DNA of 64,000 nt from Desulfoscipio geothermicus DSM 3669 (GTDB lineage Bacteria; Bacillota; Desulfotomaculia; Desulfotomaculales; Desulfallaceae), in NCBI RefSeq assembly GCF_900115975.1, contig NZ_FOYM01000015.1:1-64000 (forward strand), read 5' to 3'. The position numbers and the translations under genes are program-made. The notes beneath the pieces were generated by a model. It worked only from the letters and a program-made list of their open reading frames with translations, had not been told where the DNA came from and ran no database searches. Positions 1 through 64,000 of this stretch are shown here, piece after piece. Positions within the stretch are counted from its first letter, which is position 1, and each line of letters opens with the position of its first letter.

Positions 1-116
1 GCGTAGATCTTGTTATAGTCAAGCGCATGGGAATAAAGTCGCTGTTTATCGGATTTATTGGCTCCCTGGTTATTTCAGTTGCCGGCTTATTAGCTATTCG
101 TACCCTACATTTTTAA
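1..116 (+). CDS. C-terminal end of a membrane protein, probably YeiH family (5' part outside window)
   Basis: An open frame enters from the window edge and ends with TAA at 114-116. The last 37 codons read as a short basic stretch (VIVKRMG) followed by one hydrophobic helix (SLFIGFIGSLVISVAGLLAI). This ending resembles the last helix of YeiH-type putative sulfate exporters (UPF0324). The family guess is supported by context, because yeiH-type genes often sit beside a LysR regulator, as here. Too little sequence is present to be certain; any multi-pass membrane protein could end this way. Confidence 0.45.
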   Translation, partial: VDLVIVKRMGIKSLFIGFIGSLVISVAGLLAIRTLHF

Positions 117-133
117 GGTTGGGAGGTTTTAAA

Positions 134-637
134 ATGCTGAGCAAGTTAGCAGAAGAGCTGTTGGCCAAAAATCAACTGGAGGCTGTGAATACATCCATTG
201 ACAGAATTATCCTGGCAGTGGACGGTTCTGCTCCGGCTATTGAAGCAACTAAATATGCAATTGGTTTAGCTAAACGGAACAGCTCAGAAATAATTGCTAT
301 ATTTGTCGATCCAGATGGAGAAGACGCAGTCATCCCAGAAAATGAATGGGAGCTGCTGGCTAAAAAGACTAAGCGAGTTCGCTATGGATTAGCAGGCTTA
401 AAGCTTGCCCATAAATACGGTAAAGCATACTGTATAAATGTGAAATTGCTTCTTTTAAGCGGCAATCCCGTGAAGCAAATCATTAACGTTGCTGAAAAAG
501 AAGGAGCTGACTTAATCATTACAGGAGATACCGGCTTAACAGGAATTAAAAGAATAGCTTTAGGAAGCATAGCTGAAGCTGTAGTTGAAGCATCTGACGT
601 TCCTGTTCTAGTTGTTAAAGGGAGGAAAATATTGTGA
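134..637 (+). CDS. Universal stress protein (UspA family)
   Basis: A 167-residue single-domain UspA-fold protein. It opens the fold with DRIILAVDGSAPA and closes with the nucleotide-binding signature GDTGLTGIKRIALGSIAE followed by VPVLVVKG, which matches the ATP-binding G-x2-G-x9-G-S type. ATG at 134 is chosen because GGGAGG lies 7 bases upstream; an in-frame TTG at 119 lies before that ribosome site. The stop overlaps the start of the LysR gene by four bases (GTGA), so the two are translationally coupled. The partner process is unknown. Confidence 0.9.
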   Translation: MLSKLAEELLAKNQLEAVNTSIDRIILAVDGSAPAIEATKYAIGLAKRNSSEIIAIFVDPDGEDAVIPENEWELLAKKTKRVRYGLAGLKLAHKYGKAYCINVKLLLLSGNPVKQIINVAEKEGADLIITGDTGLTGIKRIALGSIAEAVVEASDVPVLVVKGRKIL

Positions 638-1554
638 ATTTATACCAGTTTCATATTTTTAAAACAGTGGCTGATAAAAAGAGTTTTTCCGGGGCTGCAC
701 AAGCCCTTTTTATCTCTCAGCCGGCAGTCAGTATGCATATTAAATCTCTGGAAGACCATTTTGGTACAAGATTGTTTGATCGTAACACCCAACAAGTAAC
801 TATCACAGAAGCTGGTCGTATTCTATATGAATATGTGGAAAAGATCTTGTCATTGCTGGATGAAGCAGAAAAAGATATTTCCGCTCTTACCGGCTGTATA
901 CGAGGCACCTTATCGGTAGGAGCAAGTTTTACCTTGGGCGAATACGTGATTCCGCAAGTTTTGGGGTGCTTTAAAAAACAACATCCCCAGGTAAGGGCTT
1001 TACTAAAAGTGACCAACACAGAACAAATAGTTAAGCTGGTGTTAAAGCAGGCGCTGGACTTAGGGCTTGTGGAAAGTCGCGTGGATAACTTTGAATTGAT
1101 TGTAAAACCTTTTATGAAAGACGAACTGGTTGTTTTACTTCCCGTCGACCATCCCTTGGCTGGTAAGAAGTTTATCTTAATTGATGAACTTGTGGCGTTG
1201 CCTTTTATCTTAAGAGAACAAGGGTCGGGTACAAGGAAGATAACCGAAGATAGATTAAAGGAAGCAGGTATAAATCTATCTGAATTAAACGTGGTTATGG
1301 AATTAGGAAGTACCGAAGCAGTAAAGGAGGCTGTGGAAGCCGGGTTTGGTGCAACAATTATTTCTAAATGGGCAGTACAAAAAGAATTGAAGTTGGGTAC
1401 TCTCGTTTCGGTTAAAGTCAAGGAGGTTTCTTTAGTACGAAAGTTTTATGTAATTTATAATAAAAACAAGTTCCAAACACCGGTAGTGAAGGAATTCATA
1501 TCTTTTCTGAGTTCATTTTGCTTTCAGGAAAATTCAGTCGAAAAACTTGCCTAG
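634..1554 (+). CDS. LysR-family transcriptional regulator
   Basis: A 306-residue LysR regulator. Residues 1-60 form the winged HTH (FKTVADKKSFSGAAQALFIS, then QPAVSMHIKSLE); residues 90-295 form the periplasmic-binding-like effector domain. The start is GTG inside the stop of the universal stress gene. The effector domain resembles CysB/YeiE-type and selenium-metabolism-associated LysR proteins that sense small anions, which fits the YeiH-like gene upstream, but the ligand is inference. No recognisable terminator follows directly; a hairpin array begins about 100 bases downstream. Confidence 0.92.
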   Translation: MNLYQFHIFKTVADKKSFSGAAQALFISQPAVSMHIKSLEDHFGTRLFDRNTQQVTITEAGRILYEYVEKILSLLDEAEKDISALTGCIRGTLSVGASFTLGEYVIPQVLGCFKKQHPQVRALLKVTNTEQIVKLVLKQALDLGLVESRVDNFELIVKPFMKDELVVLLPVDHPLAGKKFILIDELVALPFILREQGSGTRKITEDRLKEAGINLSELNVVMELGSTEAVKEAVEAGFGATIISKWAVQKELKLGTLVSVKVKEVSLVRKFYVIYNKNKFQTPVVKEFISFLSSFCFQENSVEKLA

Positions 1555-1659
1555 GAACTTGGTCAAAAGGTCTATTTTTAAAGGCGCGAATTGTTCATCG
1601 TCAAGATTACCTTCTACCTTCTGTCTGACTCGATAGTAAAAAGAGTTTTTAGGAATTCG

Positions 1660-2190
1660 CTCTTGCCGATTGTCCATATCGGCAAAGCTTAGTTGTTCGT
1701 CTCTATTCCCGAGCGGTTAATGGAAGAAATCTTTGATTAAAGGCGAAATCCCCTTTCTCATGTGAGAAAGGGGATTTCTTGTAAAGCCCGTAATGACCTA
1801 CGCTACAACCACTATGAGTATCTGCGTAGCCCACGACAATCTTTCGACTACCGCAGACCATTACGATACCCATAATGATCTTTGCTCGACTATTATGGAT
1901 ACCTGATGAGCCTGCAGCAATCTCTCGACTGCTGCAAACCCAAACAAAACTCGACAACAACACTTTAACATGTTAAATTGTAAAATTTTTCGGCACCCAT
2001 AATAATCTTAGCTCGACCGGTAAACATCCCTTGTGACCATATGACAATCCTTCGGACTGCCATACAGCCTGCCGGAACATTTACTGATCTGCCCGCCGGC
2101 TAATATCGAACCAACGCTGATCCGATATTAACCTTTGGCCGACTGTTACAGAGCCTTTATGACCCTGTAACAATCTTGGCTCGGCCATTA
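1660..2190. repeat. Degenerate tandem array of small hairpins, period about 42 bp
   Basis: This gene-free stretch holds about eight related units. Each carries a loop-like motif close to CAATCTTTCGACT, aligned at 1839, 1879, 1920, 2005, 2047, 2087, 2131 and 2173, so spacing is 40-44 bp with one unit (near 1960) badly decayed. Flanks pair with each other in a unit-specific way: TTGCCGAT/ATCGGCAA (1663/1678), CATAAT/ATTATG around 1879, GCAGCA/TGCTGC around 1920, TAATATCG/CGATATTA (2101/2123) and GTTACAG/CTGTAAC (2145/2164). Stems differ while the loop is kept, which is compensatory change. No reading frame explains it. Function unknown. Confidence 0.7.
1746..1777. terminator. Perfect 15-bp inverted repeat, probable terminator
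   Basis: AAATCCCCTTTCTCA and its exact complement are separated by only two bases (TG). A short TTTCTT follows on the plus strand, so this may end the LysR transcript about 200 bases after its stop. It stands at the left edge of the hairpin array and could alternatively belong to it. Confidence 0.6.
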
Positions 2191-2280
2191 CGAACCTTGC
2201 ATTTATATAGTGCCCGGTCTAAACAAAATTATAACTGCCAATTATTAGAAATTTTATGCTAAATAAAGCCGGGTGTACGC

Positions 2281-2313
2281 TAAAGAAAAAAAACGCCCCT
2301 CTTGAGAGGCGTT
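2281..2313 (-). terminator. Intrinsic terminator of spoVT
   Basis: On the minus strand a 10-bp stem (AACGCCTCTC with GAGGGGCGTT, one G-U pair) is followed by a run of seven T and then CTTTA. The stem begins inside the last codons of spoVT. Confidence 0.85.
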
Positions 2314-2845
2314 ATTCCTCCATCTGCTTGGCCAGGAAAGAAGCCGCCGTTTCCGAAAGTTTTCTTTCCAGGTCACCCATTTTGGTGTCCTCATTGGAAG
2401 TGATGATCACAGCCCCGATGGCGTCGCCGTTGGCCACGATCGGGGAAATAACGCTGTTCTTAAACATCACCCGCTCATCAGCGGTAAAACTGTGTTCCTC
2501 TTCGATAATCTGGGTCTGCCGGTTGTTGATTATTTCTTCCAGCATGCCCCCGATGGGCTTTTTCAATAAATCTTTTTTATAACCGCCGGACACGGCGATT
2601 ACCTCATCGCGGTCGGCGATACATACCACGTGCCCCAGGGCCTCATGCAGCGAGTCGGCATATTCCTTGGCAAATTCCCCCAGCTCGTTAATGGGCGAAT
2701 ATTTCTTTAAAATTACCTCCCCCTCACGATCCACGTATATTTCCAGGGGCTCGCCTTCACGAATACGCATGGTACGCCTGATTTCTTTCGGTATCACAAC
2801 TCGACCAAGGTCGTCTATCCTTCTAACAATGCCGGTAGCTTTCAT
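2312..2845 (-). CDS. spoVT: Stage V sporulation protein T (SpoVT)
   Basis: A 177-residue protein, the family's usual length. Residues 1-50 are an AbrB/SpoVT swapped-hairpin DNA-binding domain (IVRRIDDLGRVVIPKEIRRT). Residues 55-177 are a GAF-like domain ending in a helical tail (SETAASFLAKQMEE). SpoVT acts in the forespore downstream of sigma-G and adjusts spore coat and germination genes. ATG at 2845 has a CCTCC-complement ribosome site just upstream. The gene stands alone with its own terminator, and it is strong evidence that the organism forms spores. Confidence 0.96.
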   Translation of the reverse strand: MKATGIVRRIDDLGRVVIPKEIRRTMRIREGEPLEIYVDREGEVILKKYSPINELGEFAKEYADSLHEALGHVVCIADRDEVIAVSGGYKKDLLKKPIGGMLEEIINNRQTQIIEEEHSFTADERVMFKNSVISPIVANGDAIGAVIITSNEDTKMGDLERKLSETAASFLAKQMEE

Positions 2846-3069
2846 GAGAGCTTTAAACCTCCTTTATTAAATCTTGTTTTAGTAATATCCTAATTTTGAC
2901 CAAACCATTACAGGAAACCATTGCAAAAAAAAATAACCCCTGCCAAAAGCCAAACTTATAAAAACAATTTCTAATTAATAAAATTTAAAAACCATGGCCG
3001 CACTTTGACCCAATAAAACCTGGAAATATCAAAGGCATGAAAATTGCAGTAAAGTATGATAAAATTAAT

Positions 3070-3100
3070 AAAAAACCCGCCTTGCGGCAGGTTTTAATTT
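3070..3100. terminator. Bidirectional hairpin in the spoVT-frdC gap
   Basis: AAAACCCGCC pairs with GGCAGGTTTT (one mismatch) around a TTG loop, with A-runs before and T-runs after, so it can act on both strands. No gene long enough to be terminated here was found between 2870 and 3060. The rest of the 2846-3394 gap is AT-rich and holds only the promoter regions of spoVT and frdC. Confidence 0.55.
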
Positions 3101-3394
3101 TTCACGGCGCTTATTGCACCACAACTCGCACCGCAAATCTATATCAACATATATTTGTTACAGGCAAAGGAACTTCTCACCCTGGTGTCTAATTTTTATA
3201 TTGTAATAAATTTAAAAAATTTAGATGCATTTTCTTTAATTTCCTAATAATTAATTTTTTAATTAAAATACATAAATCAATCTTTAAAGGAGGGATAGCT
3301 TATCAGCAAACACTGCATTCATTCTTTTAAAGCGTTCGGCTGAACGTGACAAGCAGATGTAAAACCCGGAACCTTGAACAAGAAAGGAGAAGAA

Positions 3395-4030
3395 ATGTTG
3401 CTACAAAAAACCCTTAGCAAAAGCAACAAAACCGACCTGTATCTGGATTTGGTCGAACTGACCAGCGGGCTTCTCCTGGTGGGATTCTTGTGGACACACA
3501 TGCTATTTGTAGCCACCATCTTGATCTCCCAGGACACCTTTAACAAATTATCTGAATTTCTTGACACATATTATCTTTCTTACATCGGTATTCCATTTAT
3601 CATTGTCATTGCTCTTTTTCATTTTGTCATTGCCGGCCGCAGAATTCCCACCCGGATACAGGAGCAGCGCATTGTCTGGCGGCACGCCAAAATGCTGCGC
3701 CATACCGATACCTGGACCTGGGTTTTCCAGACCATCACGGGCATGGCCATTCTGGTGCTGGGCGGCATCCACGTGTGGATGATTACCACGGGGTGGCCCA
3801 TCCGCGCCATAAACAGCGCCGAGCGCATGGAGTCCTTCTGGTGGTTCTACCTGGTACTGCTGATTGTGGGTGAGTATCACGCCGGTTTCGGCATTTATCG
3901 CCAGTTTGTCAAGTGGGGATGGTTCCCCCGTAAGCCCATCGGCTACATTTCCAAGGTCATAACCGCCATTATTCTTGTCCTGGGGCTGGCAGCAATGGTT
4001 GTCTTTGTCCAGTTAGGAGGTACCCTATGA
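3395..4030 (+). CDS. frdC: Succinate dehydrogenase/fumarate reductase cytochrome b subunit (diheme type)
   Basis: A 211-residue membrane anchor with five predicted helices. Histidines at 35, 76, 126 and 162 have spacing close to the four heme-b ligands of Wolinella FrdC, so two hemes are expected. It anchors the flavoprotein and iron-sulfur subunits and exchanges electrons with menaquinone. ATG 3395 is preferred over an in-frame ATG at 3374 because AAAGGAG lies between them at the right distance. It overlaps frdA by four bases. The gene order C-A-B is that of the Wolinella and Bacillus type enzymes. Confidence 0.9.
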   Translation: MLLQKTLSKSNKTDLYLDLVELTSGLLLVGFLWTHMLFVATILISQDTFNKLSEFLDTYYLSYIGIPFIIVIALFHFVIAGRRIPTRIQEQRIVWRHAKMLRHTDTWTWVFQTITGMAILVLGGIHVWMITTGWPIRAINSAERMESFWWFYLVLLIVGEYHAGFGIYRQFVKWGWFPRKPIGYISKVITAIILVLGLAAMVVFVQLGGTL

Positions 4031-5856
4031 GCATATACCAAACACACATGACAGACGTACTGGTTGTAGGCGCGGGACTGGCCGGCGAAAGAATCGCCGT
4101 GGAAGCGGCTTCGCAGGGACAGGATGTTATAATTTTGAGCCTGGTTCCCCCCCGTCGTTCCCACAGCACAGCGGCCCAGGGCGGCATGCAGGCTTCACTG
4201 GGCAACTGCGCCATGGGCGAGGGAGACAATCCTGACGTGCACTTTGCCGATACCGTCAAAGGCTCCGACTGGGGCTGTGACCAGGAGGTGGCCAGGCTTT
4301 TCGTAGAAACCGCCCCCGTAGCGGTGCGGGAGATGGCTGTCTGGGGCGTCCCCTGGAGCCGTGTGGTGGCCGGTCAAAGGACCCTCCCCGACGGCCGGGT
4401 AATTGAGGAGAAAAAGGAAAAAGAAGGGCTGATCACCGCCCGGGACTTCGGCGGTACCGCCAAGTGGCGCACCTGTTACACCGCGGACGGAACAGGTCAT
4501 ACCCTGCAGTACACCATGGACAGTATGGTCATTAAGATGGGCATCACGGTCCACGACCGCACCGAGGCCATTTCCCTGATTCACGACGGAGAACAATGCA
4601 TCGGCGTAGTGGCCCGCTGCCTGCGCACCGGCGACTTGCGGGTGTATATCGCCAAGACAACGGTAATTTGCACCGGTGGCTACGGCAGGTTGTACAGCGC
4701 TTCCACCAACGCGGTGATCAACGAGGGGAACGGCATGTTTGTCGCCCTCAATACCGGCGTGGTCCCCCTGGGCAACATGGAAGCCGTGCAATTCCACCCC
4801 ACGGGCATGGTGCCGGTATGGATTCTGATTACGGAAGGTGCCCGGGGTGACGGCGGTTACTTGCTGGATAAAAACCTGGACCGTTTCATGCCCGACTACG
4901 AACCCAAGAAAAAAGAACTGGCCTCCCGGGACGTGGTTTCCCGCCGTATGACCCAGCACATGCGTAAAGGCCTGGGCGTGGACAGTCCCTACGGCCCGCA
5001 CCTGTGGCTGGACATCAGGCACCTGGGAGCTGAACATATCAATACCAACCTGCGGGAAATCGCCAACATCGCCCGCAATTTTGCCGGCGTCGACCCGGTA
5101 AAGGATTTAATCCCGGTTCGACCCACCCAGCACTACAGCATGGGCGGGGTGCGCACCAACAAGGACGGCGCGGCTTACGGGCTGCGCGGCCTGTTTGCCG
5201 CCGGCGAAGCGGCCTGCTGGGACCTGCACGGTTTCAACCGCCTGGGCGGCAACTCCCTGGCTGAAACCATCACCGCCGGCCGGATCATCGGTAAGAAAGT
5301 GGCCGAGTATACCAAAGATGCCACGATTAATTATAACTACCAGCTGGTCGACGATGCCGTCAAGGAACAGGAAAACCGCATCAAGGCCCTGGTCAACGGC
5401 TGGCACGGCAAGGAAAACGTATACGAAATCCGCAACGAGATGGAAAAGAACCTGATGGATTACGTGGGCATTTTCCGCAACGGCAAAGATTTGCAAAAGG
5501 CTGTAGACAACCTGCGGGAAGTTTACCATCGCTCGCTGAAGATCGGCCTGCGTTCCAACGGCGAAGGACCTAACCCCGAGTTGGCCCAGGCGCTGCGCAT
5601 GCCCGGCATGGTCCGGCTGGCGCTGTGCATAGCTTACGGCGCGTTGATGCGTACCGAAAGCCGCGGCAGTCACGCCCGGGAAGACTACCCCAAGCGGGAC
5701 GACACCAACTGGCTCAAGCGCACCCTGGCTTACTGGCCGGAGGGCGCGGACCTGCCCGAATTGAAATACGAACCGGTGAAGATCACCGAACTGCCGCCGG
5801 GAGACCGCGGTTACGGCGAATCCTCGGCTGAATCACAAGGAGGCAAAAATGGCTGA
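4027..5856 (+). CDS. frdA: Succinate dehydrogenase/fumarate reductase flavoprotein subunit
   Basis: A 609-residue flavoprotein. The FAD dinucleotide fold is at residues 11-20 (VLVVGAGLAG), and the covalent FAD-histidine motif RSHSTAAQGG puts the linked histidine at residue 46. HPTGM and the later ACWDLHGFNRLGGNSLAET block are typical of the capping and FAD domains. It interconverts succinate and fumarate. It overlaps frdC and frdB by 4 and 8 bases, so all three are made together. In syntrophic or sulfate-reducing Firmicutes the enzyme can serve either direction; sequence alone does not decide. Confidence 0.96.
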   Translation: MSIYQTHMTDVLVVGAGLAGERIAVEAASQGQDVIILSLVPPRRSHSTAAQGGMQASLGNCAMGEGDNPDVHFADTVKGSDWGCDQEVARLFVETAPVAVREMAVWGVPWSRVVAGQRTLPDGRVIEEKKEKEGLITARDFGGTAKWRTCYTADGTGHTLQYTMDSMVIKMGITVHDRTEAISLIHDGEQCIGVVARCLRTGDLRVYIAKTTVICTGGYGRLYSASTNAVINEGNGMFVALNTGVVPLGNMEAVQFHPTGMVPVWILITEGARGDGGYLLDKNLDRFMPDYEPKKKELASRDVVSRRMTQHMRKGLGVDSPYGPHLWLDIRHLGAEHINTNLREIANIARNFAGVDPVKDLIPVRPTQHYSMGGVRTNKDGAAYGLRGLFAAGEAACWDLHGFNRLGGNSLAETITAGRIIGKKVAEYTKDATINYNYQLVDDAVKEQENRIKALVNGWHGKENVYEIRNEMEKNLMDYVGIFRNGKDLQKAVDNLREVYHRSLKIGLRSNGEGPNPELAQALRMPGMVRLALCIAYGALMRTESRGSHAREDYPKRDDTNWLKRTLAYWPEGADLPELKYEPVKITELPPGDRGYGESSAESQGGKNG

Positions 5857-6604
5857 TCGTGAATTAACCTTTGAAATATTTCGCTATAACCCGCAAAAGC
5901 CCGAAACAAAACCATACCTCCAGACCTACAAGCTGAAAGAAACCACGGGCATGACCGTATTTGTGGCCCTGAACATGATTCGCGAGGAACAGGACCCGTC
6001 CCTGATGTTCGATTTCGTGTGCCGGGCCGCCATCTGCGGTTCCTGCGCCATGATCATCAACGGGCGGCCCCGGCTGGCTTGCAAAACCCTGACCAAGACG
6101 CTGCCGGCCAAAATCAAACTGTTCCCGCTGCCGGTGTTTAAACTGATCGGCGACCTGTCCGTGGATACCGGCACCTGGTTCAGGCACCTGTCCCTGAAAA
6201 CCGAAAGCTGGATTCACACCAGCAAAACATTCGACCCCAAGGCCCAGGAAGAACGCATGGACAACAAAACGGCGCTGGAAATATACGAGGCCGAGCGCTG
6301 CATCGAGTGCGGCTGCTGTATTGCCGGCTGTGCCACCGCCAACATCCGGGAAGATTTCCTGGGCGCCGCGGGCATCAACCGGGTGGCCCGCTTCATGGTC
6401 GACCCCCGGGACGAACGCACCCCGGAACAATATTTTGAGGTGGTGGGTTCCGAGGAAGGCGCTTTTGGCTGCATGGGCCTGATGGCCTGCGACGACAACT
6501 GCCCCATGGAACTGCCGCTGCAGATGCAGCTGGCCTTTGTACGCCGCAAAATTGCCAAAATCGGGCTGGGCGTCAAGGAGAAAAAAGGCGTCAAACTGGC
6601 GTAA
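5849..6604 (+). CDS. frdB: Succinate dehydrogenase/fumarate reductase iron-sulfur subunit
   Basis: A 251-residue protein with the full set of cluster ligands. Cysteines 58, 63, 66 and 78 bind [2Fe-2S]; 151, 154, 157 and 218 bind [4Fe-4S]; 161, 208 and 214 bind [3Fe-4S]. It carries electrons between the flavin and the hemes. The start ATG follows AAGGAGG inside the end of frdA. No T-run terminator lies directly after the stop, only a GC-rich repeat-like sequence (6606-6640) and the leader of the next gene. Confidence 0.95.
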   Translation: MADRELTFEIFRYNPQKPETKPYLQTYKLKETTGMTVFVALNMIREEQDPSLMFDFVCRAAICGSCAMIINGRPRLACKTLTKTLPAKIKLFPLPVFKLIGDLSVDTGTWFRHLSLKTESWIHTSKTFDPKAQEERMDNKTALEIYEAERCIECGCCIAGCATANIREDFLGAAGINRVARFMVDPRDERTPEQYFEVVGSEEGAFGCMGLMACDDNCPMELPLQMQLAFVRRKIAKIGLGVKEKKGVKLA

Positions 6605-6652
6605 GTCGGTGGCCGGTCGCCGGTGGTCAGTGATCGGCAAAAAATATCCCTT

Positions 6653-6711
6653 CCTTGTATAATTTCCGGTAAATCCCTGAATAATAAACGGGGTAAATAA
6701 ATTATACAAGG
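6653..6711 (+). promoter_or_regulatory. 13-bp perfect inverted repeat overlapping the ribosome site of the coat gene
   Basis: CCTTGTATAATTT (6653-6665) is matched exactly by AAATTATACAAGG (6699-6711). The right arm runs into the Shine-Dalgarno sequence AAGGGAGG of the gene starting at 6722. In RNA the hairpin would partly bury the ribosome site; as DNA it could be an operator. The left arm also contains a TATAAT-like hexamer. Confidence 0.55.
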
Positions 6712-6721
6712 GAGGAATACC

Positions 6722-7378
6722 ATGAAAACAGGAACCCGCGAAGCAATGGTGCTCAGTGAAGTATTGCGGAGCAACGCCTGCATGATCGACCATTACAACC
6801 TCTATATGACCGGCTGCCAGGACCAGCAACTGCGAACCATCCTGGACCGCCAGCAAAGACATACCCTGGACAGTTTTCAGAGGCTGATTCAAATGATGCA
6901 AAGCCACGGTCTGGACACCAGTAACATTCCGCTGCCCACCACCATGTCCGTCACTGCGGGCGGCGCACAAACCACCACCGGCGCGGCCCAGTACGGCACT
7001 CAGTGGACCGGCCGGCAGTACGGCCAGCAAACCGGAACCACGTCCTACTCAGCGCAGTACACCGCCGGCAGTCCGGCCGTGGGCACCCAGATGACCGCCG
7101 GACAGCCCGGAACCCAGGCACCCACATTTAACGACCGGACTATTTCCGAGGGCGCGCTGCTTTTCCACAAATCCGGTGCGGAGATCAATACCAGGGCCGC
7201 CCTGGAAAGTTCCGAGCCGCACATCAGAAACGCCCTGACTAACATGGCCCGCAACTGCATAGAAATGTCCTACGAACTATACAATTACATGTCCCAGCGG
7301 GGCTGGTACCAGTTGCCCACCACCCCGCAAAACTTTGTCACCCACTCACCCACCCAGCAGCAATACCCCCCTCAATAA
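6722..7378 (+). CDS. CotF-like spore coat protein
   Basis: A 218-residue protein in three parts. Residues 1-70 (REAMVLSEVLRSNACMIDHY) and 140-205 (ISEGALLFHKSGAEINTRAA) are the paired helices of the ferritin-like coat F fold. Between them, residues 75-135 are a low-complexity linker rich in Gln, Thr, Gly and Ala with YGTQWTG/YGQQTG-like repeats. CotF-family proteins are structural parts of the spore coat. The linker is longer than in plain CotF. It stands alone between frdB and a strong terminator, with a hairpin over its ribosome site. Confidence 0.8.
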   Translation: MKTGTREAMVLSEVLRSNACMIDHYNLYMTGCQDQQLRTILDRQQRHTLDSFQRLIQMMQSHGLDTSNIPLPTTMSVTAGGAQTTTGAAQYGTQWTGRQYGQQTGTTSYSAQYTAGSPAVGTQMTAGQPGTQAPTFNDRTISEGALLFHKSGAEINTRAALESSEPHIRNALTNMARNCIEMSYELYNYMSQRGWYQLPTTPQNFVTHSPTQQQYPPQ

Positions 7379-7394
7379 GGGGGGGTTTTATTTT
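7364..7394 (+). terminator. Intrinsic terminator after the coat gene
   Basis: ACCCCCCT pairs with the run of seven G around a short AATAA loop; TTTTATTTT follows. The left arm overlaps the last codons of the coat gene. Confidence 0.88.
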
Positions 7395-7518
7395 GGTCAA
7401 ATTATACCACCTCATCAAGCAAATAATTAATCACCAGACGGCATCCACCCAGCAAATTTCCGCTTCCATACAGGAACTGACCGCTTCGGTCAACAAAATC
7501 AAACAGGTACTTCGTTAA
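7393..7518 (+). pseudogene. Remnant of a methyl-accepting chemotaxis protein C-terminus
   Basis: Forty-one codons end at TAA 7516-7518 and read as heptad-patterned coiled coil with STQQISASIQELTASVNKIK, which is very like the signalling helix of chemoreceptors. There is no start codon with a ribosome site; the frame begins inside the preceding terminator's T-run. It is best read as the leftover tail of a deleted receptor gene. It lies directly upstream of a c-di-GMP-controlled locus, in keeping with a lost motility or chemotaxis region. Confidence 0.6.
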
Positions 7519-7585
7519 CTGCAATAATAAGAAAGAGAATAAATTATTTAAATTTAAAAAATAATTAAGAAATTTAGACATTTTT

Positions 7586-7615
7586 TTGACATTGTGTTTC
7601 TAATTATTATATAAT
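7586..7615 (+). promoter_or_regulatory. Sigma-A-type promoter of the c-di-GMP riboswitch transcript
   Basis: A perfect TTGACA (7586-7591) and a perfect TATAAT (7610-7615) are 18 bases apart. Transcription would start near 7622, just at the 5' end of the riboswitch aptamer. Confidence 0.85.
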
Positions 7616-7621
7616 TTGAGC

Positions 7622-7715
7622 AATAACAACAAACCGGGCAAACCGTTCGAAAGATCGGGACGCAAAGCTATGGGCCTAAGGTTATTAAGCTAAGGTCGCC
7701 TGGCTGCTGAAATAA
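7622..7715 (+). promoter_or_regulatory. c-di-GMP-I (GEMM) riboswitch aptamer
   Basis: The conserved GEMM-I blocks occur in order: GGGCAAACC, a small hairpin with CGAAAG, GGGACGCAAAGC, GGGCCTAAGG, and the closing GGTCGCCTGGCTGC. These form the two parallel helices with the tetraloop-receptor contact that bind cyclic di-GMP. A terminator follows at 7741, so ligand binding probably decides between termination and read-through into the FapA-like gene and perhaps the HD-GYP gene. Confidence 0.93.
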
Positions 7716-7740
7716 CGTGCAGCTATGCCGTTTTTCAGCC

Positions 7741-7772
7741 GGCCACCGGGACATACCCCGTGGCCTTTTTTC
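7741..7772 (+). terminator. Riboswitch expression-platform terminator
   Basis: GGCCACCGGG pairs with CCCCGTGGCC around ACATA, followed by seven T. It lies 26 bases after the c-di-GMP aptamer and before the first downstream ribosome site (GGGGAGGAGGG near 7817). Confidence 0.9.
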
Positions 7773-7836
7773 AACTGCGCAGTGTTTTTTTATCCATAAG
7801 GACTGGAAAAACTTTTTGGGGAGGAGGGATACTTAC

Positions 7837-8142
7837 ATGACCAGCGAAAAAAAATTAGCCAAACTAATCGATGAATTACTTGAAGAGTATATGGGGACAA
7901 AATATAAAAGAACAGATGATAATAGTTTACCGGCAACAACAGCAGAAAGCCCGTCAATAAATGATAATATCGAAGCAAAAATGAATAACCGGTTAAGCAA
8001 AAATTTTTTCAATAATAAATACTCCGATAAATATAATGCTGAATCGGCAAAACAGCTCCCCCCCGGCCTGGTATGGGTAAAAAACAATGAAATCCACGTT
8101 CAGGGTCTGCCGGGCCAAAACATATTCCACCCAGGAACCTGA
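7837..8142 (+). CDS. Short protein, probably the 5' part of a broken FapA/DUF342 gene
   Basis: A 101-residue frame starts at ATG 7837 after GGGGAGGAGGG, the first start beyond the riboswitch terminator. Residues 1-20 are a charged helix and the middle is polar and Asn-rich. The end, GLVWVKNNEIHVQGLPG, resembles the strand that opens the FapA (DUF342) domain, where it normally continues for several hundred residues. Here the frame stops at once and the adjacent frame continues as a DUF342 C-terminus. I read the two as one decayed gene, although this half could still be translated under c-di-GMP control. Confidence 0.6.
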   Translation: MTSEKKLAKLIDELLEEYMGTKYKRTDDNSLPATTAESPSINDNIEAKMNNRLSKNFFNNKYSDKYNAESAKQLPPGLVWVKNNEIHVQGLPGQNIFHPGT

Positions 8143-8165
8143 CTGTCGAAAAAATACAATTATTA

Positions 8166-8579
8166 ATGGAACATATTAAATTAGCCCAGGAGTTTTTTTT
8201 GCAACTGCAGAATGTTTCGGCTGACGTTTACGTAGATTACTCTTTCAACAGCATTATCGCCGCCACTAATAATGTATATATTGCCGACAAAGGATGTTTC
8301 AACAGTAAAATTACCGCGGGTGGAAACATCTATATCAACGGTATAATCCGGGGCGGAGAGGTTAACGCCAAAGGAAACATTTTAGTAAAAGAAGCGGGCT
8401 CCGAAACAGGATCCAAAACAATTCTACAAACTTCTTCCGGTAAAATAAAAATTTTTAATAAGATATATGACGGGGTAGTTGTTTATATAAACAACCGCCT
8501 ACTAAAAATTACAGGCACCATGGGTCCCGTAATTTTTAGTAACGATGACGGCGAACAAGTGCAGATAAAATATTTATAA
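8166..8579 (+). CDS. DUF342/FapA C-terminal beta-helix fragment
   Basis: A 137-residue frame with the repeating Ala/Gly-rich short strands of FapA-type right-handed beta-helices: KITAGGNIYINGIIRGGEVN then AKGNILVKEAGSETGSKT, the usual last turns of DUF342. FapA-family proteins are normally 450-650 residues. The ATG at 8166 has no ribosome site. The frame reads upstream to about 8130 as NLTVEKIQLL, in a different phase from the gene before it. This fits an internal deletion plus a frameshift near 8130-8145. The family's biochemical role is unclear. Confidence 0.65.
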   Translation: MEHIKLAQEFFLQLQNVSADVYVDYSFNSIIAATNNVYIADKGCFNSKITAGGNIYINGIIRGGEVNAKGNILVKEAGSETGSKTILQTSSGKIKIFNKIYDGVVVYINNRLLKITGTMGPVIFSNDDGEQVQIKYL

Positions 8580-8612
8580 ACAAGAATAAGGGGGGTAATT
8601 AAGATAAACGGT

Positions 8613-11246
8613 TTGCCAAATCACCTGTTTTTTTTACAACAATTGATTGATGCCATACCAAGCCCGATTTTTTATAAAAACGCCCGGGGTTTGTACCAGG
8701 GTTGCAACAAGGCTTTCGAAGCATTTACCGGTTTAAGCAAAGAAGAAATTATCGGTAAAACAGTTTACGATATTGCCCCAAAAGATTTAGCTGAAAAGTA
8801 CCACGAGATGGAAGCGGCATTGCTTCGGAAACCGGGTGTACAGGTTTATGAAGCTTCGGTCCTTTACGCGGACGGCACCAGGCATGATGTCATCTTCAAC
8901 AAGACTGCCTACTTAAACCCCGACGGCACCGTGGCCGGGTTGGCGGGAATAATTCTTAACATTACCGAACGCAAGCAGGCCGAAATGGAAATCCGGCACA
9001 TGTTGAGATATGAAAAAACCATAGCGCAAATTTCATCCCGTTTTGTCAGCAAATCGGATATCGACGTTTCCATTAACGATTCTCTTGCCGATATGGGTAC
9101 TGTAAGCGGCGCGGACAGAGCCTATCTCTTTCTCATACGGCAAGGGGGAACCGTCATGGATAATACCCATGAATGGTGCGCCGAGGGCGTAAGCCCGCAA
9201 ATACATAATCTGCAAAACCTTCCTGCGGATATGTTTCCGTGGTGGATGTCCAAGCTGCGTAAGGGAGAATTTATTCACATTTCTGATGTTTCCAAGATGC
9301 CGGCAGAATCAAAAGCTGAACAGGAAATATTACAGAACCAGGACATTAAATCGCTTCTGGTGATGCCTGTAGTTATAAAAGGAACACTGGCCGGATTTAT
9401 TGGGCTTGATAATGTTTCCACAACAGGGGAGTGGAGCAACCATAACTTATCTCTCCTTCGCGTGTGTTCCGAGATATTGGGAAATGCCATTGAACGCAAG
9501 CGAGCTGAAGATACCATTTGCCAAAGCGTCACCCACGCGAAGGCTCTGGCCAGCATAAACGCACAGCTATATAGCGACAACCTGCGCCAAATGCAAACCA
9601 TTACCGCGCTGTACGCCAGTGCCCAAAGGCTGGCGCAAAACCTGAACCAGCGGGAACTGGCCGAAGAGATTACCCGCACCTGCGTGGAAGTTTTCGGTGT
9701 AAGACTGGCTTGGCTGGGCAGGGCCGAGGAAGATAAAAGCGTGCGATTGCTTGCACATTACCCATTAGATAGCAAATATCCCCAAAAGCTCACCTTGCGC
9801 TGGGATGATTCGCCCCAAGGCCGGGGTCCCACCGGGCGCGCCATCCGCTGCGGTTCCCCGGTCGTTTCAGATGATATCGCCAGCGCCGCGAACAACACCC
9901 CGTGGCGTACGGCCCAGCTTGCGGAAGGTTTTTGCAGCAGTGCCGCCTTTCCGCTTATCAGCCAAAACGTAACATTGGGTTCTTTAAACCTCTACAGCGA
10001 CCGCTCCGGCTTCTTCACCCCGGAACAAGTCGAACTTATACAGACATACGCACACCAGGCAGCCATCGCGCTGGAAAAAGCCCGGCTGCTTGAAGAGACG
10101 GAACGCCGACTCAAATATTTACATGCCCTACGCCGCGTAGACAAGACCATTAATACCAAACCGGACCTGTACGTCACCTTCAACGTAATTCTGGACCAGC
10201 TTATTGAACACTTGGGCGTTCACGCCGCCGACATACTGGTGTTAAATCAACACGCTCAAGTTTTGGAATATGCCGCCGGCCTGGGGTTCCGCTCCACAAC
10301 CGCGGAAGGTTCCCGCCTGCGTCTTGGCGAAGGATACGTTGGACAGGCCTTATTGGATAAGCGCTCCATTCACATTTCAAATCTACCTGAAATGGGAACC
10401 GCCTTTTTGCGCGCCCCGCTGCTGGCGAACGAAAACTTTAAGGCATATTTCAGTATTCCGCTTATTATTAAAGGCCAAATAAAAGGTCTGCTGGAAGTTT
10501 TTCACCGCGAGCCCCTTTATCCCGACCGGGATGGACTGGACTTCATGGAAACCCTGGCGGGACAGGCGGCCATAGCCATAGAAAATACCGCATTACTTGA
10601 AAACATTCAGCACACCAACCAGGAACTCCGGCTGGCCTATGATGCCACTATCGAAAGTTGGGCCCGCATTTTAGATATGCGGGATAAAGAAACCGAAGGG
10701 CATAGCCAGCGCGTCGCCCGGGCGACGGTACACCTGTCGCGCGCCATGGGGGTCCACGAAGCCGAACTGGTGCATGTTCACCGCGGGGCTCTGCTCCACG
10801 ACATCGGCAAAATGGGCATCCCCGACCACATCCTGCTCAAGCCCGGCCCCCTGTCCGACGAAGAGTGGGAAATCATGCGTCGCCACCCGGTTAATGCATA
10901 CGAGATGTTATCGCCTATCGAATACCTGCGCCCAGCCCTGGACATCCCCTATTGCCATCATGAAAAGTGGGACGGCACCGGCTACCCGCGCGGGTTGAGA
11001 GGCGAACAAATTCCACTCTCGGCACGGATTTTTGCTGTAATCGATGTATGGGATGCTTTGCGTTCAGACCGCCCCTATCGCCCCGCCCTGCCCGAAAACA
11101 AGGTATATGCATACATCCGCGAGCAGGCCGGGAAACATTTCGATCCCGGGGTGGTTCAAATGTTTTTTGAAATCGACTGGCATCAGCTTTTAGATGAAGC
11201 CAACCTGGCAATTGATCCTCCCCAAGCGTTACTCGCTCAATATTAA
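8613..11246 (+). CDS. PAS-GAF-GAF-GAF-HD-GYP protein, probable c-di-GMP phosphodiesterase
   Basis: An 877-residue sensor enzyme with no transmembrane segment. Domains in order: PAS (about 5-125, FTGLSKEEIIGKTVYDI), GAF (130-295), GAF (335-490), GAF (515-665) and HD-GYP (685-860). The HD-GYP core is complete: HSQRV, LLHDIGKMGIPD, MRRHP, the signature HHEKWDGTGYP, and DVWDAL. HD-GYP enzymes degrade cyclic di-GMP. The TTG at 8613 is 17 bases from the GGGGGG ribosome site, while an in-frame ATA at 8604 is at ideal distance, so the true start is unsure. It lies 33 bases after the FapA-like fragment and may share the riboswitch transcript. Confidence 0.93.
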   Translation: MPNHLFFLQQLIDAIPSPIFYKNARGLYQGCNKAFEAFTGLSKEEIIGKTVYDIAPKDLAEKYHEMEAALLRKPGVQVYEASVLYADGTRHDVIFNKTAYLNPDGTVAGLAGIILNITERKQAEMEIRHMLRYEKTIAQISSRFVSKSDIDVSINDSLADMGTVSGADRAYLFLIRQGGTVMDNTHEWCAEGVSPQIHNLQNLPADMFPWWMSKLRKGEFIHISDVSKMPAESKAEQEILQNQDIKSLLVMPVVIKGTLAGFIGLDNVSTTGEWSNHNLSLLRVCSEILGNAIERKRAEDTICQSVTHAKALASINAQLYSDNLRQMQTITALYASAQRLAQNLNQRELAEEITRTCVEVFGVRLAWLGRAEEDKSVRLLAHYPLDSKYPQKLTLRWDDSPQGRGPTGRAIRCGSPVVSDDIASAANNTPWRTAQLAEGFCSSAAFPLISQNVTLGSLNLYSDRSGFFTPEQVELIQTYAHQAAIALEKARLLEETERRLKYLHALRRVDKTINTKPDLYVTFNVILDQLIEHLGVHAADILVLNQHAQVLEYAAGLGFRSTTAEGSRLRLGEGYVGQALLDKRSIHISNLPEMGTAFLRAPLLANENFKAYFSIPLIIKGQIKGLLEVFHREPLYPDRDGLDFMETLAGQAAIAIENTALLENIQHTNQELRLAYDATIESWARILDMRDKETEGHSQRVARATVHLSRAMGVHEAELVHVHRGALLHDIGKMGIPDHILLKPGPLSDEEWEIMRRHPVNAYEMLSPIEYLRPALDIPYCHHEKWDGTGYPRGLRGEQIPLSARIFAVIDVWDALRSDRPYRPALPENKVYAYIREQAGKHFDPGVVQMFFEIDWHQLLDEANLAIDPPQALLAQY

Positions 11247-11319
11247 TACCCAACAAGGGAACTTTCCACCTCGCCCCCGCGTCAGCAATATTAAAACCTG
11301 AAAATGGGGGGGCATGGAT

Positions 11320-13422
11320 ATGTTTACACGGAACACGCTGTATGGATTAGTGATCGGGTTGCTGGTAACCATAGCCCTGCTGGCGGGCATATCGGTAAAG
11401 CCTGAAACATCAACCGCCGGTGAACCGGCCACTTTCTCATCATACACTGAACTGGCAAGTTACATAGAAAAAAGCACCGAACAGGCCCGGCAGTTCGGCA
11501 TATGGTACGGGCGCGACATGATGCCGGGCGGGATGCCGGAAGTAAAGGCTCTGTCCGGGGCCAGGATGATGAAGTCCGAAGCAGCGGCGCAGGATACCGG
11601 GGCCAACACCGCCCCGCCGGATTATTCCTCGACCAACAACCAGGTACAGGGTGTGGATGAAGCGGACATGGTAAAAACGGACGGCAGTTACCTGTATATC
11701 ACCGGCGACCGCAAGTTGTCCATCATCCGGGCCTATCCGCCGGCTGAAGCGAAAAAAACAGCGGAAATAAAATTTTCCGGACAGCCCGTGGAAGCTTTTA
11801 TCAACGGGGATACCCTGGTGGTTTTCGGCAACGGACCGGAACCGGACCGGATGTTTGTGCACCAATATAATGTTACCGATCAGAAAAAGCCGCAACTTAT
11901 TCAGGATACGACCTGTGACGGATATTACGTAACATCACGGATGATTGACAACTACGTGTACGCGGTGGTCAATACCCCGGTAAACAGCTATGAACCCGCA
12001 AAAGCCGAAAAAGAAGAAGTCGTGCTGCCAAGAATCACTACCAACGGCAAGGTGCGGGTCATCCCACCGGGGGAAATACATTATTTCAATTACCCGGACT
12101 ATGCTTACCGGTACACGACAATACTGGCCATCGACACAAAGGGCACAACAAGTTTACAAAGCAAAACTTTCCTGACCGGCACATCCCAGCATATATTTGC
12201 TTCGGCTGAAAACCTGTACCTGACCGGCATCAAAACACCCGATTGTGCGCTTTACACTGAAAAATTGCTGAACGGCCTGGCTGAGGCGGTGCCCGACCAT
12301 GTCGCCGCCCAAATAAAAACCGTGCAGAGCTCGGGGCAAAACTACAGTGAAAAGCTGCAGCAGGTGGAGGAAATACTGGACCGGTACCTGAACAGCCTGG
12401 ATTACGAGAAGGCGCCGGCCCTGGAAGAAAAAATAGGGGAGTACCGGGACAAGTGGCAGCGGGATATGGCCCGGGAACGCAACAAAACCGTAATCCACAA
12501 GCTGGCCGTAAAGAACGGCGGCGTGGAGTACCTGTGCCGGGGCGAGGTCGGCGGGCATGTTCTGAACCAGTTTTCCATGGATGAACACAACGGTTATTTT
12601 CGTATTGCCACCACCTCGGAGGGCTTTCTCTTTACCGACCTGCCCGCTACCCGAAACAACCTATACGTACTGGATGAGAACCTGCAAGTAACCGGTTCGG
12701 TTTTGGGTCTGGCTCCCACGGAAAGAATTTATTCCGCCCGGTTTATGGGTGACCGGGCCTACCTGGTTACCTTCCGGCGCATTGATCCGCTGTTCGTCAT
12801 CGACCTGCAGGACCCGCACAACCCCAAAGTGCTGGGCAAGCTGAAAATCCCGGGCTACTCGGATTACCTGCACCCGTATGATGAAAATCACCTGATCGGC
12901 ATCGGCAGGGAGGTGTCCGTCGCCCCCGCACCCGATTCGCCGTCGGCGCAGCCAAGGATTTTGCCCCCGCCGGCGCGGGAACTGGGGATAAAAATCGCCC
13001 TGTTCGACGTGTCCAACCCGGCGGCGCCCAAGGAAGTGGCCAAGTACGTGGTTGACCGGGCCGACTCCGATTCCCCGGCTCTGCGGGACCACCGGGCGGT
13101 ATTGTTCAGCCGGGAAAAGAACCTGCTGGCCATCCCCGTCAGCTACGGGTCGCCTTACAGGATCATGGTCGAACCGGAAATCTGGCCCGGCTACCCCCGG
13201 TGGCAGGGTGTGTTTGCATTTACAATATCCCCGGAAAAGGGCATCAAGCTGAAGGGCAAAGTGGAACACCCGGGCAACCCGTCCGCTGACAGGTATTACA
13301 ACTACAACGCAGTTGAACGATCCCTGTATATCGGCGACGTACTTTACACAATTTCTCAGCAGCAGTTGAAAATGAACGACCTGGAAAACCTGCGGGAACT
13401 GAAGACAATTAATTTGCAGTAA
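11320..13422 (+). CDS. Secreted beta-propeller protein (Beta_propel, PF09826 type)
   Basis: A 700-residue protein. Residues 1-25 form an uncleaved anchor or signal peptide (YGLVIGLLVTIALLAGISV). The rest matches the Beta_propel family, with the hallmark STNNQVQGVDEADMVKTDG near residue 107 and repeated blades such as ITGDRKLSIIRAY and LYVLDENLQVTGSVLGLAP. A helical insertion lies at about 300-390. ATG 11320 is 7 bases from GGGGGGG; ATG 11314 is too close. Family members sit outside the membrane and their role is unknown. It is monocistronic, with a terminator at 13452. Confidence 0.85.
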   Translation: MFTRNTLYGLVIGLLVTIALLAGISVKPETSTAGEPATFSSYTELASYIEKSTEQARQFGIWYGRDMMPGGMPEVKALSGARMMKSEAAAQDTGANTAPPDYSSTNNQVQGVDEADMVKTDGSYLYITGDRKLSIIRAYPPAEAKKTAEIKFSGQPVEAFINGDTLVVFGNGPEPDRMFVHQYNVTDQKKPQLIQDTTCDGYYVTSRMIDNYVYAVVNTPVNSYEPAKAEKEEVVLPRITTNGKVRVIPPGEIHYFNYPDYAYRYTTILAIDTKGTTSLQSKTFLTGTSQHIFASAENLYLTGIKTPDCALYTEKLLNGLAEAVPDHVAAQIKTVQSSGQNYSEKLQQVEEILDRYLNSLDYEKAPALEEKIGEYRDKWQRDMARERNKTVIHKLAVKNGGVEYLCRGEVGGHVLNQFSMDEHNGYFRIATTSEGFLFTDLPATRNNLYVLDENLQVTGSVLGLAPTERIYSARFMGDRAYLVTFRRIDPLFVIDLQDPHNPKVLGKLKIPGYSDYLHPYDENHLIGIGREVSVAPAPDSPSAQPRILPPPARELGIKIALFDVSNPAAPKEVAKYVVDRADSDSPALRDHRAVLFSREKNLLAIPVSYGSPYRIMVEPEIWPGYPRWQGVFAFTISPEKGIKLKGKVEHPGNPSADRYYNYNAVERSLYIGDVLYTISQQQLKMNDLENLRELKTINLQ

Positions 13423-13451
13423 AGCATGCTGCCTGCTCAATTTCAGCAGAA

Positions 13452-13480
13452 GGAACACTTTCAGGGTGTTCCTTTTTGTT
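13452..13480 (+). terminator. Intrinsic terminator of the beta-propeller gene
   Basis: GGAACAC pairs with GTGTTCC around TTTCAGG, followed by TTTTTGTTTTTTG. Confidence 0.9.
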
Positions 13481-13495
13481 TTTTGCACCGAGAAT

Positions 13496-13597
13496 AAAAG
13501 GGGGACTGGCACCGTAAAAGAGGACTGGCTCCGATTCGTATTGTGAACCGGTGCCTGTCCCCCTTTTACCGGATCCAGTCCCCTTTTTATATATACT
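13496..13597. repeat. Structured repeat with two copies of each arm (GGGACTGGC / GCCTGTCCC type)
   Basis: Two near-identical left arms (AAAAGGGGGACTGGCACCG at 13496 and AAAAGAGGACTGGCTCCG at 13516) are followed, after about 14 bases, by two matching right arms (CCGGTGCCTGTCCCCCTTTT and CGGATCCAGTCCCCTTTTT). The arms can pair as A-A' and B-B' or nested as A-B' and B-A'. This layout is typical of small non-coding repeat elements in Clostridia-like genomes. Confidence 0.6.
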
Positions 13598-13653
13598 TTC
13601 CATAAAAAGCAGGAACGAACTGTGTGATCATTACAGTTAATCACATAAACAAT

Positions 13654-14218
13654 ACGTTTATCGGTTATTTCTCCATTTTCGTTTACCCTGTTCTTGGGAA
13701 CCACGAAGAGAGATATCCCCTTGGTACCCGGTGCCGCCCCTTCAATGCGGGCCAACAACAAATGAATAATGTTTTCTGTCAGGTTGTGGTCACCGCCGGT
13801 GATAAAGCATTTGGTTCCCTTAATTTTATAAACGCCCGGAGTATCTGTCGGGTAAGCCTTGGTGGTTATATCACCCTCTGCACCGGGCATCATTGATGAT
13901 GTAAGATGCTTCTTTTAAAGATAATGTTGGGTAAATGGTGACGGTCACACCACCGCCATTGATTATGGCAAAGTCCGCCTGGGTCCAGTATGGACTGTTA
14001 TGCGCCATTATCGCTGCCCGCTCTTTTTTTTCAAAACCAAGGGCCAGCAACCCACAAGCTATGCTTTCCACCCTTTCCTGCATTTCCCGGTATGTAAAGG
14101 AGCCATTGTTGTCATTATGATACAATTCAGAGTTAAATAGTTGTGCCTTTCGAACTGAAAACCTGCGGCAGGTGGTATAAAAGCACTCACTTAAAGTTGG
14201 CAGACGGTCTTCCCGCAT
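13654..14218 (-). pseudogene. Chimeric remnant: acyl-CoA ligase N-terminus joined to an acyl-CoA dehydrogenase piece
   Basis: From ATG 14218 the frame reads about 110 residues of an AMP-forming acyl-CoA synthetase N-terminus (SFTYREMQERVESIACGLLA, then ERAAIMAHNSPYWTQADFAI) up to SYIINDA near 13890. At that point the next phase takes over as about 78 residues of the acyl-CoA dehydrogenase central region (YKIKGTKCFITGGDHNLTEN, then APGTKGISLFVVPK), which fades out at about 13654. A deletion has fused two genes of one fatty-acid locus and broken both. It diverges from a MarR gene, its likely former regulator. Confidence 0.85.
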
Positions 14219-14377
14219 TAGTCATCCCACACTTTCTTAAAAATGATTCCTGTTGTTTTTCGGCAGATTTAATTCAAGATGTTTTTACCGTTTACTCCTT
14301 AAGGGTTATCAACCATTTTTATAATTAGCCAATTTTTATAATAGTGTAAATTATTCGACACTAATACGGGCATTCCT

Positions 14378-14402
14378 TTCGATTCGAAATATTCGATTCG
14401 AA
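14378..14402. promoter_or_regulatory. Twin 11-bp repeat, candidate MarR operator
   Basis: TTCGATTCGAA occurs twice (14378-14388 and 14392-14402) with a three-base spacer. Each copy ends in the palindrome TTCGAA, and the pair is also nearly self-complementary. It sits between the divergent acyl-CoA ligase remnant and the MarR gene. The rest of the 14219-14561 gap is AT-rich. Confidence 0.5.
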
Positions 14403-14482
14403 TTTTTTATTTAAAAATTCAATTATTATCACATCCTGACTTTATTGCCGCCCAAAGTGCATGTGGTACGTAATAATGCAAG

Positions 14483-14510
14483 TTGACAAAGAAAAACATA
14501 ACGGTTTAAA
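14483..14510 (+). promoter_or_regulatory. Candidate promoter of the MarR gene
   Basis: TTGACA (14483-14488) and TTTAAA (14505-14510) are 16 bases apart, about 50 bases before the MarR start. Confidence 0.4.
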
Positions 14511-14561
14511 CTCAATCTAAATATCAAGTGTAATATTTTTATAGTATGAAAGGGGACTAAA

Positions 14562-14981
14562 ATGCAGGATTTTACAACATTTATTTGTTACCAGCTCAAA
14601 ATGACAATGAGAAAAGTTGAGAAATATATAACGAGTCATCTGAAGGAATTCGGCATTAACTTCCCTCAATCTTTGATTCTATTCTGTTTGCTGGAAAGAG
14701 AAGGGTCCACCCTGTCCGAGATAGGCAGCCGCGCTCAAATCGAAAATTCTTCTCTGACAACCATGGTGGATAAATTGGAAAAAGAAGGACTTGTGGAAAG
14801 AAGGATGGATGCACAAAACCGCAGGGTAACCAGGCTGTTTCTTACGGATAACGGCCGGAGGCTGGCGGAAGAGGTTTTTGCCGCGGGACTGAAATTCAAC
14901 CGGCGTCTTAAGAATAACCTGGAAGGCTCAGAAGACAATTTAATTAAAGCATTGAAAACGATATCAAAAAGCCTGGACTAG
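14562..14981 (+). CDS. MarR-family transcriptional regulator
   Basis: A 139-residue winged-helix regulator of usual MarR length. The recognition region reads IGSRAQIENSSLTTMVDKLE and the wing reads VERRMDAQNRRVTRLFLTDNG. MarR proteins bind palindromic operators and release them on binding phenolic or acyl ligands. ATG has GAAAGGGG upstream. It is divergent from the ruined acyl-CoA ligase/dehydrogenase locus, so its original target may be gone; repression of its own gene is likely. A hairpin terminator follows at 15038. Confidence 0.88.
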   Translation: MQDFTTFICYQLKMTMRKVEKYITSHLKEFGINFPQSLILFCLLEREGSTLSEIGSRAQIENSSLTTMVDKLEKEGLVERRMDAQNRRVTRLFLTDNGRRLAEEVFAAGLKFNRRLKNNLEGSEDNLIKALKTISKSLD

Positions 14982-15037
14982 AACTGTTCCCCTACAGGCA
15001 GTACACCTCAACAGCACTTAATAACCTGTTTGAGGCA

Positions 15038-15064
15038 CGGCTGTTATCATCGACAGCCGCTTTT
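15038..15064 (+). terminator. Intrinsic terminator of the MarR gene
   Basis: CGGCTGT pairs with ACAGCCG around TATCATCG, followed by CTTTT. Confidence 0.75.
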
Positions 15065-15215
15065 ATTGATTTATGTTATGAAAATGTTAAATGAATGTAA
15101 CAGTTTTGTAACATTAGTATGTTATTATAGAAAATAGCATTAACCAAGTGCAATCGTTCCTTATTAATCAACATTAATACAAGATCCAATAAAAACTAAA
15201 AATCTTATTCAGGCA

Positions 15216-15330
15216 GCTCTTATCAAGAGTGGTGGAGGGAAAGGCCCTATGAAACCCGGCAACCCGTCCGGCACTGAACCGGACATGGTGCTAATTCCTT
15301 CAGGACAAGTTTGTCCTGGCAGATGAGAGG
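15216..15330 (+). promoter_or_regulatory. SAM-I (S-box) riboswitch
   Basis: All S-box landmarks are present: CTCTTATCAAGAGTGGTGGA with GGGA, the CCCTATGAAACCCGGCAACC block, the GGTGCTAATTCC block, and the closing GATGAGAG that pairs with the 5' CTCTTATC as P1. A terminator follows 14 bases later. High S-adenosylmethionine would favour termination and shut down metY-metA. Confidence 0.97.
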
Positions 15331-15343
15331 TCGTTAATGTTAA

Positions 15344-15378
15344 TTAACCCTTTCCATCTGTGAAGGGTTAATTTTTTT
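15344..15378 (+). terminator. SAM riboswitch terminator
   Basis: TTAACCCTT pairs with AAGGGTTAA around TCCATCTGTG and is followed by seven T, just before the metY ribosome site. Confidence 0.93.
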
Positions 15379-15410
15379 AAATATATTATCTCATCACAAG
15401 GAGGACAATA

Positions 15411-16706
15411 ATGACAGAAAAGAAATGGGGTTTTGAGACTGTAGCGCTGCACGCCGGTTACCAACCGGACTGCGAAACACTTTCCCGGGCAGTACCTGTT
15501 TATCAAACCACATCATATGTTTTTCGGGATTCAGAACACGCTGCAAATTTATTTGCTTTAAAGGAAACGGGTAACATCTACAGCCGAATTGGAAATCCAA
15601 CAGTTGAAGTACTGGAAAAGCGCTTAGCCGCACTGGAAGGAGGCGTAGGAGCTCTCGCCCTTTCCTCCGGTCATGCCGCCATATATACCACAATATTGAA
15701 TATTGCATCGGCCGGTGACGAGATTGTATCCTCAAGCAGCCTTTACGGCGGAACGTTTAATTTATTTACCCATACCCTCCCCCGCCTGGGTATTAAAGTT
15801 CACTTCGTGGATCCCGGACGGCCCGAAAACTTCCGCAAGGCTGTCTCTGACAAGACAAAAGCCGTCTTCGGGGAAATTATCGGCAATCCCAGGTGTGATG
15901 TACTGGATATTCAAGGGGCTAGTGAGGTGGCCCATGAAGCCGGCATACCGCTCATTGTCGACAGTACTTTTACAACTCCGTTTTTATGCCGCCCGTTTGA
16001 ATTCGGCGCTGATATTGTTGTTCATTCCATGACTAAATTTATTGGCGGGCATGGTACAAGTATGGGCGGCATCATAATTGATTCAGGAAAATTTGATTGG
16101 GCACAAAACGATAAATTTCCGGGATTAACCAACCCTGACCCCAGTTACCATGGAATTTCATATACAAAAGACTTAGGCCCGGCGGCATTCGTCGGTAAGG
16201 CCAGAGCGCAGCTTCTGAGGGATATAGGTGCTTGTCTGAGCCCCTTTAATGCCTTTTTGATACTTCAGGGTACGGAAACCCTTTCTTTAAGAATGGAACG
16301 ACATGTCAGCAATGCACAACAAGTGGCCAACTTTTTAGAAAATCACCCCCAAGTTAACTGGGTGTCTTATCCGGGACTCAGCAGTCACCCGTCCCATGCA
16401 TTGACTAAAAAATATTTGTCCAGAGGCGCCGGAGCGATAATGACATTCGGCATTAAAGGCGGTTTGGAGGCCGGCAAAAGATTTATAGAAAACTTACGGA
16501 TTTTCTCCCATCTAGCCAATGTGGGTGATGCAAAATCCCTGGTAATACACCCGGCTTCAACGACCCACAGTCAACTATCTGAAGAAGAGCTATTAAAGGC
16601 CGGCGTCTCTCCGGACATGGTTCGTCTCTCCATTGGCCTGGAAAGCATCGAAGATTTATTGGAAGACCTTGACCAAGCTCTTGGAACCTGGAATTCGCAA
16701 AAGTAA
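15411..16706 (+). CDS. metY: O-acetylhomoserine sulfhydrylase (MetY)
   Basis: A 431-residue PLP enzyme of the Cys/Met family. Markers are [13 protein letters not shown] at the N-terminus, [20 protein letters not shown], and [11 protein letters not shown] with the PLP lysine at residue 209. The length and the insertion after the lysine (DSGKFDW, then [11 protein letters not shown]) point to O-acetylhomoserine aminocarboxypropyltransferase, not cystathionine gamma-synthase. It joins sulfide to O-acetylhomoserine to make homocysteine directly. It is the first gene after the SAM riboswitch and is followed by metA, which makes its substrate. Confidence 0.94.
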
Positions 16707-16777
16707 TTTTCCAAAAATGATCCTTGAACGAAAGTACAGGAAATACCAGTTTAATACCGACATAAGGGGATGTTCTT

Positions 16778-17692
16778 ATGCCAATTAAAATACCGGATAA
16801 TCTTCCTGCAGTGGAAATTCTTAACGGAGAAAATATATTCGTAATGACCGAAACCCGTGCAGTTCACCAGGACATTCGGCCGCTAAGAATTTTAATATTA
16901 AACTTAATGCCAACTAAAATAATTACAGAAACACAATTGTTGCGATTGCTCGGCAACTCTCCCCTGCAAGTTGAAATAGAGCTTTTGCGAACCAAAACAC
17001 ACGATTCTAAAAATACTCCCGGGGAACACTTGGCAGTTTTTTACAAGACTTTTGATGAAATAAAAAGGGAAAAGTTTGATGGCTTTATTATAACAGGCGC
17101 ACCGGTCGAACACTTTGAATTTCACCAGGTGGATTATTGGGATGAGCTGAAAGAAATAATGGAATGGTCAAAGCATAATGCAACCTCAACGTTTCATATA
17201 TGTTGGGCGGCCCAAGCCGGACTTTATTATCACTTTGGCATTCCCAAACATAAATTGACACAAAAGCTATTTGGCGTGTTCAAACATCATGTCAATAAAA
17301 AAAATGTCAAGCTTCTCCGGGGTTTTGATGATGAATTCTATGTTCCGCATTCACGTTACTCGGAAATACGCCGGGAAGATATTGAACAAGTTCCTGAACT
17401 GGAAATACTTTCGGAATCTGATAAAGCAGGTATTTACCTGGTAGCCACAAAAAACCGCCGGATGTTTTTTGTAACAGGGCATTCTGAATATGACCCCCTG
17501 ACTTTAAAAAAAGAATACGAAAGGGATATACAAAAAGGAATTAAAATTTCGGTGCCTCAAAATTATTTCCCTAATGACGACCCGAAAAATACTCCGATAG
17601 CTAAATGGAGAGGACATGCCCATTTATTATTTTCCAACTGGTTAAACTATTATGTCTATCAAGAAACACCATACAATTTAAATGAAATATAA
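16778..17692 (+). CDS. metA: Homoserine O-acetyltransferase (MetA)
   Basis: A 304-residue MetA with the catalytic cysteine at 142 ([20 protein letters not shown]). The preceding substrate loop reads [13 protein letters not shown] with glutamate at 111; in characterised MetA enzymes Glu here marks acetyl-CoA use and Gly marks succinyl-CoA use. It therefore should make O-acetylhomoserine, which agrees with the MetY type next to it. It lies 71 bases after metY and shares the SAM riboswitch. A terminator follows at 17757. Confidence 0.94.
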
Positions 17693-17756
17693 TAAAAATA
17701 CATTTTCCCGCCCACCGGAACACCAATTCTTTATTTCGATATTATTACTGGATTTT

Positions 17757-17796
17757 TGCCCGGTTACTGATTTTTTTTAACCGGGGCACTTTTTTA
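17757..17796 (+). terminator. Terminator of metY-metA
   Basis: TGCCCGGTTA pairs with TAACCGGGGCA around a T-rich loop, then CTTTTTTA. A second small hairpin (TATGCCGGGCGGCATA) lies directly after. Confidence 0.88.
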
Positions 17797-17851
17797 TGCC
17801 GGGCGGCATAAATTATTTACCAACAGTTTCCTTGTAACAGGGGGGTGTATT

Positions 17852-18544
17852 ATGAGCACGCATAAAGTTTGGCTGCCGTACAACTATGTGCCGCCGGGCG
17901 GGCACAAACTGCCACCGCTGCCTTACCCCTACAACGCCCTGGAACCGGTAATCAGCGCCACCACCCTGCGCATTCATCACGATAATCACCATTTATCCTA
18001 TGTTGAAGGGTTGAACAAAGCGGAACTCAAGCTTGTGGAAGCACGGCGACAGGGCAACTTTGAACTGGTTAAACACTGGGAACGCGAATTGGCCTTTCAT
18101 GGCTCGGGCCACATATTGCACAGTATCTACTGGACGATAATGACCCCGGAAGGTGGCGGGCAACCCGGTTATCAAATACAGCATCAGATAATTAATTATT
18201 TTGAGAACATCTATATATTTATGGACCAGTTCAGCCAAGCCGCCATAAATGTGGAAGGATCGGGCTGGGCGGTGCTGATTTGGCAGCCGGCCTGGGGACG
18301 TCTGGAAATACTGACCGCCGAAAAACACCAAAACTTGACCCAGTGGGGCGGTATACCCATTCTGGTGCTGGATGTTTGGGAACACGCCTACTACCTGGAT
18401 TACAGGAATAAACGCAGTGATTATGTAAAAGCGTGGTGGCAGCTTGTAAACTGGGGAGAAGTGGAAAGACGGCTGCAACTGGCCATGCAAGCCCAACTAC
18501 AGCTAACTTTGTATAATATTTTGGGGTTAGAAAGCCTGCCCTAA
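17852..18544 (+). CDS. Superoxide dismutase (Fe/Mn family)
   Basis: A 230-residue protein with the four metal ligands His42 (IHHDNHHLSYVEGLN), His87 (FHGSGHILHSIYW), Asp174 and His178 (VLDVWEHAYYLDY). It converts superoxide to peroxide and oxygen. It is about 25 residues longer than compact forms, with a Pro-rich N-terminus and a Leu/Gln-rich C-terminal helix; no signal peptide is seen. It is transcribed alone from after the metA terminator. Metal choice between Fe and Mn cannot be assigned safely. Confidence 0.93.
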   Translation: MSTHKVWLPYNYVPPGGHKLPPLPYPYNALEPVISATTLRIHHDNHHLSYVEGLNKAELKLVEARRQGNFELVKHWERELAFHGSGHILHSIYWTIMTPEGGGQPGYQIQHQIINYFENIYIFMDQFSQAAINVEGSGWAVLIWQPAWGRLEILTAEKHQNLTQWGGIPILVLDVWEHAYYLDYRNKRSDYVKAWWQLVNWGEVERRLQLAMQAQLQLTLYNILGLESLP

Positions 18545-18548
18545 TAAA

Positions 18549-18585
18549 AAAGCCTTGGCTCTAAACCAGGGCTTTAACTTTTTCT
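18549..18585. terminator. Bidirectional terminator between sod and the convergent gene
   Basis: AAAGCCTTGG pairs with CCAGGGCTTT (one mismatch). T-rich sequence lies on both sides (AACTTTTT on the plus strand, TTTTTTATTAG on the minus strand), so it can serve both convergent genes. Confidence 0.8.
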
Positions 18586-19302
18586 ATTCCCTCAATGATT
18601 GTTTTATGACAAAATTCAGCGGCTTTGGCTCCCCGCTGCAACAGTTCCAACAACTCCTCCGAACCCAGGGCGGTATCGCCCAGTTCACGCGGGACATCCT
18701 CCAGCAGTAAAGCCAGCGCCCGTGGTTCCCGCGTCAGCTCAACAAAAACAGCTTCCGCCAGTTCAAAGTCCGCCAGCGCCCGGGGCATTTCCCAGATCCG
18801 GTGGTCCCCCCCGGGCCCACCCAAGCAGCGCACCCACGCACCGGCGGCGGCCGCCAAAGTCTCTTCCAGCAGTGCCTCCAGCATGGCCGCGCTTTCCCGT
18901 ACTTGCGGCCCGGCCGGGGTATGCCACACCACCCGGGCCTTTTTCCCGGCGGCCTGCTTTTTAACCGCCAGAAGCGTTTCCAATAGCCACTTTAAATCGG
19001 CAAATGCACCGGTATCCGGCAGCCAGCGGGCCAGGTCGCTTTGCAACAGGTTCAACAGTGCACCGTATTCACTGCGATCCAGTAAAACTTGTACCAGGTC
19101 ATCCCGGCCGGCGCACCGGCTAAGGGCCACGGCCTGCTTTTTTTAGCGACAGGCGGGCCAGCAACAGCAGGAGGTCGGCCCGCTCAGCCACCGGACCCGG
19201 AGCCTCGGCAAGGCCGGCCAATTGCTTGGCCAACCAGGGTTGTTCCGCTATTGCATGTTCATCCGGCAATTTTTCAAGTGCAAAGTTTTCGTTCCGGCAC
19301 AT
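18561..19302 (-). pseudogene. Hypothetical helical protein, interrupted by a frameshift at a run of seven A
   Basis: Two minus-strand frames make one protein. The first runs from ATG 19302 (good GGGGA ribosome site) to LARLSLKKAGRGP. The second continues in the +1 phase as SRCAGRDDLVQVLLDRSEYG to 18561. They meet at CTAAAAAAAGCAGG (about 19134-19147 on the plus strand). Removing one A gives LARLSLKKQAVALSRCAG and a clean reading frame of about 245 residues. The product would be Leu/Ala-rich and all-helical with no recognised domain. It may be a real mutation, a base-call error, or transcriptional slippage on A7. Confidence 0.6.
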
Positions 19303-19509
19303 CGCAACAATTTCCCCTTTATTTTATTTATCAACCGCCAAATAACCGATTTTTTTTCCAAAATAATATAGCCGTACGCAGGATGTCAATGGACCCGCGC
19401 CCAATTTTTTTCACAAGCAACGCCGTTTTAGCCCCGCCGAAAAGTACCCCGGACCGGCGCATACAAGTGCTTGTCTTGGGGATAATATCTTCGGAAAGGG
19501 GCTTGTAAA

Positions 19510-20964
19510 ATGAGCGTATGGCGTAAAAAACCCGTGGAACAGGTATTGGCAGATAAAAAGAAAAATAAACGCGGGCTGGTACCCACCCTGGGGGTGGCGG
19601 ACCTTACGGCCCTGGGTGTCGGCGCCGTCATCGGCACCGGCATTTTCGTACTTACCGGGGTAGCGGCAGCCAATTATGCCGGCCCCGGGGTAGTGTTCTC
19701 CTTTATTCTTTCGGGTATCGCCGCCACTCTGGCAGCCATGGTTTATGCCGAACTGGGCGCAGCCATACCATCCGCCGGCAGCGCCTACACCTTCTCTTAT
19801 GTTTCCCTGGGAGAAATTATTGCCTGGCTGGTGGGCTGGAACCTGATTCTGGAGTACCTGGTGGCGGCCGGCGCCGTTTCCATCGGGTGGAGTTCATACA
19901 TGGGCGACTTGCTGCAATCCGTCGGCATTACTTTGCCTGCCGCCTTTACATCCTCCCCCTTCGACGGCGGAATTGTAAACCTGCCGGCAGCACTGATCGT
20001 ACTGGTGATTACCGGGCTGATTATCACGGGCACGCAGCACAGCACAACGGCCAACAAAATTATCGTGGTGGCCAAGTTGGCCGCCATAGCGCTGTTTATC
20101 GCTCTTGGGGTGCAGCACATCAATCCCGCCAACTGGCGCCCGGTATTGCCTTATGGCATTTCCGGGGTGTTCCACGGCGCCGCAATAGTCTTTTTTGCTT
20201 ACATCGGCTTTGACGCCGTAGCCACGGCGTCGGAGGAAGTTAAAAACCCGCAGCGCGATTTGCCGCGCGGCATCATCTGGACGCTGGTCATTTCAACCCT
20301 GCTTTACATAGTCGTAGCCGGCATATTGACGGGCATGGTCAAATATACCAACCTGAACACCGCCTCGCCGGTGGCAACCGCATTGCTCCGGGCGGGCATT
20401 CCCTGGGCCTCTGCCCTGGTTTCCGTGGGTGCCCTGGCCGGCCTTACCAGCGTGTTGCTGGTGGCCATGTACGGGCAAAGCCGGATATTTTTCGCCATGG
20501 CCCGGGACGATCTGTTGCCCCCCATTTTTGACTGGCTGCATCCCCGCCTGCGCACGCCCGTCTGGGACAGTATCATCATCGGGGTGTTGGTGGCCCTGAT
20601 CGGCGCTTTTCTACCCATCGGGCTGGTGGCGGAACTGGCCAATATCGGTACTCTTACAGCATTTATCGCTGTATCCACGGGGGCGATTATCCTGCGCCGC
20701 ACCAATCCGGATTTGCGCCGCCCGTTCCGCCTACCCTGGATGCCGGCCATACCGGTATTGACCATCATTTCAGCCGGTTACCTGGCCATAAATCTGCCGC
20801 CGCTAACCTGGGTGCGTTTTATCGCCTGGGTTGCCATTGGCCTGGTTGTATATTGGTTGTATGGATACCGGAAAAGCAAACTGGCACGTGAATCCCAAGA
20901 AGTATATGCAAGCCGGGCAATGCCCGAACCGGCCCGCAAGCCGGAAGATGGAAAAAAGGTTTAA
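19510..20964 (+). CDS. APC-family amino acid permease
   Basis: A 484-residue transporter with about 12 transmembrane helices. The first helix carries the APC unwound motif GVGAVIGTGIFVLTG, and TM6 is followed by FFAYIGFDAVATASEEVKNP, typical of the cationic amino acid transporter (CAT/YfnA) branch. It moves amino acids across the membrane with a proton or by exchange. The start follows GGAAAGGGG. The stop overlaps the stop of the convergent gene by three bases. The substrate is not predictable with confidence. Confidence 0.9.
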   Translation: MSVWRKKPVEQVLADKKKNKRGLVPTLGVADLTALGVGAVIGTGIFVLTGVAAANYAGPGVVFSFILSGIAATLAAMVYAELGAAIPSAGSAYTFSYVSLGEIIAWLVGWNLILEYLVAAGAVSIGWSSYMGDLLQSVGITLPAAFTSSPFDGGIVNLPAALIVLVITGLIITGTQHSTTANKIIVVAKLAAIALFIALGVQHINPANWRPVLPYGISGVFHGAAIVFFAYIGFDAVATASEEVKNPQRDLPRGIIWTLVISTLLYIVVAGILTGMVKYTNLNTASPVATALLRAGIPWASALVSVGALAGLTSVLLVAMYGQSRIFFAMARDDLLPPIFDWLHPRLRTPVWDSIIIGVLVALIGAFLPIGLVAELANIGTLTAFIAVSTGAIILRRTNPDLRRPFRLPWMPAIPVLTIISAGYLAINLPPLTWVRFIAWVAIGLVVYWLYGYRKSKLARESQEVYASRAMPEPARKPEDGKKV

Positions 20965-21164
20965 AACAGCATCCGAACGAGATTTCCCAGCAAGTATAGC
21001 ATTGTTATTGCGCAAACCCCGTAACCCATCAAGTATTCCACTACGGTATCTTCCCGTTCCAGGTTGTTTGTTACCCTGTCAATAAACCCCGGTTGATGCC
21101 TGACCTGCTCCCGGGCCGGAGATTGCGGGGTTACTTGATTTAAAACCGCCGCATCAGTCTGCAT
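20961..21164 (-). CDS. Small membrane protein, unknown
   Basis: A 67-residue protein from ATG 21164, which has GGGGAAGGCGG upstream. The first 45 residues are polar (VTPQSPAREQVRHQPGF); the last 25 form one hydrophobic segment (YLMGYGVCAITMLYLLGNLV). It looks like a single-pass, tail-anchored protein. It converges on the amino acid permease with overlapping stops. No family is recognised. Confidence 0.55.
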   Translation of the reverse strand: MQTDAAVLNQVTPQSPAREQVRHQPGFIDRVTNNLEREDTVVEYLMGYGVCAITMLYLLGNLVRMLF

Positions 21165-21306
21165 GTTCGGCACCGCCTTCCCCCGTAAAATAACAGCCAC
21201 CCTATTATGGAACGCGTGTTTGTTTTATTATAGCCCGGGGCATGTCTTTCGTCAATATATTTTTTTTTGCAAACATTTTTTGTGTGTTTGTGGTTGGGTA
21301 TTGGTA

Positions 21307-21792
21307 TTAATTGCCCTGATCGCCGAATGCGCGTGCGTTTATTTTACCGGAGTAGTTTTCTTCGGAAAACACCTGTAAACCCTCCCTTATCAGTAGGGCC
21401 GCCGTGCACCCGCAACCGGGGATTTTTTTACCGGAAAAAGTGCCGTCGTAAATCATATTGCTTCCGCATGACGGGCTGCGTTCTTTTAACAGTGCCACCT
21501 GCGCGTTGTTTTTCCGGGCAATGGCCAGCACTTCCCGGGCGCCCCGCACAAAAACGTCTGTTTTATCCTCACCCCGATTGGTGATCACCCTGGCCCTGCC
21601 GTCCAGGACATCAAACCCGTCACCCCCGACAATTTCATTGGGGTCCCGGGGCACAGGCGCCCCGCCCAGTACTTCCGGACAGACGGGCACGGCCTTGCCT
21701 TCTTCCACCAGTTTACGCAGTTCGGGGTAATCAAACCCGTCACCGGAATACCGGCATTTTTCACCGGCCAGACAAGCGCTGATAATAATCAT
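21307..21792 (-). CDS. DUF523 family protein
   Basis: A 161-residue DUF523 protein. Conserved features are the N-terminal ISACLAGEKCRYSG, the central VPVCPEVLGGAPVPRDP and the C-terminal LLKERSPSCGSNMIYDGTFS followed by GKKIPGCGCTAALL. The repeated cysteines suggest a metal or cluster site. ATG 21792 sits 5 bases after GGGGGTG; an in-frame ATG at 21807 lies before that site. The start overlaps the end of the GIY-YIG gene, so the two form a pair. Biochemical function is not established to my knowledge. Confidence 0.85.
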   Translation of the reverse strand: MIIISACLAGEKCRYSGDGFDYPELRKLVEEGKAVPVCPEVLGGAPVPRDPNEIVGGDGFDVLDGRARVITNRGEDKTDVFVRGAREVLAIARKNNAQVALLKERSPSCGSNMIYDGTFSGKKIPGCGCTAALLIREGLQVFSEENYSGKINARAFGDQGN

Positions 21793-22037
21793 CAAATCCA
21801 CCCCCATAAATCAGGTTCAATTTCTGCCGCCGGCGCATCTTTTTTATGGCTGATTCCCGCCGCATGGCGCTCTTTTTGTCCGGCAAGTTCAAGGTAAACC
21901 AACTCCACCGGTAGCCGCGACCTGGTGTATTTACTGGCCAGGCCGCGGTTGTGCTTTTCCAACCTGTTTGCCGGATCGGCGGCATAACCGGTATAAAGTG
22001 TACCGTCGCAGCACTTTAAAATGTACACGAAAAACAT
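21761..22037 (-). pseudogene. GIY-YIG nuclease-domain protein, frameshifted
   Basis: From ATG 22037 the frame reads FFVYILKCCDGTLYTGYAAD, then KYTRSRLPVELVYLEL, the N-terminal part of the YhbQ/YazA-type GIY-YIG family. After that the original phase loses similarity, while the next phase continues it exactly as LPDKKSAMRRESAIKKMRRR to the stop at 21761. One extra base near 21888-21895 explains this. The intact protein would be about 92 residues. The ribosome site (CGGAGG) is intact, so a short product may still be made. Confidence 0.75.
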
Positions 22038-22101
22038 ACGACCTCCGATTTCTTACTCCAGATGATAGCGACAGTTGACAAGTAAAATAAGATAAAACCT
22101 A

Positions 22102-22130
22102 TTGACCTCCTATTTACTATATATTAATAT
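22102..22130 (+). promoter_or_regulatory. Candidate promoter of the zinc-ribbon gene
   Basis: TTGACC (22102-22107) and TAATAT (22125-22130) are 17 bases apart, about 24 bases before the TTG start at 22154. The spacer and -10 include the palindrome TATATATTAATATATA. Confidence 0.5.
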
Positions 22131-22153
22131 ATAAATAAAAGGAGGGATATACA

Positions 22154-22318
22154 TTGCCGCAAGTTAAATACAAGTGCTCTAATTGTTCAGCGGACTTTTT
22201 GGTTAAGTACATACTGATTAAACCCGGAGAGGTAAAATGCCCCCAATGCGGCAGCGCCAATGTGCAGGAAAACAAGAATGCCGGGTGCGGCTGCGGCGGC
22301 GGGTCGAGGTTTACCTGA
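22154..22318 (+). CDS. Small zinc-ribbon protein with Gly/Cys tail
   Basis: A 54-residue protein starting at TTG 22154 behind GGAGGG. Two CxxC knuckles (YKCSNCSADF and VKCPQCGSAN) form a zinc ribbon of the FmdB/rubredoxin-like kind. The tail AGCGCGGGSRFT adds two more cysteines in a Gly-rich stretch. Such proteins are often regulators or metal-handling accessories. It has its own promoter-like sequence and terminator (22359). No known partner lies beside it. Confidence 0.75.
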   Translation: MPQVKYKCSNCSADFLVKYILIKPGEVKCPQCGSANVQENKNAGCGCGGGSRFT

Positions 22319-22358
22319 GGCTAATTTATAAAAGCACGGAAGCGGTGCTTCCGATCGG

Positions 22359-22396
22359 AAAACCCCCTGTTAGTAAAATACTACAGGGGTTTTAAA
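22359..22396 (+). terminator. Terminator of the zinc-ribbon gene
   Basis: AAAACCCCCTGT pairs with ACAGGGGTTTT around TAGTAAAATACT, with A-run before and TTTTAAATT after. A second small hairpin (GGAAGCGGTGCTTCC) lies just upstream. Confidence 0.85.
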
Positions 22397-22464
22397 TTAT
22401 ATATAGATAATAATTCCTATATATGGTAATATATTACATATACCATATGAGGAGAGTGGTCCCA

Positions 22465-22767
22465 TTGATTGACCTGGTGGAAGAGTATGTCAGCTTTGAT
22501 ACTTCACCCCTCATCCCCGCCCTGAATGAATTTGCAGAGCATGTACGGGAAACTCTGTCAGGCATTAAACATGCGGATTTGAACGACAGGTTGATGCTGG
22601 AGGCCAAAATATACGGCAGTCTAATCCAAATACTGGATAAATACGGGCTGAGGTCTTTCGGCATGTCCACCGCAATACAAAAATATTACAGCTATTTCGT
22701 AGTGGAAGTGTTAATCAACGACCCCGAACCCCAAATAATAAAAAAAATTAAAATACCACTCAAGTAA
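22465..22767 (+). CDS. Hypothetical protein, 100 residues
   Basis: From TTG 22465, 11 bases after AGGAG, the frame encodes 100 residues with no Cys, no signal peptide and no transmembrane segment. It reads as two helices (IPALNEFAEHVRETLSGIKH; LMLEAKIYGSLIQILDKYGL) followed by a strand-rich end (YFVVEVLINDPEPQIIKKIK). Upstream ATG codons at 22423 and 22447 lie before the ribosome site. No family is recognised. A strong hairpin follows at 22790. Confidence 0.6.
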   Translation: MIDLVEEYVSFDTSPLIPALNEFAEHVRETLSGIKHADLNDRLMLEAKIYGSLIQILDKYGLRSFGMSTAIQKYYSYFVVEVLINDPEPQIIKKIKIPLK

Positions 22768-22789
22768 GGGTTTCCGGCGGCACCTGCAC

Positions 22790-22823
22790 AGCCGCCCCGA
22801 CATTTGCCGGGGCGGCTGATTTT
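22790..22823 (+). terminator. Terminator after the 100-residue gene
   Basis: AGCCGCCCCG and CGGGGCGGCT form a perfect 10-bp stem around ACATTTGC, followed by GATTTTAG. Confidence 0.75.
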
Positions 22824-23175
22824 AGTTGTCTATCTGCATGGCTTTTACGGTAACATAGTCGGTATCCCCAATACCCTTTACCGAAAGAATGTCCTCCTTA
22901 TCGTTCCAGGCCAGTTGCACATCAACCCCGCCGGCATAATTGATACTGCCTAAATCCACCCTGGCCTGCCGCATCCAGTCTTCTGTAAGATGCACAAACA
23001 CCAATTCAAAGCCGTTGCTGCGAAAGAATTTAAAACGGGAATCCCCCACCAGCTTATAAAACACTGTCACATCCTTGACATCACGATCAAAGATTTGCCC
23101 CTCGGTTAATTGAAAATTTATCTTACCTGCCAGTTCATTATCATCAGTTAACAAATCCGCTATTTCTTCAAACAC
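22822..23175 (-). CDS. Hypothetical protein, 117 residues
   Basis: GTG 23175 is chosen because AAGGGGGG lies 9 bases upstream; the longer frame to 23301 runs back through the neighbouring gene. The product is acidic and strand-rich (INFQLTEGQIFDRDVKDVTV, FELVFVHLTEDWMRQARVDL) and might be a small OB- or lipocalin-like barrel. No family is recognised. It lies 64 bases downstream of the nucleoside kinase gene in the same direction and is probably co-transcribed. Confidence 0.6.
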   Translation of the reverse strand: MFEEIADLLTDDNELAGKINFQLTEGQIFDRDVKDVTVFYKLVGDSRFKFFRSNGFELVFVHLTEDWMRQARVDLGSINYAGGVDVQLAWNDKEDILSVKGIGDTDYVTVKAMQIDN

Positions 23176-23239
23176 GCAATCACCCCCCTTGAAACCCATA
23201 AAATATTTACCAGCGGGATGCGTAATATCCTGCTGTATT

Positions 23240-24928
23240 TCAAACAAAACAACTACCGCCGATAAACTCCCTGATGATGGAATTTGACGGCACTTCTTCA
23301 CATGATATGGGTACGAAATAACTCAGAAACCGGCGCAACCGTCGCGCCACGGCATATTCGCGGTTTTCCGGGCCGACCATGTCCAGCACGGGCTCGGCGT
23401 AGCCCTTTAAAACCGCCAGTTCATAAACCAGCGCCGAATTAAACATAACATCCGCGCTTTCCTGGAACGGGAAAATATGCCGCTCCTCCCCCCGCCGCAC
23501 CGAAGGCCAGCGACGCATGGTTTCCAGGGCGGAATAACCGCGGAAATTGTAATCCCGTACGATGCGCCGCAAAATGCGCAGGTCGGTGGTGGGAATCCGG
23601 TTGTGGTTATCCAAATTCAACTGGGTCAGCGCGCTTACATAGATTTTAAACTTGCGCCCTTTGGGAATGGAAGAGGTGAGTTCATCATTCAGCCCGTGAA
23701 TCCCCTCAACAATCAGCAAATCACGGTCCTCCAGCTTTAAGAACCGGCCGCTGTTTTTTCTTCTGCCGGCCTTAAAATCATAAACGGGCAGTTCTATCTC
23801 TTCTCCCTGAACCAAGCTGATCAGGTGTTCGTTAAACAGTCCCCTCTCTATGGCATCAAGGGATTCAAAGTCGTATTCGCCATTTTCGTCCTTGGGCGTA
23901 AGTTCCCGGTCCACAAAATAGTCATCCAGGGAGATGGGTACCGGCCGAATGCCGTGAATGCGCAGCTGCACCCCCAGGCGCTGCGCAAAGGTGGTTTTTC
24001 CCGACGAGGAAGGTCCGGCAATAAGCACTATCCTTATCCTGTCAACGTCCCGGGCAATCCGGTCGGCTATTTCCCCAATTTTCTTTTCGTGAAACGCCTC
24101 GGCCACCCGAATAAGGTTGCTGCCCCTGTCCTCTTCCAGCGCTTTATTGAGTTGCACCACATTGCGCACCTCGAGAATTCTGCCCCATTTTTCCGATTCA
24201 TAGTAAATGTTGGCCAGCTTGCCCTGCTCAACGTAATCGGGAACCACCAGGGGATTCCCCCGGCGGGGTAATTCCAGGATAAACCCGGGCATATAAAACC
24301 GCAGGCGAAAAACTTTCAGGCAGCCGGTGCCGGGTGCCATATTACCGTAGGTGAAATCATGAAACCACCCGCAGGTGTGAATTTTAATGGTGGAAGATTT
24401 GCGGTAGCGCAGCAAATCCAGCTTATCCAGTTGACCGGAGGCACGCAACAGGCTCTCCAGTTCCTCTTTTTCAACCCACCGGGAAATGATGGGTTCATCG
24501 GCCTGCACAATTTCAAACATCCGCTTTTCAATGGCCGCTATATCGGCGCTGCGCAGCGGGCGCCGGTAATTAATTTCGCCATATAAACCATTTCCCAGGG
24601 TGTGTTCCACCCGGACCTCGCTGCCCGGCAGCACCTCACTGGCGGCCCGCACCAGCAACATTACCAGGCTGCGCGTGTACACCCGCATGCCGTGTTCACT
24701 TTCCAGGTCAACAAACTCCACGGTGCTGTCCTTATCCAGCACCGAACGCAGACCCTTTAACACATTGTTAACCAGTGCCGCCACCACGGGGGACCTGCGG
24801 GGTGTCTTGTCGTGCGACAGTACTTCCAGAAGCGGGGTGCCCCGGGGCACCTCTCTGGTCCCGCCACCCGCCAAAATCACCCTTACTATACCGGTTTTAT
24901 TTTCAGCAGCTTTTATATTTTGAGCCAT
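23240..24928 (-). CDS. TGS-domain nucleoside (uridine-type) kinase
   Basis: A 562-residue protein. Residues 5-70 are a TGS-like domain, 70-270 resemble the ThrRS second additional domain (HTCGWFHDF), and 290-500 are a uridine kinase/phosphoribulokinase P-loop domain with IAGPSSSGKTTFAQRLG and DDYFVDRELTPKDENGEYDF. This architecture is widespread in Clostridia. It presumably phosphorylates a nucleoside. ATG 24928 (after GCGGAG) is chosen over an upstream in-frame ATG at 25024. The N-terminal synthetase-like part suggests RNA or ribosome contact, which is inference. Confidence 0.85.
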   Translation of the reverse strand: MAQNIKAAENKTGIVRVILAGGGTREVPRGTPLLEVLSHDKTPRRSPVVAALVNNVLKGLRSVLDKDSTVEFVDLESEHGMRVYTRSLVMLLVRAASEVLPGSEVRVEHTLGNGLYGEINYRRPLRSADIAAIEKRMFEIVQADEPIISRWVEKEELESLLRASGQLDKLDLLRYRKSSTIKIHTCGWFHDFTYGNMAPGTGCLKVFRLRFYMPGFILELPRRGNPLVVPDYVEQGKLANIYYESEKWGRILEVRNVVQLNKALEEDRGSNLIRVAEAFHEKKIGEIADRIARDVDRIRIVLIAGPSSSGKTTFAQRLGVQLRIHGIRPVPISLDDYFVDRELTPKDENGEYDFESLDAIERGLFNEHLISLVQGEEIELPVYDFKAGRRKNSGRFLKLEDRDLLIVEGIHGLNDELTSSIPKGRKFKIYVSALTQLNLDNHNRIPTTDLRILRRIVRDYNFRGYSALETMRRWPSVRRGEERHIFPFQESADVMFNSALVYELAVLKGYAEPVLDMVGPENREYAVARRLRRFLSYFVPISCEEVPSNSIIREFIGGSCFV

Positions 24929-25205
24929 AAGCAACACTCCGCAATTATATTTGGGCCATTTATATGATTTAATTATATATTTAATTCCACATAACAGGCT
25001 ATAATCCTTGTTTTTATGTTTCACAAATCAACAGCCTGGCCCTGCTGCTGCTTTTTAGTCAGGCTTTTTTACCGTTCACCACAATTAAACGACCACTTAA
25101 CGAATAAATATTGCAAATAAACCAATTTAATTGTATAAATATTATAAATATTCTGTCTTTATTTCAATAGCAGATGCATTTTTGATACTCAAGGAGTGAA
25201 AACTC

Positions 25206-25502
25206 ATGACTGATACGCTTTCACCAAACACTCTGGTCCTGCAGGTGCGGAAAATGGAAAAAGCCTTAATAACCCATCCCAACGTGGCTGACGCGGTAGT
25301 CATACCGCAGCATTCGCCGGCGGGTGAACAGAGAATAAGGGCTTTTGTGGAACCGGCAGACCCTCCGCCGTCGGCAGAAAGCATTCTGGCCCATTTTAAA
25401 AACGACTGGCCCGACATACAGGTACCTGTTGACATAATATTCAAGAGTATCCCCCGCACGCCATCCGGCAAGGTTATCAGACAACAGTTGTTGGATTCTT
25501 AA
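25206..25502 (+). CDS. Stand-alone AMP-binding enzyme C-terminal domain
   Basis: A 98-residue protein that is only the small C-terminal domain of acyl-CoA synthetases. Residues 18-50 (EKALITHPNVADAVVIPQHS) and the A10 motif PRTPSGKVIRQQLL with the catalytic lysine are intact. There is no adenylation domain. It has a proper start (ATG after AAGGAGTG), so it is either an expressed mini-protein or a tail with a newly gained start. Its first 16 residues do not match the family's usual linker. A repeat element begins just after the stop. Confidence 0.7.
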   Translation: MTDTLSPNTLVLQVRKMEKALITHPNVADAVVIPQHSPAGEQRIRAFVEPADPPPSAESILAHFKNDWPDIQVPVDIIFKSIPRTPSGKVIRQQLLDS

Positions 25503-25509
25503 AGTGTGT

Positions 25510-25650
25510 GTTCGAAAAGGAGCACGATAGATACGAGAATTTCAAGGCGGCGAAGGCTTTGAGGAGCAGAGCGTATATATAATACGTGAGCACCGTAAAA
25601 GCCGAGCCAACGTAGAAATTCGACGTGGATTTCGCGCGGACTTTTCGAAC
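25510..25650. repeat. 141-bp structured repeat, copy 1
   Basis: The element is bounded by GTTCGAAAAG (25510-25519) and its exact complement CTTTTCGAAC (25641-25650). Inner arms also pair (GAATTTC/GAAATTC, GGCTTT/AAAGCC). Its core (25547-25615) matches a second element at 42330-42397 in about 60 of 69 positions, including GAGCGTATAT and GTGAGCACCG, and the flanks match as well. It has no reading frame. It is probably a MITE-like or structural-RNA repeat. Confidence 0.8.
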
Positions 25651-25699
25651 AACCTCTTAAAAAGTGCAGTAAACCCCAAGCGCTACGTCACACCGGGAA

Positions 25700-25723
25700 T
25701 GCCCGCCGAAATTTCGGCGGGCA
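25700..25723. terminator. 24-bp perfect palindrome downstream of pyrE
   Basis: TGCCCGCCGAAA and its complement meet without a spacer. It lies just after the pyrE stop on the minus strand. No long T-run follows on either side, so it is a weak terminator or an RNA 3' end stabiliser. Confidence 0.55.
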
Positions 25724-25730
25724 CTTAATA

Positions 25731-26279
25731 TTAAAGACCAAATTCCGCTGCCGTAAAAACCGGCTGCACCTTAACCCCCATTTTTTCCAGGGCTTCGGCG
25801 CCCCCCTCCTGCCTGTCCACCAGGGCAATTGCCTTAACCACCTCGCAGCCCACTTTCCGAACCGCTTGCACTGCCTTGATTATTGAACCTCCGGTGGTGA
25901 TTACGTCGTCCACCACCACCACCCGCTGTCCCGGCTTCAAGGGAGGCCCCTCTATCTGGCGCATGGTACCGTGCTTCTTGGGCTCTTTGCGCACAATAAA
26001 CAGAGTAAGGGGCATGTTCCGCTGGTAGGCCGCCACGCCAAGGGCTCCCACAATAGGGTCGGCCCCCAGGGTTAACCCGCCCACCGCGTCCACTTCATCG
26101 TCTTTAATCATGTCACATATGATGTTGGCTATCAGGTACGCCCCCATGGGATTGAGCGAAACCTTCCTGCCGTCAAAATAATAATTGCTGGTCTTACCGG
26201 AGGAAAGCACCACCTGCCTCCGTTCGAAAGCCTGCGCATCCAACAGTTTTTTCAGCTCTTCACGATTATCTATGTTCAT
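25731..26279 (-). CDS. pyrE: Orotate phosphoribosyltransferase
   Basis: A 182-residue type I phosphoribosyltransferase with the PRPP loop VVVVDDVITTGGS near residue 115 and SSGKTSNYYFDGRKVSLNP at the orotate site. It makes orotidine 5'-phosphate in pyrimidine synthesis. The start ATG follows GGAGGTGT and lies inside the end of the DUF763 gene (14-base overlap), so the two are coupled. No other pyr gene is nearby, which is unusual for pyrE in Firmicutes, where it normally ends the pyr operon. Confidence 0.95.
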   Translation of the reverse strand: MNIDNREELKKLLDAQAFERRQVVLSSGKTSNYYFDGRKVSLNPMGAYLIANIICDMIKDDEVDAVGGLTLGADPIVGALGVAAYQRNMPLTLFIVRKEPKKHGTMRQIEGPPLKPGQRVVVVDDVITTGGSIIKAVQAVRKVGCEVVKAIALVDRQEGGAEALEKMGVKVQPVFTAAEFGL

Positions 26280-27390
26280 ACACCTCCGCTATATGGCGAT
26301 GGCCTTTCTGCAAGGAAGCCAGGCGGCACAGGGCGTCCATTTTCTCCCTGTCCCCGGCCCGGGCCCGCCGCAGAGCCGTTTCCAGCACAGTAATGGAATG
26401 GTCGTAATTCTTCCGGTCCACCGGGTAAGGGTGCCCGTCTTTGCCGCCGTGGGCGAATGAATAACGCACCGGGTCCTTATAGCTGGCCTGCACCCCGTAC
26501 ACAACTTCACCCACCAGGGCCAGGGCCCGTACGGTAGCGGGGCCGACTCCCCCGGTAGCCAGTATTTGCTCGTAATCACCCGGCGCCAGGTCGTAAAGCC
26601 GGCGCAGCGTTTTTTCTATTCTACCGGCCTGCGGCACCGGGTGACCGGCGGGCAAGTGCAAGGTGGCCAATTTTTCCCGGGGCAGCGCGGCCAGCTTTTT
26701 CAAGTGGCCAGTTATTTTTTCGGGGCGCTCACCGGTCAAGTAAACAGAAACATCACGGGCGCCGCTGCTTTCCCGGGCCACCATGTTAAGCACCTGCGGC
26801 CCGCGGGCGCCGCAAACCGCTGCATGTGGCTCCTCAACGTAATTATGCAGGTTATCACTTAACCAGTGGTAGCGCCTGGCCCAACCATTTTCACCGTTCA
26901 TGCCTTGCTGCACCACCGCCCAGTTTCCATCACCCGTAAATATGAAAAAATGATGGTAGATTTGATAACCGTCCTGCACGGCAGCCGAATCCACCTTGGC
27001 GCACATCCGGCTGGCGTATTGCAGTGCCGCCACATGGTCAGGTAGGCCATACCTTTCGGTATATGTCTCAATTTCCAGTGGCGTCTTACGTGAAGTCATG
27101 GCCTTTCCACCGGCAAAAAAGACGCCCAATTCCCGCTGTCTGCCTTTCGTCCCCTGCTTTAGGGCGCCGCACAAAACCGTAGTTAAACCGGAAGAATGCC
27201 AGTCAAAACCAACCACACAGCCCATGGCTTGAAACCAGAACGGGTCTGCCATACGCCGCAACACTTCCCGCGGCCCGAACTCCTCCACGACGGCTTCCAC
27301 GATGGCCGCGCTCAAGCGTACCATTCTGTCAAAAAGCCAGCGGGGGCAATGATGCCCGTGCAGGGGCAAATTAGCTATGCCGGTTCGCAT
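26266..27390 (-). CDS. DUF763 family protein
   Basis: A 374-residue DUF763 protein. Landmarks are RTGIANLPLHGHHCPRWLF at the start, GFDWHSSGLTTVLCGALKQG in the first third, and a His/Tyr-rich C-terminal region (YSFAHGGKDGHPYPVDRKNY). The family is found mainly in archaea and thermophilic bacteria and has been suspected of nucleic-acid work because of a helix-hairpin-helix-like part; ILATGGVGPATVRALALVGE here fits that. It is translationally coupled to pyrE. Function is not known. Confidence 0.85.
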   Translation of the reverse strand: MRTGIANLPLHGHHCPRWLFDRMVRLSAAIVEAVVEEFGPREVLRRMADPFWFQAMGCVVGFDWHSSGLTTVLCGALKQGTKGRQRELGVFFAGGKAMTSRKTPLEIETYTERYGLPDHVAALQYASRMCAKVDSAAVQDGYQIYHHFFIFTGDGNWAVVQQGMNGENGWARRYHWLSDNLHNYVEEPHAAVCGARGPQVLNMVARESSGARDVSVYLTGERPEKITGHLKKLAALPREKLATLHLPAGHPVPQAGRIEKTLRRLYDLAPGDYEQILATGGVGPATVRALALVGEVVYGVQASYKDPVRYSFAHGGKDGHPYPVDRKNYDHSITVLETALRRARAGDREKMDALCRLASLQKGHRHIAEVYEHR

Positions 27391-27462
27391 TACCTTGCCT
27401 CCCCAAACATGAGTTTGGCTAATTCTAACCCGTTCCGGTCAGACTGTCAAGGCATTTTTCAA

Positions 27463-27774
27463 CTATTTTACTTCCTTAAGATTAACATAAATAGCATTTT
27501 CTTTTTCATTATATTCCGCAGCAAAATTTCCTTTCTTGTCTTCAATGTTAAAATATTTGAATATACCCCTGGCGCCTATTTTGTTCTTATTTAGCATCAT
27601 GCCTCCTTCTTTGACTCCCTTGACGCGCAATTGCTTGGTATCTTTGTCATAAGCCACCTCAACGCGATCAGTATTCAGCTTATCCGCCAACTTTCTGCCC
27701 AACCTAATATGATGTTTAGTGAGAGCAACGACATTTTCCCTGGATGATCTCGGCCTGTAAACTTCAAAACCCAA
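27463..27774 (-). CDS. Hypothetical small basic protein
   Basis: A 103-residue protein from TTG 27774, which has AAGGAGGGG upstream. It is Lys/Arg-rich and strand-rich: IRLGRKLADKLNTDRVEVAY, then LRVKGVKEGGMMLNKNKIGA, and a last strand NAIYVNLKEVK. No Cys, no membrane segment. It may be a small nucleic-acid-binding protein, but this is only from composition. It is monocistronic; the upstream gap to 28065 holds a terminator of the next small gene. Confidence 0.6.
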   Translation of the reverse strand: MGFEVYRPRSSRENVVALTKHHIRLGRKLADKLNTDRVEVAYDKDTKQLRVKGVKEGGMMLNKNKIGARGIFKYFNIEDKKGNFAAEYNEKENAIYVNLKEVK

Positions 27775-27920
27775 TTACAACCCCTCCTTGAATTAATAAA
27801 TAGTAATTCTGTTTCCTCATTTTATTTCTGAGCAAAAGTTTAATTTATATCTATATAAATTATTATCATTTGAAAGAATAACTAAACACATTTTATAAAT
27901 CTATCAATGAAAAATCAAGT

Positions 27921-27956
27921 TAAAAAAATAAAATCCTGCCGTATAACAGGATCTTT
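27921..27956 (-). terminator. Minus-strand terminator
   Basis: AAAGATCCTG pairs with CAGGATTTTA around TTATACGG, followed on the minus strand by TTTTATTTTTTT. It lies about 110 bases after the 24-residue peptide gene, whose transcript it probably ends. Confidence 0.75.
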
Positions 27957-28064
27957 TGTTGAACAATTTATTTTCACTTAACATATGAAAAAAAGCCACA
28001 CACATACCATGTAAAATACATTATATATCAATAAATTTATCTCAACTTAATGGGCAGTTTAACG

Positions 28065-28139
28065 TCATACCCGGGACAACCTCGTGCATCCCCCTTTACA
28101 GTGAGCTACGGGACGAAGCATGTATTGCTTCCTTAACAT
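28065..28139 (-). CDS. Very small Cys-containing peptide (24 residues)
   Basis: ATG 28139 has an ideal ribosome site (AAGGAGGTG, 7-base spacing) and a 24-codon frame ending with TGA. The peptide is basic, with a CKGGC core (HCKGGCTRLSRV) after KQYMLRPVA. The ribosome site and the downstream terminator argue that it is expressed. It could be a metal-binding or sporulation micro-protein or a leader; no family is recognised. No peptide-modifying enzyme lies nearby. Confidence 0.45.
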   Translation of the reverse strand: MLRKQYMLRPVAHCKGGCTRLSRV

Positions 28140-28210
28140 TACTTTCACCTCCTTATATTATTAATATTATGGTATCATATGCAGTTTAAGAAGTAAAAAC
28201 AAACACGATA

Positions 28211-28243
28211 CACGAAAGACCGGCACTTGCGCCGGTCTTTCGC
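28211..28243 (-). terminator. Terminator of the DUF1540 gene
   Basis: CGAAAGACCGG and CCGGTCTTTCG form a perfect 11-bp stem around a short loop just after the stop codon. The T-run is weak (TGTTTGTTTTT further on). Confidence 0.75.
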
Positions 28244-28244
28244 A

Positions 28245-28394
28245 TTACATCTTTGGTTTGAAAGTTTCACATTTTGTCTGATCCGAATTACTGGCGGAAC
28301 TGGAGTTGTTCCTGTCCACCTGGATCATCGGGGCATGGCACTCCACAGCTTTGTTATAATCGCATTCGGTTACCGAACACTTAATACTGGGCAT
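28245..28394 (-). CDS. DUF1540 small cysteine-rich protein
   Basis: A 49-residue protein from ATG 28394 behind CGGAGGTGA. It has the DUF1540 pattern: IKCSVTECDYNKAVECHAP, a polar Ser/Asn-rich middle, then TKCETFKPKM, with four cysteines that probably bind one metal. DUF1540 proteins are common in Clostridia and are often spore-associated. It stands in a row of small minus-strand genes with a SASP gene upstream and a micro-peptide downstream. Confidence 0.85.
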   Translation of the reverse strand: MPSIKCSVTECDYNKAVECHAPMIQVDRNNSSSASNSDQTKCETFKPKM

Positions 28395-28550
28395 TTAAAT
28401 CACCTCCGCGTTTTATAATGCCCAGGTTTAAAAATAATATGCAAATTTTACAAGTTTATAAATTTGTTTTAATATGGATAATTAAAGCCAAAAAGCAGAA
28501 AATAATAGTATAAATTAAATTACCGGCCCAGATATAGGCCGGCAATTTCG

Positions 28551-28805
28551 CTAAGGAGTCGGCTGCTGGTTTGTTACCTGCGGAGTGGCGGGCTGTTGCC
28601 CTTGAGCAAGGCTTTGCTCGTAAGCGGCAATCATTTTCTTGACCATGTTACCGCCCACCGCTCCGTTCAATCTTGAAGGCAAATCGCCGAGATAGCCCTG
28701 GTAGTTTTGAATACCCAGCTCGGCAGCGGTTTCATATTTGAATTGCTCCATTGCTTGTGCAGCCTGGGGGATCAGTTTTCTGTTGGTTCTTTGTCCTTCT
28801 GCCAT
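28551..28805 (-). CDS. Alpha/beta-type small acid-soluble spore protein
   Basis: An 84-residue SASP. The germination protease region FKYETAAELGIQNYQGYLGD and the DNA-binding block LPSRLNGAVGGNMVKKMIAA are both present. These proteins coat spore DNA and are broken down at germination. The C-terminal tail (QGQQPATPQVTNQQPTP) is a Gln/Pro extension not found in short forms. ATG 28805 has AAGGAGG upstream. Confidence 0.95.
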   Translation of the reverse strand: MAEGQRTNRKLIPQAAQAMEQFKYETAAELGIQNYQGYLGDLPSRLNGAVGGNMVKKMIAAYEQSLAQGQQPATPQVTNQQPTP

Positions 28806-29244
28806 TTAAATAAAACCTCCTTTTGTTGTTTTGTTATTTTATCTTGCAGTATTATGATGCCCCCGATTACATGGAGTATGAGTGACACTTTTTAGCGCCG
28901 GTTTTAAATAGTAGCGAAAAGGCCCAAAATAACCAGGCCCGCTTTTTTTTCTACACCCGATTTTTTTCAAAAATAATGCCCCCTAAATCATGGGGGCACT
29001 ATTTTATGGCACGGCTTAAATTTAATTATGGTAGCTTTAGTTTTTTTGTTATTTATCCTGAATTCTCTTGGTTAATATTCGCTTGCTCCTGAATTAGCAC
29101 CTGCTGCTCAAATCCGTGGTAATACTGCCGTGCGCCGTTGCTATGCTCATTTAGTTATCATTTTTACTAAATGGAAGGTTCTTGCAGATTTGTGTCGTAT
29201 TTTATAATTAGGAACATTATTTTTAGATAGTAGGGGGTAAGCAC
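28806..29244. other. Gene-poor gap with a minus-strand terminator and a possible gene remnant
   Basis: TGCCCCC (28977-28983) pairs with TGGGGGCA (28991-28998) and is followed on the minus strand by TTATTTTTG, a terminator with no clear gene before it. Just upstream of it on the minus strand (29053-29155) a 33-codon frame without a start reads YYHGFEQQVLIQEQANINQE, which looks protein-like and may be the tail of a lost gene. The remainder contains the divergent upstream regions of the SASP and GH18 genes. Confidence 0.4.
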
Positions 29245-30552
29245 ATGAACAAGCCTGTCATTGCCGGAATAGCTGCTTTACTATTACACGTATTGTTGAT
29301 ATTTGGCACCCCGGGGCCGGTTGCAGCCCTGGAACACCATAAAAGTATTTCCGTAAACATCGATGGCTTACCGGTTTCATTTGACACACAACCAGCCATC
29401 CGGGACGGGCGCACCATGGTTCCTTTCCGTGCTCTGGCCGAAGCCTTGAATGTTAATGTTACCTGGGACGCTGCCACGCAAACAGTCCGTGCAAAATTCG
29501 ATAATACCTATATTAAACTGCAAATCGGCAACCCCCGTGCTTATCGTAATAATTTAGCCGTAACCCTTGATGTGCCGCCGGCAATATCCGGTGGCAGAAC
29601 ATTAATCCCCCTGCGGTTTTTCAGTGAATCATTCGGCTGCAAAGTAAAATGGGACAACACTGCATACGAAATAAATATAACTTCCCCGCCAAAGACTATG
29701 GCGGTAATCGGCTTCTATGCCCTGGGCGACAGCGAAACCAGCAGTTGGCGGGACTTATTTACCAGGAATTACCCGGATACAAGCGAAGGAAATACCGGCG
29801 CGCTCAGCGGTCTGGCGCTGGGCTGGTACAGCCTGGACGAACAGGGAAATCTGCTGACCCAAAGCAAAACAGGCTGGCAAAGGCCGGAGGGCTGGGAAAA
29901 AGTCCTTCAAGTCGCCGGGAGGTACCGCCTCAACAGCGAAATGATGGTGCATTTGACCGATAAGGACAGTACGATCTACAACCTGTTAAACAACCGTACA
30001 GCAGTAACCGGGGCCGTAAACGCCATTAAAAAGGAAGCCATGCTTTACCATGGCGTGAACCTGGACTTTGAAGGCCTGGGCTGGCGGGATGACGACGATA
30101 AACTGATTACGGTTAAAAACAACTTCAGTCAATTCGTTACTTTGCTAGCCAATGAATTAAAAAAAGACAACCACAATTTGACTTTAACGCTGCATGCCCC
30201 CAACAGCGCTTATCAAGGCTACGATTACCAGGCCCTGGGGAAGCAGGCTGACCGGATTATCATCATGGCCTACGACTACGGCACCAAACCCGAGCCCGTT
30301 GACCTGGTCGTTGAGGCCGTAGAAAGGGCCCGGTCCGTTGTCCCGTCTGAAAAGCTGGTGCTGGGCATATCCATACCCAGCGAAACGCCGGAAAGCCTGC
30401 TGATCAAGATCGGTATAGCCAAACGCTACAACTTAAACGGCATAGCCCTGTGGCGCCTGGGCCTTTTAACCGACGAAATGTGGAAAATAATCAAACAAAG
30501 TTCAACTCCGAGGACGGTTCTCAATGTAAATTCGTTAGACTCAAAAAATTAA
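29245..30552 (+). CDS. Secreted GH18 glycoside hydrolase with copper-amine-oxidase-N-like domain
   Basis: A 435-residue exported protein. Residues 1-28 are a signal peptide ending near GPVAALE. Residues 33-140 are a copper amine oxidase N-like (Cu_amine_oxidN1) wall-binding domain with the paired motifs DGRTMVPFRALAEALNVNVT and GGRTLIPLRFFSESFGCKV. Residues 150-420 are a GH18 barrel related to spore-lytic YaaH/SleL; the catalytic strand reads GVNLDFEGLG with the acid Glu in DxE. It should cut peptidoglycan or chitin-like chains outside the cell. ATG 29245 follows AGGGGG. Confidence 0.9.
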   Translation: MNKPVIAGIAALLLHVLLIFGTPGPVAALEHHKSISVNIDGLPVSFDTQPAIRDGRTMVPFRALAEALNVNVTWDAATQTVRAKFDNTYIKLQIGNPRAYRNNLAVTLDVPPAISGGRTLIPLRFFSESFGCKVKWDNTAYEINITSPPKTMAVIGFYALGDSETSSWRDLFTRNYPDTSEGNTGALSGLALGWYSLDEQGNLLTQSKTGWQRPEGWEKVLQVAGRYRLNSEMMVHLTDKDSTIYNLLNNRTAVTGAVNAIKKEAMLYHGVNLDFEGLGWRDDDDKLITVKNNFSQFVTLLANELKKDNHNLTLTLHAPNSAYQGYDYQALGKQADRIIIMAYDYGTKPEPVDLVVEAVERARSVVPSEKLVLGISIPSETPESLLIKIGIAKRYNLNGIALWRLGLLTDEMWKIIKQSSTPRTVLNVNSLDSKN

Positions 30553-30914
30553 ATATTTTTAATCAAACCTCAGAAACTTTTTTGCTTTTCAACCGGACAA
30601 ATGTCCTAAATGTAAGTATTTATCGACCTCCAAGTCAGTAAGTTTTTGGAAATAAATTATGTTGTTAATTGGTTAAAATAGTTAATCAAATGTGATTTCG
30701 TGGTGCCCTTGTCCTGCATTTTTCTCTCCTTATTTTGGAGATTTGGGCAAGGATTACCTTATATCTCTATTATTAGGATTTTGTCTTGCAAGGACAGGAT
30801 TTGTCTGGGTATTTTGGCCGATTTTGAGCTATTTTAGCTGCATATCCCCCTTTAACAATCACGGTAAAAATATGGTTTTTTGCAAAATCCATCCAGGCTT
30901 GCAAGAAAGATCCC
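30553..30914. other. Gap without a supported gene
   Basis: AT-rich sequence between two genes on opposite strands whose 3' ends face each other. On the minus strand an AAGGAGAG site precedes a 20-codon frame (ATG near 30716, MQDKGTTKSHLINYFNQLTT), which I do not regard as enough for a gene. No strong hairpin terminator was found. Confidence 0.4.
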
Positions 30915-31148
30915 TCACCCTCCGCTAGCCGCCGGAAAGAAAATAACCTCGTCTCCGTCAATTAAGTTATACTCTTCCCCCACCATTTTCCCATTCACTG
31001 AAACAAAATGAACTTTATTCGCCGGTACTGCTAAACGTTTACGTAAATCTTCAATTGTCTCTCCCTCATTCAGTTCAACAGGACGAAATTTACTAAAAGC
31101 GGGATAATTAAAAGAAAGGATCCCCAACAACTTAACTCTCACCTGCAA
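30915..31148 (-). CDS. MoaD/ThiS-like ubiquitin-fold sulfur carrier
   Basis: A 77-residue beta-grasp protein ending in the Gly-Gly needed for thiocarboxylation (DGDEVIFFPAASGG). The start TTG 31148 has AAGGAGG upstream; GTG 31142 is an alternative. MoaD-type proteins donate sulfur to pterin cofactors. It is the last gene of the minus-strand cluster, after the UbiD gene, and is one of two such proteins here, each near a tungsten aldehyde oxidoreductase gene. Service to the tungstopterin cofactor is inferred from that position. Confidence 0.8.
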   Translation of the reverse strand: MQVRVKLLGILSFNYPAFSKFRPVELNEGETIEDLRKRLAVPANKVHFVSVNGKMVGEEYNLIDGDEVIFFPAASGG

Positions 31149-31213
31149 CTTCGTTGATACCTCCTTTTTTACTTTAGTGTATTGACGACTAAGCATATAA
31201 AATTAATCCAATT

Positions 31214-32560
31214 TCAGTCAAGATAGTCATCCAACTTTATATCGTTATATTCGGGAATGCTAATTTTTTCAAATCTTTCTGCAGGCAACTCTAACGGGAT
31301 GGTAGCATCAATCCCCATTTTATCGCTTATCCCATCATTACTGGAAGGATCTAACTTGTTTCCCATAGCTCCAGTGACTATAAAAACGTCACGTCCCGCC
31401 TGGCAGCGGGTTGCAATCGCCCATTCCACGTCTTCCGGATCAAAAATATTGACGTCGTGGTCCACCACCACCACATGCTTTACTTCACTGCAGCTGGCTA
31501 AGGCAGCAAAAATTGCGTTTTTAGCTTCACCTTCATGTTTTTTTTCAATAGAGATTACCGCGTGATAACGGCAGCTACCACCTAATGTTAAATGCACATT
31601 TTTAACGGTAGGTACCGCCTGCCGGACTATTTGTAGTAGAACGGCTTCCCGGGCAATTCCTCCTACAAGAACATGCTCGCGCGTGGCGGGAATAATTGTA
31701 TGGTAAATTGGCTGCCGGCGGTGCGTAACCGCCATTACTTCCACCACCGGCCTGGGACTGGCCGGGCCATAGTATTTTGGATATTCCCCGAAAGGCCCTT
31801 CAACTTCCCGGACCCCGGGTAGAAGCCTTCCTTCTATTACAATTTCCGCCCCGGCCGGTACCTCAAGGTCTACCGTTTCGCATTTTACCAACTCTAAAGG
31901 CTGCGGTAAGAGGGCGCTGGCAATTTCCAGTTCGTCCACCCCTATTCTGGTGGTCGCCTGAGAAGCCAATAACACTAATGGGTGAACTCCAATAGCAAGG
32001 GCTATTTCCAGAGGCCGACCTTTCTGCTCGGCTTTTGAAAAGAAATGCCACAAATGACGAGGTAAAATCAATATCCCCAGTTTATTGGGACCGGATATTT
32101 GCAGCCTGTGAATAGAGATATTTCGCACTCCCGTGTCCGGGTCTTTAGCGATTAATATAGCTGCCGTAATATAGGGTCCGGCATCCTTAGCATGATGCGT
32201 TGGAATAGGAAACATTTTAAATAAATCTATATCCTTGTTAACAATACATTCTTTTACCGGAGCACTATTTGAAGAAACCAACCGACAAGGAACAGGGTTT
32301 TCTACAGCAGCTGCAAACTTATCCAGCATCCCCTCGACAGTGGTAGACATCGCGACTGCGAAAAGCCCTCTTTCCCCGACCAACCCCGTAACTACCGGCA
32401 TTTCATATCCTTTTACCCGTTCAAAAAGCAACGAATATATGCCATCTGCTTGTTTGCCCAGTGCAGCAATTTCAAACACAGGATCTACTTCTTTTTTTAT
32501 CCGCTTTAACTTGCCTTCCCTGTCCAAAAATGCCAGCCAATCCCGCAGTGAATAAGCCAC
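31214..32560 (-). CDS. UbiD-family decarboxylase (prenylated-FMN dependent)
   Basis: A 448-residue UbiD homologue. SLRDWLAFLDREGKLKRIKK opens the protein; NISIHRLQISGPNKLGI, EGPFGEYPKYYGP with the key glutamate, and the late VVVDHDVNIFDPEDVEWAIA are typical. UbiD enzymes reversibly decarboxylate aromatic, heteroaromatic or alpha,beta-unsaturated acids using prFMN made by UbiX; no ubiX lies in the window. Start GTG 32560 follows GGGAGGG. It lies 23 bases after the alcohol dehydrogenase gene. The substrate is unknown. Confidence 0.92.
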   Translation of the reverse strand: MAYSLRDWLAFLDREGKLKRIKKEVDPVFEIAALGKQADGIYSLLFERVKGYEMPVVTGLVGERGLFAVAMSTTVEGMLDKFAAAVENPVPCRLVSSNSAPVKECIVNKDIDLFKMFPIPTHHAKDAGPYITAAILIAKDPDTGVRNISIHRLQISGPNKLGILILPRHLWHFFSKAEQKGRPLEIALAIGVHPLVLLASQATTRIGVDELEIASALLPQPLELVKCETVDLEVPAGAEIVIEGRLLPGVREVEGPFGEYPKYYGPASPRPVVEVMAVTHRRQPIYHTIIPATREHVLVGGIAREAVLLQIVRQAVPTVKNVHLTLGGSCRYHAVISIEKKHEGEAKNAIFAALASCSEVKHVVVVDHDVNIFDPEDVEWAIATRCQAGRDVFIVTGAMGNKLDPSSNDGISDKMGIDATIPLELPAERFEKISIPEYNDIKLDDYLD

Positions 32561-32583
32561 CTTTTACCCTCCCGTCTGTATAA

Positions 32584-33747
32584 TTAATATGCATTTTTAA
32601 GAATCCCCAAAATATCTTCCCGGGTTGGCACACGGGGATTAAATTTTATCATTCCGTGCTTCAAAGCTGTTTCGGCTATTGCGGCAAGCGAATCTTCTGA
32701 AATTCCAATCTCTTTTAACTGAGTTGGTAATCCAATATTTTTTACCAGTGTTTTAATCGCCCGTGGGGCTAATGAAGCGGCTTTATGCAAAGATTTACCT
32801 TCAATATGCTCTCCCATAGCGCGAGCTAAATCTGTAAATTTGTCGGGTTTTGCCATCGAATTGTATTTCATAACATAGGGTAACAACAAGCCGATTGCTA
32901 CTCCGTGACTGACGTGTACATGTCCGCTCAAAGCTGCTCCTATGGAGTGGGTTAACCCTAAGAAAGCATTGTTAAAAGCCATCCCTGCCAGCAAACTTCC
33001 CAAAGCAACATTGGTTCTGGCCACAAGGTCGTTGCCATTGGCCACCGCGGGCCTCAGAGAAGCGCTTATTAACTCTACGGCTCTTAATGCCAGGATGCTT
33101 GAAACAGGCGATGCAATTGTAGAAACGTATGCTTCTACCGCATGGGAAAGGGCGTCTATACCACTGGCCGCCGTTATCCCTGAAGGGGCGGATATCATCA
33201 TCAGCGGGTCCACAAAAGCGACGTCCGGAGCCAGATATTCACTGGTAATAGTCACTTTTATATTTTGTTCCCAGTCCGAAAGCACCGCAAAAACAGTTAC
33301 CTCGCTGCCCGTGCCTGCCGTTGTGGGTATGGCTAAAAGCGGTACAGTGGGCTTGACCTTTACTTTATTTACTCCCGCATAGTCGCCAATCTTCCCTCTA
33401 TTGTCGTGAAGCACCCTTATCGCTTTTGCAATGTCAATCGAACTTCCTCCACCCAGGGCAACCAAACAATCGGGCTTGAAGCGGCTCATAAAATCAGCAG
33501 CTTTGTGTACAGTCTCTAATCCCGGATCCGGCTCCACCTCACTGAAAACCTCAAACGTTAAGCCACTTCCTGTTAGTAAACTTTTTACTTTATCGACCAA
33601 ACCCGACTTCACAATTCCGGGGTCGGTAACCAGCAACACCCTTGCGCAACCCATATCCCTAATTGCACCGGGAAGATGCTGAGAAACTACACCGTTTCCA
33701 AAAAGGACCTTTGTTTTTACGGCAAAAGAAAAATTAAAGTCAAGCAT
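32584..33747 (-). CDS. Iron-containing alcohol dehydrogenase (copy 1)
   Basis: A 387-residue group III alcohol dehydrogenase. It has the NAD(P) loop CLVALGGGSSIDIAKAI, then LLAIPTTAGTGSEVT, and metal-binding His residues in ASGIDALSHAVEAYVS, LTHSIGAALSGHVHVSHG. Such enzymes reduce aldehydes or oxidise alcohols. ATG 33747 (after GGGGAGGG) is preferred over the in-frame GTG-like start upstream. It is 29 bases after an aldehyde oxidoreductase gene, so aldehyde and alcohol steps are probably linked. Confidence 0.93.
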   Translation of the reverse strand: MLDFNFSFAVKTKVLFGNGVVSQHLPGAIRDMGCARVLLVTDPGIVKSGLVDKVKSLLTGSGLTFEVFSEVEPDPGLETVHKAADFMSRFKPDCLVALGGGSSIDIAKAIRVLHDNRGKIGDYAGVNKVKVKPTVPLLAIPTTAGTGSEVTVFAVLSDWEQNIKVTITSEYLAPDVAFVDPLMMISAPSGITAASGIDALSHAVEAYVSTIASPVSSILALRAVELISASLRPAVANGNDLVARTNVALGSLLAGMAFNNAFLGLTHSIGAALSGHVHVSHGVAIGLLLPYVMKYNSMAKPDKFTDLARAMGEHIEGKSLHKAASLAPRAIKTLVKNIGLPTQLKEIGISEDSLAAIAETALKHGMIKFNPRVPTREDILGILKNAY

Positions 33748-33776
33748 TGCAATAACCCTCCCCAAATAGTGTAAGT

Positions 33777-35615
33777 TTAATCTAAACCAAGTTCTTTTAT
33801 TTTAGAAGGTAACGGTATCCCTTCCTCACTCCAGCCCCGGTAAGCATAATACTCCGCAAGCATAGCTTCTAATGGGGGAAGGTTTTCAGCCGCTCCTCCT
33901 GCGCCCCGATTTTGCCTGAGAATTCTTTCCGGCAATATGTCATCTTTTCGATTTACACCGCAAGAAATATTAAAAAGCCTCTTAAGGTTAAAAATACGTT
34001 CGCCGCAGCGAAGCAGCTCATCCACCGAATAACTTAAACCAGTTACCTTGTTCAACCAGCCGGTAATCTCGGTCAAGTTAACTCCTCCGAACAATAAGAA
34101 CTTACAAACTGCAAGGGAATCCATTACTGCCATCAGGTTTTGCGACTTTGCCACCAGCTCTCCTTTACCTTCAACGGCAAACCGGTCTTCAACCGCGCTT
34201 ATACCTATTTCAGGCATTGTCATATTCCGCTCGAAAATATGACTAAATGCCTCCAGGTGGCATGCCCCACGATTAGCGGTAGCGTACCCTAAAGCTATGC
34301 TGTTATAAGCCCTTGGGTCATGAGCAGGAAATCCTAACCCTTTTGCCTCTATTGCAAACTCAGCAACCTCTTTGCCAAAGAAACGTCTAATTGCCGGGAA
34401 TCCTTCCGCCAATAGGGAGCCAAGTTTACCCTCTTGATTCGCAATACAATGGATCATCTCTATGAGGACTTGCGGATCTCCCCAACGCAACTTTAGACCG
34501 CCGGTGAATTCCTCATTGATAAATCCCCTTTCAAAAGCCTCTATAGCAAAAGCAATCAGGTTACCGGTATCAATGGTGTCAATACCATACTTGTTGCATA
34601 ATTCGTTTGCATAACTTATCGCTTCCAAGTCATCTACCAAACAACTTCCACCCATTAATCCCAAGGTTTCATATTCCGGCCCCCCTCCTTTTACTCCCGC
34701 ATAGGGGCCTTCTTTAATATTTACTCTACGGCCGCAGCCGACAGGGCAACCGGCGCAATGATATCTTCCAGTAAGCAAAGTGTCGGCCATCTTCTGGCCC
34801 GAAATTTTTAAAGCACCTTCCTCCCACTTGCCCCCGGTCCAATTGCGAATGGGAAGATCCCCCGTCTGCTCACAGGGAATAACCAGACCTGCCGTGCCAA
34901 ACAGTCCAAGGACCCTTGTCTTTTCTTGAATTCTTTTCAAAACAGGCTTCAAATCTTCTCTTAAGCCGGCGGGATCACTAACTGGCAGTTCTCGCTGCCC
35001 ATATACTGCGATAGCTTTAACCCGTTTGGCCCCCATAACGGCTCCTAAACCACACCGGGCCGCAGTCCGCCCTTCTTCCCCGTCAGTAAAAATGCCGGAT
35101 ATTTTAACCATCCGTTCACCGGCGGGTCCGATAGTACATACCTCGGCCTTTTGACTGGTCAGTTGTTTTAGAGCCGTTGAACATTCATAAGTGTTTAAAC
35201 CCCACAAGGAAGAAGCCTCTTTTATTTCCACCTTTCCTTCGTTTATCCATATATAAACAGGTTTTTCCGCATTACCCTGCAGGACAAGGGCATCATAGCC
35301 GGACTTCCTCAGCATCCGGCCCCATCTTCCTCCAATGCTGGCTTCTCCCCAAATACCGGTTAAGGGCGACTTAGAAACAACGCTGTGCCTCCCGGATGAA
35401 GGAACCATTGTTCCTGTAAGCGGTCCCGTAAAGAAACCTAAATTGTTTTGTCGACCCAAAGGCTCCACCCAAGGGGAAACATTCTCGTATACGACTCTGG
35501 CCCCCAAGCCGCTTCCACCAATCCAATTTAATAATTCCTTCCCTTCTATTTTTTCTACCCGCTCTTTCCTGTGCTCTAGATCTAACCATAATATCTTGTA
35601 CTCGAAGCCAGACAT
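33777..35615 (-). CDS. Aldehyde:ferredoxin oxidoreductase (tungsten type, copy 1)
   Basis: A 612-residue AOR-family enzyme. The N-terminal pterin domain reads KILWLDLEHRKERVEKIEGK and SGRHSVVSKSPLTGIWGEAS; the cluster ligands are CAGCPVGC plus a distant cysteine in NISCGVNRKDD. It converts aldehydes to acids with ferredoxin, or acids to aldehydes when ferredoxin is very reduced. ATG 35615 follows AGAGGTG. A MoaD-like gene lies 40 bases upstream and an alcohol dehydrogenase 30 bases downstream. Confidence 0.93.
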   Translation of the reverse strand: MSGFEYKILWLDLEHRKERVEKIEGKELLNWIGGSGLGARVVYENVSPWVEPLGRQNNLGFFTGPLTGTMVPSSGRHSVVSKSPLTGIWGEASIGGRWGRMLRKSGYDALVLQGNAEKPVYIWINEGKVEIKEASSLWGLNTYECSTALKQLTSQKAEVCTIGPAGERMVKISGIFTDGEEGRTAARCGLGAVMGAKRVKAIAVYGQRELPVSDPAGLREDLKPVLKRIQEKTRVLGLFGTAGLVIPCEQTGDLPIRNWTGGKWEEGALKISGQKMADTLLTGRYHCAGCPVGCGRRVNIKEGPYAGVKGGGPEYETLGLMGGSCLVDDLEAISYANELCNKYGIDTIDTGNLIAFAIEAFERGFINEEFTGGLKLRWGDPQVLIEMIHCIANQEGKLGSLLAEGFPAIRRFFGKEVAEFAIEAKGLGFPAHDPRAYNSIALGYATANRGACHLEAFSHIFERNMTMPEIGISAVEDRFAVEGKGELVAKSQNLMAVMDSLAVCKFLLFGGVNLTEITGWLNKVTGLSYSVDELLRCGERIFNLKRLFNISCGVNRKDDILPERILRQNRGAGGAAENLPPLEAMLAEYYAYRGWSEEGIPLPSKIKELGLD

Positions 35616-35654
35616 TTTATCACCTCTATTTTGCTTCATCTAATTCTGCATAAA

Positions 35655-35912
35655 TCAGCCACCCATAGCAAGAAGCATTATCTTTACGGCCTGCCTGTTT
35701 CCAACTATACAATCCATCCCAACAACCCTATCATTTATTATTACAAGCAAGTCTTCCGGCCTATATTCGAATTTATTATTGCTATTTACTTCATCTAAAA
35801 CTTCTCTCAATATCCAATCGACGTTAATTTCCTTGTAGTCTACTTCTACACATCTTGTTTTTTCCCCATTTTTAAGCTTTAGTGGAGGGTATAACTCTAA
35901 AAAAAATTTCAC
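35655..35912 (-). CDS. MoaD-like sulfur carrier, second copy
   Basis: An 85-residue beta-grasp-like protein with a terminal Gly-Gly (KIMLLAMGG). The sequence between (NSNNKFEYRPEDLLVIINDR) is quite different from the copy at 30915, so they are not recent duplicates. It directly precedes the aldehyde:ferredoxin oxidoreductase gene, a frequent arrangement in AOR loci. Confidence 0.7.
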   Translation of the reverse strand: MKFFLELYPPLKLKNGEKTRCVEVDYKEINVDWILREVLDEVNSNNKFEYRPEDLLVIINDRVVGMDCIVGNRQAVKIMLLAMGG

Positions 35913-36107
35913 TTTTCAACATCCTTATTTTAGGCTGATTAAAATACTAGGTTTACCCTCAGTCCGGCCAATATCCAACTGATAACCAAGACTGCTCAGG
36001 ATCATAGTAAGCAGAATAAAGGGGATTAATCCCTTTATGATACATAAAGTAACAAACCATACCCGACAGGGGCCCCAGTAGGACAAATCATTTACTCATC
36101 ATTAAAA

Positions 36108-36968
36108 TCACAATAATCCAGCCGCAGCTAAGGCAATTATAATACTTTTACCTATTGCTATACTCGTAACTGGTGGGTCTATATATGAATTAGTTCTAAC
36201 AATCCAAAACTTATTAAACAAACTCGCTACAATAGCTGTCACTGCCCCTAGCACTGCTGCCCAAATAATAGCATTAACAGTTCCGTTTCCTTGAAGTGCG
36301 GCTAAACCTGCCACTATGACGATATGATGCCACGGCAGTCCATTAAATCCCATCTGAAGATAGATCAGAAACAACAGCGCCAATCCGAAGGGTATCAGCA
36401 CATCGCCGATTTTAGCAGCAGCTACTCCCCCTGCTAATCCGACTCCACACCCAAGTACTACAAGCAAGCCCAATTCTTTACTGCTAGGCCACCAAGTTTC
36501 ACCTTCTCCACCTTTCCTACGATTAGTACGCCATTTCGAATCAAAAAGCAGCCTGGCCAACCAACCCGTAATGACCACAGATAGCGCTACAGTATCAGTG
36601 GGGAGCGCCAAGCTGGTGCCTACACGTTCCAAAACCATACCGATAACGCCGAATATTCCACCAACCAAAAGAATATCTGGTCTACCAAAACCGGACAAGG
36701 GTTTGAGTATATCTAACCCACTTTCTATAGCCCCTTTTGACCATGCATAGGCAACGGCAGCCGCTCCGCCGGCATACACAATATGCGCACCGAAAAGCGG
36801 GTTAAATGCAATATCCCATACTAATGCGGGTTTACCAGTTACAAGCCCGGCCAGACCGGCAACCATCAAAACAACACCCCACAACGTAATGGCCGGGAGG
36901 GCTCCCATAGCTGCTCCCAGTATACCCCCTCCCAGGGCTCCAATTACCATTAAAGGTTCAATACCCAT
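36108..36968 (-). CDS. Multi-pass membrane protein, unknown, in the catabolic cluster
   Basis: A 286-residue protein with about eight hydrophobic helices, very rich in Gly and Ala (VIGALGGGILGAAMGALPAI; VGLAGGVAAAKIGDVLIPFG). One hydrophilic loop at about 145-165 is charged. ATG 36968 has GGGAGTG upstream; ATG 36986 precedes that site. It belongs to no transporter family I recognise. Its place between aldehyde oxidoreductase and alcohol dehydrogenase genes suggests it carries the pathway's substrate, but this is inference. A small 23-base inverted repeat lies downstream at 36016. Confidence 0.6.
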   Translation of the reverse strand: MGIEPLMVIGALGGGILGAAMGALPAITLWGVVLMVAGLAGLVTGKPALVWDIAFNPLFGAHIVYAGGAAAVAYAWSKGAIESGLDILKPLSGFGRPDILLVGGIFGVIGMVLERVGTSLALPTDTVALSVVITGWLARLLFDSKWRTNRRKGGEGETWWPSSKELGLLVVLGCGVGLAGGVAAAKIGDVLIPFGLALLFLIYLQMGFNGLPWHHIVIVAGLAALQGNGTVNAIIWAAVLGAVTAIVASLFNKFWIVRTNSYIDPPVTSIAIGKSIIIALAAAGLL

Positions 36969-37005
36969 TTTGTTAATCACTCCCATAGTTAAAAAATGTT
37001 GTTTT

Positions 37006-37033
37006 GTAGTACGGGGTTTAAGCCCCGTACTAC
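37006..37033 (-). terminator. Strong hairpin between alcohol dehydrogenase 2 and the membrane protein
   Basis: GTAGTACGGGG and CCCCGTACTAC form a perfect 11-bp stem around TTTAAG; on the minus strand AAAACAACATTTTTT follows. It may partly terminate or set a processing point inside the cluster. Confidence 0.6.
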
Positions 37034-37043
37034 ATTAAAAATC

Positions 37044-38231
37044 CTATAGAACGTCATTTCCGTAGTAGGCGCAAAGGAAGATTTTCTTGATTTCTTCCAG
37101 AGTCGGCACTCGCGGATTGGTCGGCGTACTGCCATCGTTCATGGCATTCTGAGCAAGCATATCTATCTTCTTCAGGAAGTCTTCCTCATCAATGCCCGCA
37201 TCCTTCAGGCAAGTAGGTATGCCAAGGACTTTTTGCAGATCCCGGATCGCTTTTATAAATTTAGCCGTACCTTCATACGTATCAGTCGACTCAAACCCAA
37301 ATGCCCTGGCAACATTAGCATAACGAGCTGCAGCCGCAGGTGTGTTATACTGAACCACATATGGTAACATCATCGCGTTAGCCCGGCCGTGCGGTACTCC
37401 GTACTCCGCTCCGATTTGGTGCGCGGTACTGTGTACCAGTCCCAGGGCAGTATTGGTGAAGGTAAATCCCGCCATCAGGGATGCGGTATGCATTTTTTCC
37501 CTTGCTTCTTTATTATTGCCATTGGCAAACGCCAGTGGTAACCACTTATAGGCCATGGCAGCCGAACTCAACGCAATGGGGTCAGTCACATCAGAAGCGT
37601 TTACTGAAACGTACGCCTCGACAGCATGAACGATGACGTCAAAACCGGTATTGGCGGTAACTACCGGTGGCATTGTGGAAGGCAATTCAGGATCGCAAAT
37701 AGCAATGTCGGGCGTGACTTCATAGGAGAGGGTAAATTCTTTGACATTAGGTTGAACATCACGGTTGGTAATTACTGCGGCAAGTGTTACTTCAGTAGCG
37801 GTACCACTTGTAGAAGGAATAGCCACATACCTGGCCTTATTTCTTAGCTTGGGCACGCCGGTAAAAGGAACAAAAATTTGTTCCCAGGATACATCGGGAT
37901 GCTCGTAAAAAATCCACATGGCTTTACCGGCATCGAGGGCCGATCCGCCACCTAAACCTACGATCAAATCCGGCTGGAATTGTTGCATCACCTTGACGCC
38001 TTTCATCACCGTTTGACGGGAAGGATCCGGTTCTACTTCATCGAATACGGCGCTTTCAATCCCAGCTTCAGCCAGATAACTCTTTACTTTTTCTACAAAG
38101 CCGAGCTGCTGCATTATTTTATCTGTTACAATTACTGCCTTCTTACCTTCCAGCTCTTTAAGATATTCAAGACTGCCCCACCCAAAAACAATATCTCTTG
38201 GAACACGGAACCATTTTGAATAACCTGACAT
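37044..38231 (-). CDS. Iron-containing alcohol dehydrogenase (copy 2)
   Basis: A 395-residue group III alcohol dehydrogenase with LIVGLGGGSALDAGKAMW, YVAIPSTSGTATEVTLAAVI, the His-containing NTGFDVIVHAVEAYVS and LVHSTAHQIGAEYGVPHG. ATG 38231 follows GGGGGAAG. It differs clearly from copies 1 and 3, so different substrates or cofactors are likely. It is separated from the upstream aldehyde oxidoreductase gene by a 200-base gap with a long inverted repeat, so it may have its own promoter. Confidence 0.93.
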   Translation of the reverse strand: MSGYSKWFRVPRDIVFGWGSLEYLKELEGKKAVIVTDKIMQQLGFVEKVKSYLAEAGIESAVFDEVEPDPSRQTVMKGVKVMQQFQPDLIVGLGGGSALDAGKAMWIFYEHPDVSWEQIFVPFTGVPKLRNKARYVAIPSTSGTATEVTLAAVITNRDVQPNVKEFTLSYEVTPDIAICDPELPSTMPPVVTANTGFDVIVHAVEAYVSVNASDVTDPIALSSAAMAYKWLPLAFANGNNKEAREKMHTASLMAGFTFTNTALGLVHSTAHQIGAEYGVPHGRANAMMLPYVVQYNTPAAAARYANVARAFGFESTDTYEGTAKFIKAIRDLQKVLGIPTCLKDAGIDEEDFLKKIDMLAQNAMNDGSTPTNPRVPTLEEIKKIFLCAYYGNDVL

Positions 38232-38340
38232 GAAATCTTCCCCCTTGTCTTTTAGAATTTTTCAATTCCTTTTGGCATACGTCCACTTAAAAGCTGTCCT
38301 GTATAAAATTCTTTACGGTAAATTACCACCCCCCTATTTT

Positions 38341-38396
38341 TGATAATGTAGGATGTTATTCTGTTATTATCCAATAATAAACACCCTACATTATCA
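38341..38396. promoter_or_regulatory. 17-bp inverted repeat between AOR copy 2 and alcohol dehydrogenase 2
   Basis: TGATAATGTAGGATGTT (38341-38357) pairs with AACACCCTACATTATCA (38380-38396) with one mismatch, and the loop contains a further TTATTA/TAATAA pair. No T-run follows. It may be an operator or an RNA stabiliser that sets unequal expression along the cluster. Confidence 0.55.
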
Positions 38397-38435
38397 TTTC
38401 TTTAGTATGGTTGTTTTTCCATCAAAATGATCCCT

Positions 38436-40316
38436 TTACTGGATCGCAAACTCAAGGTCCAGCTCTTTAAGTTTCTCAGGGGTGGGTAGGCCGGTCTGTT
38501 TGTCCCAGCCCATGGCCTCATAATAAACATCCAGCATTAAATCCAGATTTTCTACCTTGGCTCCAGCCGATGGCCCATTAGGAATAGCTTGGGCAAATCG
38601 CTTGGGAAGTTTATCGTCCTTGCGGGTAAAGCCTTCACGGGCGTTAAAGCACCGTTTAAGGTTCCACGAACGCTCTGCCGCCGCCACCAGTTCTTCTGCC
38701 GTTACGTCCCATCCGGTGAGGGATTTTACAATCTCAGCGTAGAGCTGCGGTGTGATGCTATTACCTTCGACACCCCAGGAGTGGAAGATACACGCCCCCA
38801 GGATTTCGCTAACTTCACCCTGTAAGGCAACATACCGGTAGGAGACGCCTCTCTTCGAGGACTCTTCCTGCGGCCCTTCAGGCCACGAGGGCAGGCCAAA
38901 TTCTTTCATACCGCAGTCAATTTGAAAGTCCCAGGTACTGGCCCAGTTGGGGTGCATGTGACAGGCTCCCCGCGGGGAAACGGCATATTGAATAGCCAAA
39001 GACTTAGATTCGGAGCGTGGCTCGTGGGCCGGCAATTCAAGGCCCTTTACATGGATGGCCGCTTCTTCGGCAGCCGGGCCAAGTTGTTCTGCCATGCGTT
39101 TAACACCCTGGGCCAGCAGGGCGCCAATTCCTTCTTTGTAGGCGATCTTTTCTACCAGTTTCAGCATTACATCGGCATCGCCCCACCGTAAAGGCATTCC
39201 ATCTGTATCCTTATCGGTCAGCAATCCTTTTTCATAACATTCCATGGCAAAACCAATACTCATACCTGTACTGATTGTATCCAGGCCGTAAACATTGCAC
39301 AGGTAATTGCCTTTAATAATGGCTTCAACGTCATCGATTCCACAAATAGGCCCTAACATATCGACTGTTTCGTATTCCGGACCTTCCATGGGCGGTGTGG
39401 AATACTTCCCGTTATTCACCGAGGTGTAGCGGCCGCAGGCGAAACTACAGCCGTAACAGGCCCGCCGTTTGATTTGATATTTCTGGTTGATTAGTTCGCC
39501 GGAAACTTTGTCGGCTTTTTCAAAATGTGCTTCCTGGAAGTTCTTAGCAGGAAGGATTCCCAGGCTGTTGTTTAACGATACCAGGCCGACTGTACCCAGA
39601 GCCGGAATAGCGTCAAAGATGTAACTCTTTAACCATTGTTCCGCCTTCTCAATGGCCTCCGCAAATTCCTTCGGGCGTGCTACTTTAATACCGCCACTGC
39701 CGTTTACAACAACTGCCTTCAAATTTTTGTTTCCAAATACTGCGCCAATACCGCCGCGACCGGCAGCCCGTCCCCTGTCATTTATTAAAGCGGCATATAA
39801 AACGCCGTTTTCCCCTGACTGCCCTATAGTAGCTACGGAAATTTCAGGATCGTCAAGTTCATTTATTAAAGTGTCTGTGGTCTCTTCAACGTTCAGACCC
39901 CACAGGTGCTTGGCAGGTTTGATTTCTACCTGGCCGTCTTTGATAAGCAAATAAACGGGATCGGCTGCTTTACCTTCTATGACTACAAAATCAAACCCCG
40001 CGTATTTAAGCTTGGCACCGAAAGCCCCCCCTGACCGAGCCTCGTTCCAGGTACCTGTCAAGGGCGCCTTGTAACAAACCTCATAACTGCCTCCGCTGGG
40101 ACAAAGGGTGCCGCTCACGGCTCCGGTAGCAAGTACCACCTTTGCCTCCGGGGCCAAAGGGTCAATGCCGCCGGGCATTTCCTGATAGAGCAGTTTGGCT
40201 GCATAGCCTGTACAACCCATATACTTGCGCAATTCTTTCTCATCCAGCTTTTCTACCTTTAATTCACCGCTGTTTAGGTTAACCCGCAATAATTTACCTG
40301 CAAACCCGTACAACAT
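38436..40316 (-). CDS. Aldehyde:ferredoxin oxidoreductase (tungsten type, copy 2)
   Basis: A 626-residue AOR-family enzyme. It has GKLLRVNLNSGELKVEKLDE, the cluster ligands CYGCSFAC, a late Cys in LKRCFNAREGFTRKDDKLP, and ELPAHEPRSESKSLAIQYAV in the pterin region. ATG 40316 follows GGGGGAGG. The gene directly upstream (21 bases) is a four-cluster ferredoxin, its probable electron partner. This pairing resembles AOR complexes with a polyferredoxin subunit that can drive acid reduction. The sequence is well diverged from copy 1. Confidence 0.94.
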   Translation of the reverse strand: MLYGFAGKLLRVNLNSGELKVEKLDEKELRKYMGCTGYAAKLLYQEMPGGIDPLAPEAKVVLATGAVSGTLCPSGGSYEVCYKAPLTGTWNEARSGGAFGAKLKYAGFDFVVIEGKAADPVYLLIKDGQVEIKPAKHLWGLNVEETTDTLINELDDPEISVATIGQSGENGVLYAALINDRGRAAGRGGIGAVFGNKNLKAVVVNGSGGIKVARPKEFAEAIEKAEQWLKSYIFDAIPALGTVGLVSLNNSLGILPAKNFQEAHFEKADKVSGELINQKYQIKRRACYGCSFACGRYTSVNNGKYSTPPMEGPEYETVDMLGPICGIDDVEAIIKGNYLCNVYGLDTISTGMSIGFAMECYEKGLLTDKDTDGMPLRWGDADVMLKLVEKIAYKEGIGALLAQGVKRMAEQLGPAAEEAAIHVKGLELPAHEPRSESKSLAIQYAVSPRGACHMHPNWASTWDFQIDCGMKEFGLPSWPEGPQEESSKRGVSYRYVALQGEVSEILGACIFHSWGVEGNSITPQLYAEIVKSLTGWDVTAEELVAAAERSWNLKRCFNAREGFTRKDDKLPKRFAQAIPNGPSAGAKVENLDLMLDVYYEAMGWDKQTGLPTPEKLKELDLEFAIQ

Positions 40317-40336
40317 TACTTAGCCACCTCCCCCTT

Positions 40337-40798
40337 CTAACCAATCTTAATTGCATGGGCCATAGCCCAAAGCTCCCGGCGCCTGGCTGCAGCTTTGCCC
40401 GCATCTTCGTACTTAATGGCGTCATGCGGGCAATGCCCGGCACACGCCGGTGAACCGCCACATAAGTCACACTTGGCCGCTACATCTGCTACTTCATCAA
40501 TTCTTAGCACACCGTAAGGGCAAACCTTTACACATGTGCCGCAGCCTGAGCAAAGATCTACATCCACTTCCACAGCGTCAGTAGATCCGTTTCGATTGAG
40601 TGCTCCGGTTGGACAAACGTCCATGCACAAGCCACACTGCACACATACTACCGGCACATCTACCGCCGGCTCCCTGCGAATCACATACACATTGCTGCGT
40701 GAAGGATTGATTTCGCCATACTTCGTCAACGAACACCACATTTCACAGCGATGGCAACCGGTGCACAAAGACGGGTCTACAGTCAACACTTTTGACAC
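40337..40798 (-). CDS. Polyferredoxin, electron-transfer partner of AOR copy 2
   Basis: A 153-residue protein of the HycB/AorB kind with cysteine sets for four [4Fe-4S] clusters: CTGCHRCEMWC, CVQCGLCMDVCP, CSGCGTCVKVCP and CDLCGGSPACAGHCP. Start GTG 40798 follows GGAGGTG. It carries electrons between the aldehyde oxidoreductase encoded next and a soluble or membrane acceptor. It is about 100 bases downstream of alcohol dehydrogenase 3. Confidence 0.92.
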   Translation of the reverse strand: MSKVLTVDPSLCTGCHRCEMWCSLTKYGEINPSRSNVYVIRREPAVDVPVVCVQCGLCMDVCPTGALNRNGSTDAVEVDVDLCSGCGTCVKVCPYGVLRIDEVADVAAKCDLCGGSPACAGHCPHDAIKYEDAGKAAARRRELWAMAHAIKIG

Positions 40799-40898
40799 AT
40801 GCAGTCACCTCCAAAAAGTAGCTTTACTTTTTATTACAGGTGGAAGGCAGTAAAACAAAAGTACTCCCTCCCACCAAAAAGCTCTAATATTTGTTAAT

Positions 40899-42101
40899 CT
40901 AATACAGGTTCTCACCCAGACGTCCTTCATAACTTCTGGTCAGCAGTTCTGCAGCCGCTTCCCTGGTCATCGACCGCTTGGACCAGCCGTAAAAGGCTGT
41001 AATCCATGGGCTCTCTACCATCATCTCAGTTAACATTGGGATATCTTCCTTTTTTCCTAAAGGTGCCCATGTAGTGGAAAGACCAACATCCTCTATCAGC
41101 TGTTTAACCGCATATACAGCAGCCTGAGCGGCCTGGCGAACGCTCATACCAGAGGTATTCTGACCTAAAGTCGTCGCAATGCGAGCCAGTTTATCTATGC
41201 AATGTCCCATGTTATACTCCATCGCGTAGGGCAGGGCAATCGCACAACCAACACCATGCGGTACATGGTATACAGAACCTAAAGTATGCGCCAAAGCATG
41301 CCCCTCCACGATACCTGGATCATTAAATGCCATGCCGGCCATCATTGAAGCATAGGCCATCTTGACCCGGGCTTCCAGGTTATCCCCTTCGTAAACGGCA
41401 ACCGGTAGGGCCTCTGCTATCAATTCAACCGCCTTAAGTGCAATTGCATCAGTAAGCGGGTTTTCCTGTCTTGCCATCATCGTCTCGATAGCATGCGACA
41501 GAGCATCAGCACCCGAAGAAGCAGTAACTTTAGGCGGCATACTTACGGTCAGGGTAGGATCCACCAGTGCCATATCGGGTAAAATGGTCGGCGTGGCAAA
41601 GAAGCCTTTAATATCGTCTTCAGCAAAGGTTATAACAGAATACATCGTACATTCAGTACCGGTTCCGGACGTGGTGGGAATGGCAATAATAGGTACACCC
41701 TTTTGGGGGAAAGTTGTATTAACCAAATAATCCTTAGTTTTACCCGGCAACACCAGGAGTTCAGCAACTACCTTGGCAATGTCAATAGCACTTCCGCCAC
41801 CCAGACCAATAACAAAGTTACCGGCTTCCTTACGAGCAAAATCAGCAGCCTGGTCACACACCACATCATCCGGTTCGGGTTTACCCTGGTCAAAAACCGC
41901 TGCTTCAAATCCGTCTTTCTTGAAGGCCTGAACTACCCGATCTGCGATACCCGCCTGAGCTACGCCGGGATCGGTTACAATAATAGCCTTTCCGCTTATA
42001 CCCATTTCTTTTACATACAGGCCAATGTTGTCTACGGCATTTACACCAAACACCACTTTTTGAGGAGTATAGTATTGAACCACTTTGAGCATTGGGAACA
42101 T
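40899..42101 (-). CDS. Iron-containing alcohol dehydrogenase (copy 3)
   Basis: A 400-residue group III alcohol dehydrogenase with FVIGLGGGSAIDIAKVVAEL, IIAIPTTSGTGTECTMYSVI, SSGADALSHAIETMMA and EGHALAHTLGSVYHVPHG. ATG 42101 follows AAGGAGG. It starts a block with the polyferredoxin and AOR copy 2. The 460-base gap upstream holds the second copy of the interspersed repeat, so this block probably has its own promoter apart from the aldolase group. Confidence 0.93.
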   Translation of the reverse strand: MFPMLKVVQYYTPQKVVFGVNAVDNIGLYVKEMGISGKAIIVTDPGVAQAGIADRVVQAFKKDGFEAAVFDQGKPEPDDVVCDQAADFARKEAGNFVIGLGGGSAIDIAKVVAELLVLPGKTKDYLVNTTFPQKGVPIIAIPTTSGTGTECTMYSVITFAEDDIKGFFATPTILPDMALVDPTLTVSMPPKVTASSGADALSHAIETMMARQENPLTDAIALKAVELIAEALPVAVYEGDNLEARVKMAYASMMAGMAFNDPGIVEGHALAHTLGSVYHVPHGVGCAIALPYAMEYNMGHCIDKLARIATTLGQNTSGMSVRQAAQAAVYAVKQLIEDVGLSTTWAPLGKKEDIPMLTEMMVESPWITAFYGWSKRSMTREAAAELLTRSYEGRLGENLY

Positions 42102-42292
42102 AAAAACACAACCTCCTTAACTTAATATTTTCACCATGAGACTACAGCTGCCACAAAAGTAAATACCAATGAATCTACTTTTAGCTTTTATCTATCTGAA
42201 TTCACCTCCTTTGGTTTCTTGATTCTTACAAAAAGTGTTTGTTTTTATGGTTACGGTTATCATACAATAATTCTAAAAATTTTAAAGCTTCT

Positions 42293-42431
42293 GCCTTAAA
42301 AGGGGCACGAAAGAAACAAGAAATTCTAAGCGGCAAAGGCTTGGGGAGCGGAGCGTATATGTAATAGGTGAGCACCGCAAAAGCCTAGCCAACGTAGTGG
42401 TTCGTTATGGTCTCGCAGGACTTTTTTAACA
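42293..42431. repeat. Structured repeat, copy 2 (family of the 25.5-kb element)
   Basis: The core 42330-42397 (GCGGCAAAGGCTT, GGAGCGTATATGTAATAGG, GTGAGCACCG, AGCCAACGTAG) matches copy 1 at 25547-25615 with about nine differences and one single-base gap. Flanking sequence also matches (AGGGGCACGA left, AGGACTTTTTT right), but the terminal inverted repeats are more worn. It lies in the 42102-42562 gap upstream of alcohol dehydrogenase 3; an unused AAAGGAGGTGA site lies at about 42203-42213 on the minus strand. Confidence 0.78.
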
Positions 42432-42562
42432 TTCTTTTTAAACATTTTTTTAAAAATTTTAAACCTATCCGGTTATTGTGATAACAAGACAATCTGGTAT
42501 AGGGGGCCGGCTTCTAACTCTAAACCGAACCCCCATTAACGCACAGTATATCAATCAGTTTA

Positions 42563-43576
42563 TCAACCAACCATAATATTTTTCTTTTGAGCCATTTCGT
42601 AAGCTACGTCTAGAATATAATCTTCCTGACCGCCTACGATCTTACGACGCCCCAATTCTAACAGTATATCCCTCGGATCTAATCGAAACTTTTCCGCCGC
42701 CCGGTAGGTATGCAGGAGGAAACTGGAATAAACCCCGGCATAACCCAAAATTATCGAGGAATTATCAATCACCTGCGGCCGGCGCATCATGGGCTCCAAC
42801 GTGGTGGCAGCGTCCATGATTTTGTAAAGATCCATATCTACCTTGTAGCCCGCCTTTTTAAGAGCTGCCACCAAAACCTCTGTGCAGGTGTTGCCGGCCC
42901 CGGCTCCAAGGCCGCGCAGGGTACCATCCACCACTGTTGCCCCGGCGTCCACCGCTGCCAGAGTGTTACCAACGGCCAGACCGAGGTTGTTGTGGGCATG
43001 AAATCCCACAGGAACCTTAAGCACAGAGCACAGGTAGCTTACCTTTTCTTTCACTTCCGACGGGATCATAGCCCCGGCGGAATCTACCACGTAAACAACG
43101 TCTGCGCCGTAGCTTTCCATTAACTTGGCCTGTTCGGCGATCTTTTCTTTGCCCACGGTATGGGACATCATCAGGAAACCGACAACTTCCGTACCCATTT
43201 CTTTTGCCAGTCCCATATGCTCTTCCGAAACATCTGCCTCAGTAACGTGAGTAGCAATGCGAAAAACTTTTACACCTGCTTTTACGGCCGTCCGCATATC
43301 TTCACAGGTACCAATGCCGGGCAAAATCAATGCTGCCAGCTTGGCTCGCTTCAGCGTCGCGGCTACCGCTTTTAGATACTCTTCGTCCGTAGCCGCAGCA
43401 AACCCGTATTGGAATGACGATCCGGCAAGCCCATCACCGTGAGTAACCTCGATTACGTCCACGCCTGCCTCATCCAGGGCTGCCCCCACCTGAGCCATTT
43501 GCTCCGGAGTAAACTGGTGAGCCATAGCATGCATGCCATCCCGCAAAGTAGTATCCATAATTCTAATGTGAGGCAC
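42563..43576 (-). CDS. dmpG: 4-Hydroxy-2-oxovalerate aldolase
   Basis: A 337-residue DRE-TIM metallolyase. Motifs are [20 protein letters not shown] at the N-terminus, [20 protein letters not shown] with the metal histidines, and [16 protein letters not shown]. It splits 4-hydroxy-2-oxovalerate to pyruvate and acetaldehyde and hands the aldehyde through a tunnel to its dehydrogenase partner. GTG 43576 is chosen (GGAAGGAGG 9 bases upstream); it overlaps the partner gene by 14 bases, as in known DmpFG pairs. Confidence 0.95.
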
Positions 43577-44465
43577 AGCTTCCAACCTCCTTCCGGTTGT
43601 AGACGCCCAGCAAACGCATGGCCATTAATTCTCCCACCCGTACAGCCGCTGAGGTCATTATATCCAGGTTGCCCGCGTAAGTGGGCAAAAAATCTCCTGC
43701 GCCGGTAACTTCGATGATAGTGGTTACTTTATTCCCTTCAACAAAAGGTTCCACCCGCAAATGATAACCGGGCACATATTCTTGAATTCGCCTTACAATG
43801 TCGTGCACTGCAGACCGAATCAACTCTTCATCCGGATTTTTAACCAGGGTATAGATGGTGTTATGCATCATAATTGGAGGATCGGCAGGGTTAAGGATGA
43901 TGATCGCTTTCCCTTTCTTTGCTCCACCCACAATTTCCAAGGCCCTGGATGTGGTTTCGGTGAACTCGTCAATGTTCTGGCGTGTTCCCGGCCCGGCACT
44001 CTTGCTGGCAAGAGACGCAATGATTTCCGCGTACTGCACACCTGCTACCCGGTTGATAGCGGCAACGATGGGCACGGTGGCTTGACCGCCGCAGGTAACC
44101 ATGTTCACGTTTATGGCTTCCAGATGTTCATCGACATTTACAGCCGGAACCACGTAGGGACCTACTGCAGCGGGGGTCAGGTCAATAGCAATTTTGCCCG
44201 CTTCCCGTAACAAAGGCGCGTGCTTAAGGTGAGGTTTGGCGCCAGTAGAGTCGAAGACTATTTTAATGTCCGGTTCCTGTAAAACTGCGTTGATTCCTTC
44301 GTGAGAAGCCTTTATCCCTAGTGACTTAGCCCTGGCCAGTCCTTCCGACTCCGGGTAAATACCTACCATCATAGCCGCTTCTATGTATTTACTGCGCAGC
44401 AGCTTATACATCAAGTCAGTCCCGATATTGCCCGGCCCAACGATTGCCGCCTTAACTTTTTCCAA
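43563..44465 (-). CDS. dmpF: Acetaldehyde dehydrogenase (acetylating)
   Basis: A 300-residue short acetylating dehydrogenase of the DmpF/MhpF family. The Rossmann start is [20 protein letters not shown]; the catalytic cysteine is in [20 protein letters not shown]. It turns acetaldehyde, NAD and CoA into acetyl-CoA. TTG 44465 is chosen because GAGGAGG lies just upstream and it gives the normal family length; a longer frame adds 27 unlikely residues. It sits between the hydratase and aldolase genes, the classical lower meta-cleavage order. Confidence 0.95.
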
Positions 44466-44496
44466 AACAAAACCCTCCTCAAGTGTCATGCGTTGT

Positions 44497-45279
44497 TTAT
44501 TCCACGAATCTGGCTGATACCGATCCAAGACGATCAAAGGTTGCATGAATCACCGTACCGGGTTCAACTGCAACTGCCTGGGTTAATGAACCGGAAAGCA
44601 CCACCATTCCAGGTTCTAGGCTTAAATTGTAACGGGCGATAGCATTGGCCAACCAGGCCACCGCCGCCGCAGGATGTCCCAGCACTGCCGCCCCCGCACC
44701 AGTAGCAACAACCTGCCCGTCTTTTTCCAGTGCCAACCCCAGTAAACGCAAATCCAGTCCATCAACGGGCATCAATGCCCCTCCAAGAACAATGGCTGCC
44801 GAAGAAGCATTGTCGGCGATGGTATCTTGAATCTTTATCTTCCAGTCCTTAACCCGGCTATCAATAATCTCCAGTGAAGGCATCACCCCGGCAGTGGCTC
44901 TTAGTACATCTGCCACAGTCACGCCGGGCCCGCACAAACGCTCGCGCAGCACGAAGGCTACCTCTGCTTCTACCCTGGGCTGGATTAAACGCGAGAGGCT
45001 CACTGGTTCCCCTTCGAATACGACCATTGAATCCAGAACGTGGCCGTAATCCGGCTCGTGCACTCCCAACATCTGTTGCATGGCCTTGCTGGTCAATCCA
45101 ATCTTCATTCCCACTACCTTTTGCCCACGGGCCAGCTTTTGTTCTAACATTTTGAGTTGGATGTTGTAGGCAGTGGGAATGTCCACTTCAGGCCATTCCA
45201 CAGTAAGGGGGTTAGTGGGAATACGGGTTTCCTCAGCCCGCAGCAGGCGTTCAGCCCACTCCTGAATTCTGTTCTCCAT
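44497..45279 (-). CDS. 2-Oxopent-4-enoate hydratase (MhpD/DmpE family)
   Basis: A 260-residue FAH-like hydratase. Typical parts are [43 protein letters not shown] with metal-binding acids, and PSLEIIDSR. It adds water to 2-hydroxypenta-2,4-dienoate to give 4-hydroxy-2-oxovalerate. The closely related 4-oxalocrotonate decarboxylase cannot be fully excluded, but no second family member is present. ATG 45279 lies 12 bases after GAGGTG. The adjacent aldolase and dehydrogenase strongly support the hydratase role. Confidence 0.9.
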
Positions 45280-45353
45280 TATGATTTTTTTCACCTCTAT
45301 TCGATAATATAGAACGGTGTTTATAATTCTCCGTATTTATTTAGCGGGCGAGT

Positions 45354-46175
45354 TTAAACTCTCCCGCGCACCTCAAACCGTAGATCCGCCATAGGAGCAT
45401 CAAGAACGGCGCGTCCCACATCAATGACGTCCAAATCCGTTTCCAACAATAACGGCAGGTCGCGCTCCGTTACTCCCCCGGCAAAGGCAAGGCGTACCTT
45501 TTCTCGCCAACCACCCTTCCTGAGATGAGTGGAAAGCTTAACTACATCCTCGACCATTCCGGTATCCACCATCAGGATATGGGCGCCTCCTGCAATGGCC
45601 AGCTCAGCCTCGGCAGCAATTTCACCCCACTCACCTTTTAGCTGAATAATCTTCTGTCCCGGCATACCGGCTACTGCTTTCAGGGTGGCCGCGATACCGC
45701 CCAACATTCGAACATAGTTTTTATCCAGATATATGAAAGGGGGTTCCGCAATACGCGTATCGAGTCCCCCCAGCGACGCTGCCCGGCGTAATAAGAAGCG
45801 CCAGGGTAGAGGAAGCTTCTTCCACCCACCGCAGACCACCTGCACTCTGGGGGAAAGTACAGTGCTGAAGAAGTGGGCGGCAGTGGCCACACCGGATGCC
45901 TTCCCAATCCAACCGGATATCCGGTCTTCTGCCACTGCCAGGCTAACCGGAGTTCCCACCAGTTCCAATAAAGGGCTGCCGGGCAGAACCACCTCTCCCT
46001 CCTGCACCATCACCCGTACCTGAAGTTCTAGTTTCTCTGCTTCCTGGAGGGCCTCATCCATACCTGCCGCTACCACTGAATGGGTCGGCACAATTTCCGC
46101 CCGGCAAAACGCCTTCTCCAGGCCGTGAAAGATAGTCCAGCGCAAGTCATCAGAAGGGAGAATGCACTTTTCCAC
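45354..46175 (-). CDS. NadC/ModD-like phosphoribosyltransferase
   Basis: A 273-residue type II phosphoribosyltransferase-like protein. It has the N-terminal hammerhead (VMVQEGEVVLPGSPLLELVG) and barrel motifs related to NadC: GWKKLPLPWRFLLRRAASLG where NadC has its TRKT block, then FIYLDKNYVRMLGGI where NadC has its KDNH block, and a phosphate loop near RLAFAGGVTERDLP. It is diverged from true quinolinate phosphoribosyltransferase. In this place, between a LarA-like gene and the hydratase, it may act on a pyridine-type precursor; that is speculation. GTG start after GAAGGAGGG. Confidence 0.7.
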   Translation of the reverse strand: MEKCILPSDDLRWTIFHGLEKAFCRAEIVPTHSVVAAGMDEALQEAEKLELQVRVMVQEGEVVLPGSPLLELVGTPVSLAVAEDRISGWIGKASGVATAAHFFSTVLSPRVQVVCGGWKKLPLPWRFLLRRAASLGGLDTRIAEPPFIYLDKNYVRMLGGIAATLKAVAGMPGQKIIQLKGEWGEIAAEAELAIAGGAHILMVDTGMVEDVVKLSTHLRKGGWREKVRLAFAGGVTERDLPLLLETDLDVIDVGRAVLDAPMADLRFEVRGRV

Positions 46176-46205
46176 AGTCCCTTTATACCCTCCTTCAATT
46201 TTCTC

Positions 46206-47645
46206 TTATTTTATGACCTTACCCGGGTCAACACCTCTTTGTTTCAGCCACTTGGGCAGTAGTTCTTCGTTCACCTTGCGGGAAGCAACGGGGGCCCTCT
46301 GCAGTAAGTGTTCGCCTAAAGAACGGCTTACATTCAGGGCACCGGAAGCTCCGTCAAAAGCCAAGATTTTATCGGTACCCGCCACCCGTTTGGCAAAATC
46401 AACCGCCGCTTCCAGGTCTTCAGAAACCAAGGCATGTTTGGTGTAGCTGAGATTTTGCGGATCGCGGTTGAACAACTCCGCCTGCTCCCCCCCCACTATA
46501 ATGGTAGGTATCTGCTCGGTAAAGAAAGCGCTAGGATATCCTCCCCAGGCATAATTATGGACGACTACTTTAATTGCCGGGTTAACCGGAGGAATGTCGT
46601 TAAGTAAGGGCTTGCCGTCTTCGCCGTAAAATGCCTCGGTATACCAGGTGTAGGGAGGCAACGGGTCGTCCAGGTCGAAAAGGTCGCGGTTGGCTCCTAC
46701 AAAGTTTGCGTATATAACTCCGGCGGCAAACACGTACGGTACCGGGCTGGGAAAATCCAGGACAGTGATGGCTTCGTCAATCTCTCCTAAAAGGGTCATC
46801 ATCTTGCCGTAGTCCCGGCACCCCAAAAAGGTAACCCTGTCATTAAGGGCGTACAGATCGTTGTCCGCGTCCACCCCCACAACACCATTAGGTGACATGG
46901 TCAGAAAAACCGCACAAGCAAACTTCTCTTGCACAAAAGGTGAGTCGAAAATGGACCGGGCTACAAAGTTGGCTGCCCGCGGCCCCAGGTTTTGGTGATA
47001 AGTGGAACGGGTTTCAATCCGGGCATAAGACATGCCAAAGGGTTTAACGGCCCTGTCCACCTGGCGGTGAAAGTGCACTTCGCGCACATCGCTGTTGTGG
47101 GCGTGTATGATCCATCGGGCGTCGTATATCTTCTTGATCCCGTAAAGAGTACCGATCTCGGTTTCAATGGCCACTCCCTCGTCCACTGGAGCCACGCCGG
47201 CGGCTTTGCCTGCATAGTGTTCATCCAACCCGAAAGATTTAATGTACTCCTCGCTCTCCCGGAAGCGCAAACCCACTCCTACCCGTAAGCGGATATCCTT
47301 ACAACCGGTACGCTCCTCCACCGCGTCCCGAATAACTTTGAGCATTTCTGCATAAGGCGCACCGCCTAATAAAGTAAACCCGTGGTGGGAACCCAGAATG
47401 TTTACTGAATCGCCGGGCTTGATCATGTCCAGGTCTACTTTTTCCAACTGACGCCGGGTAGCCTCCCGAACACCCTCCAAACCGCGCTCGCCCGGGTAGA
47501 TCACCGGAGAAGCATCCGGGAAGAGGTCCCGTACCAGAACGGAAACCATATCCGGCAAATCCACGGCCCGCTTGCGCACCAACTCGGGGGCAACACCATA
47601 TTGAGAACGCCGCGGCGGTAAAGGTTTAATCGGCTCACGCAACAT
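46206..47645 (-). CDS. Probable LarA-superfamily (nickel-pincer nucleotide) enzyme
   Basis: A 479-residue protein with distant similarity to lactate racemase. By my count His191, Lys201 and His217 (in VREVHFHRQV, RAVKPFG, RSTYHQN) have spacings of 10 and 16, exactly those of the catalytic His174, cofactor-linking Lys184 and nickel-ligand His200 of L. plantarum LarA. The other catalytic histidine (His108) has no clear match; VGVGLRFRESEEY has Arg there. So a different reaction is likely. Its start overlaps the ferredoxin-BFD stop (TAATG). larB and larC lie 3 kb away across an IclR gene, which supports the assignment. Confidence 0.5.
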   Translation of the reverse strand: MLREPIKPLPPRRSQYGVAPELVRKRAVDLPDMVSVLVRDLFPDASPVIYPGERGLEGVREATRRQLEKVDLDMIKPGDSVNILGSHHGFTLLGGAPYAEMLKVIRDAVEERTGCKDIRLRVGVGLRFRESEEYIKSFGLDEHYAGKAAGVAPVDEGVAIETEIGTLYGIKKIYDARWIIHAHNSDVREVHFHRQVDRAVKPFGMSYARIETRSTYHQNLGPRAANFVARSIFDSPFVQEKFACAVFLTMSPNGVVGVDADNDLYALNDRVTFLGCRDYGKMMTLLGEIDEAITVLDFPSPVPYVFAAGVIYANFVGANRDLFDLDDPLPPYTWYTEAFYGEDGKPLLNDIPPVNPAIKVVVHNYAWGGYPSAFFTEQIPTIIVGGEQAELFNRDPQNLSYTKHALVSEDLEAAVDFAKRVAGTDKILAFDGASGALNVSRSLGEHLLQRAPVASRKVNEELLPKWLKQRGVDPGKVIK

Positions 47646-48259
47646 TAGCGTTTCCTCCTTTCATCGGCTTCTACCAAAGCATCAAGCAATTTACGATCTT
47701 CATTGAAATAGAAGCCACGCCGGGCATATTTCTTTTTAACTTCTTCTGAAATGTCCCAAACCGTTGGCGTAAGACCGTACCACTGGTAACCCCTGGCCGG
47801 GCGCTCCGGTACAATTCCCGCCGCATGCAATAACCGCAGCACCGGCTGAATACACTCCACCTTGCACCCGGTTCGCACCCCTGTCTGCCGGGAAACCTCC
47901 TCCGGCGATTTTGCCCCTTGAAGAACCGCCGCTGCTACTTCCTCGGCTCTAGTAGCCGTACAGTAGCAAATAATCTGCTCTGGATGCAAACGCGCCCTCC
48001 GGCAGAGATCGATTACAGCCCCCCTGTCCAGTCCTTCCAAATTCGTTTGTACTACCCGTGAATGTTCACGGTGAACCATAGTAATAGCCATTTCCGGACA
48101 GCGCTGCTCACAATTAGCACAACCCATACAGTTTTCCAGGTCTACCACCGCTTTTTTGCTTTCCATCTTAATGGACAGCACCGGGCATACCCGTTCACAA
48201 CGCATACAGCCCTTGCATTTATCCATATCTACCACAGGGTACATGGTTACTGTGCGCAT
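47645..48259 (-). CDS. Ferredoxin with BFD-like [2Fe-2S] domain
   Basis: A 204-residue protein. Residues 5-65 hold two [4Fe-4S] motifs (CKGCMRCERVCP, CMGCANCEQRCP). Residues 90-150 are a BFD-like domain with C-x-C (IICYCTATRAEEVAAAV) and C-x4-C (GCKVEC). The C-terminal 55 residues are charged and lack known motifs. It is probably the electron partner of the enzyme that follows with a one-base overlap. ATG 48259 follows AAGGAGG. A 13-codon frame with its own AGGAGG (48283-48324) lies just upstream and might be a leader peptide. Confidence 0.85.
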   Translation of the reverse strand: MRTVTMYPVVDMDKCKGCMRCERVCPVLSIKMESKKAVVDLENCMGCANCEQRCPEMAITMVHREHSRVVQTNLEGLDRGAVIDLCRRARLHPEQIICYCTATRAEEVAAAVLQGAKSPEEVSRQTGVRTGCKVECIQPVLRLLHAAGIVPERPARGYQWYGLTPTVWDISEEVKKKYARRGFYFNEDRKLLDALVEADERRKR

Positions 48260-48365
48260 TGACACACCTCCTTCGTACGACATTACCAAATGCTGTTCGT
48301 GCTTATAGAAATACTTCGCTCCATTACTTAAAAATCCTCCTACTCCCCCAAAAAAATTTTTTTTA

Positions 48366-48406
48366 GCTAAAAAAATTTACACCCTTAAAAAGAGGTGCTC
48401 AAGGGT
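48366..48406 (-). terminator. Terminator of the IclR gene
   Basis: On the minus strand ACCCTT (48401-48406) pairs with AAGGGT (48381-48386) around GAGCACCTC and T-rich loop sequence; TTTTTTT follows at about 48370. This separates the regulator from the catabolic operon. Confidence 0.6.
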
Positions 48407-48503
48407 TTCCCCAGAATAAATTGCTGGGTTGGAAATATAATATTCGCCTTAACCTTACAAAGTTACCAAGTTTGTGTTAGAGTAGGGGTATCGAACTTTA
48501 AGT

Positions 48504-49319
48504 CTAAATCCTGTCGTAACCATCTAATTTTACATTTTGGCCCATCTGCCGGGAAATCTCCCTGGCAACCTCCTTGAGCGACTTGGCGACACATGACATC
48601 TTATCCTCTGTCATTCGCAATGTCGGTCCGGAAACACTCAATGCGCCCACTGGATAATGACCATAACCGACTATGGGCGCCGCTACGCAGCAGAGCCCTT
48701 CTTCAATCTCTTCCCGATCGAAAGCTACTCCTTCTTCTCGGATACGTGCCAACTCTGTGACCAATTCCTCCCAGGTGGTAATAGTGTTAGCGGTAAATCC
48801 GGGTAACCCGTGTTTTTTGACAATAAGCTTCACCGTTTCCTCGGGAAGAAAGGCTAAGATCGCCTTCCCCACGCCGGTGCAATGGGCGGGTAGCCGCCTC
48901 CCAATGCGAGAGACTATGCGGATGGATTGCGAACTGTCAATTTTATCCACATAAACCACCTGGCCGTCTTCCATAATCACAAGGTGCACTGTTTCTCTGT
49001 GTTCATCAACCAGTTGTTGCAAGTAAGGAGCCGCCGCTTGACGCAGATCACAATTCTCAAGAAAAGCTCCACCTAACGCCAAAACTCGGTAACCTAACGA
49101 ATAATGACCAGTTTTTCCTTCCTGATGCACATAGTTATGCTTGGCTAAAGTTTGCAGCAGCCCGAAGATGGTGCTTTTATGCAGCCCTAACTCACGGTTT
49201 AGCTCCGAAAGGGAAGTTGGTCCCTTGCGGAGGTACTCCAGAATCATGATTGCTCTTTCCAACGATTGAATAGTATTACTTCCCTTCACGGCTCCGCTCC
49301 TACTTTTAGTTCTTCCCAT
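48504..49319 (-). CDS. IclR-family transcriptional regulator
   Basis: A 271-residue regulator. Residues 15-75 are the winged HTH (SLSELNRELGLHKSTIFGLL), and 90-255 the IclR ligand domain (ILAFLPEE, AFDREEIEEGLCCVAAPIVG, GALSVSGPTLRM). IclR proteins commonly control aromatic-acid and glyoxylate pathways from a divergent or adjacent position. Here it stands between the catabolic cluster on its own strand and the divergent moaB-like/larB/larC genes, so it probably controls both. ATG has GGAG upstream. Confidence 0.93.
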   Translation of the reverse strand: MGRTKSRSGAVKGSNTIQSLERAIMILEYLRKGPTSLSELNRELGLHKSTIFGLLQTLAKHNYVHQEGKTGHYSLGYRVLALGGAFLENCDLRQAAAPYLQQLVDEHRETVHLVIMEDGQVVYVDKIDSSQSIRIVSRIGRRLPAHCTGVGKAILAFLPEETVKLIVKKHGLPGFTANTITTWEELVTELARIREEGVAFDREEIEEGLCCVAAPIVGYGHYPVGALSVSGPTLRMTEDKMSCVAKSLKEVAREISRQMGQNVKLDGYDRI

Positions 49320-49996
49320 AAATTTATTTACTCCTTTATCTCCTAATTATTATTTTTTAGATTTGATATAATTTTATATCTTATTTTACATTGTCGCAAC
49401 CAGTTTCGAAAATTTTCCACAGATGCAAAGTTCACCCTACTAGTTTATATGGAATAATTAATTTTCGACCAGACATCCACATTTTAAAGGAACATCCCTG
49501 CGCTTTGGTATCTTTTAAAAATCCTATCCATAGCCTCGGTATTGTCCTTGGACACGGTATGCCAAGCAGGATCAGGGCACAATAGATGTATATCTCTTAT
49601 TAGATTTTCATTAGTAAATAGATAAAAAATTTTTCAGAATAATTTTTTTGAAGAAGGAATTAAGGGAGCCTAAAAATAAATTTATTATAAACGAATGCCA
49701 TTTGATAAAATAAAACAGAGTACTGTACCAAATACCATTCAGGCCATTTATTGCAGAAGGCTTCTCTTATTACACACAGTGGCTGAAACAAAAGGGGTGA
49801 ATCCTAAAAAGTTAGGCATAGGGCAGGATAGGTTCTACAAGCTAAAACAGAAACTCTTTTCGTTGATACCACGAATGAAGATTATTTTCCTTCTAAAACC
49901 TTACATTTTTGCAAATCAGGAGAAATGCTCTAAAGAAATGGATCCCTTTTCAGCCTATTTTTTCTCTAAATGAACCGGGTAAGGAGGTAACTAAGC
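49320..49996. other. Long divergent regulatory gap between IclR and the lar genes
   Basis: About 680 AT-rich bases hold the promoter regions of the IclR gene and of the plus-strand lar operon. A GAAAATTTTC palindrome (near 49408-49418) is a possible operator core. A 92-codon plus frame (49695-49973) has no ribosome site and no similarity I recognise, so it is not called as a gene. A longer lost gene could have stood here. Confidence 0.45.
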
Positions 49997-50887
49997 TTGG
50001 AATTGAACTTGCTCCAAAAAACTGAACTATGGATCAATAATATTGAACTGCGCGAGGTCAACCTGAATGAATTGGCTGCCGCTGCTGCACGCGTGCTGGG
50101 ATTACCTGTTGATGCCTTACTGGTGGTGGATGTGCGGGACAAGGTGGTGGTGCTGGATATTTTACGGCGTTCGATACAGGCGGAACAAATCGTGGGACGA
50201 AAAAAAGAGTTACTTTTAGGTCTCGCCCAGGTACCTGGAGTTATAATTACGCCCCAAACTGAGGTGCATGCACAGGGTGTACTGGGCCTGATCGCCGCTG
50301 AACCGGAGTTGAGGGATGAATTACTAAAACAAACCGCTCAACTGGCCAAGCAAGTAAAGGCTGGCATTGCCCGACGGGGAATAGTTTTTGCATCAGGTTG
50401 GGAAGTTCAGAAAGGTTTAATCGAAGATACAAACTCTCCTTATCTGATTAAATTATTTGAACAGCATGGTTACCGCATGAGCTTTGGCGGTATTTTGCCT
50501 GACGACCTGGTCATGATTACCGGACGCCTGCGGATGACCGTAAGTGACGGTTACGGTTTGATAGTAACTACCGGCGGAGTGGGCGCTGAGGACAAAGACT
50601 GGTCTGTTGAAAGCATATGCCGTTTAGACCCAACGGCAGCAACGCCTACATACCTTCATTTCCATGCCGGGCAGGGGCGGCACGTTAAAAACGGAGTGCG
50701 AATTGCCGTCGGGCAGGTAGATTTGACAACCCTGGTCGCCCTGCCCGGCCCCCATGACGAGGTACAGCTGGCGGCTCCCATCTTATTGAAAGGATTAGAG
50801 GACGGATGGAGCAAAGAGCAATTGGCCACGGCCTTGGCCGGAGTATTGCGTGAAAAATGGCAAAAGGCCATACATCAGGAGATATGA
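49997..50887 (+). CDS. MoaB/CinA-like (molybdopterin-binding fold) protein of the lar operon
   Basis: A 296-residue protein. The N-terminal 110 residues are of unknown type (LNELAAAAARVLGLPVDALL). Residues 125-275 resemble the MoaB/CinA/MogA fold: GWEVQKGLIEDTNSPYLIKL, ILPDDLVMITGRL, and the loop GLIVTTGGVGAEDKDWSVES, the family's binding signature. It starts with TTG after AAGGAGG and is the first of three plus-strand genes with larB and larC. CinA-like proteins cleave pyridine nucleotides or adenylate pterins, and either idea would suit a nickel-pincer pathway. Confidence 0.75.
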   Translation: MELNLLQKTELWINNIELREVNLNELAAAAARVLGLPVDALLVVDVRDKVVVLDILRRSIQAEQIVGRKKELLLGLAQVPGVIITPQTEVHAQGVLGLIAAEPELRDELLKQTAQLAKQVKAGIARRGIVFASGWEVQKGLIEDTNSPYLIKLFEQHGYRMSFGGILPDDLVMITGRLRMTVSDGYGLIVTTGGVGAEDKDWSVESICRLDPTAATPTYLHFHAGQGRHVKNGVRIAVGQVDLTTLVALPGPHDEVQLAAPILLKGLEDGWSKEQLATALAGVLREKWQKAIHQEI

Positions 50888-50911
50888 TTTATTAAGGAGT
50901 AGAGAAAGTAT

Positions 50912-51676
50912 ATGGTTATAGATGAACTGCGACAACTGCTGAACGATGTAAAAAATAACAAAGTTGACGTCGGAGACGCCCTAACCAGGCTAAAGACCTT
51001 GCCCTACGAGGACCTCGGCTTTGCGTTGATGGATCACCACCGGGCACTGCGTAAGGGTTTCCCCGAAGTGATTTTCTGCCAAGGCAAAACGGTGGAACAG
51101 ATCGCCCAGATCTTCAAAAAGCTCTGCGGCGGGCAAAGGAGTATTCTGGGTACCAGGGCTACCAGGGAAGCCTTTAAAGCGGTACGGGAGATTTACCCGG
51201 ACGCAGTTTACCATGAACTGGCTCGGACTATTGTGGTTTACCGGGGCGAGCAGCCGCCCAAAAAGGGCAGGGTCCTGGTAATGAGCGCCGGTACCGCTGA
51301 CCTGCCAGTAGCGGAAGAGGCCGCCATTACCGCCGAGGCAATGGGGAACGAGATAAGGCGCTGCTATGATGTCGGCGTAGCGGGGATTCACAGGCTCCTG
51401 GACAAACTGGATATGATCCGCTGGGCTCACGTCATCATTGTGGTGGCAGGTATGGAAGGCGCACTGGCCAGCGTGGTGGGCGGGCTGGCCGACCAGCCCA
51501 TTATCGCGGTGCCCACCAGCGTGGGTTACGGGGCCAGCTTCAACGGTCTTTCCGCCCTCCTCTGCATGCTGAACAGCTGCGCCTCGGGCGTAGGTGTGGT
51601 TAATATTGACAATGGTTTCGGCGCCGGAGCGCTGGCTAACGCCATTACCCAAATGATTGAGAGGGCAAGCGCATGA
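50912..51676 (+). CDS. larB: Pyridinium-3,5-biscarboxylic acid mononucleotide synthase (LarB)
   Basis: A 254-residue LarB. The N-terminal part (VGDALTRLKTLPYEDLGFAL) and the PurE-like C-terminal half (VLVMSAGTADLPVAEEAAIT, HVIIVVAGMEGALASVVGGL) are typical. LarB carboxylates the pyridine ring of nicotinic acid adenine dinucleotide and releases AMP in nickel-pincer nucleotide synthesis. It overlaps larC by four bases. Its presence beside a LarA-like gene is the main reason to read this locus as a nickel-pincer system. Confidence 0.93.
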   Translation: MVIDELRQLLNDVKNNKVDVGDALTRLKTLPYEDLGFALMDHHRALRKGFPEVIFCQGKTVEQIAQIFKKLCGGQRSILGTRATREAFKAVREIYPDAVYHELARTIVVYRGEQPPKKGRVLVMSAGTADLPVAEEAAITAEAMGNEIRRCYDVGVAGIHRLLDKLDMIRWAHVIIVVAGMEGALASVVGGLADQPIIAVPTSVGYGASFNGLSALLCMLNSCASGVGVVNIDNGFGAGALANAITQMIERASA

Positions 51677-52767
51677 AGATAGCCTATTTTGATTGTTTTT
51701 CAGGAATCAGCGGGGATATGTGCCTGGGCGCCCTGATTGGCGCCGGGGTTGATTTCGAGCAGTTAAAGGAAGAACTGGCGAAACTGCCCGTTAAGGGCTA
51801 CGCCCTGCGACGGGAAAAGGTGAAGCGGAACGGGATCACCGCAGTCAACGTCTTTGTGGACCTGTTGGAGGTGAGCCAGCCGGAGCGGCACCTGGCCGAT
51901 ATCTACCAGATTATCACCGACAATACCTTGCCGGAAGAAGTGAAGGAAAAAAGCAAAGCCGTCTTCAACCGCCTGGCTGTGGCAGAGGCCGCAGTGCACG
52001 ATACTACCCCGGACTGCATCCATTTTCACGAGGTAGGGGCGGTGGACGCCATAGTGGACGTGGTGGGTACCGTGCTGGGTCTGCACCTTCTCGGTGTGGA
52101 CAAGGTCTACTCTTCACCCCTGCCCATGGGGAAGGGCTTTATCCAGTGCATGCACGGCATCATCCCCTCCCCGGCCCCGGCCACACTGGAGATTTTACAA
52201 AACGTACCTATTTACGGAGCGGACATTGGAGAAGAACTGGTAACACCTACCGGGGCGGCCCTGATCTCCACCTTGACGGAAGCCTTTACCGAATTTCCGG
52301 CGCTGACCGTTGAAAAAATTAGTTATGGAGCCGGGAAGAAAGTTATGGAGCACCCCAACCTTCTGAGGCTAATTATAGGGAAGCCCTATGAGTCCAGAAG
52401 GTCCGGACCCATTCCCTGCCACGGTAGGCATGACCACGGGCCCCGCCATGACAATAACCACGTCCAACATGGCCCAGGGCATAAACACGGTCATATGTAT
52501 GAACACGGACACCTACAAGATGGAAAATGTATCACCTGGGTGGACACGGACGCAGCCGGGCAATCCATAGCGACCGCCGTAGCTGAAATATTGCCGGGTT
52601 CTCTGTTCGTGTTACCGCCGGAAAACCTGTATAACTACAAAGACTGGGTTTCCCGCCTGAAAGAGAATAAGAATCTGGCCGATACGGAGCAGGAGGAGTA
52701 CCTTGGTGAGCCGGAAACGTGGGACAAGCTTTTTAAACCGGCAAAAACAGTTTGCGCGCCATATTAA
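51673..52767 (+). CDS. larC: LarC-like nickel insertion protein, LarC1 part with a His-rich linker and unusual C-terminus
   Basis: A 364-residue protein. Residues 1-240 are LarC1-like (YFDCFSGISGDMCLGALIGA; HFHEVGAVDAIVDVVG; LVTPTGAALISTL). Residues 248-290 are extremely His-rich (HGRHDHGPRHDNNH, HGPGHKHGHMYEHGH), suited to nickel binding. The last 75 residues (GQSIATAVAEILPGSLFVLP to the end) do not look like LarC2, which normally follows and binds CTP and nickel. No LarC2 was seen in other frames. The enzyme family inserts nickel into the pincer cofactor. No larE is in the window. Confidence 0.88.
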   Translation: MKIAYFDCFSGISGDMCLGALIGAGVDFEQLKEELAKLPVKGYALRREKVKRNGITAVNVFVDLLEVSQPERHLADIYQIITDNTLPEEVKEKSKAVFNRLAVAEAAVHDTTPDCIHFHEVGAVDAIVDVVGTVLGLHLLGVDKVYSSPLPMGKGFIQCMHGIIPSPAPATLEILQNVPIYGADIGEELVTPTGAALISTLTEAFTEFPALTVEKISYGAGKKVMEHPNLLRLIIGKPYESRRSGPIPCHGRHDHGPRHDNNHVQHGPGHKHGHMYEHGHLQDGKCITWVDTDAAGQSIATAVAEILPGSLFVLPPENLYNYKDWVSRLKENKNLADTEQEEYLGEPETWDKLFKPAKTVCAPY

Positions 52768-52854
52768 CTGCCAACTAATTTCGAAAAAGCTAGCCTTTAT
52801 AAGTAAAGAGCTGGTTAAAATAGCTTTTTCCCGCCGGAGAAAGGAGTAGCGACC

Positions 52855-53031
52855 GTGCAGACCGGCACCGGAAAACATACTGTTTATGACATGGCAAACA
52901 ACAACGGAAGCACCGCATCGGCTGTGGCCGGCGGGCTTGCATCCGCCGCCCTGGCCTATTTCCGGCTCAACCTGATGCTGGTGGTGCTGGGAGGTATCGC
53001 CGGAGTTTACTTATGGAACATGCTAGTATAA
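52855..53031 (+). CDS. Small single-pass membrane protein
   Basis: A 58-residue frame from GTG 52855 behind AAAGGAG. The first 20 residues are polar (GTGKHTVYDMANNNGSTA); the rest forms one or two short hydrophobic helices (LASAALAYF and MLVVLGGIAGVYLW). No family recognised. It lies 87 bases after larC in the same direction and may belong to that operon, though the spacing allows an independent gene. Confidence 0.5.
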   Translation: MQTGTGKHTVYDMANNNGSTASAVAGGLASAALAYFRLNLMLVVLGGIAGVYLWNMLV

Positions 53032-53170
53032 GAAAGAGGGACCGCTTTTTTAAAAAACAGTCCCCATGATATGCTAAAAATTTTCATTTAGAAAAGGATT
53101 AAACATAAAAATATTTTCTTGACATATTACCTTAGCACTACCCAATTTCAACTTTATAAGACGCTGCAAA

Positions 53171-53193
53171 CCCCGCAGGAGAATCCTGCGGGG
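53171..53193 (-). terminator. Terminator of the tRNA cluster
   Basis: CCCCGCAGGA and TCCTGCGGGG form a perfect 10-bp stem around GAA, just after tRNA-Lys on the minus strand; TTTGC follows. Confidence 0.8.
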
Positions 53194-53200
53194 CTTGCTT

Positions 53201-53276
53201 TGGTGACCCATGATGGACTCGAACCATCGACACCCTGATTAAAAGTCAGGTGCTCTACCAACTGAGCTAATGGGTC
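53201..53276 (-). tRNA. tRNA-Lys (anticodon TTT)
   Basis: A 76-base cloverleaf with acceptor GACCCAT/ATGGGTC, discriminator A and encoded CCA. The anticodon stem-loop CTGACTTTTAATCAG gives TTT. The T-arm reads GATGGTTCGAGTCCATC. It is the last of three tRNAs transcribed on the minus strand. Confidence 0.97.
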
Positions 53277-53315
53277 AGGTTAGGCCGCTTTAGTGCGACC
53301 GTATATTTATTTGTT

Positions 53316-53390
53316 TGGCTGGGGCGGCTGGATTCGAACCAACGCATGACGAGTCCAAAGCCCGTTGCCTTACCGCTTGGCTACGCCCCA
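53316..53390 (-). tRNA. tRNA-Gln (anticodon TTG)
   Basis: A 75-base cloverleaf with acceptor TGGGGCG/CGCCCCA, discriminator G and encoded CCA. The U-A-type first pair is a tRNA-Gln feature. The anticodon loop CTTTGGA gives TTG. The T-arm contains GGTTCGAATCC. Confidence 0.97.
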
Positions 53391-53397
53391 GCGTAAG

Positions 53398-53475
53398 TGG
53401 GGTGGATGATGGGACTTGAACCCACGACCCCCAGAGCCACAATCTGGTACTCTAACCAGCTGAGCTACATCCACC
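53398..53475 (-). tRNA. tRNA-His (anticodon GTG)
   Basis: A cloverleaf with acceptor GTGGATG/CATCCAC, discriminator C, encoded CCA and the extra 5' G (G-1) at 53475 that marks tRNA-His. The anticodon loop TTGTGGC gives GTG. First tRNA of the cluster, about 40 bases after the promoter. Confidence 0.97.
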
Positions 53476-53514
53476 ACATCAATGCCAGGGGCTTTGGCCC
53501 CCGACGCAAGAATT

Positions 53515-53543
53515 ATCTTACCACACCCGGCATTTGAAGTCAA
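53515..53543 (-). promoter_or_regulatory. Promoter of the tRNA-His-Gln-Lys operon
   Basis: On the minus strand TTGACT (53538-53543) and TAAGAT (53515-53520) are 17 bases apart, and the first tRNA starts about 40 bases downstream. Confidence 0.8.
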
Positions 53544-53593
53544 TAAATATTTCAAGGTAATTTTACCCTGCCTGGTTGTCCCAGTCAAGAGTT

Positions 53594-54082
53594 TTACTCC
53601 CGATCCATGGCTTCTTTTAATTTGTTGTAGGTGACCTCCAACGCCTCCGAGATTACCCGAACGTCGCCCAGTACGGGCATAAAGTTGGTATCGCCGCCCC
53701 ACCGGGGCACAATGTGAATGTGAAAATGTCCCGGTATCCCGGCCCCTGCTATTTTGCCCAGGTTTACACCCACGTTAAAACCATCGGGATTGAAGGCACT
53801 GCGCATCAGCTTCACCATGCGCTGCGTGACGGAAAACAACTCCTGCATTTCGCCCGCATCCAGGTCCTCGATGTCACCCACATGCCGCCTGGGAGCGACC
53901 AGCAAATGACCGTTGTTATATGGGTATATATTTAGTATAACAAATACCTTTTCACCGCGATACAGCACATAATTCTCCCGGTCCTTCTCCACGGCGGCGT
54001 TTAATTTCTCACAAAATATACAGCCTGATCCGTGATCTTTACCGATATAAACGCCGCGCCACGGCGCCCAGAGCCTGTCCAT
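53594..54082 (-). CDS. HIT-family hydrolase/AP4A phosphorylase-like protein
   Basis: A 162-residue HIT protein. It has the Cys motif GCIFCEKL near the N-terminus, PYNNGHLLVAPRRH in the middle, and the catalytic histidine triad GHFHIHIVPRW at about residue 120. It likely acts on dinucleoside polyphosphates or AMP esters. The length and FNVGVNLGKIAGAGIPGHF match the Apa1/Ap4A phosphorylase-like branch. ATG 54082 follows GGGGGC. It is upstream of the tRNA operon on the same strand. Confidence 0.92.
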   Translation of the reverse strand: MDRLWAPWRGVYIGKDHGSGCIFCEKLNAAVEKDRENYVLYRGEKVFVILNIYPYNNGHLLVAPRRHVGDIEDLDAGEMQELFSVTQRMVKLMRSAFNPDGFNVGVNLGKIAGAGIPGHFHIHIVPRWGGDTNFMPVLGDVRVISEALEVTYNKLKEAMDRE

Positions 54083-54158
54083 GATTTTCGTGCCCCCTGT
54101 TGTTTTGCTTTATTTCTTTTATAGCAATTCTATGCTAACGGGGCAAATCCTGCCGGTT

Positions 54159-54839
54159 TTAGTTTCTTTGCCATACTTCCAGTTGCGGGTAGTATTTATA
54201 TGATTGGCCGTTCCCCTGTCCGAAATACTTAAACTGCACCAGATTGCCGCTGTTGTCAAAATGCATTTCACCCGACGCATCCCAGTGCGGGCAGGTCAAT
54301 TCATTGTATATAATAATGTGCCGCAGGCTGTCATTTTCATGCAGGAAAGCAATAAATTTATTTAAAACCCGGAGTGCGCGTTCCCGGTCCCGACCGTGAT
54401 CCCACTCTCCGTACTTATCCCGGCTCAACATGCCGCGTAAAAGTTGGGGGTGAAAAATAACAATATTACTGAATAAATCAGGCATAGTTATGACCGTGCC
54501 GCTTTGCCAGCCCGGCAAGTTCCCCACCTTGATCAAAGCTCGCTTCAATATGGCCAGCAGGCTCTCCCGCTCCACCACAGCGGCCAGACAATGCTCCCGG
54601 GAAACGGTCAGTTTATTTTCCATTTGCAAACGCCGGGCCTTTTTGCCCACCAGCTCCGCAACCGGAAAGTCGGGCTTGTCCCCGAAATAGGAAAATCTTT
54701 TTGACACGACCATACCGCGCATTACCCGCTCGGGTATCTCCATAAAAATATCGTCCAGCGTTATCCTTTCAATCATGTCAAAACCAAAATCACAGCCCAT
54801 TTCCATGCCGTCTTTGGTCACCCCTGCGATGTAATACAA
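54159..54839 (-). CDS. Hypothetical protein, 226 residues
   Basis: TTG 54839 is chosen because GGAGGTGAA lies 10 bases upstream; longer frames to 54920 precede it. The protein is mixed alpha/beta with LYYIAGVTKDGMEMGCDFGF, KLTVSREHCLAAVVERESLL and an aromatic C-terminus (FKYFGQGNGQSYKYYPQLEV). There is no signal peptide or membrane helix. No family is recognised. It lies 76 bases upstream of the HIT gene on the same strand and may be co-transcribed. Confidence 0.65.
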   Translation of the reverse strand: MYYIAGVTKDGMEMGCDFGFDMIERITLDDIFMEIPERVMRGMVVSKRFSYFGDKPDFPVAELVGKKARRLQMENKLTVSREHCLAAVVERESLLAILKRALIKVGNLPGWQSGTVITMPDLFSNIVIFHPQLLRGMLSRDKYGEWDHGRDRERALRVLNKFIAFLHENDSLRHIIIYNELTCPHWDASGEMHFDNSGNLVQFKYFGQGNGQSYKYYPQLEVWQRN

Positions 54840-54984
54840 GCTGTTCACCTCCACAATACCTATGATAAATGTTTTCATCGCAAGCAACAACGGGATTATA
54901 ATGTCGCATCGTGACTTCATTTAACGACGGCATAGACATAGTTTGCGCTGTCAAGTGAAAATTGCCGAAACCCGAAAAATAAAA

Positions 54985-55008
54985 ACCCATATCCCTATGG
55001 ACATGGGT
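54985..55008 (-). terminator. Terminator of the small ferredoxin gene
   Basis: On the minus strand ACCCATGTCC pairs with GGATATGGGT (one mismatch) around ATAG, followed by TTTTATTTTT. Confidence 0.88.
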
Positions 55009-55031
55009 CAGAAAGTATTGATTTGTGCTTT

Positions 55032-55220
55032 TTAGGATTCTTCAATGGAAATTGCGCCGTTGGGGCATACAGTTACACAGGTTTCACAGCCCAGGCAGTC
55101 GCTGGGATCGCCGGAAACAGCAGCCTTATCGCCATCCATTTCGAGGATGTCAGCCGGGCAGCCCTCTGTGCATTCGCCGCAACCTTCACACTTGTCAACA
55201 TCGATAGTTACTGTGAACAT
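55032..55220 (-). CDS. 2[4Fe-4S] ferredoxin
   Basis: A 62-residue clostridial-type ferredoxin with two complete motifs: CEGCGECTEGCP at residue 11 and CLGCETCVTVCP at residue 42. It is a small soluble electron carrier, and a plausible partner for the aldehyde oxidoreductases elsewhere in the window, though not linked to them. It is monocistronic with its own terminator; ATG 55220 follows GGGAGG. Confidence 0.95.
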   Translation of the reverse strand: MFTVTIDVDKCEGCGECTEGCPADILEMDGDKAAVSGDPSDCLGCETCVTVCPNGAISIEES

Positions 55221-55368
55221 ATTTTTTGCCTCCCTCTCCCTTTAAATTTACATGGGTTGTACCCCGATGACCCGGTCAATCATTGATTAACCAGTTATTT
55301 TTATTGTACAAAACCCGGACCGTTACGTCTATAGTAAATTTTACAAAATTACACTGGCGTAAAAAAAA

Positions 55369-55384
55369 CCTGCCAGAAGGCAGG
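55369..55384 (-). terminator. Terminator of the short SASP-like gene
   Basis: CCTGCC pairs with GGCAGG around TTCT on the minus strand and is followed by eight T. Confidence 0.88.
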
Positions 55385-55395
55385 AGATATAACAT

Positions 55396-55563
55396 TTAAA
55401 CCATGGTCTGTTCCATTCTTTTAATGGCCAGCTTTACAAAGTTACCGCAATTTTCTGAACTAACATAGCCGAAATACAGGCTGCCGCCGGGAATTACCTG
55501 ATCCGCCACACCCAATTCCCTGGCAAATTCGTATTTTGTTTTGTCGGAAAGATACTTGGCCAT
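55396..55563 (-). CDS. Very short alpha/beta-type SASP-like protein
   Basis: A 55-residue protein from ATG 55563 behind GGAGGG. KYEFARELGVAD matches the germination-protease site of alpha/beta SASPs (KYEIA-ELGV), and GYVSSENCGNFVKLAIKRME matches their DNA-binding block (GYLSSR-CG-VK-MI). It is some 20-30 residues shorter than normal and lacks the usual N-terminal NxLVPEA segment. It may be a reduced spore DNA-binding protein. It has its own terminator. Confidence 0.75.
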   Translation of the reverse strand: MAKYLSDKTKYEFARELGVADQVIPGGSLYFGYVSSENCGNFVKLAIKRMEQTMV

Positions 55564-55680
55564 TTTTCATCCCTCCGATCTTATTATCTGCCCGGAAACG
55601 GAATAAATACCGGTGAAAATCTGTTGCATTCTACAGTTTTTACATGAATTTTTTTAAAAAATTTTGCTTCACTTCACCCC

Positions 55681-56571
55681 CTACCTGATCCGGGCCGGCA
55701 AGTTCCGCCCCAACAGCCTTTCCAGGGAAGCGGTGCACTGCAAAACCCGCCGCAGGTCCATCCCCGTTTCTACGCCCATTTTATGCAGCATATGCACCAG
55801 ATCCCCGGTGGCCACATTGCCGGTGGCGCCGGGTATAAACGGGCAGCCGCCCAAGCCGCCCAGCGAACACTCCAGAATGGTGACCCCCGCCAGCACGCCG
55901 GCCAGGGCATTGGCCAGGCCCAGTCCCCGGGTATCATGCAGGTGCAGCGCCCAGTCAACCCCGGAGTAACGCTCTCCCACTTCCCCCGCCAGGTCATATA
56001 CCTGGCGGGGATTTCCCATTCCCGCCGTATCCGCCAGGGTAATTTCCCGAATGCCCGCCGCCACCATGCCCTCAATCACCCTGGCCACCGCATAGATACC
56101 GATGGCCCCCTGGTAAGGGCAGCCAAAAGCAGTGGCCACCGCACCGCGCACCCGCAAACGACCTTCCGCCAAGCGGCAGATTTCCACCAGTTCCGCCAAG
56201 GACTCGGCCACCGAACGGTTTAAGTTGGCCCGGTTGTGCGCCTCGCTGGCCGAAACCACCACCACGATTTCCCGCAAGGGTGTATGAAGCATTTCCAGGG
56301 CCCTTTGCATGCCTTTGACATTTCCCACCAGGGCGCTGATGGTCACACCGGGACCGGGGGCGCCAATACCCGCCAACACGGCCTCGGCGTCGGCGAGTTG
56401 GGGCACCGCCCGCGGGTGCACAAAGGAAGTGGCTTCTATAGCTGATATCCCCGCCCCGGTTAATTCCCTGATCAGGGCAATTTTCTTTTCTGTGGGCAGA
56501 ACGGTTTTTTCATTTTGCAACCCATCCCGCAGGCCCACCTCGCGTACCAATACCTTGCCGGGCCAGTGCAA
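55681..56571 (-). CDS. Hydroxymethylglutaryl-CoA lyase
   Basis: A 296-residue DRE-TIM lyase. VREVGLRDGLQNEKTVLPTE at the N-terminus, HLHDTRGLGLANALAGVLAG with metal histidines, and the signature SLGGLGGCPFIPGATGNVAT with the catalytic cysteine are all present. It splits HMG-CoA into acetoacetate and acetyl-CoA, the last leucine-degradation step. It starts with TTG after GGGGCGGGGA. It is the last gene of the operon that begins with the carboxyltransferase at 60328. Confidence 0.93.
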   Translation of the reverse strand: MHWPGKVLVREVGLRDGLQNEKTVLPTEKKIALIRELTGAGISAIEATSFVHPRAVPQLADAEAVLAGIGAPGPGVTISALVGNVKGMQRALEMLHTPLREIVVVVSASEAHNRANLNRSVAESLAELVEICRLAEGRLRVRGAVATAFGCPYQGAIGIYAVARVIEGMVAAGIREITLADTAGMGNPRQVYDLAGEVGERYSGVDWALHLHDTRGLGLANALAGVLAGVTILECSLGGLGGCPFIPGATGNVATGDLVHMLHKMGVETGMDLRRVLQCTASLERLLGRNLPARIR

Positions 56572-56654
56572 TTTCCCCGCCCCCTTTATTAGTTCAGTCG
56601 CCGGTCGCCGGTAAAAAATCCGGTAAAAAATATTATATCAGAAGCAATTTTGCC

Positions 56655-57671
56655 TTAAAAACCTGTGGGCTCCTTGGGTATACGACCGGTTCTGATGCAC
56701 TCGCTGCGCAGGCGGCGACCGAGAATTTTTTCCACCATGCGGCCGATTTCCAGCACCCGGTCTGCGTTTACACCGGTATCAATACCCATTTCGTCCATCA
56801 TTACCACCATATCTTCCGTGGATACCAGCCCCACAATGTTGGGATCCTGGTAGTAGTAGGCGCCGGTGCCGGCCACCGGACAGCCGTCTACAAAATTGGC
56901 GGGCTGGCCGCCGGTGCCGCCCATGGTGCTTTCGAACCGGGTAATACCGGCCTGCAATGCCGCCAGCACATTGGCCAGCCCCCAGCCCCGGGTAACGTGG
57001 AAGTGCGCAACGTGCAGGTCGGGATTGGGCAGGGCGTCCAGGATCATGGAAAAATACTCGTAAACTTTATTGGGCGGCGCCGAGCCGTCATGGTCGGCGT
57101 GCTCAATGTCATCGGCCCCCAGTTCCAGGTAGTGCCTGGTAAACTCCACCGCTTTTTTCAGTTCGGTGGGCCCTTCGATGGGACAGCCCCAGATGGTGCT
57201 GACCGTGCCGTTCACTTTAATACCGGCGTCGTGCGCTTTTTTGATGGATTCTTCGGTCATTTTCCAGTATCCCTTATGGTCGAGGCCGGAGTTCTTATAC
57301 ATGTGCGACGGAGATGTGGACACCATTTGCAAAATACGGGTGGGACCGTGCCCTTTCTTTTTCAATTCAACGGCCCGGTCCACCGCTTTTTCCCTGATAC
57401 AAATGGCGGTGAGCTCGACACCATCCAGTTTATCCTTGACCCTTTTGGAATTATACAATCTATAAAACAGTTCGTCGGCATCGGCAAACTGGGGCATGCC
57501 CCGGGGGTTACCCAGATTGGTAACCTCAATTTCCTTGAAGCCAGCCAAGATTAACTCTTCCAGGACCCACAACTTGGCGTTGGTGGGAATGGTTTTTTCT
57601 TCGTGCTGAAACCCGTCCCGCACAGTGATTTCCCCGATCCGCACTTTCTTGGGATATTTTAATTCAAACAC
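56655..57671 (-). CDS. Second HMG-CoA-lyase-family enzyme
   Basis: A 338-residue DRE-TIM protein related to HMG-CoA lyase but diverged. RIGEITVRDGFQHEEKTIPT, AHFHVTRGWGLANVLAALQA and STMGGTGGQPANFVDGCPVA keep the metal and catalytic-loop positions. DHDGSAPPNKVYEYF and the long C-terminus differ from the neighbour at 55681. It may use a related hydroxyacyl-CoA. GTG 57671 follows GGGAGG. It lies between the repeat at 57715 and the true lyase. Confidence 0.82.
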   Translation of the reverse strand: MFELKYPKKVRIGEITVRDGFQHEEKTIPTNAKLWVLEELILAGFKEIEVTNLGNPRGMPQFADADELFYRLYNSKRVKDKLDGVELTAICIREKAVDRAVELKKKGHGPTRILQMVSTSPSHMYKNSGLDHKGYWKMTEESIKKAHDAGIKVNGTVSTIWGCPIEGPTELKKAVEFTRHYLELGADDIEHADHDGSAPPNKVYEYFSMILDALPNPDLHVAHFHVTRGWGLANVLAALQAGITRFESTMGGTGGQPANFVDGCPVAGTGAYYYQDPNIVGLVSTEDMVVMMDEMGIDTGVNADRVLEIGRMVEKILGRRLRSECIRTGRIPKEPTGF

Positions 57672-57714
57672 GGCTAAACCTCCCATTCATTCTTTTTAAG
57701 ATAGCATCGTCTTT

Positions 57715-57861
57715 GCGGTTTCGGTGGTCTCTGCTACGCTTGCGAATCTCCGCGCCGACGGGACTTTGGCTCGCTTCGGACCGCCGAGCCGTTAACCTCA
57801 GCTTCGCCAAGTCCCGTTACCGTCGCTCCGATACATCACTTGCAGAGACCACTGAACCCGC
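57715..57861. repeat. 147-bp long-hairpin repeat element
   Basis: The ends GCGGTTTCGGTGGTCTCTGC (57715-57734) and GCAGAGACCACTGAACCCGC (57842-57861) are inverted with two mismatches. Inside, GACGGGACTTTGGC (57757-57770) pairs with GCCAAGTCCCGT (57806-57817). The whole element can fold into one long imperfect hairpin. It separates the enoyl-CoA hydratase gene from the second lyase. It is probably a MITE-like element; no second copy is in the window. Confidence 0.75.
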
Positions 57862-57909
57862 CGCTTTTTCTTCTCCCGCCAGTGCTTCCTCTTACATGCT
57901 GCGTCGGCC

Positions 57910-58692
57910 CTATCTTCCTTTATAAACCGGCTTGCGTTTTTCGTTAAAGGCCAGCAATCCCTCGTCCCGGTCTTCGGTGGCCAGGCAAACCAGGTGGCAA
58001 TCCGCTTCCAGGGCCAGGGCGGTGTGCAGTTCCAGTTCCACGCCCAGGTTAATAGCCTTTTTAGCCTGCCGCAGGGCGATGGGGCCGTTTTTGGTGATTT
58101 CCAGCATGATTTCCATGGTCTTTTCCATCAAGTTATCCGCCGGTACAACGTAATTGGCCAGCCCCAGTTCGTAAGCCTCCCGGGCGCTGATCTTCCGCCC
58201 GGTGAAAATGAGTTCCTTGGCCCGGTTGCGCCCGATCGCCCGGGGCAGAAGCTGGGTGCCGCCGCCACCGGGAATCACGGCGAGACCCACCTCGGGCAAA
58301 CCAAAGGTGGCCTTTTCCGAGGCAATGATAAAATCGCAGCACAGGGCAAATTCAGTGCCTCCGCCCAGGGCGAATCCGTTTACCGCGGCCACCAGCGGCT
58401 TGGAGAATTCCGCCATTGCGGTAAAGGCGCGCACGAATAAAGCCCGCTGTTTCCGCATCTGGTCCTTGGTCATGTTTTTTCTTTCCTTTAAATCGGCTCC
58501 CACGCAAAAAGCCCGGTCGCCTTCGCCGGTCAGCACCGCGGCAAAGATTTCATCGTCCTGCTCCATTTCATCCAGGCAAGCCAGGATATCCCGGGCCATT
58601 TGGGTGCTCAGGGCATTCAAGGCTTGGGGACGGTTAAAGGCCATGACGGCGACATGCCCTTCCCGAGTTAGCTTGATGGTTTCATATTCCAT
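57910..58692 (-). CDS. Enoyl-CoA hydratase, probably methylglutaconyl-CoA hydratase
   Basis: A 260-residue crotonase. It has RAFCVGADLKERKNM, the oxyanion region VNGFALGGGTEFALCCDFII and the catalytic GLPEVGLAVIPGGGGTQLLP. ATG follows AGGGAGTG. Crotonases with a DLKERK stretch next to a carboxyltransferase and HMG-CoA lyase usually hydrate 3-methylglutaconyl-CoA, so the context decides the call. A plain enoyl-CoA hydratase remains possible. Confidence 0.88.
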   Translation of the reverse strand: MEYETIKLTREGHVAVMAFNRPQALNALSTQMARDILACLDEMEQDDEIFAAVLTGEGDRAFCVGADLKERKNMTKDQMRKQRALFVRAFTAMAEFSKPLVAAVNGFALGGGTEFALCCDFIIASEKATFGLPEVGLAVIPGGGGTQLLPRAIGRNRAKELIFTGRKISAREAYELGLANYVVPADNLMEKTMEIMLEITKNGPIALRQAKKAINLGVELELHTALALEADCHLVCLATEDRDEGLLAFNEKRKPVYKGR

Positions 58693-58780
58693 TCACCATC
58701 ACTCCCTTCAAACATATTAAGATAAAACCAATATCCATAATGTCTGTTACCGGCGGATACCGACCACCGACCACTGACGA

Positions 58781-60328
58781 CTACACCGGATAAACCGGGT
58801 GCTTGCGTTCAGTGAATGTCTTGGTCTTGGATTCGTACAGGGCAAACCGGGTGATCAGCTCATCCCGCAGTTCGGTCCCACTAACTACGTGATCAACCAC
58901 CAATTCCGACGCCAGCCGGTAAATATCCACGTCCCTGGCGTACTCTTCCCGTTTCTGCCGGACAAAGGCCGGTCTTTCTTCGGGCGGCAGCGCCATAATT
59001 TTGTTTTCGTAGACGGCGTTAACCGCAGCCTGGGGACCCATCACGGCTATCATGGCCGTGGGCAGGGCCATGCAGCAATCGGGTTCAAAGGCGGGCCCGC
59101 ACATGGCGTACAGCCCCGCGCCGTATGCCTTGCGCACCACCACGGAAACCTTGGGCACCGTGGCCTGGGACATGGCCGAAATCATTTTGGCCCCGTGCCG
59201 GATAATCCCTTGGCGCTCCACCGCCGAGCCGATCATGAATCCCGGCACATCCATCAAGAACAACAGAGGGATGTTGAAGGCGTCGCACAGGTTCATGAAG
59301 CGGGCGGCCTTATCCGCCGAATCAACAAACAATACCCCGCCTTTAACCGTTGACTGGTTGGCTAAAATACCCACCGCTCGACCGCCGATCCGGGCCAGCC
59401 CGGTGATCAATTCCGGGGCGAAAAGTTTTTTGATTTCAAACCAGCTGTCCCGGTCGATAATCCGGTTGATCACTTCGTACATGTCAAAGGCCTGGTTCTC
59501 TTCCGCGGGCACAATTTCCTCAATATCGCGCCCCTCGGCGGGAGGTTGCGCTTCAATAAGCGGAGTTTTTTCCCGGTAGTTCTGGGGGAAATAGGTGAGA
59601 TAACGGCGACAGGCCTCAATGGCCTCCTTTTCCGTGGCCGCCAGCAGGTCGCCACAACCGCTGACGGAGCAGTGCATCCGGGCCCCGCCCATTTCTTCCA
59701 GGGTGACCTTTTCAAATATCACCATTTCGGCCATCCGGGGCGAACCCAGGTACATGCTGGCGTTGCCGTCCACCATGAACACCACGTCGCAAAACGCCGG
59801 GATATAGGCGCCGCCTGCCGCCGAAGGCCCGAACAACAAACATATTTGCGGGATCATACCCGACATTTTTACCTCGTTGTAAAAAATACGCCCCGCGCCC
59901 CGGCGGCCCGGGAACATTTCAATCTGGTCCGTAATCCTGGCCCCGGCGGAGTCCACCAGGTAAAGCATGGGCACCTGCATATCGATGGCTGTTTCCTGGA
60001 TGCGGATGATTTTTTCCACCGTACGCCAGCCCCAGGAGCCGGCTTTTACCGTAGAATCATTGGCCATCACGCACACGGTGCGCCCGTGTATTTTACCCAC
60101 CGCCGTAACCACGCCGTCAGCGGGCAACCCTTCCGCCAGGTTGTTGGCCCACAGCCCGTCTTCCACTTTGATGGAACCGGGGTCCAACAAAAGCTCCAGC
60201 CGTTCCCGGGCAAACATTTTGCCCTTTTTGGCGTTGCTCTCGTGATACTTGGGAGCCCCGCCCCTCTTGACAAAGGTTTCTTTTTCTTTCAACTCCAGGT
60301 CCAGATCCCGTAAATTTTTATCATTCAT
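58781..60328 (-). CDS. Acyl-CoA carboxylase carboxyltransferase subunit (methylcrotonyl-CoA carboxylase beta type)
   Basis: A 515-residue carboxyltransferase with the two crotonase-like halves: N-terminal (AKKGKMFARERLELLLDPGS; LLFGPSAAGGAYIPAFCDVV) and C-terminal (GVLFVDSADKAARFMNLCDA; VVVRKAYGAGLYAMCGPAFE). It transfers carboxyl from biotin to an acyl-CoA. With hydratase and HMG-CoA lyase downstream it fits methylcrotonyl-CoA carboxylase beta. No biotin carboxylase or biotin-carrier gene is in the window, so partners must be elsewhere or the protein belongs to a decarboxylase complex. Confidence 0.9.
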   Translation of the reverse strand: MNDKNLRDLDLELKEKETFVKRGGAPKYHESNAKKGKMFARERLELLLDPGSIKVEDGLWANNLAEGLPADGVVTAVGKIHGRTVCVMANDSTVKAGSWGWRTVEKIIRIQETAIDMQVPMLYLVDSAGARITDQIEMFPGRRGAGRIFYNEVKMSGMIPQICLLFGPSAAGGAYIPAFCDVVFMVDGNASMYLGSPRMAEMVIFEKVTLEEMGGARMHCSVSGCGDLLAATEKEAIEACRRYLTYFPQNYREKTPLIEAQPPAEGRDIEEIVPAEENQAFDMYEVINRIIDRDSWFEIKKLFAPELITGLARIGGRAVGILANQSTVKGGVLFVDSADKAARFMNLCDAFNIPLLFLMDVPGFMIGSAVERQGIIRHGAKMISAMSQATVPKVSVVVRKAYGAGLYAMCGPAFEPDCCMALPTAMIAVMGPQAAVNAVYENKIMALPPEERPAFVRQKREEYARDVDIYRLASELVVDHVVSGTELRDELITRFALYESKTKTFTERKHPVYPV

Positions 60329-60611
60329 ACTGTTTCATCTCCCAACTTTCATGTTAATCTTCTTTTACATTCATAAATAGTTGAAAATTTAGACTTTTTA
60401 AAAATTTTATGCGCCAAACCGCTTTTATCTCACGGGTTACAAGGTTTTAGGAGTCAATCACCCCCTGCGTGCATCTCCAAAAATTATCAAAAACTATTTA
60501 TTGAATATTTAAAATTGCAAGAACAATACCAGATTAACTAAACCTGTTATAATGCCTAAACCCTTGCAATTTACCGCATAACAGCCCCGGAAAAAACCAG
60601 GGCAGCAAAAA

Positions 60612-60644
60612 GCCGGTCATAAACCCAAAGGTTATAACCGGCTG
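60612..60644 (-). terminator. Terminator of the DUF6125 gene
   Basis: AGCCGGTTATAA pairs with TTATGACCGGCT (one mismatch) around CCTTTGGG on the minus strand, followed by TTTTTGC. The rest of the 60329-60611 gap is AT-rich with no feature apart from the presumed promoter of the carboxyltransferase operon. Confidence 0.85.
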
Positions 60645-60675
60645 TTAACATATAGTGAAACCTTTGTTTACACCG

Positions 60676-61197
60676 TCATTCTTGCAAGGTAAACTCCCAT
60701 GCACAATAACAACCCTGCTCAGGTTCATCCGGCGGGCAACAGATGCACCGGGTAGTGATGCGGGAGTCGATGGCCCGGGCAAAGCCGCTGTATTCCACCA
60801 GTCCCACCGGCTTGCACGGGAAAAAGGGCATATTTTTACGCTCCCGGGCGGACTGCACCCGGCAATCCACCATCCGGAAAACCAGCTTGTCAGACCCAAC
60901 GCGAATAATTTCCTGTTTGTTAAGAAACGCATACAACCTGAATTTCAAAGCCAGCTCCAGTGCTTCCAGCCCGCCCTGTTCCGGCAAACCCAGGAACTGC
61001 TTGATCCGGTTTGCTTCAATAACGGTAAACTTCTCCCAGGCCGCAGCGTCCGCCTCAATGGCAGCGTCCATGCCGTATTTTTTCTCCACCGCCTGGAACC
61101 ACAGCCCGTCGTGGGCCAGCCAGCGCTTACTCAGGCTGCCCACAAATTCAATCAGCTGCTCCTTGCTGAGATCATTGATGTCTTTGATCGGTTGCAA
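60676..61197 (-). CDS. DUF6125 family protein
   Basis: A 173-residue protein. The N-terminal half is helical (LSKEQLIEFVGSLSKRWLAH; AAWEKFTVIEANRIKQFLGL) and the C-terminal half holds conserved cysteines (RMVDCRVQSARERK, RCICCPPDEPEQGCYCAWEF) that may bind a metal or cluster. TTG 61197 has GGAGGG 6 bases upstream; ATG 61203 would sit directly on that site. The family is found in anaerobes and its function is unknown. Confidence 0.75.
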   Translation of the reverse strand: MQPIKDINDLSKEQLIEFVGSLSKRWLAHDGLWFQAVEKKYGMDAAIEADAAAWEKFTVIEANRIKQFLGLPEQGGLEALELALKFRLYAFLNKQEIIRVGSDKLVFRMVDCRVQSARERKNMPFFPCKPVGLVEYSGFARAIDSRITTRCICCPPDEPEQGCYCAWEFTLQE

Positions 61198-61273
61198 AAC
61201 CATCCCTCCGTTTCATTTATACATTAAATTAAGCAAATATTATACCAGCATTAATATTTTGGGGCACCAAAAT

Positions 61274-61314
61274 TTTAGGCCCCCACCGTTTGTGAAAAAC
61301 GGCAGGGGCCTAAA
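61274..61314 (-). terminator. Hairpin terminator after the 55-residue gene
   Basis: TTTAGGCCCC/GGGGCCTAAA arms with an inner ACCGTTT/AAACGGC pair; TTTTGG follows on the minus strand. It lies about 50 bases after the stop of the small gene at 61364. Confidence 0.7.
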
Positions 61315-61363
61315 CCACCATATCCGGTAAATGCATCTTAATATTTCCTCCAATCCAACCGAT

Positions 61364-61531
61364 TTATTTCACCGGCCGCAGAACAATAACTTTTTTATGT
61401 CTTTTGCCGCCGGACTTTTTTGTTTCGTGATCCGCTTCCATAATAATCTGTGCCCGCATTATCTCCGCCTGGCAAAGCGGTTCTTCCAATGTTTTTTCCA
61501 TCCACCTGCTCAACCTGTTGAACACTTTCAT
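61364..61531 (-). CDS. Small basic protein sharing an N-terminal motif with the gene at 61971
   Basis: A 55-residue protein. ATG 61531 is chosen because GAGGAG lies 8 bases upstream. The N-terminal 28 residues (SRWMEKTLEEPLCQAEIM) match those of the divergent gene at 61971 (HEWMVNHLEKPFLEAEMF); the C-terminal half is Lys/Arg-rich (KKSGGKRHKKVIVLRPVK) and unrelated. No family is recognised. Confidence 0.6.
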   Translation of the reverse strand: MKVFNRLSRWMEKTLEEPLCQAEIMRAQIIMEADHETKKSGGKRHKKVIVLRPVK

Positions 61532-61801
61532 CTTCATCACTCCTCGTACCATTTTACTGCTTTCCTTGGTATGTGTCTATAATGATACTCCTTTTGCCGG
61601 AAAATCAAAAGTTGTTTTCGCCGAATTAACATTATAGTATGGCGAAAATTTCACAATACATTTACCTTTTTGTTTGTTATCGCACAGGCTTATGGCGATT
61701 ATCCCTACATCGGGGCCCCAATTAACTTAACCATACAACCCCCTATTTCAACTGTTCGGCATCCTTTTACGACGTTTTCCCCGGCACCTGTTTAAAATTA
61801 C

Positions 61802-61840
61802 GTCAAATGTGATGCGACTATGGTCAATATCACATTTGAC
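61802..61840. promoter_or_regulatory. 12-bp perfect inverted repeat, candidate operator
   Basis: GTCAAATGTGAT (61802-61813) and ATCACATTTGAC (61829-61840) are exact complements with a 15-base spacer that itself contains GAC-TATG-GTC. It lies in the 61532-61970 gap between two divergent small genes that share a motif, so it could regulate both. Another small inverted repeat (TTTTCGCC/GGCGAAAA) lies at about 61615-61645. Confidence 0.55.
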
Positions 61841-61970
61841 ACCGTCCCTGAAACCTTGATACCAGCGGTTTTCAGGGCCGGCGGACGTGGCATGGACTTT
61901 GCACTTTAATATACATTGATCGGGCAATAATTATACCCAGCGAAATAAATTTTTAAGGAGGCACCCGCTT

Positions 61971-62162
61971 ATGAAAACCAGCCGGAAGGTGCATGAGTGG
62001 ATGGTCAACCACCTGGAAAAACCATTTTTAGAAGCAGAAATGTTTAAAACCGAACCTGTGCAAGACAACGACAACGCTGAGAATACGGGACGGCTCCTGG
62101 GCACAGTTCTGGTTTTGGCCACGCCCTTAATTCTTGCTCTGGCCGGCGTAATGCACGGCTAA
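61971..62162 (+). CDS. Small membrane protein with the WM-LEKP-EAE motif
   Basis: A 63-residue protein, ATG behind AAGGAGG. The N-terminal motif (VHEWMVNHLEKPFLEAEMFK) is shared with the divergent gene at 61364. It continues with an acidic Asn/Asp stretch and ends in one hydrophobic helix (LLGTVLVLATPLILALAGVM). It is followed 36 bases later by the 212-residue gene. No family is recognised. Confidence 0.65.
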   Translation: MKTSRKVHEWMVNHLEKPFLEAEMFKTEPVQDNDNAENTGRLLGTVLVLATPLILALAGVMHG

Positions 62163-62198
62163 TATAAACCGAAAAGTACGCGCAAGGGAGGGAGAATT

Positions 62199-62837
62199 AT
62201 GACAGATAAAGAATTCGTAACCACCTTTGTCCGGCAAAAAGAACGTTTTATCGAACAGAGCATGCCCGAAAGAATCAACCTGCGGACCCTGGACCTTTTT
62301 GAAAAATGGTTGAAAGAAAAACTAAAATCCCGCAAAACCGCCGGGAAAGCCCACAACGAAACAAAAAAGCTGGATCTGCGCGACCTTTTGGACCGGGCGG
62401 TCATGAAGGCCGGTTATCTACTGCAGGATCGGGGTATCCAGATTAATTGCGTTTCCTTTATGATTCCCGGCAATAAGACTTCTTCCCGCTGCATCAAAGT
62501 CCACCCGCACGAAAATTTATATTACCGCATATGCAAAACCTCACCCCGCAAGGGTAAACACAAGGGACAAAATTTAATCGCTATCGAACTGGTTATGGAC
62601 GGCAAAAAAAACAATATTTTTATTCCACTTTTGGCCCGAAAAGAAAATATGGAAAAACAACTGGGCATGGTCCTGGAGCGGGAAAGGCAATCCATAGAAG
62701 CCACCGGCAAATACCGGTTTAAAATATTTTTTAATCTTGACGAGTATGCAGAAAAAGAAATGGCCGAACAACTTGGCGCCACACTGGCCGATTTTATAAC
62801 GGTTACCGGGATGCATCTGAAAGAAATACACAATTAG
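62199..62837 (+). CDS. Hypothetical protein, 212 residues
   Basis: A 212-residue cytosolic protein from ATG after GGGAGGGAG. It is Lys-rich; residues 20-65 are helical (LFEKWLKEKLKSRKTAGKAH) and the rest alternates strands and helices (YRICKTSPRKGKHKGQNLIA; YRFKIFFNLDEYAEKEMAEQ). No catalytic motif, signal or membrane helix was seen and no family is recognised. It follows the small membrane protein in one likely operon and converges on the sigma-54 regulator gene with a 3-base gap. Confidence 0.6.
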   Translation: MTDKEFVTTFVRQKERFIEQSMPERINLRTLDLFEKWLKEKLKSRKTAGKAHNETKKLDLRDLLDRAVMKAGYLLQDRGIQINCVSFMIPGNKTSSRCIKVHPHENLYYRICKTSPRKGKHKGQNLIAIELVMDGKKNNIFIPLLARKENMEKQLGMVLERERQSIEATGKYRFKIFFNLDEYAEKEMAEQLGATLADFITVTGMHLKEIHN

Positions 62838-62840
62838 CCG

Positions 62841-64000
62841 TTATTCGATAATGCCCAGTTCCTTCATCTTGGCGTACAGGGAACTGCGGTTCATTTTCAA
62901 TGCCTGGGCTGTTGCCGAGCGGTTCCAGTTATTGTCCTCCAACGCTTTCAGGATTACCTCCCGTTCCACCTCGGCCACTATTTCCTTTAAAGAATCGCCC
63001 TGCAACTCTCCCAACCAGTCAATACGCCGGTTCTTTTTGCGCAGGCTGCGGGGCAGGTCCTCCACCGTGAGCAACGGCCCGCTTGACATGAGCACCGCCC
63101 GTTCGCAAATATTTTTCAACTCCCGGATATTGCCGGGCCAATCATAATGCGCCAGCAACTCCATGGCTTCCCTGGCAAAACCGGTAACGGTTTTTCCGTG
63201 TTCATAGCTACAAGTTTTAATGATATGTTCCACCAGCTCCGGGATATCCTCCTTGCGCTCCCTGAGCGGCGGCAGCATAATGTCCACCACGTTGAGCCGG
63301 TAATACAAGTCCTCCCGGAAAGTGCCCTCGTCTATTGATTTTTCCAGGTCCTTGTTGGTGGCCGCAACGATACGCACATCCACCTGAATGGTTTCCGTGC
63401 CGCCAACCCGCTCAAATTCCCTTTCCTGCAGCACCCGCAGCAGCTTCGCCTGGGTGGACATGGACATTTCACCGATTTCGTCAAGGAAAACCGTTCCCTG
63501 GTGCGCCAGTTCAAACTTTCCCTGTTTGGCCGTCACCGCCCCGGTAAACGCCCCTTTTTCATGCCCGAACAGCTCGCTTTCCAGGAGGTTTTCAGGAATT
63601 GAGGCACAGTTGATTTTTATGAAATTTTTGTCCTTGCGTACACTGTTAAAGTGTATGGCCCGGGCCACCAGCTCTTTGCCGGTACCGCTTTCGCCCCTGA
63701 TAAGCACGGTGGCGTTGCTGTTGGCCACCCGCCCGATGGTTTTATAAATATTTTGCATGACGGGTGACCGGCCAATCATGACATCGGTCCTAACCCGGTC
63801 CTCTTTAATTCCATCCCTCTGGGAACGCCTAATCAATTCTTTAATATCCACCGCTTTTTTTATCGTGTCCAATATTTCATTTACTTTAAGCGGCTTCATC
63901 AAGTAATCAAAAGCGCCCAATTTCATGGCTTCTATTGTGGTTTCCGTGGAGCCGTAAGCAGTGATCAATATTACGGGCACATTTTGCCCGCGCCGGCTGA
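62841..64000 (-). CDS. Sigma-54-dependent response regulator (NtrC/AtoC type), N-terminus outside window
   Basis: The frame runs off the window end and contains 386 codons here. It begins inside the receiver domain (VPVILITAYGSTETTIEAMK, then FDYLMKPL with the conserved Lys). The AAA+ domain has Walker A GESGTGKE, the sigma-54 contact GAFTGA, Walker B VFLDEIGEM and the RIVAATNKDLE sensor. The C-terminal Fis-type HTH is NRSATAQALKMNRSSLYAKM. It activates sigma-54 promoters on phosphorylation by an unseen kinase. GTG at 63980 is internal, not the start. Confidence 0.96.
   Translation of the reverse strand, partial: SRRGQNVPVILITAYGSTETTIEAMKLGAFDYLMKPLKVNEILDTIKKAVDIKELIRRSQRDGIKEDRVRTDVMIGRSPVMQNIYKTIGRVANSNATVLIRGESGTGKELVARAIHFNSVRKDKNFIKINCASIPENLLESELFGHEKGAFTGAVTAKQGKFELAHQGTVFLDEIGEMSMSTQAKLLRVLQEREFERVGGTETIQVDVRIVAATNKDLEKSIDEGTFREDLYYRLNVVDIMLPPLRERKEDIPELVEHIIKTCSYEHGKTVTGFAREAMELLAHYDWPGNIRELKNICERAVLMSSGPLLTVEDLPRSLRKKNRRIDWLGELQGDSLKEIVAEVEREVILKALEDNNWNRSATAQALKMNRSSLYAKMKELGIIE

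Follow-up and report, generated by a model that had tools for sequence, protein, structure and literature searches.

A conserved gene block of Desulfoscipio geothermicus that probably encodes anaerobic furan catabolism, with a LarA-fold protein as candidate ring-opening enzyme

In all likelihood, a block of 17 same-strand genes (49319 to 30915) within the window, the 64,000-nucleotide stretch of Desulfoscipio geothermicus DNA analysed here, encodes an anaerobic pathway of furan catabolism. We further consider it somewhat probable that a 479-residue protein of the block, termed P479, opens the furan ring reductively as a nickel-pincer enzyme, and we lean with modest confidence towards the explanation as a whole, in which furans are collected by the block, the ring is opened by P479 and the carbon leaves as pyruvate and acetyl-CoA. 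A sequence-only reading had described ten consecutive genes for aldehyde ferredoxin oxidoreductases (AORs) and alcohol dehydrogenases (ADHs) on one strand. ORF calls bear this out (42101 to 30915, minus strand), as do family matches that are far above cut-off for most of the genes. The ten comprise two AORs, three Fe-alcohol dehydrogenases, two MoaD-like carriers, a UbiD, a membrane protein and a ferredoxin with four [4Fe-4S] sites; every part that the reading named is present, and only the ferredoxin, Fd4, was missing from its title. The paralogues, which it called well diverged, are 36% identical between AOR1 and AOR2 and 36% pairwise among the ADHs. The genes of the block and its flank are as follows.

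48504..49319, minus strand: IclR-family regulator, first gene of the block (PF01614/PF09339)
47645..48289, minus strand: FdBFD (Fer4 and Fer2_BFD)
46206..47645, minus strand: P479, LarA-fold protein of 479 aa (no Pfam or NCBIfam match; AF2 model)
45354..46175, minus strand: QRPT, quinolinate-phosphoribosyltransferase-like (PF01729/PF02749)
44497..45294, minus strand: 2-hydroxypenta-2,4-dienoate (2-oxopent-4-enoate) hydratase family (TIGR03220, below cut-off)
43563..44546, minus strand: acetaldehyde dehydrogenase, acylating (TIGR03215, above cut-off)
42563..43585, minus strand: 4-hydroxy-2-oxovalerate aldolase, DmpG type (TIGR03217, above cut-off; DmpG_comm domain)
40899..42101, minus strand: ADH-A, Fe-alcohol dehydrogenase (PF00465/PF25137)
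40337..40798, minus strand: Fd4, ferredoxin (Fer4 matches, Cys pattern)
38436..40316, minus strand: AOR1, aldehyde ferredoxin oxidoreductase (PF02730/PF01314)
37044..38231, minus strand: ADH-B, AdhE-C-like Fe-alcohol dehydrogenase (PF00465; C-terminal part of NF010378, 427 bits)
36108..36986, minus strand: hydrophobic membrane protein (no Pfam family)
35655..35912, minus strand: MoaD1, small GG-ending carrier (from sequence; no Pfam match)
33777..35639, minus strand: AOR2, aldehyde ferredoxin oxidoreductase (PF02730/PF01314)
32584..33765, minus strand: ADH-C, Fe-alcohol dehydrogenase (PF00465)
31214..32560, minus strand: UbiD, predicted HmfF orthologue using prFMN (full-length match to 6h6v)
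30915..31196, minus strand: MoaD2, ThiS/MoaD-type sulfur carrier (PF02597, E 8e-10)
49997..50887, plus strand: MoCF, an N-terminal domain and a MogA/MoeA-like nucleotide-binding domain (PF00994)
50912..51676, plus strand: LarB, AIR-carboxylase domain, nickel-pincer nucleotide synthesis (PF00731)
51673..52767, plus strand: LarC (Ni insertion), N-terminal half with a His-rich tail (PF01969, 307 bits, profile positions 1-235 of 375)

The ten genes thus form the 3′ half of the block, and the boundary at 42101 is artificial, as the run of minus-strand genes extends upstream as far as 49319. The LarA-fold protein and the nickel-pincer synthesis genes lie just outside the ten genes, where the sequence-only reading missed what we propose to be the key catalyst. 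In relatives, counterparts of the plus-strand genes at 49997-52767 lie inside this cluster or next to it. No tungsten/molybdenum-cofactor riboswitch scored above the Rfam threshold within the window.

Judged from its sequence, the UbiD protein is the orthologue of HmfF, a 2,5-furandicarboxylate decarboxylase. It aligns over residues 1-448 of 448 to the HmfF of Pelotomaculum thermopropionicum (PDB 6h6v, E 1e-256; also 6h6x), from which we noted no enzymatic difference, and it matches the equivalog model of its family below cut-off. In G022, the genome whose synteny matches best, the syntenic copy is letter-for-letter the solved HmfF 6h6v and lies inside the same cluster; we found no discussion of the gene neighbourhood of this HmfF in the openly readable literature. 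Residues H296, R304 and R331 are invariant in 11 orthologues. We take H296, the only nearby His, to be the H297 that governs furan specificity in the active site of HmfF (PMC7976604), the offset of one being our own reading. The prFMN supply enzyme UbiX is encoded in the same genome (TIGR00421, 269 bits, G000:C46).

Given the HmfF orthology of the UbiD, the most likely role of the AOR/ADH modules is the oxidation of furfural and HMF, yielding 2-furoate and furandicarboxylate. Both AORs carry AFOR_N and AFOR_C domains with the CxxCxxxC cluster motif, and both align at full length to 8c0z and 1aor, which we take to be the AORs of Aromatoleum aromaticum and Pyrococcus, respectively; the PDB matches of AOR1 are 9mqx, 1aor and 8c0z. 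Unlike in those systems, two paralogues occur here, each tied to its own ADH. Fd4, which also directly precedes AOR1 in relatives, has 16 Cys residues arranged as three canonical CxxCxxCxxxC motifs and a fourth set of four, and is a putative electron subunit of AOR1. AorAB-type enzymes likewise have a polyferredoxin partner; no AorC-like FAD subunit was seen within the block, in contrast to those enzymes. An ADH-A orthologue (80-92% identical) travels with Fd4-AOR1, and we propose that AOR1 converts furfural to 2-furoate and that ADH-A serves the furfuryl alcohol/furfural step. AOR2 is coupled to UbiD and ADH-C in an order, AOR2-ADH-C-UbiD, that is kept in relatives; it is proposed to act in the HMF branch, to furandicarboxylate, with ADH-C as a putative enzyme of that branch. 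A search of genome contigs with AOR2 for related loci returned only distant AORs (35-41%) without synteny. MoaD1, which is MoaD-like by size and C-terminal GG only, is probably the tungstopterin sulfur carrier for AOR2. The membrane protein at 36108..36986, whose orthologue (76-91% identical) occurs only in relatives that carry P479, is a candidate furan transporter.

The genes for the hydratase, aldolase and acylating acetaldehyde dehydrogenase are adjacent and run in one direction. The latter two products exceed their NCBIfam cut-offs, and the hydratase, with 303 bits against a TIGR03220 cut-off of 408.8, belongs to the family below equivalog level; its best PDB match is 8ih6, a 2-oxopent-4-enoate hydratase. 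These are the same three enzyme families as in the lower meta-cleavage pathway (DmpE-DmpF-DmpG), except that no ring-cleaving dioxygenase is present here and the dienoate would arise reductively, independently of oxygen. An end in pyruvate and acetyl-CoA, as the sequence-only reading had suggested, is very probable.

Between the furan acids and this trio we place P479. It has no Pfam match even at E 1, including Lar_N/DUF2088 (PF09861), and no NCBIfam match; as it lacks the PF09861 match, we call it a LarA-fold protein and do not assign it to the described LarA superfamily. The 11 best PDB matches of its AF2 model all belong to the LarA family (Z 13.1-15.8), the next, unrelated, having Z 8.2, and Foldseek relates the model to LarA at E 4e-6. 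LarA-family chains ranked on top for both of two AF2 models, the first of which was poor (pLDDT 58), and at the proposed site the model is poor, with residues 187-200 and 205-223 below pLDDT 50. The motif H191-x9-K201-x15-H217 is invariant in 32 homologues and has exactly the spacing of the LarA triad H174/K184/H200 (PMC7583248), for which the chance expectation is ~0.001. P479 thus appears to retain the Lys (K201) and His (H217) that bind the nickel-pincer nucleotide (NPN) in LarA and one catalytic His (H191, equivalent to H174). In a weak profile alignment LarA D72, R75 and H108 fall on S86, G89 and R127, and their apparent loss suggests that P479 departs from the two-base mechanism of LarA. 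An hhalign comparison of P479 (32 rows, Neff only 1.5) with canonical LarA (15 rows) pairs the expected stretches despite a non-significant E of 0.14, and the argument for homology therefore draws on the fold, the spacing of the residues and the linkage to lar genes. The P479 profile had no match among PDB sequences at E 10, and no P479 was found in plasmids. In its own genome no other protein was found to have the NPN motif, which is missing from three weak Lar_N matches.

The LarA superfamily (PDB 5huq, 6c1w, 7s91, 9q3k), NPN-dependent lactate and malate racemases, shares the fold of P479. Its members isomerise, whereas P479, which falls below every Pfam and NCBIfam threshold and has a dedicated Fe-S partner, is proposed to carry out the net reduction of an aromatic ring. 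From the three retained residues and the linked lar genes we infer that P479 binds NPN; stoichiometry and gene neighbours point to its substrate and to net reduction. The partner, FdBFD, combines two [4Fe-4S] motifs with a BFD-like [2Fe-2S] domain, its Cys25/28/31/35, 54/57/60/64 and 108/110/142/146 are invariant in eight orthologues, and its gene directly adjoins that of P479 wherever both are found; we propose it as the electron donor subunit. LarB and LarC are encoded close to P479 here, LarB, LarC and LarE are embedded in the cluster elsewhere (LarB in 10 of 35 genomes), and the D. geothermicus genome has a further LarB-LarC-LarE-like run (G000:C60, L172). LarC alone was rejected as a diagnostic marker, as it occurs in 98 of 120 relatives. 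QRPT, which matches type II QAPRTase in the PDB (E 6e-10), forms a fusion with the MoCF protein in G221, and 30 of 35 genomes have a MoCF orthologue inside the cluster. More speculatively, QRPT and MoCF may serve the P479 cofactor through precursor supply or adenylylation.

The sequence-only reading had joined the ten genes and the trio into one functional block, to be doubted if the halves were separately regulated and never co-occurred elsewhere. They form one syntenic unit in G022, G025, G055, G063 and G086, and mostly so in G091 and G071; with co-occurrence in these seven genomes that doubt falls away. Of 398 genomes sampled from the phylum, 27 carry P479, as do 13 of 119 relatives. Eight of the nine relatives with an HmfF-type UbiD carry P479 (Fisher 1.4e-8, kinship ignored), as do all eight relatives among the 119 with AOR2 orthologues (at least 50%; Fisher 1.6e-9, kinship ignored). 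In 28-33 of 35 genomes, P479 is found together with DmpG, acetaldehyde dehydrogenase, hydratase, MoCF, QRPT and the IclR regulator, many of the gaps falling at contig ends, and the IclR orthologue heads the cluster in most relatives. Twenty of the 35 have a BenE-type carboxylate transporter within the core or close to it. An M24 peptidase was considered as the ring-opening hydrolase and rejected as an essential part, being absent from the block in the window and present at only 20 of 35 loci.

In the proposed pathway, ADH-A, ADH-B and tungsten-containing AOR1 with Fd4 would convert furfuryl alcohol and furfural oxidatively into 2-furoate and so reduce ferredoxin, while ADH-C and AOR2 would take HMF to 2,5-furandicarboxylate, which HmfF would decarboxylate to 2-furoate. 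Aldehyde oxidation would thus supply the electrons for ring opening. P479 would carry the NPN made by LarB, LarC and LarE, FdBFD would reduce this cofactor, and a hydride would pass to C5 of 2-furoate, breaking the C5-O bond and opening the ring to 2-hydroxypenta-2,4-dienoate. The mass balance, C5H4O3 + 2[H] = C5H6O3, would lead from 2-furoate to this substrate of the trio, from which the hydratase, DmpG and acetaldehyde dehydrogenase would yield pyruvate and acetyl-CoA.

Even if the cluster serves furans, P479 might be an NPN enzyme with a LarA-like reaction on a 2-hydroxy acid, as a racemase or as a dehydrogenase (for example of 2-hydroxypent-4-enoate) that passes electrons to FdBFD, the ring opener lying outside the cluster. 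2-Hydroxy acids are the substrates of every characterised LarA enzyme (PMC7583248, PMC11770544), one catalytic His and the NPN-binding Lys and His are kept, and FdBFD could accept electrons as well as donate them. However, the weak alignment does not recover the full set of racemisation residues (both bases, D72 and R75), the core of 35 genomes holds no second conserved candidate for ring opening, and no obvious 2-hydroxy acid stands between 2-furoate and the trio; we regard this role as unlikely. Less probable still is that the core of P479 and the trio degrades another (hetero)aromatic acid, the AOR/UbiD modules being accessories linked by chance in some genomes. About 18 of 35 P479 loci lack these modules in the stretch read, but such loci could simply import furoate. 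BenE is named for benzoate and QRPT-like enzymes act on pyridine carboxylates; a Mo-hydroxylase lies beside the core in L154, L155 and L170, and in some P479 genomes a Mo-hydroxylase and a canonical LarA do, so other substrates are possible. Against this, HmfF-type UbiD and AOR2 are almost confined to P479 genomes, the one-block order is conserved in several genomes, and the mass balance from 2-furoate agrees with the C5 product.

In the sequence-only reading, the AOR/ADH block handles several aldehydes one after another, possibly using low-potential ferredoxin to turn an acid into its aldehyde and then the alcohol. In its favour, AORs can run in either direction, aldehyde reduction is common among Fe-ADHs, and anaerobes are known to detoxify furan aldehydes by reducing them to alcohols (for example, PMC4265447). 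Yet HmfF acts after HMF oxidation and needs a diacid made that way, which makes the oxidative direction most likely; with the lower trio in place the pathway is catabolic, and ADH-A, Fd4, AOR1 and MoaD are found independently of AOR2, ADH-C and UbiD, as separable modules for different furans. Reduction in series is thus improbable to a marked degree. The Trudgill hmf pathway of Cupriavidus basilensis HMF14 shares the entry proposed here, from furan alcohols and aldehydes to acids and by HmfF from FDCA to 2-furoate, after which 2-furoate becomes furoyl-CoA and is hydroxylated aerobically by a Mo enzyme towards 2-oxoglutarate (PMC6604932). HmfF is known from that route, and one could imagine it operating here (furoyl-CoA synthetase, furoyl-CoA dehydrogenase HmfABC, 2-oxoglutarate) with the linked genes unrelated. 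In the window, however, AORs replace the aldehyde dehydrogenases, no CoA step precedes ring opening, and a C5 dienoate would go to pyruvate and acetyl-CoA. The PF02738 Mo-hydroxylase catalytic subunit, the type to which HmfA belongs, had no match in the genome (completeness 99.99%; positive controls detected) or in 14 of 35 P479 genomes, so no known furoyl-CoA dehydrogenase is encoded; barring a non-homologous enzyme without PF02738, we reject the route for this genome and hold it to have hardly any chance of being correct.

We return to reductive opening by P479. Neither a published enzyme for reductive furan ring opening nor an anaerobic furoate pathway or NPN-furan link was found in the openly readable literature, in keeping with the earlier suggestion of an undescribed anaerobic route, although subscription papers may hold a prior description. 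In lignocellulose processing, furfural and HMF arise as major by-products and act as major inhibitors. Anaerobic growth on furfural was reported decades ago, but a 2018 review regards the anaerobic route as yet to be discovered and calls for one (PMC6604932). The cluster supplies concrete candidate genes for each step of the pathway, with P479 as its marker gene. We give even chances to the boldest form of the proposal, that P479-FdBFD is the first nickel-pincer enzyme with net redox chemistry, passing ferredoxin electrons through an NPN hydride to dearomatise and open 2-furoate as the missing step of anaerobic furfural and HMF degradation, with QRPT-MoCF tailoring or supplying a special cofactor. 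If true, the nickel-pincer cofactor, whose known range has until now been limited to 2-hydroxy-acid isomerases, would drive the net reduction of an aromatic ring.

ORF and family searches confirmed ten minus-strand genes from 42101 to 30915, with the identities that the sequence-only reading had assigned to them. Its title for the region was correct in the genes it listed but left out a ferredoxin with four cluster motifs (Fd4), located directly before the first of two aldehyde ferredoxin oxidoreductases (AOR1 and AOR2). The two AORs are 36% identical, as are the three Fe-alcohol dehydrogenases (ADH-A, -B and -C) in pairwise comparison. The same-strand run begins upstream of 42101, where seven further genes extend it to 49319.

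42101 to 30915 (-): in transcription order ADH-A, Fd4, AOR1, ADH-B, membrane protein, MoaD1, AOR2, ADH-C, UbiD, MoaD2
Upstream, to 49319 (-): IclR regulator, Fe-S protein FdBFD (47645-48289), 479-aa protein P479 (46206-47645), quinolinate-phosphoribosyltransferase-like protein QRPT (45354-46175), hydratase, acylating acetaldehyde dehydrogenase (AcDH), DmpG aldolase
49997-50887 (+): MoCF, with MogA/MoeA-like domain
50912-51676 (+): LarB, nickel-pincer nucleotide (NPN) synthesis, adjoining the block on the opposite strand
51673-52767 (+): LarC, NPN synthesis, likewise adjoining on the opposite strand

The Desulfoscipio geothermicus genome has a large aldehyde/alcohol repertoire, with about ten AOR-family proteins and 13 Fe-ADH matches. 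Two riboswitches in the window, c-di-GMP-I (7627-7711, +) and SAM (15217-15329, +), score above the Rfam cut-offs and are unrelated to the block.

P479, the membrane protein, AOR2 and UbiD served as queries against 119 relatives, and the matching loci were then read. In G022, G025, G055, G063 and G086 both halves of the run sit side by side with the gene order preserved apart from minor changes, which upholds the earlier joining of the AOR/ADH block with the hydratase, AcDH and DmpG (the lower trio). G091 has the order of the window, but its UbiD is a 102-aa fragment; in G071 the lower half lies together with ADH-A, Fd4 and AOR1, and AOR2 is on a separate contig. Among the 119 relatives, P479 is present in all 8 with an AOR2 orthologue (Fisher 1.6e-9) and in 8 of the 9 with an HmfF-type UbiD (Fisher 1.4e-8), p values that are indicative, as the genomes are not independent. 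Over 35 loci the core of IclR, FdBFD, P479, QRPT, MoCF, hydratase, AcDH and DmpG is near-constant; many of its gaps are contig ends, and two FdBFD genes that ORF calling had overlooked were added back. Because the sets ADH-A, Fd4, AOR1, MoaD and AOR2, ADH-C, UbiD vary independently in presence among these loci while the core hardly changes, the 30915-42101 block constitutes an upper pathway, made up of two interchangeable modules on a constant core.

In a wider sample of the phylum, P479 was found in 27 of 398 genomes. It was found in none of the 15 other genomes of the same family, while G022, which belongs to a different family, has the closest orthologues (mostly 73-89% identical); this distribution suggests horizontal transfer. 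The G022 cluster also encodes an ATP-grasp/CoA-binding protein resembling ADP-forming CoA ligases, between the membrane protein and AOR2 (L088:16672-18774).

The substrates of the block are very probably furans, because the window UbiD matches the 2,5-furandicarboxylate decarboxylase HmfF of known structure (6h6v) over its whole length (E 1e-256; second-best protein far weaker, E 3e-69), the G022 UbiD in the same cluster position is letter-for-letter the 6h6v sequence, the histidine reported as setting furan specificity is conserved, and UbiX is found in the genome. One paper has the Pelotomaculum thermopropionicum protein BAF58677 in its list and refers to 6H6V as HmfF (PMC8988006). HMF would be oxidized to furandicarboxylate and decarboxylated to 2-furoate, and furfural would be oxidized to 2-furoate. 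The AORs and Fe-ADHs are suitable for these oxidations, and from the module partners we infer one branch per AOR/ADH pair. At two other loci TRAP-type transporters adjoin UbiD (L150:3779-6681, with AOR2/ADH-C, and L158:10627-13641), candidate furan-acid importers replacing the small membrane protein of the window.

The substrate of the lower trio is 2-hydroxypenta-2,4-dienoate. The mass balance from 2-furoate is exact (C5H4O3 + 2[H] = C5H6O3), which corresponds to breaking the C5-O bond by reduction. For D. geothermicus the route through the known furoyl-CoA dehydrogenase was rejected, since a genome search whose positive controls worked found no Mo-hydroxylase (PF02738-type); of the 35 other genomes with P479, 14 also have none. 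Among the conserved proteins of the core, only P479, FdBFD, QRPT and MoCF have no assigned role.

No Pfam or NCBIfam model matches P479. LarA-family structures ranked top for both of its AlphaFold models (pLDDT 58 and 69), and with the second model the eleven best chains were of this family (Z 13.1-15.8; ten named so, and 4nar, an unnamed Thermotoga protein, taken as LarA), followed by an unrelated chain at Z 8.2. On these models a LarA fold is almost certain. Residues H191, K201 and H217, invariant in 32 homologues, correspond with identical spacing to H174, K184 and H200 of LarA (PMC7583248). The chance of this spacing among invariant positions is about 0.001, and the pattern also occurs in canonical LarAs of related genomes. 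D72, R75 and H108 of LarA seem to be replaced by S86, G89 and R127 in P479, in a weak alignment and with the model unreliable in parts of the site. Several other genomes have LarB, LarC and LarE within the cluster, and D. geothermicus has a second larB-larC-larE set (C60:76026-78143, L172). As the three weak Lar_N matches in this genome all lack the pattern, P479 is the sole candidate found there for use of the NPN from two lar gene sets; that it uses NPN is likely. The window LarC matches its family profile in the N-terminal part only and ends in a His-rich tail; no LarC2 is readable in the three forward frames just downstream, and near L172 a LarC2-like piece with in-frame stops lies on the opposite strand.

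In LarA, C4 of the cofactor accepts hydride from the substrate (PMC12611868). We propose that in P479 the reverse would occur, NPN donating hydride to C5 of 2-furoate, after which the C4 anion would expel the ring oxygen to give the dienolate of 2-hydroxypenta-2,4-dienoate; hydratase, DmpG and AcDH would then yield pyruvate, acetaldehyde and acetyl-CoA. FdBFD, with two [4Fe-4S] motifs and a BFD-like [2Fe-2S], adjoins P479 wherever both were seen, and would relay to NPN electrons from ferredoxin reduced by the AORs. We give this reductive opening by P479 slightly better than an even chance. QRPT and MoCF probably act together, since in G221 they are fused in one 595-aa protein (L161:5652-7439). 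Given this fusion, and since both are more tightly associated with P479 than LarBCE are, our guess is that they make or adenylylate a P479-specific form of the cofactor.

The main alternative to ring opening is a LarA-like reaction of P479 on a 2-hydroxy acid. Another reading, that the core serves a different aromatic acid, draws on the Mo-hydroxylase at some loci and on others with no furan modules. In three relatives (L154:2351-8980, L155:10307-15297 and L170:374-5347) the genes after the P479 core encode a split Mo-hydroxylase, made up of FAD, 2Fe-2S and two Mo-domain proteins, and beyond it lies a LarA homologue, that of L155 scoring above the Lar_N cut-off. This arrangement may point to an additional way for substrates to enter the core.

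All enzyme families in the proposed furan route except that of P479 are already known. In the openly readable literature we found no description of the whole route, nor of an NPN enzyme with an electron-transfer partner protein, and a review states that anaerobic furan routes are still to be found (PMC6604932). If P479 acts as proposed, it would represent a new reaction class.
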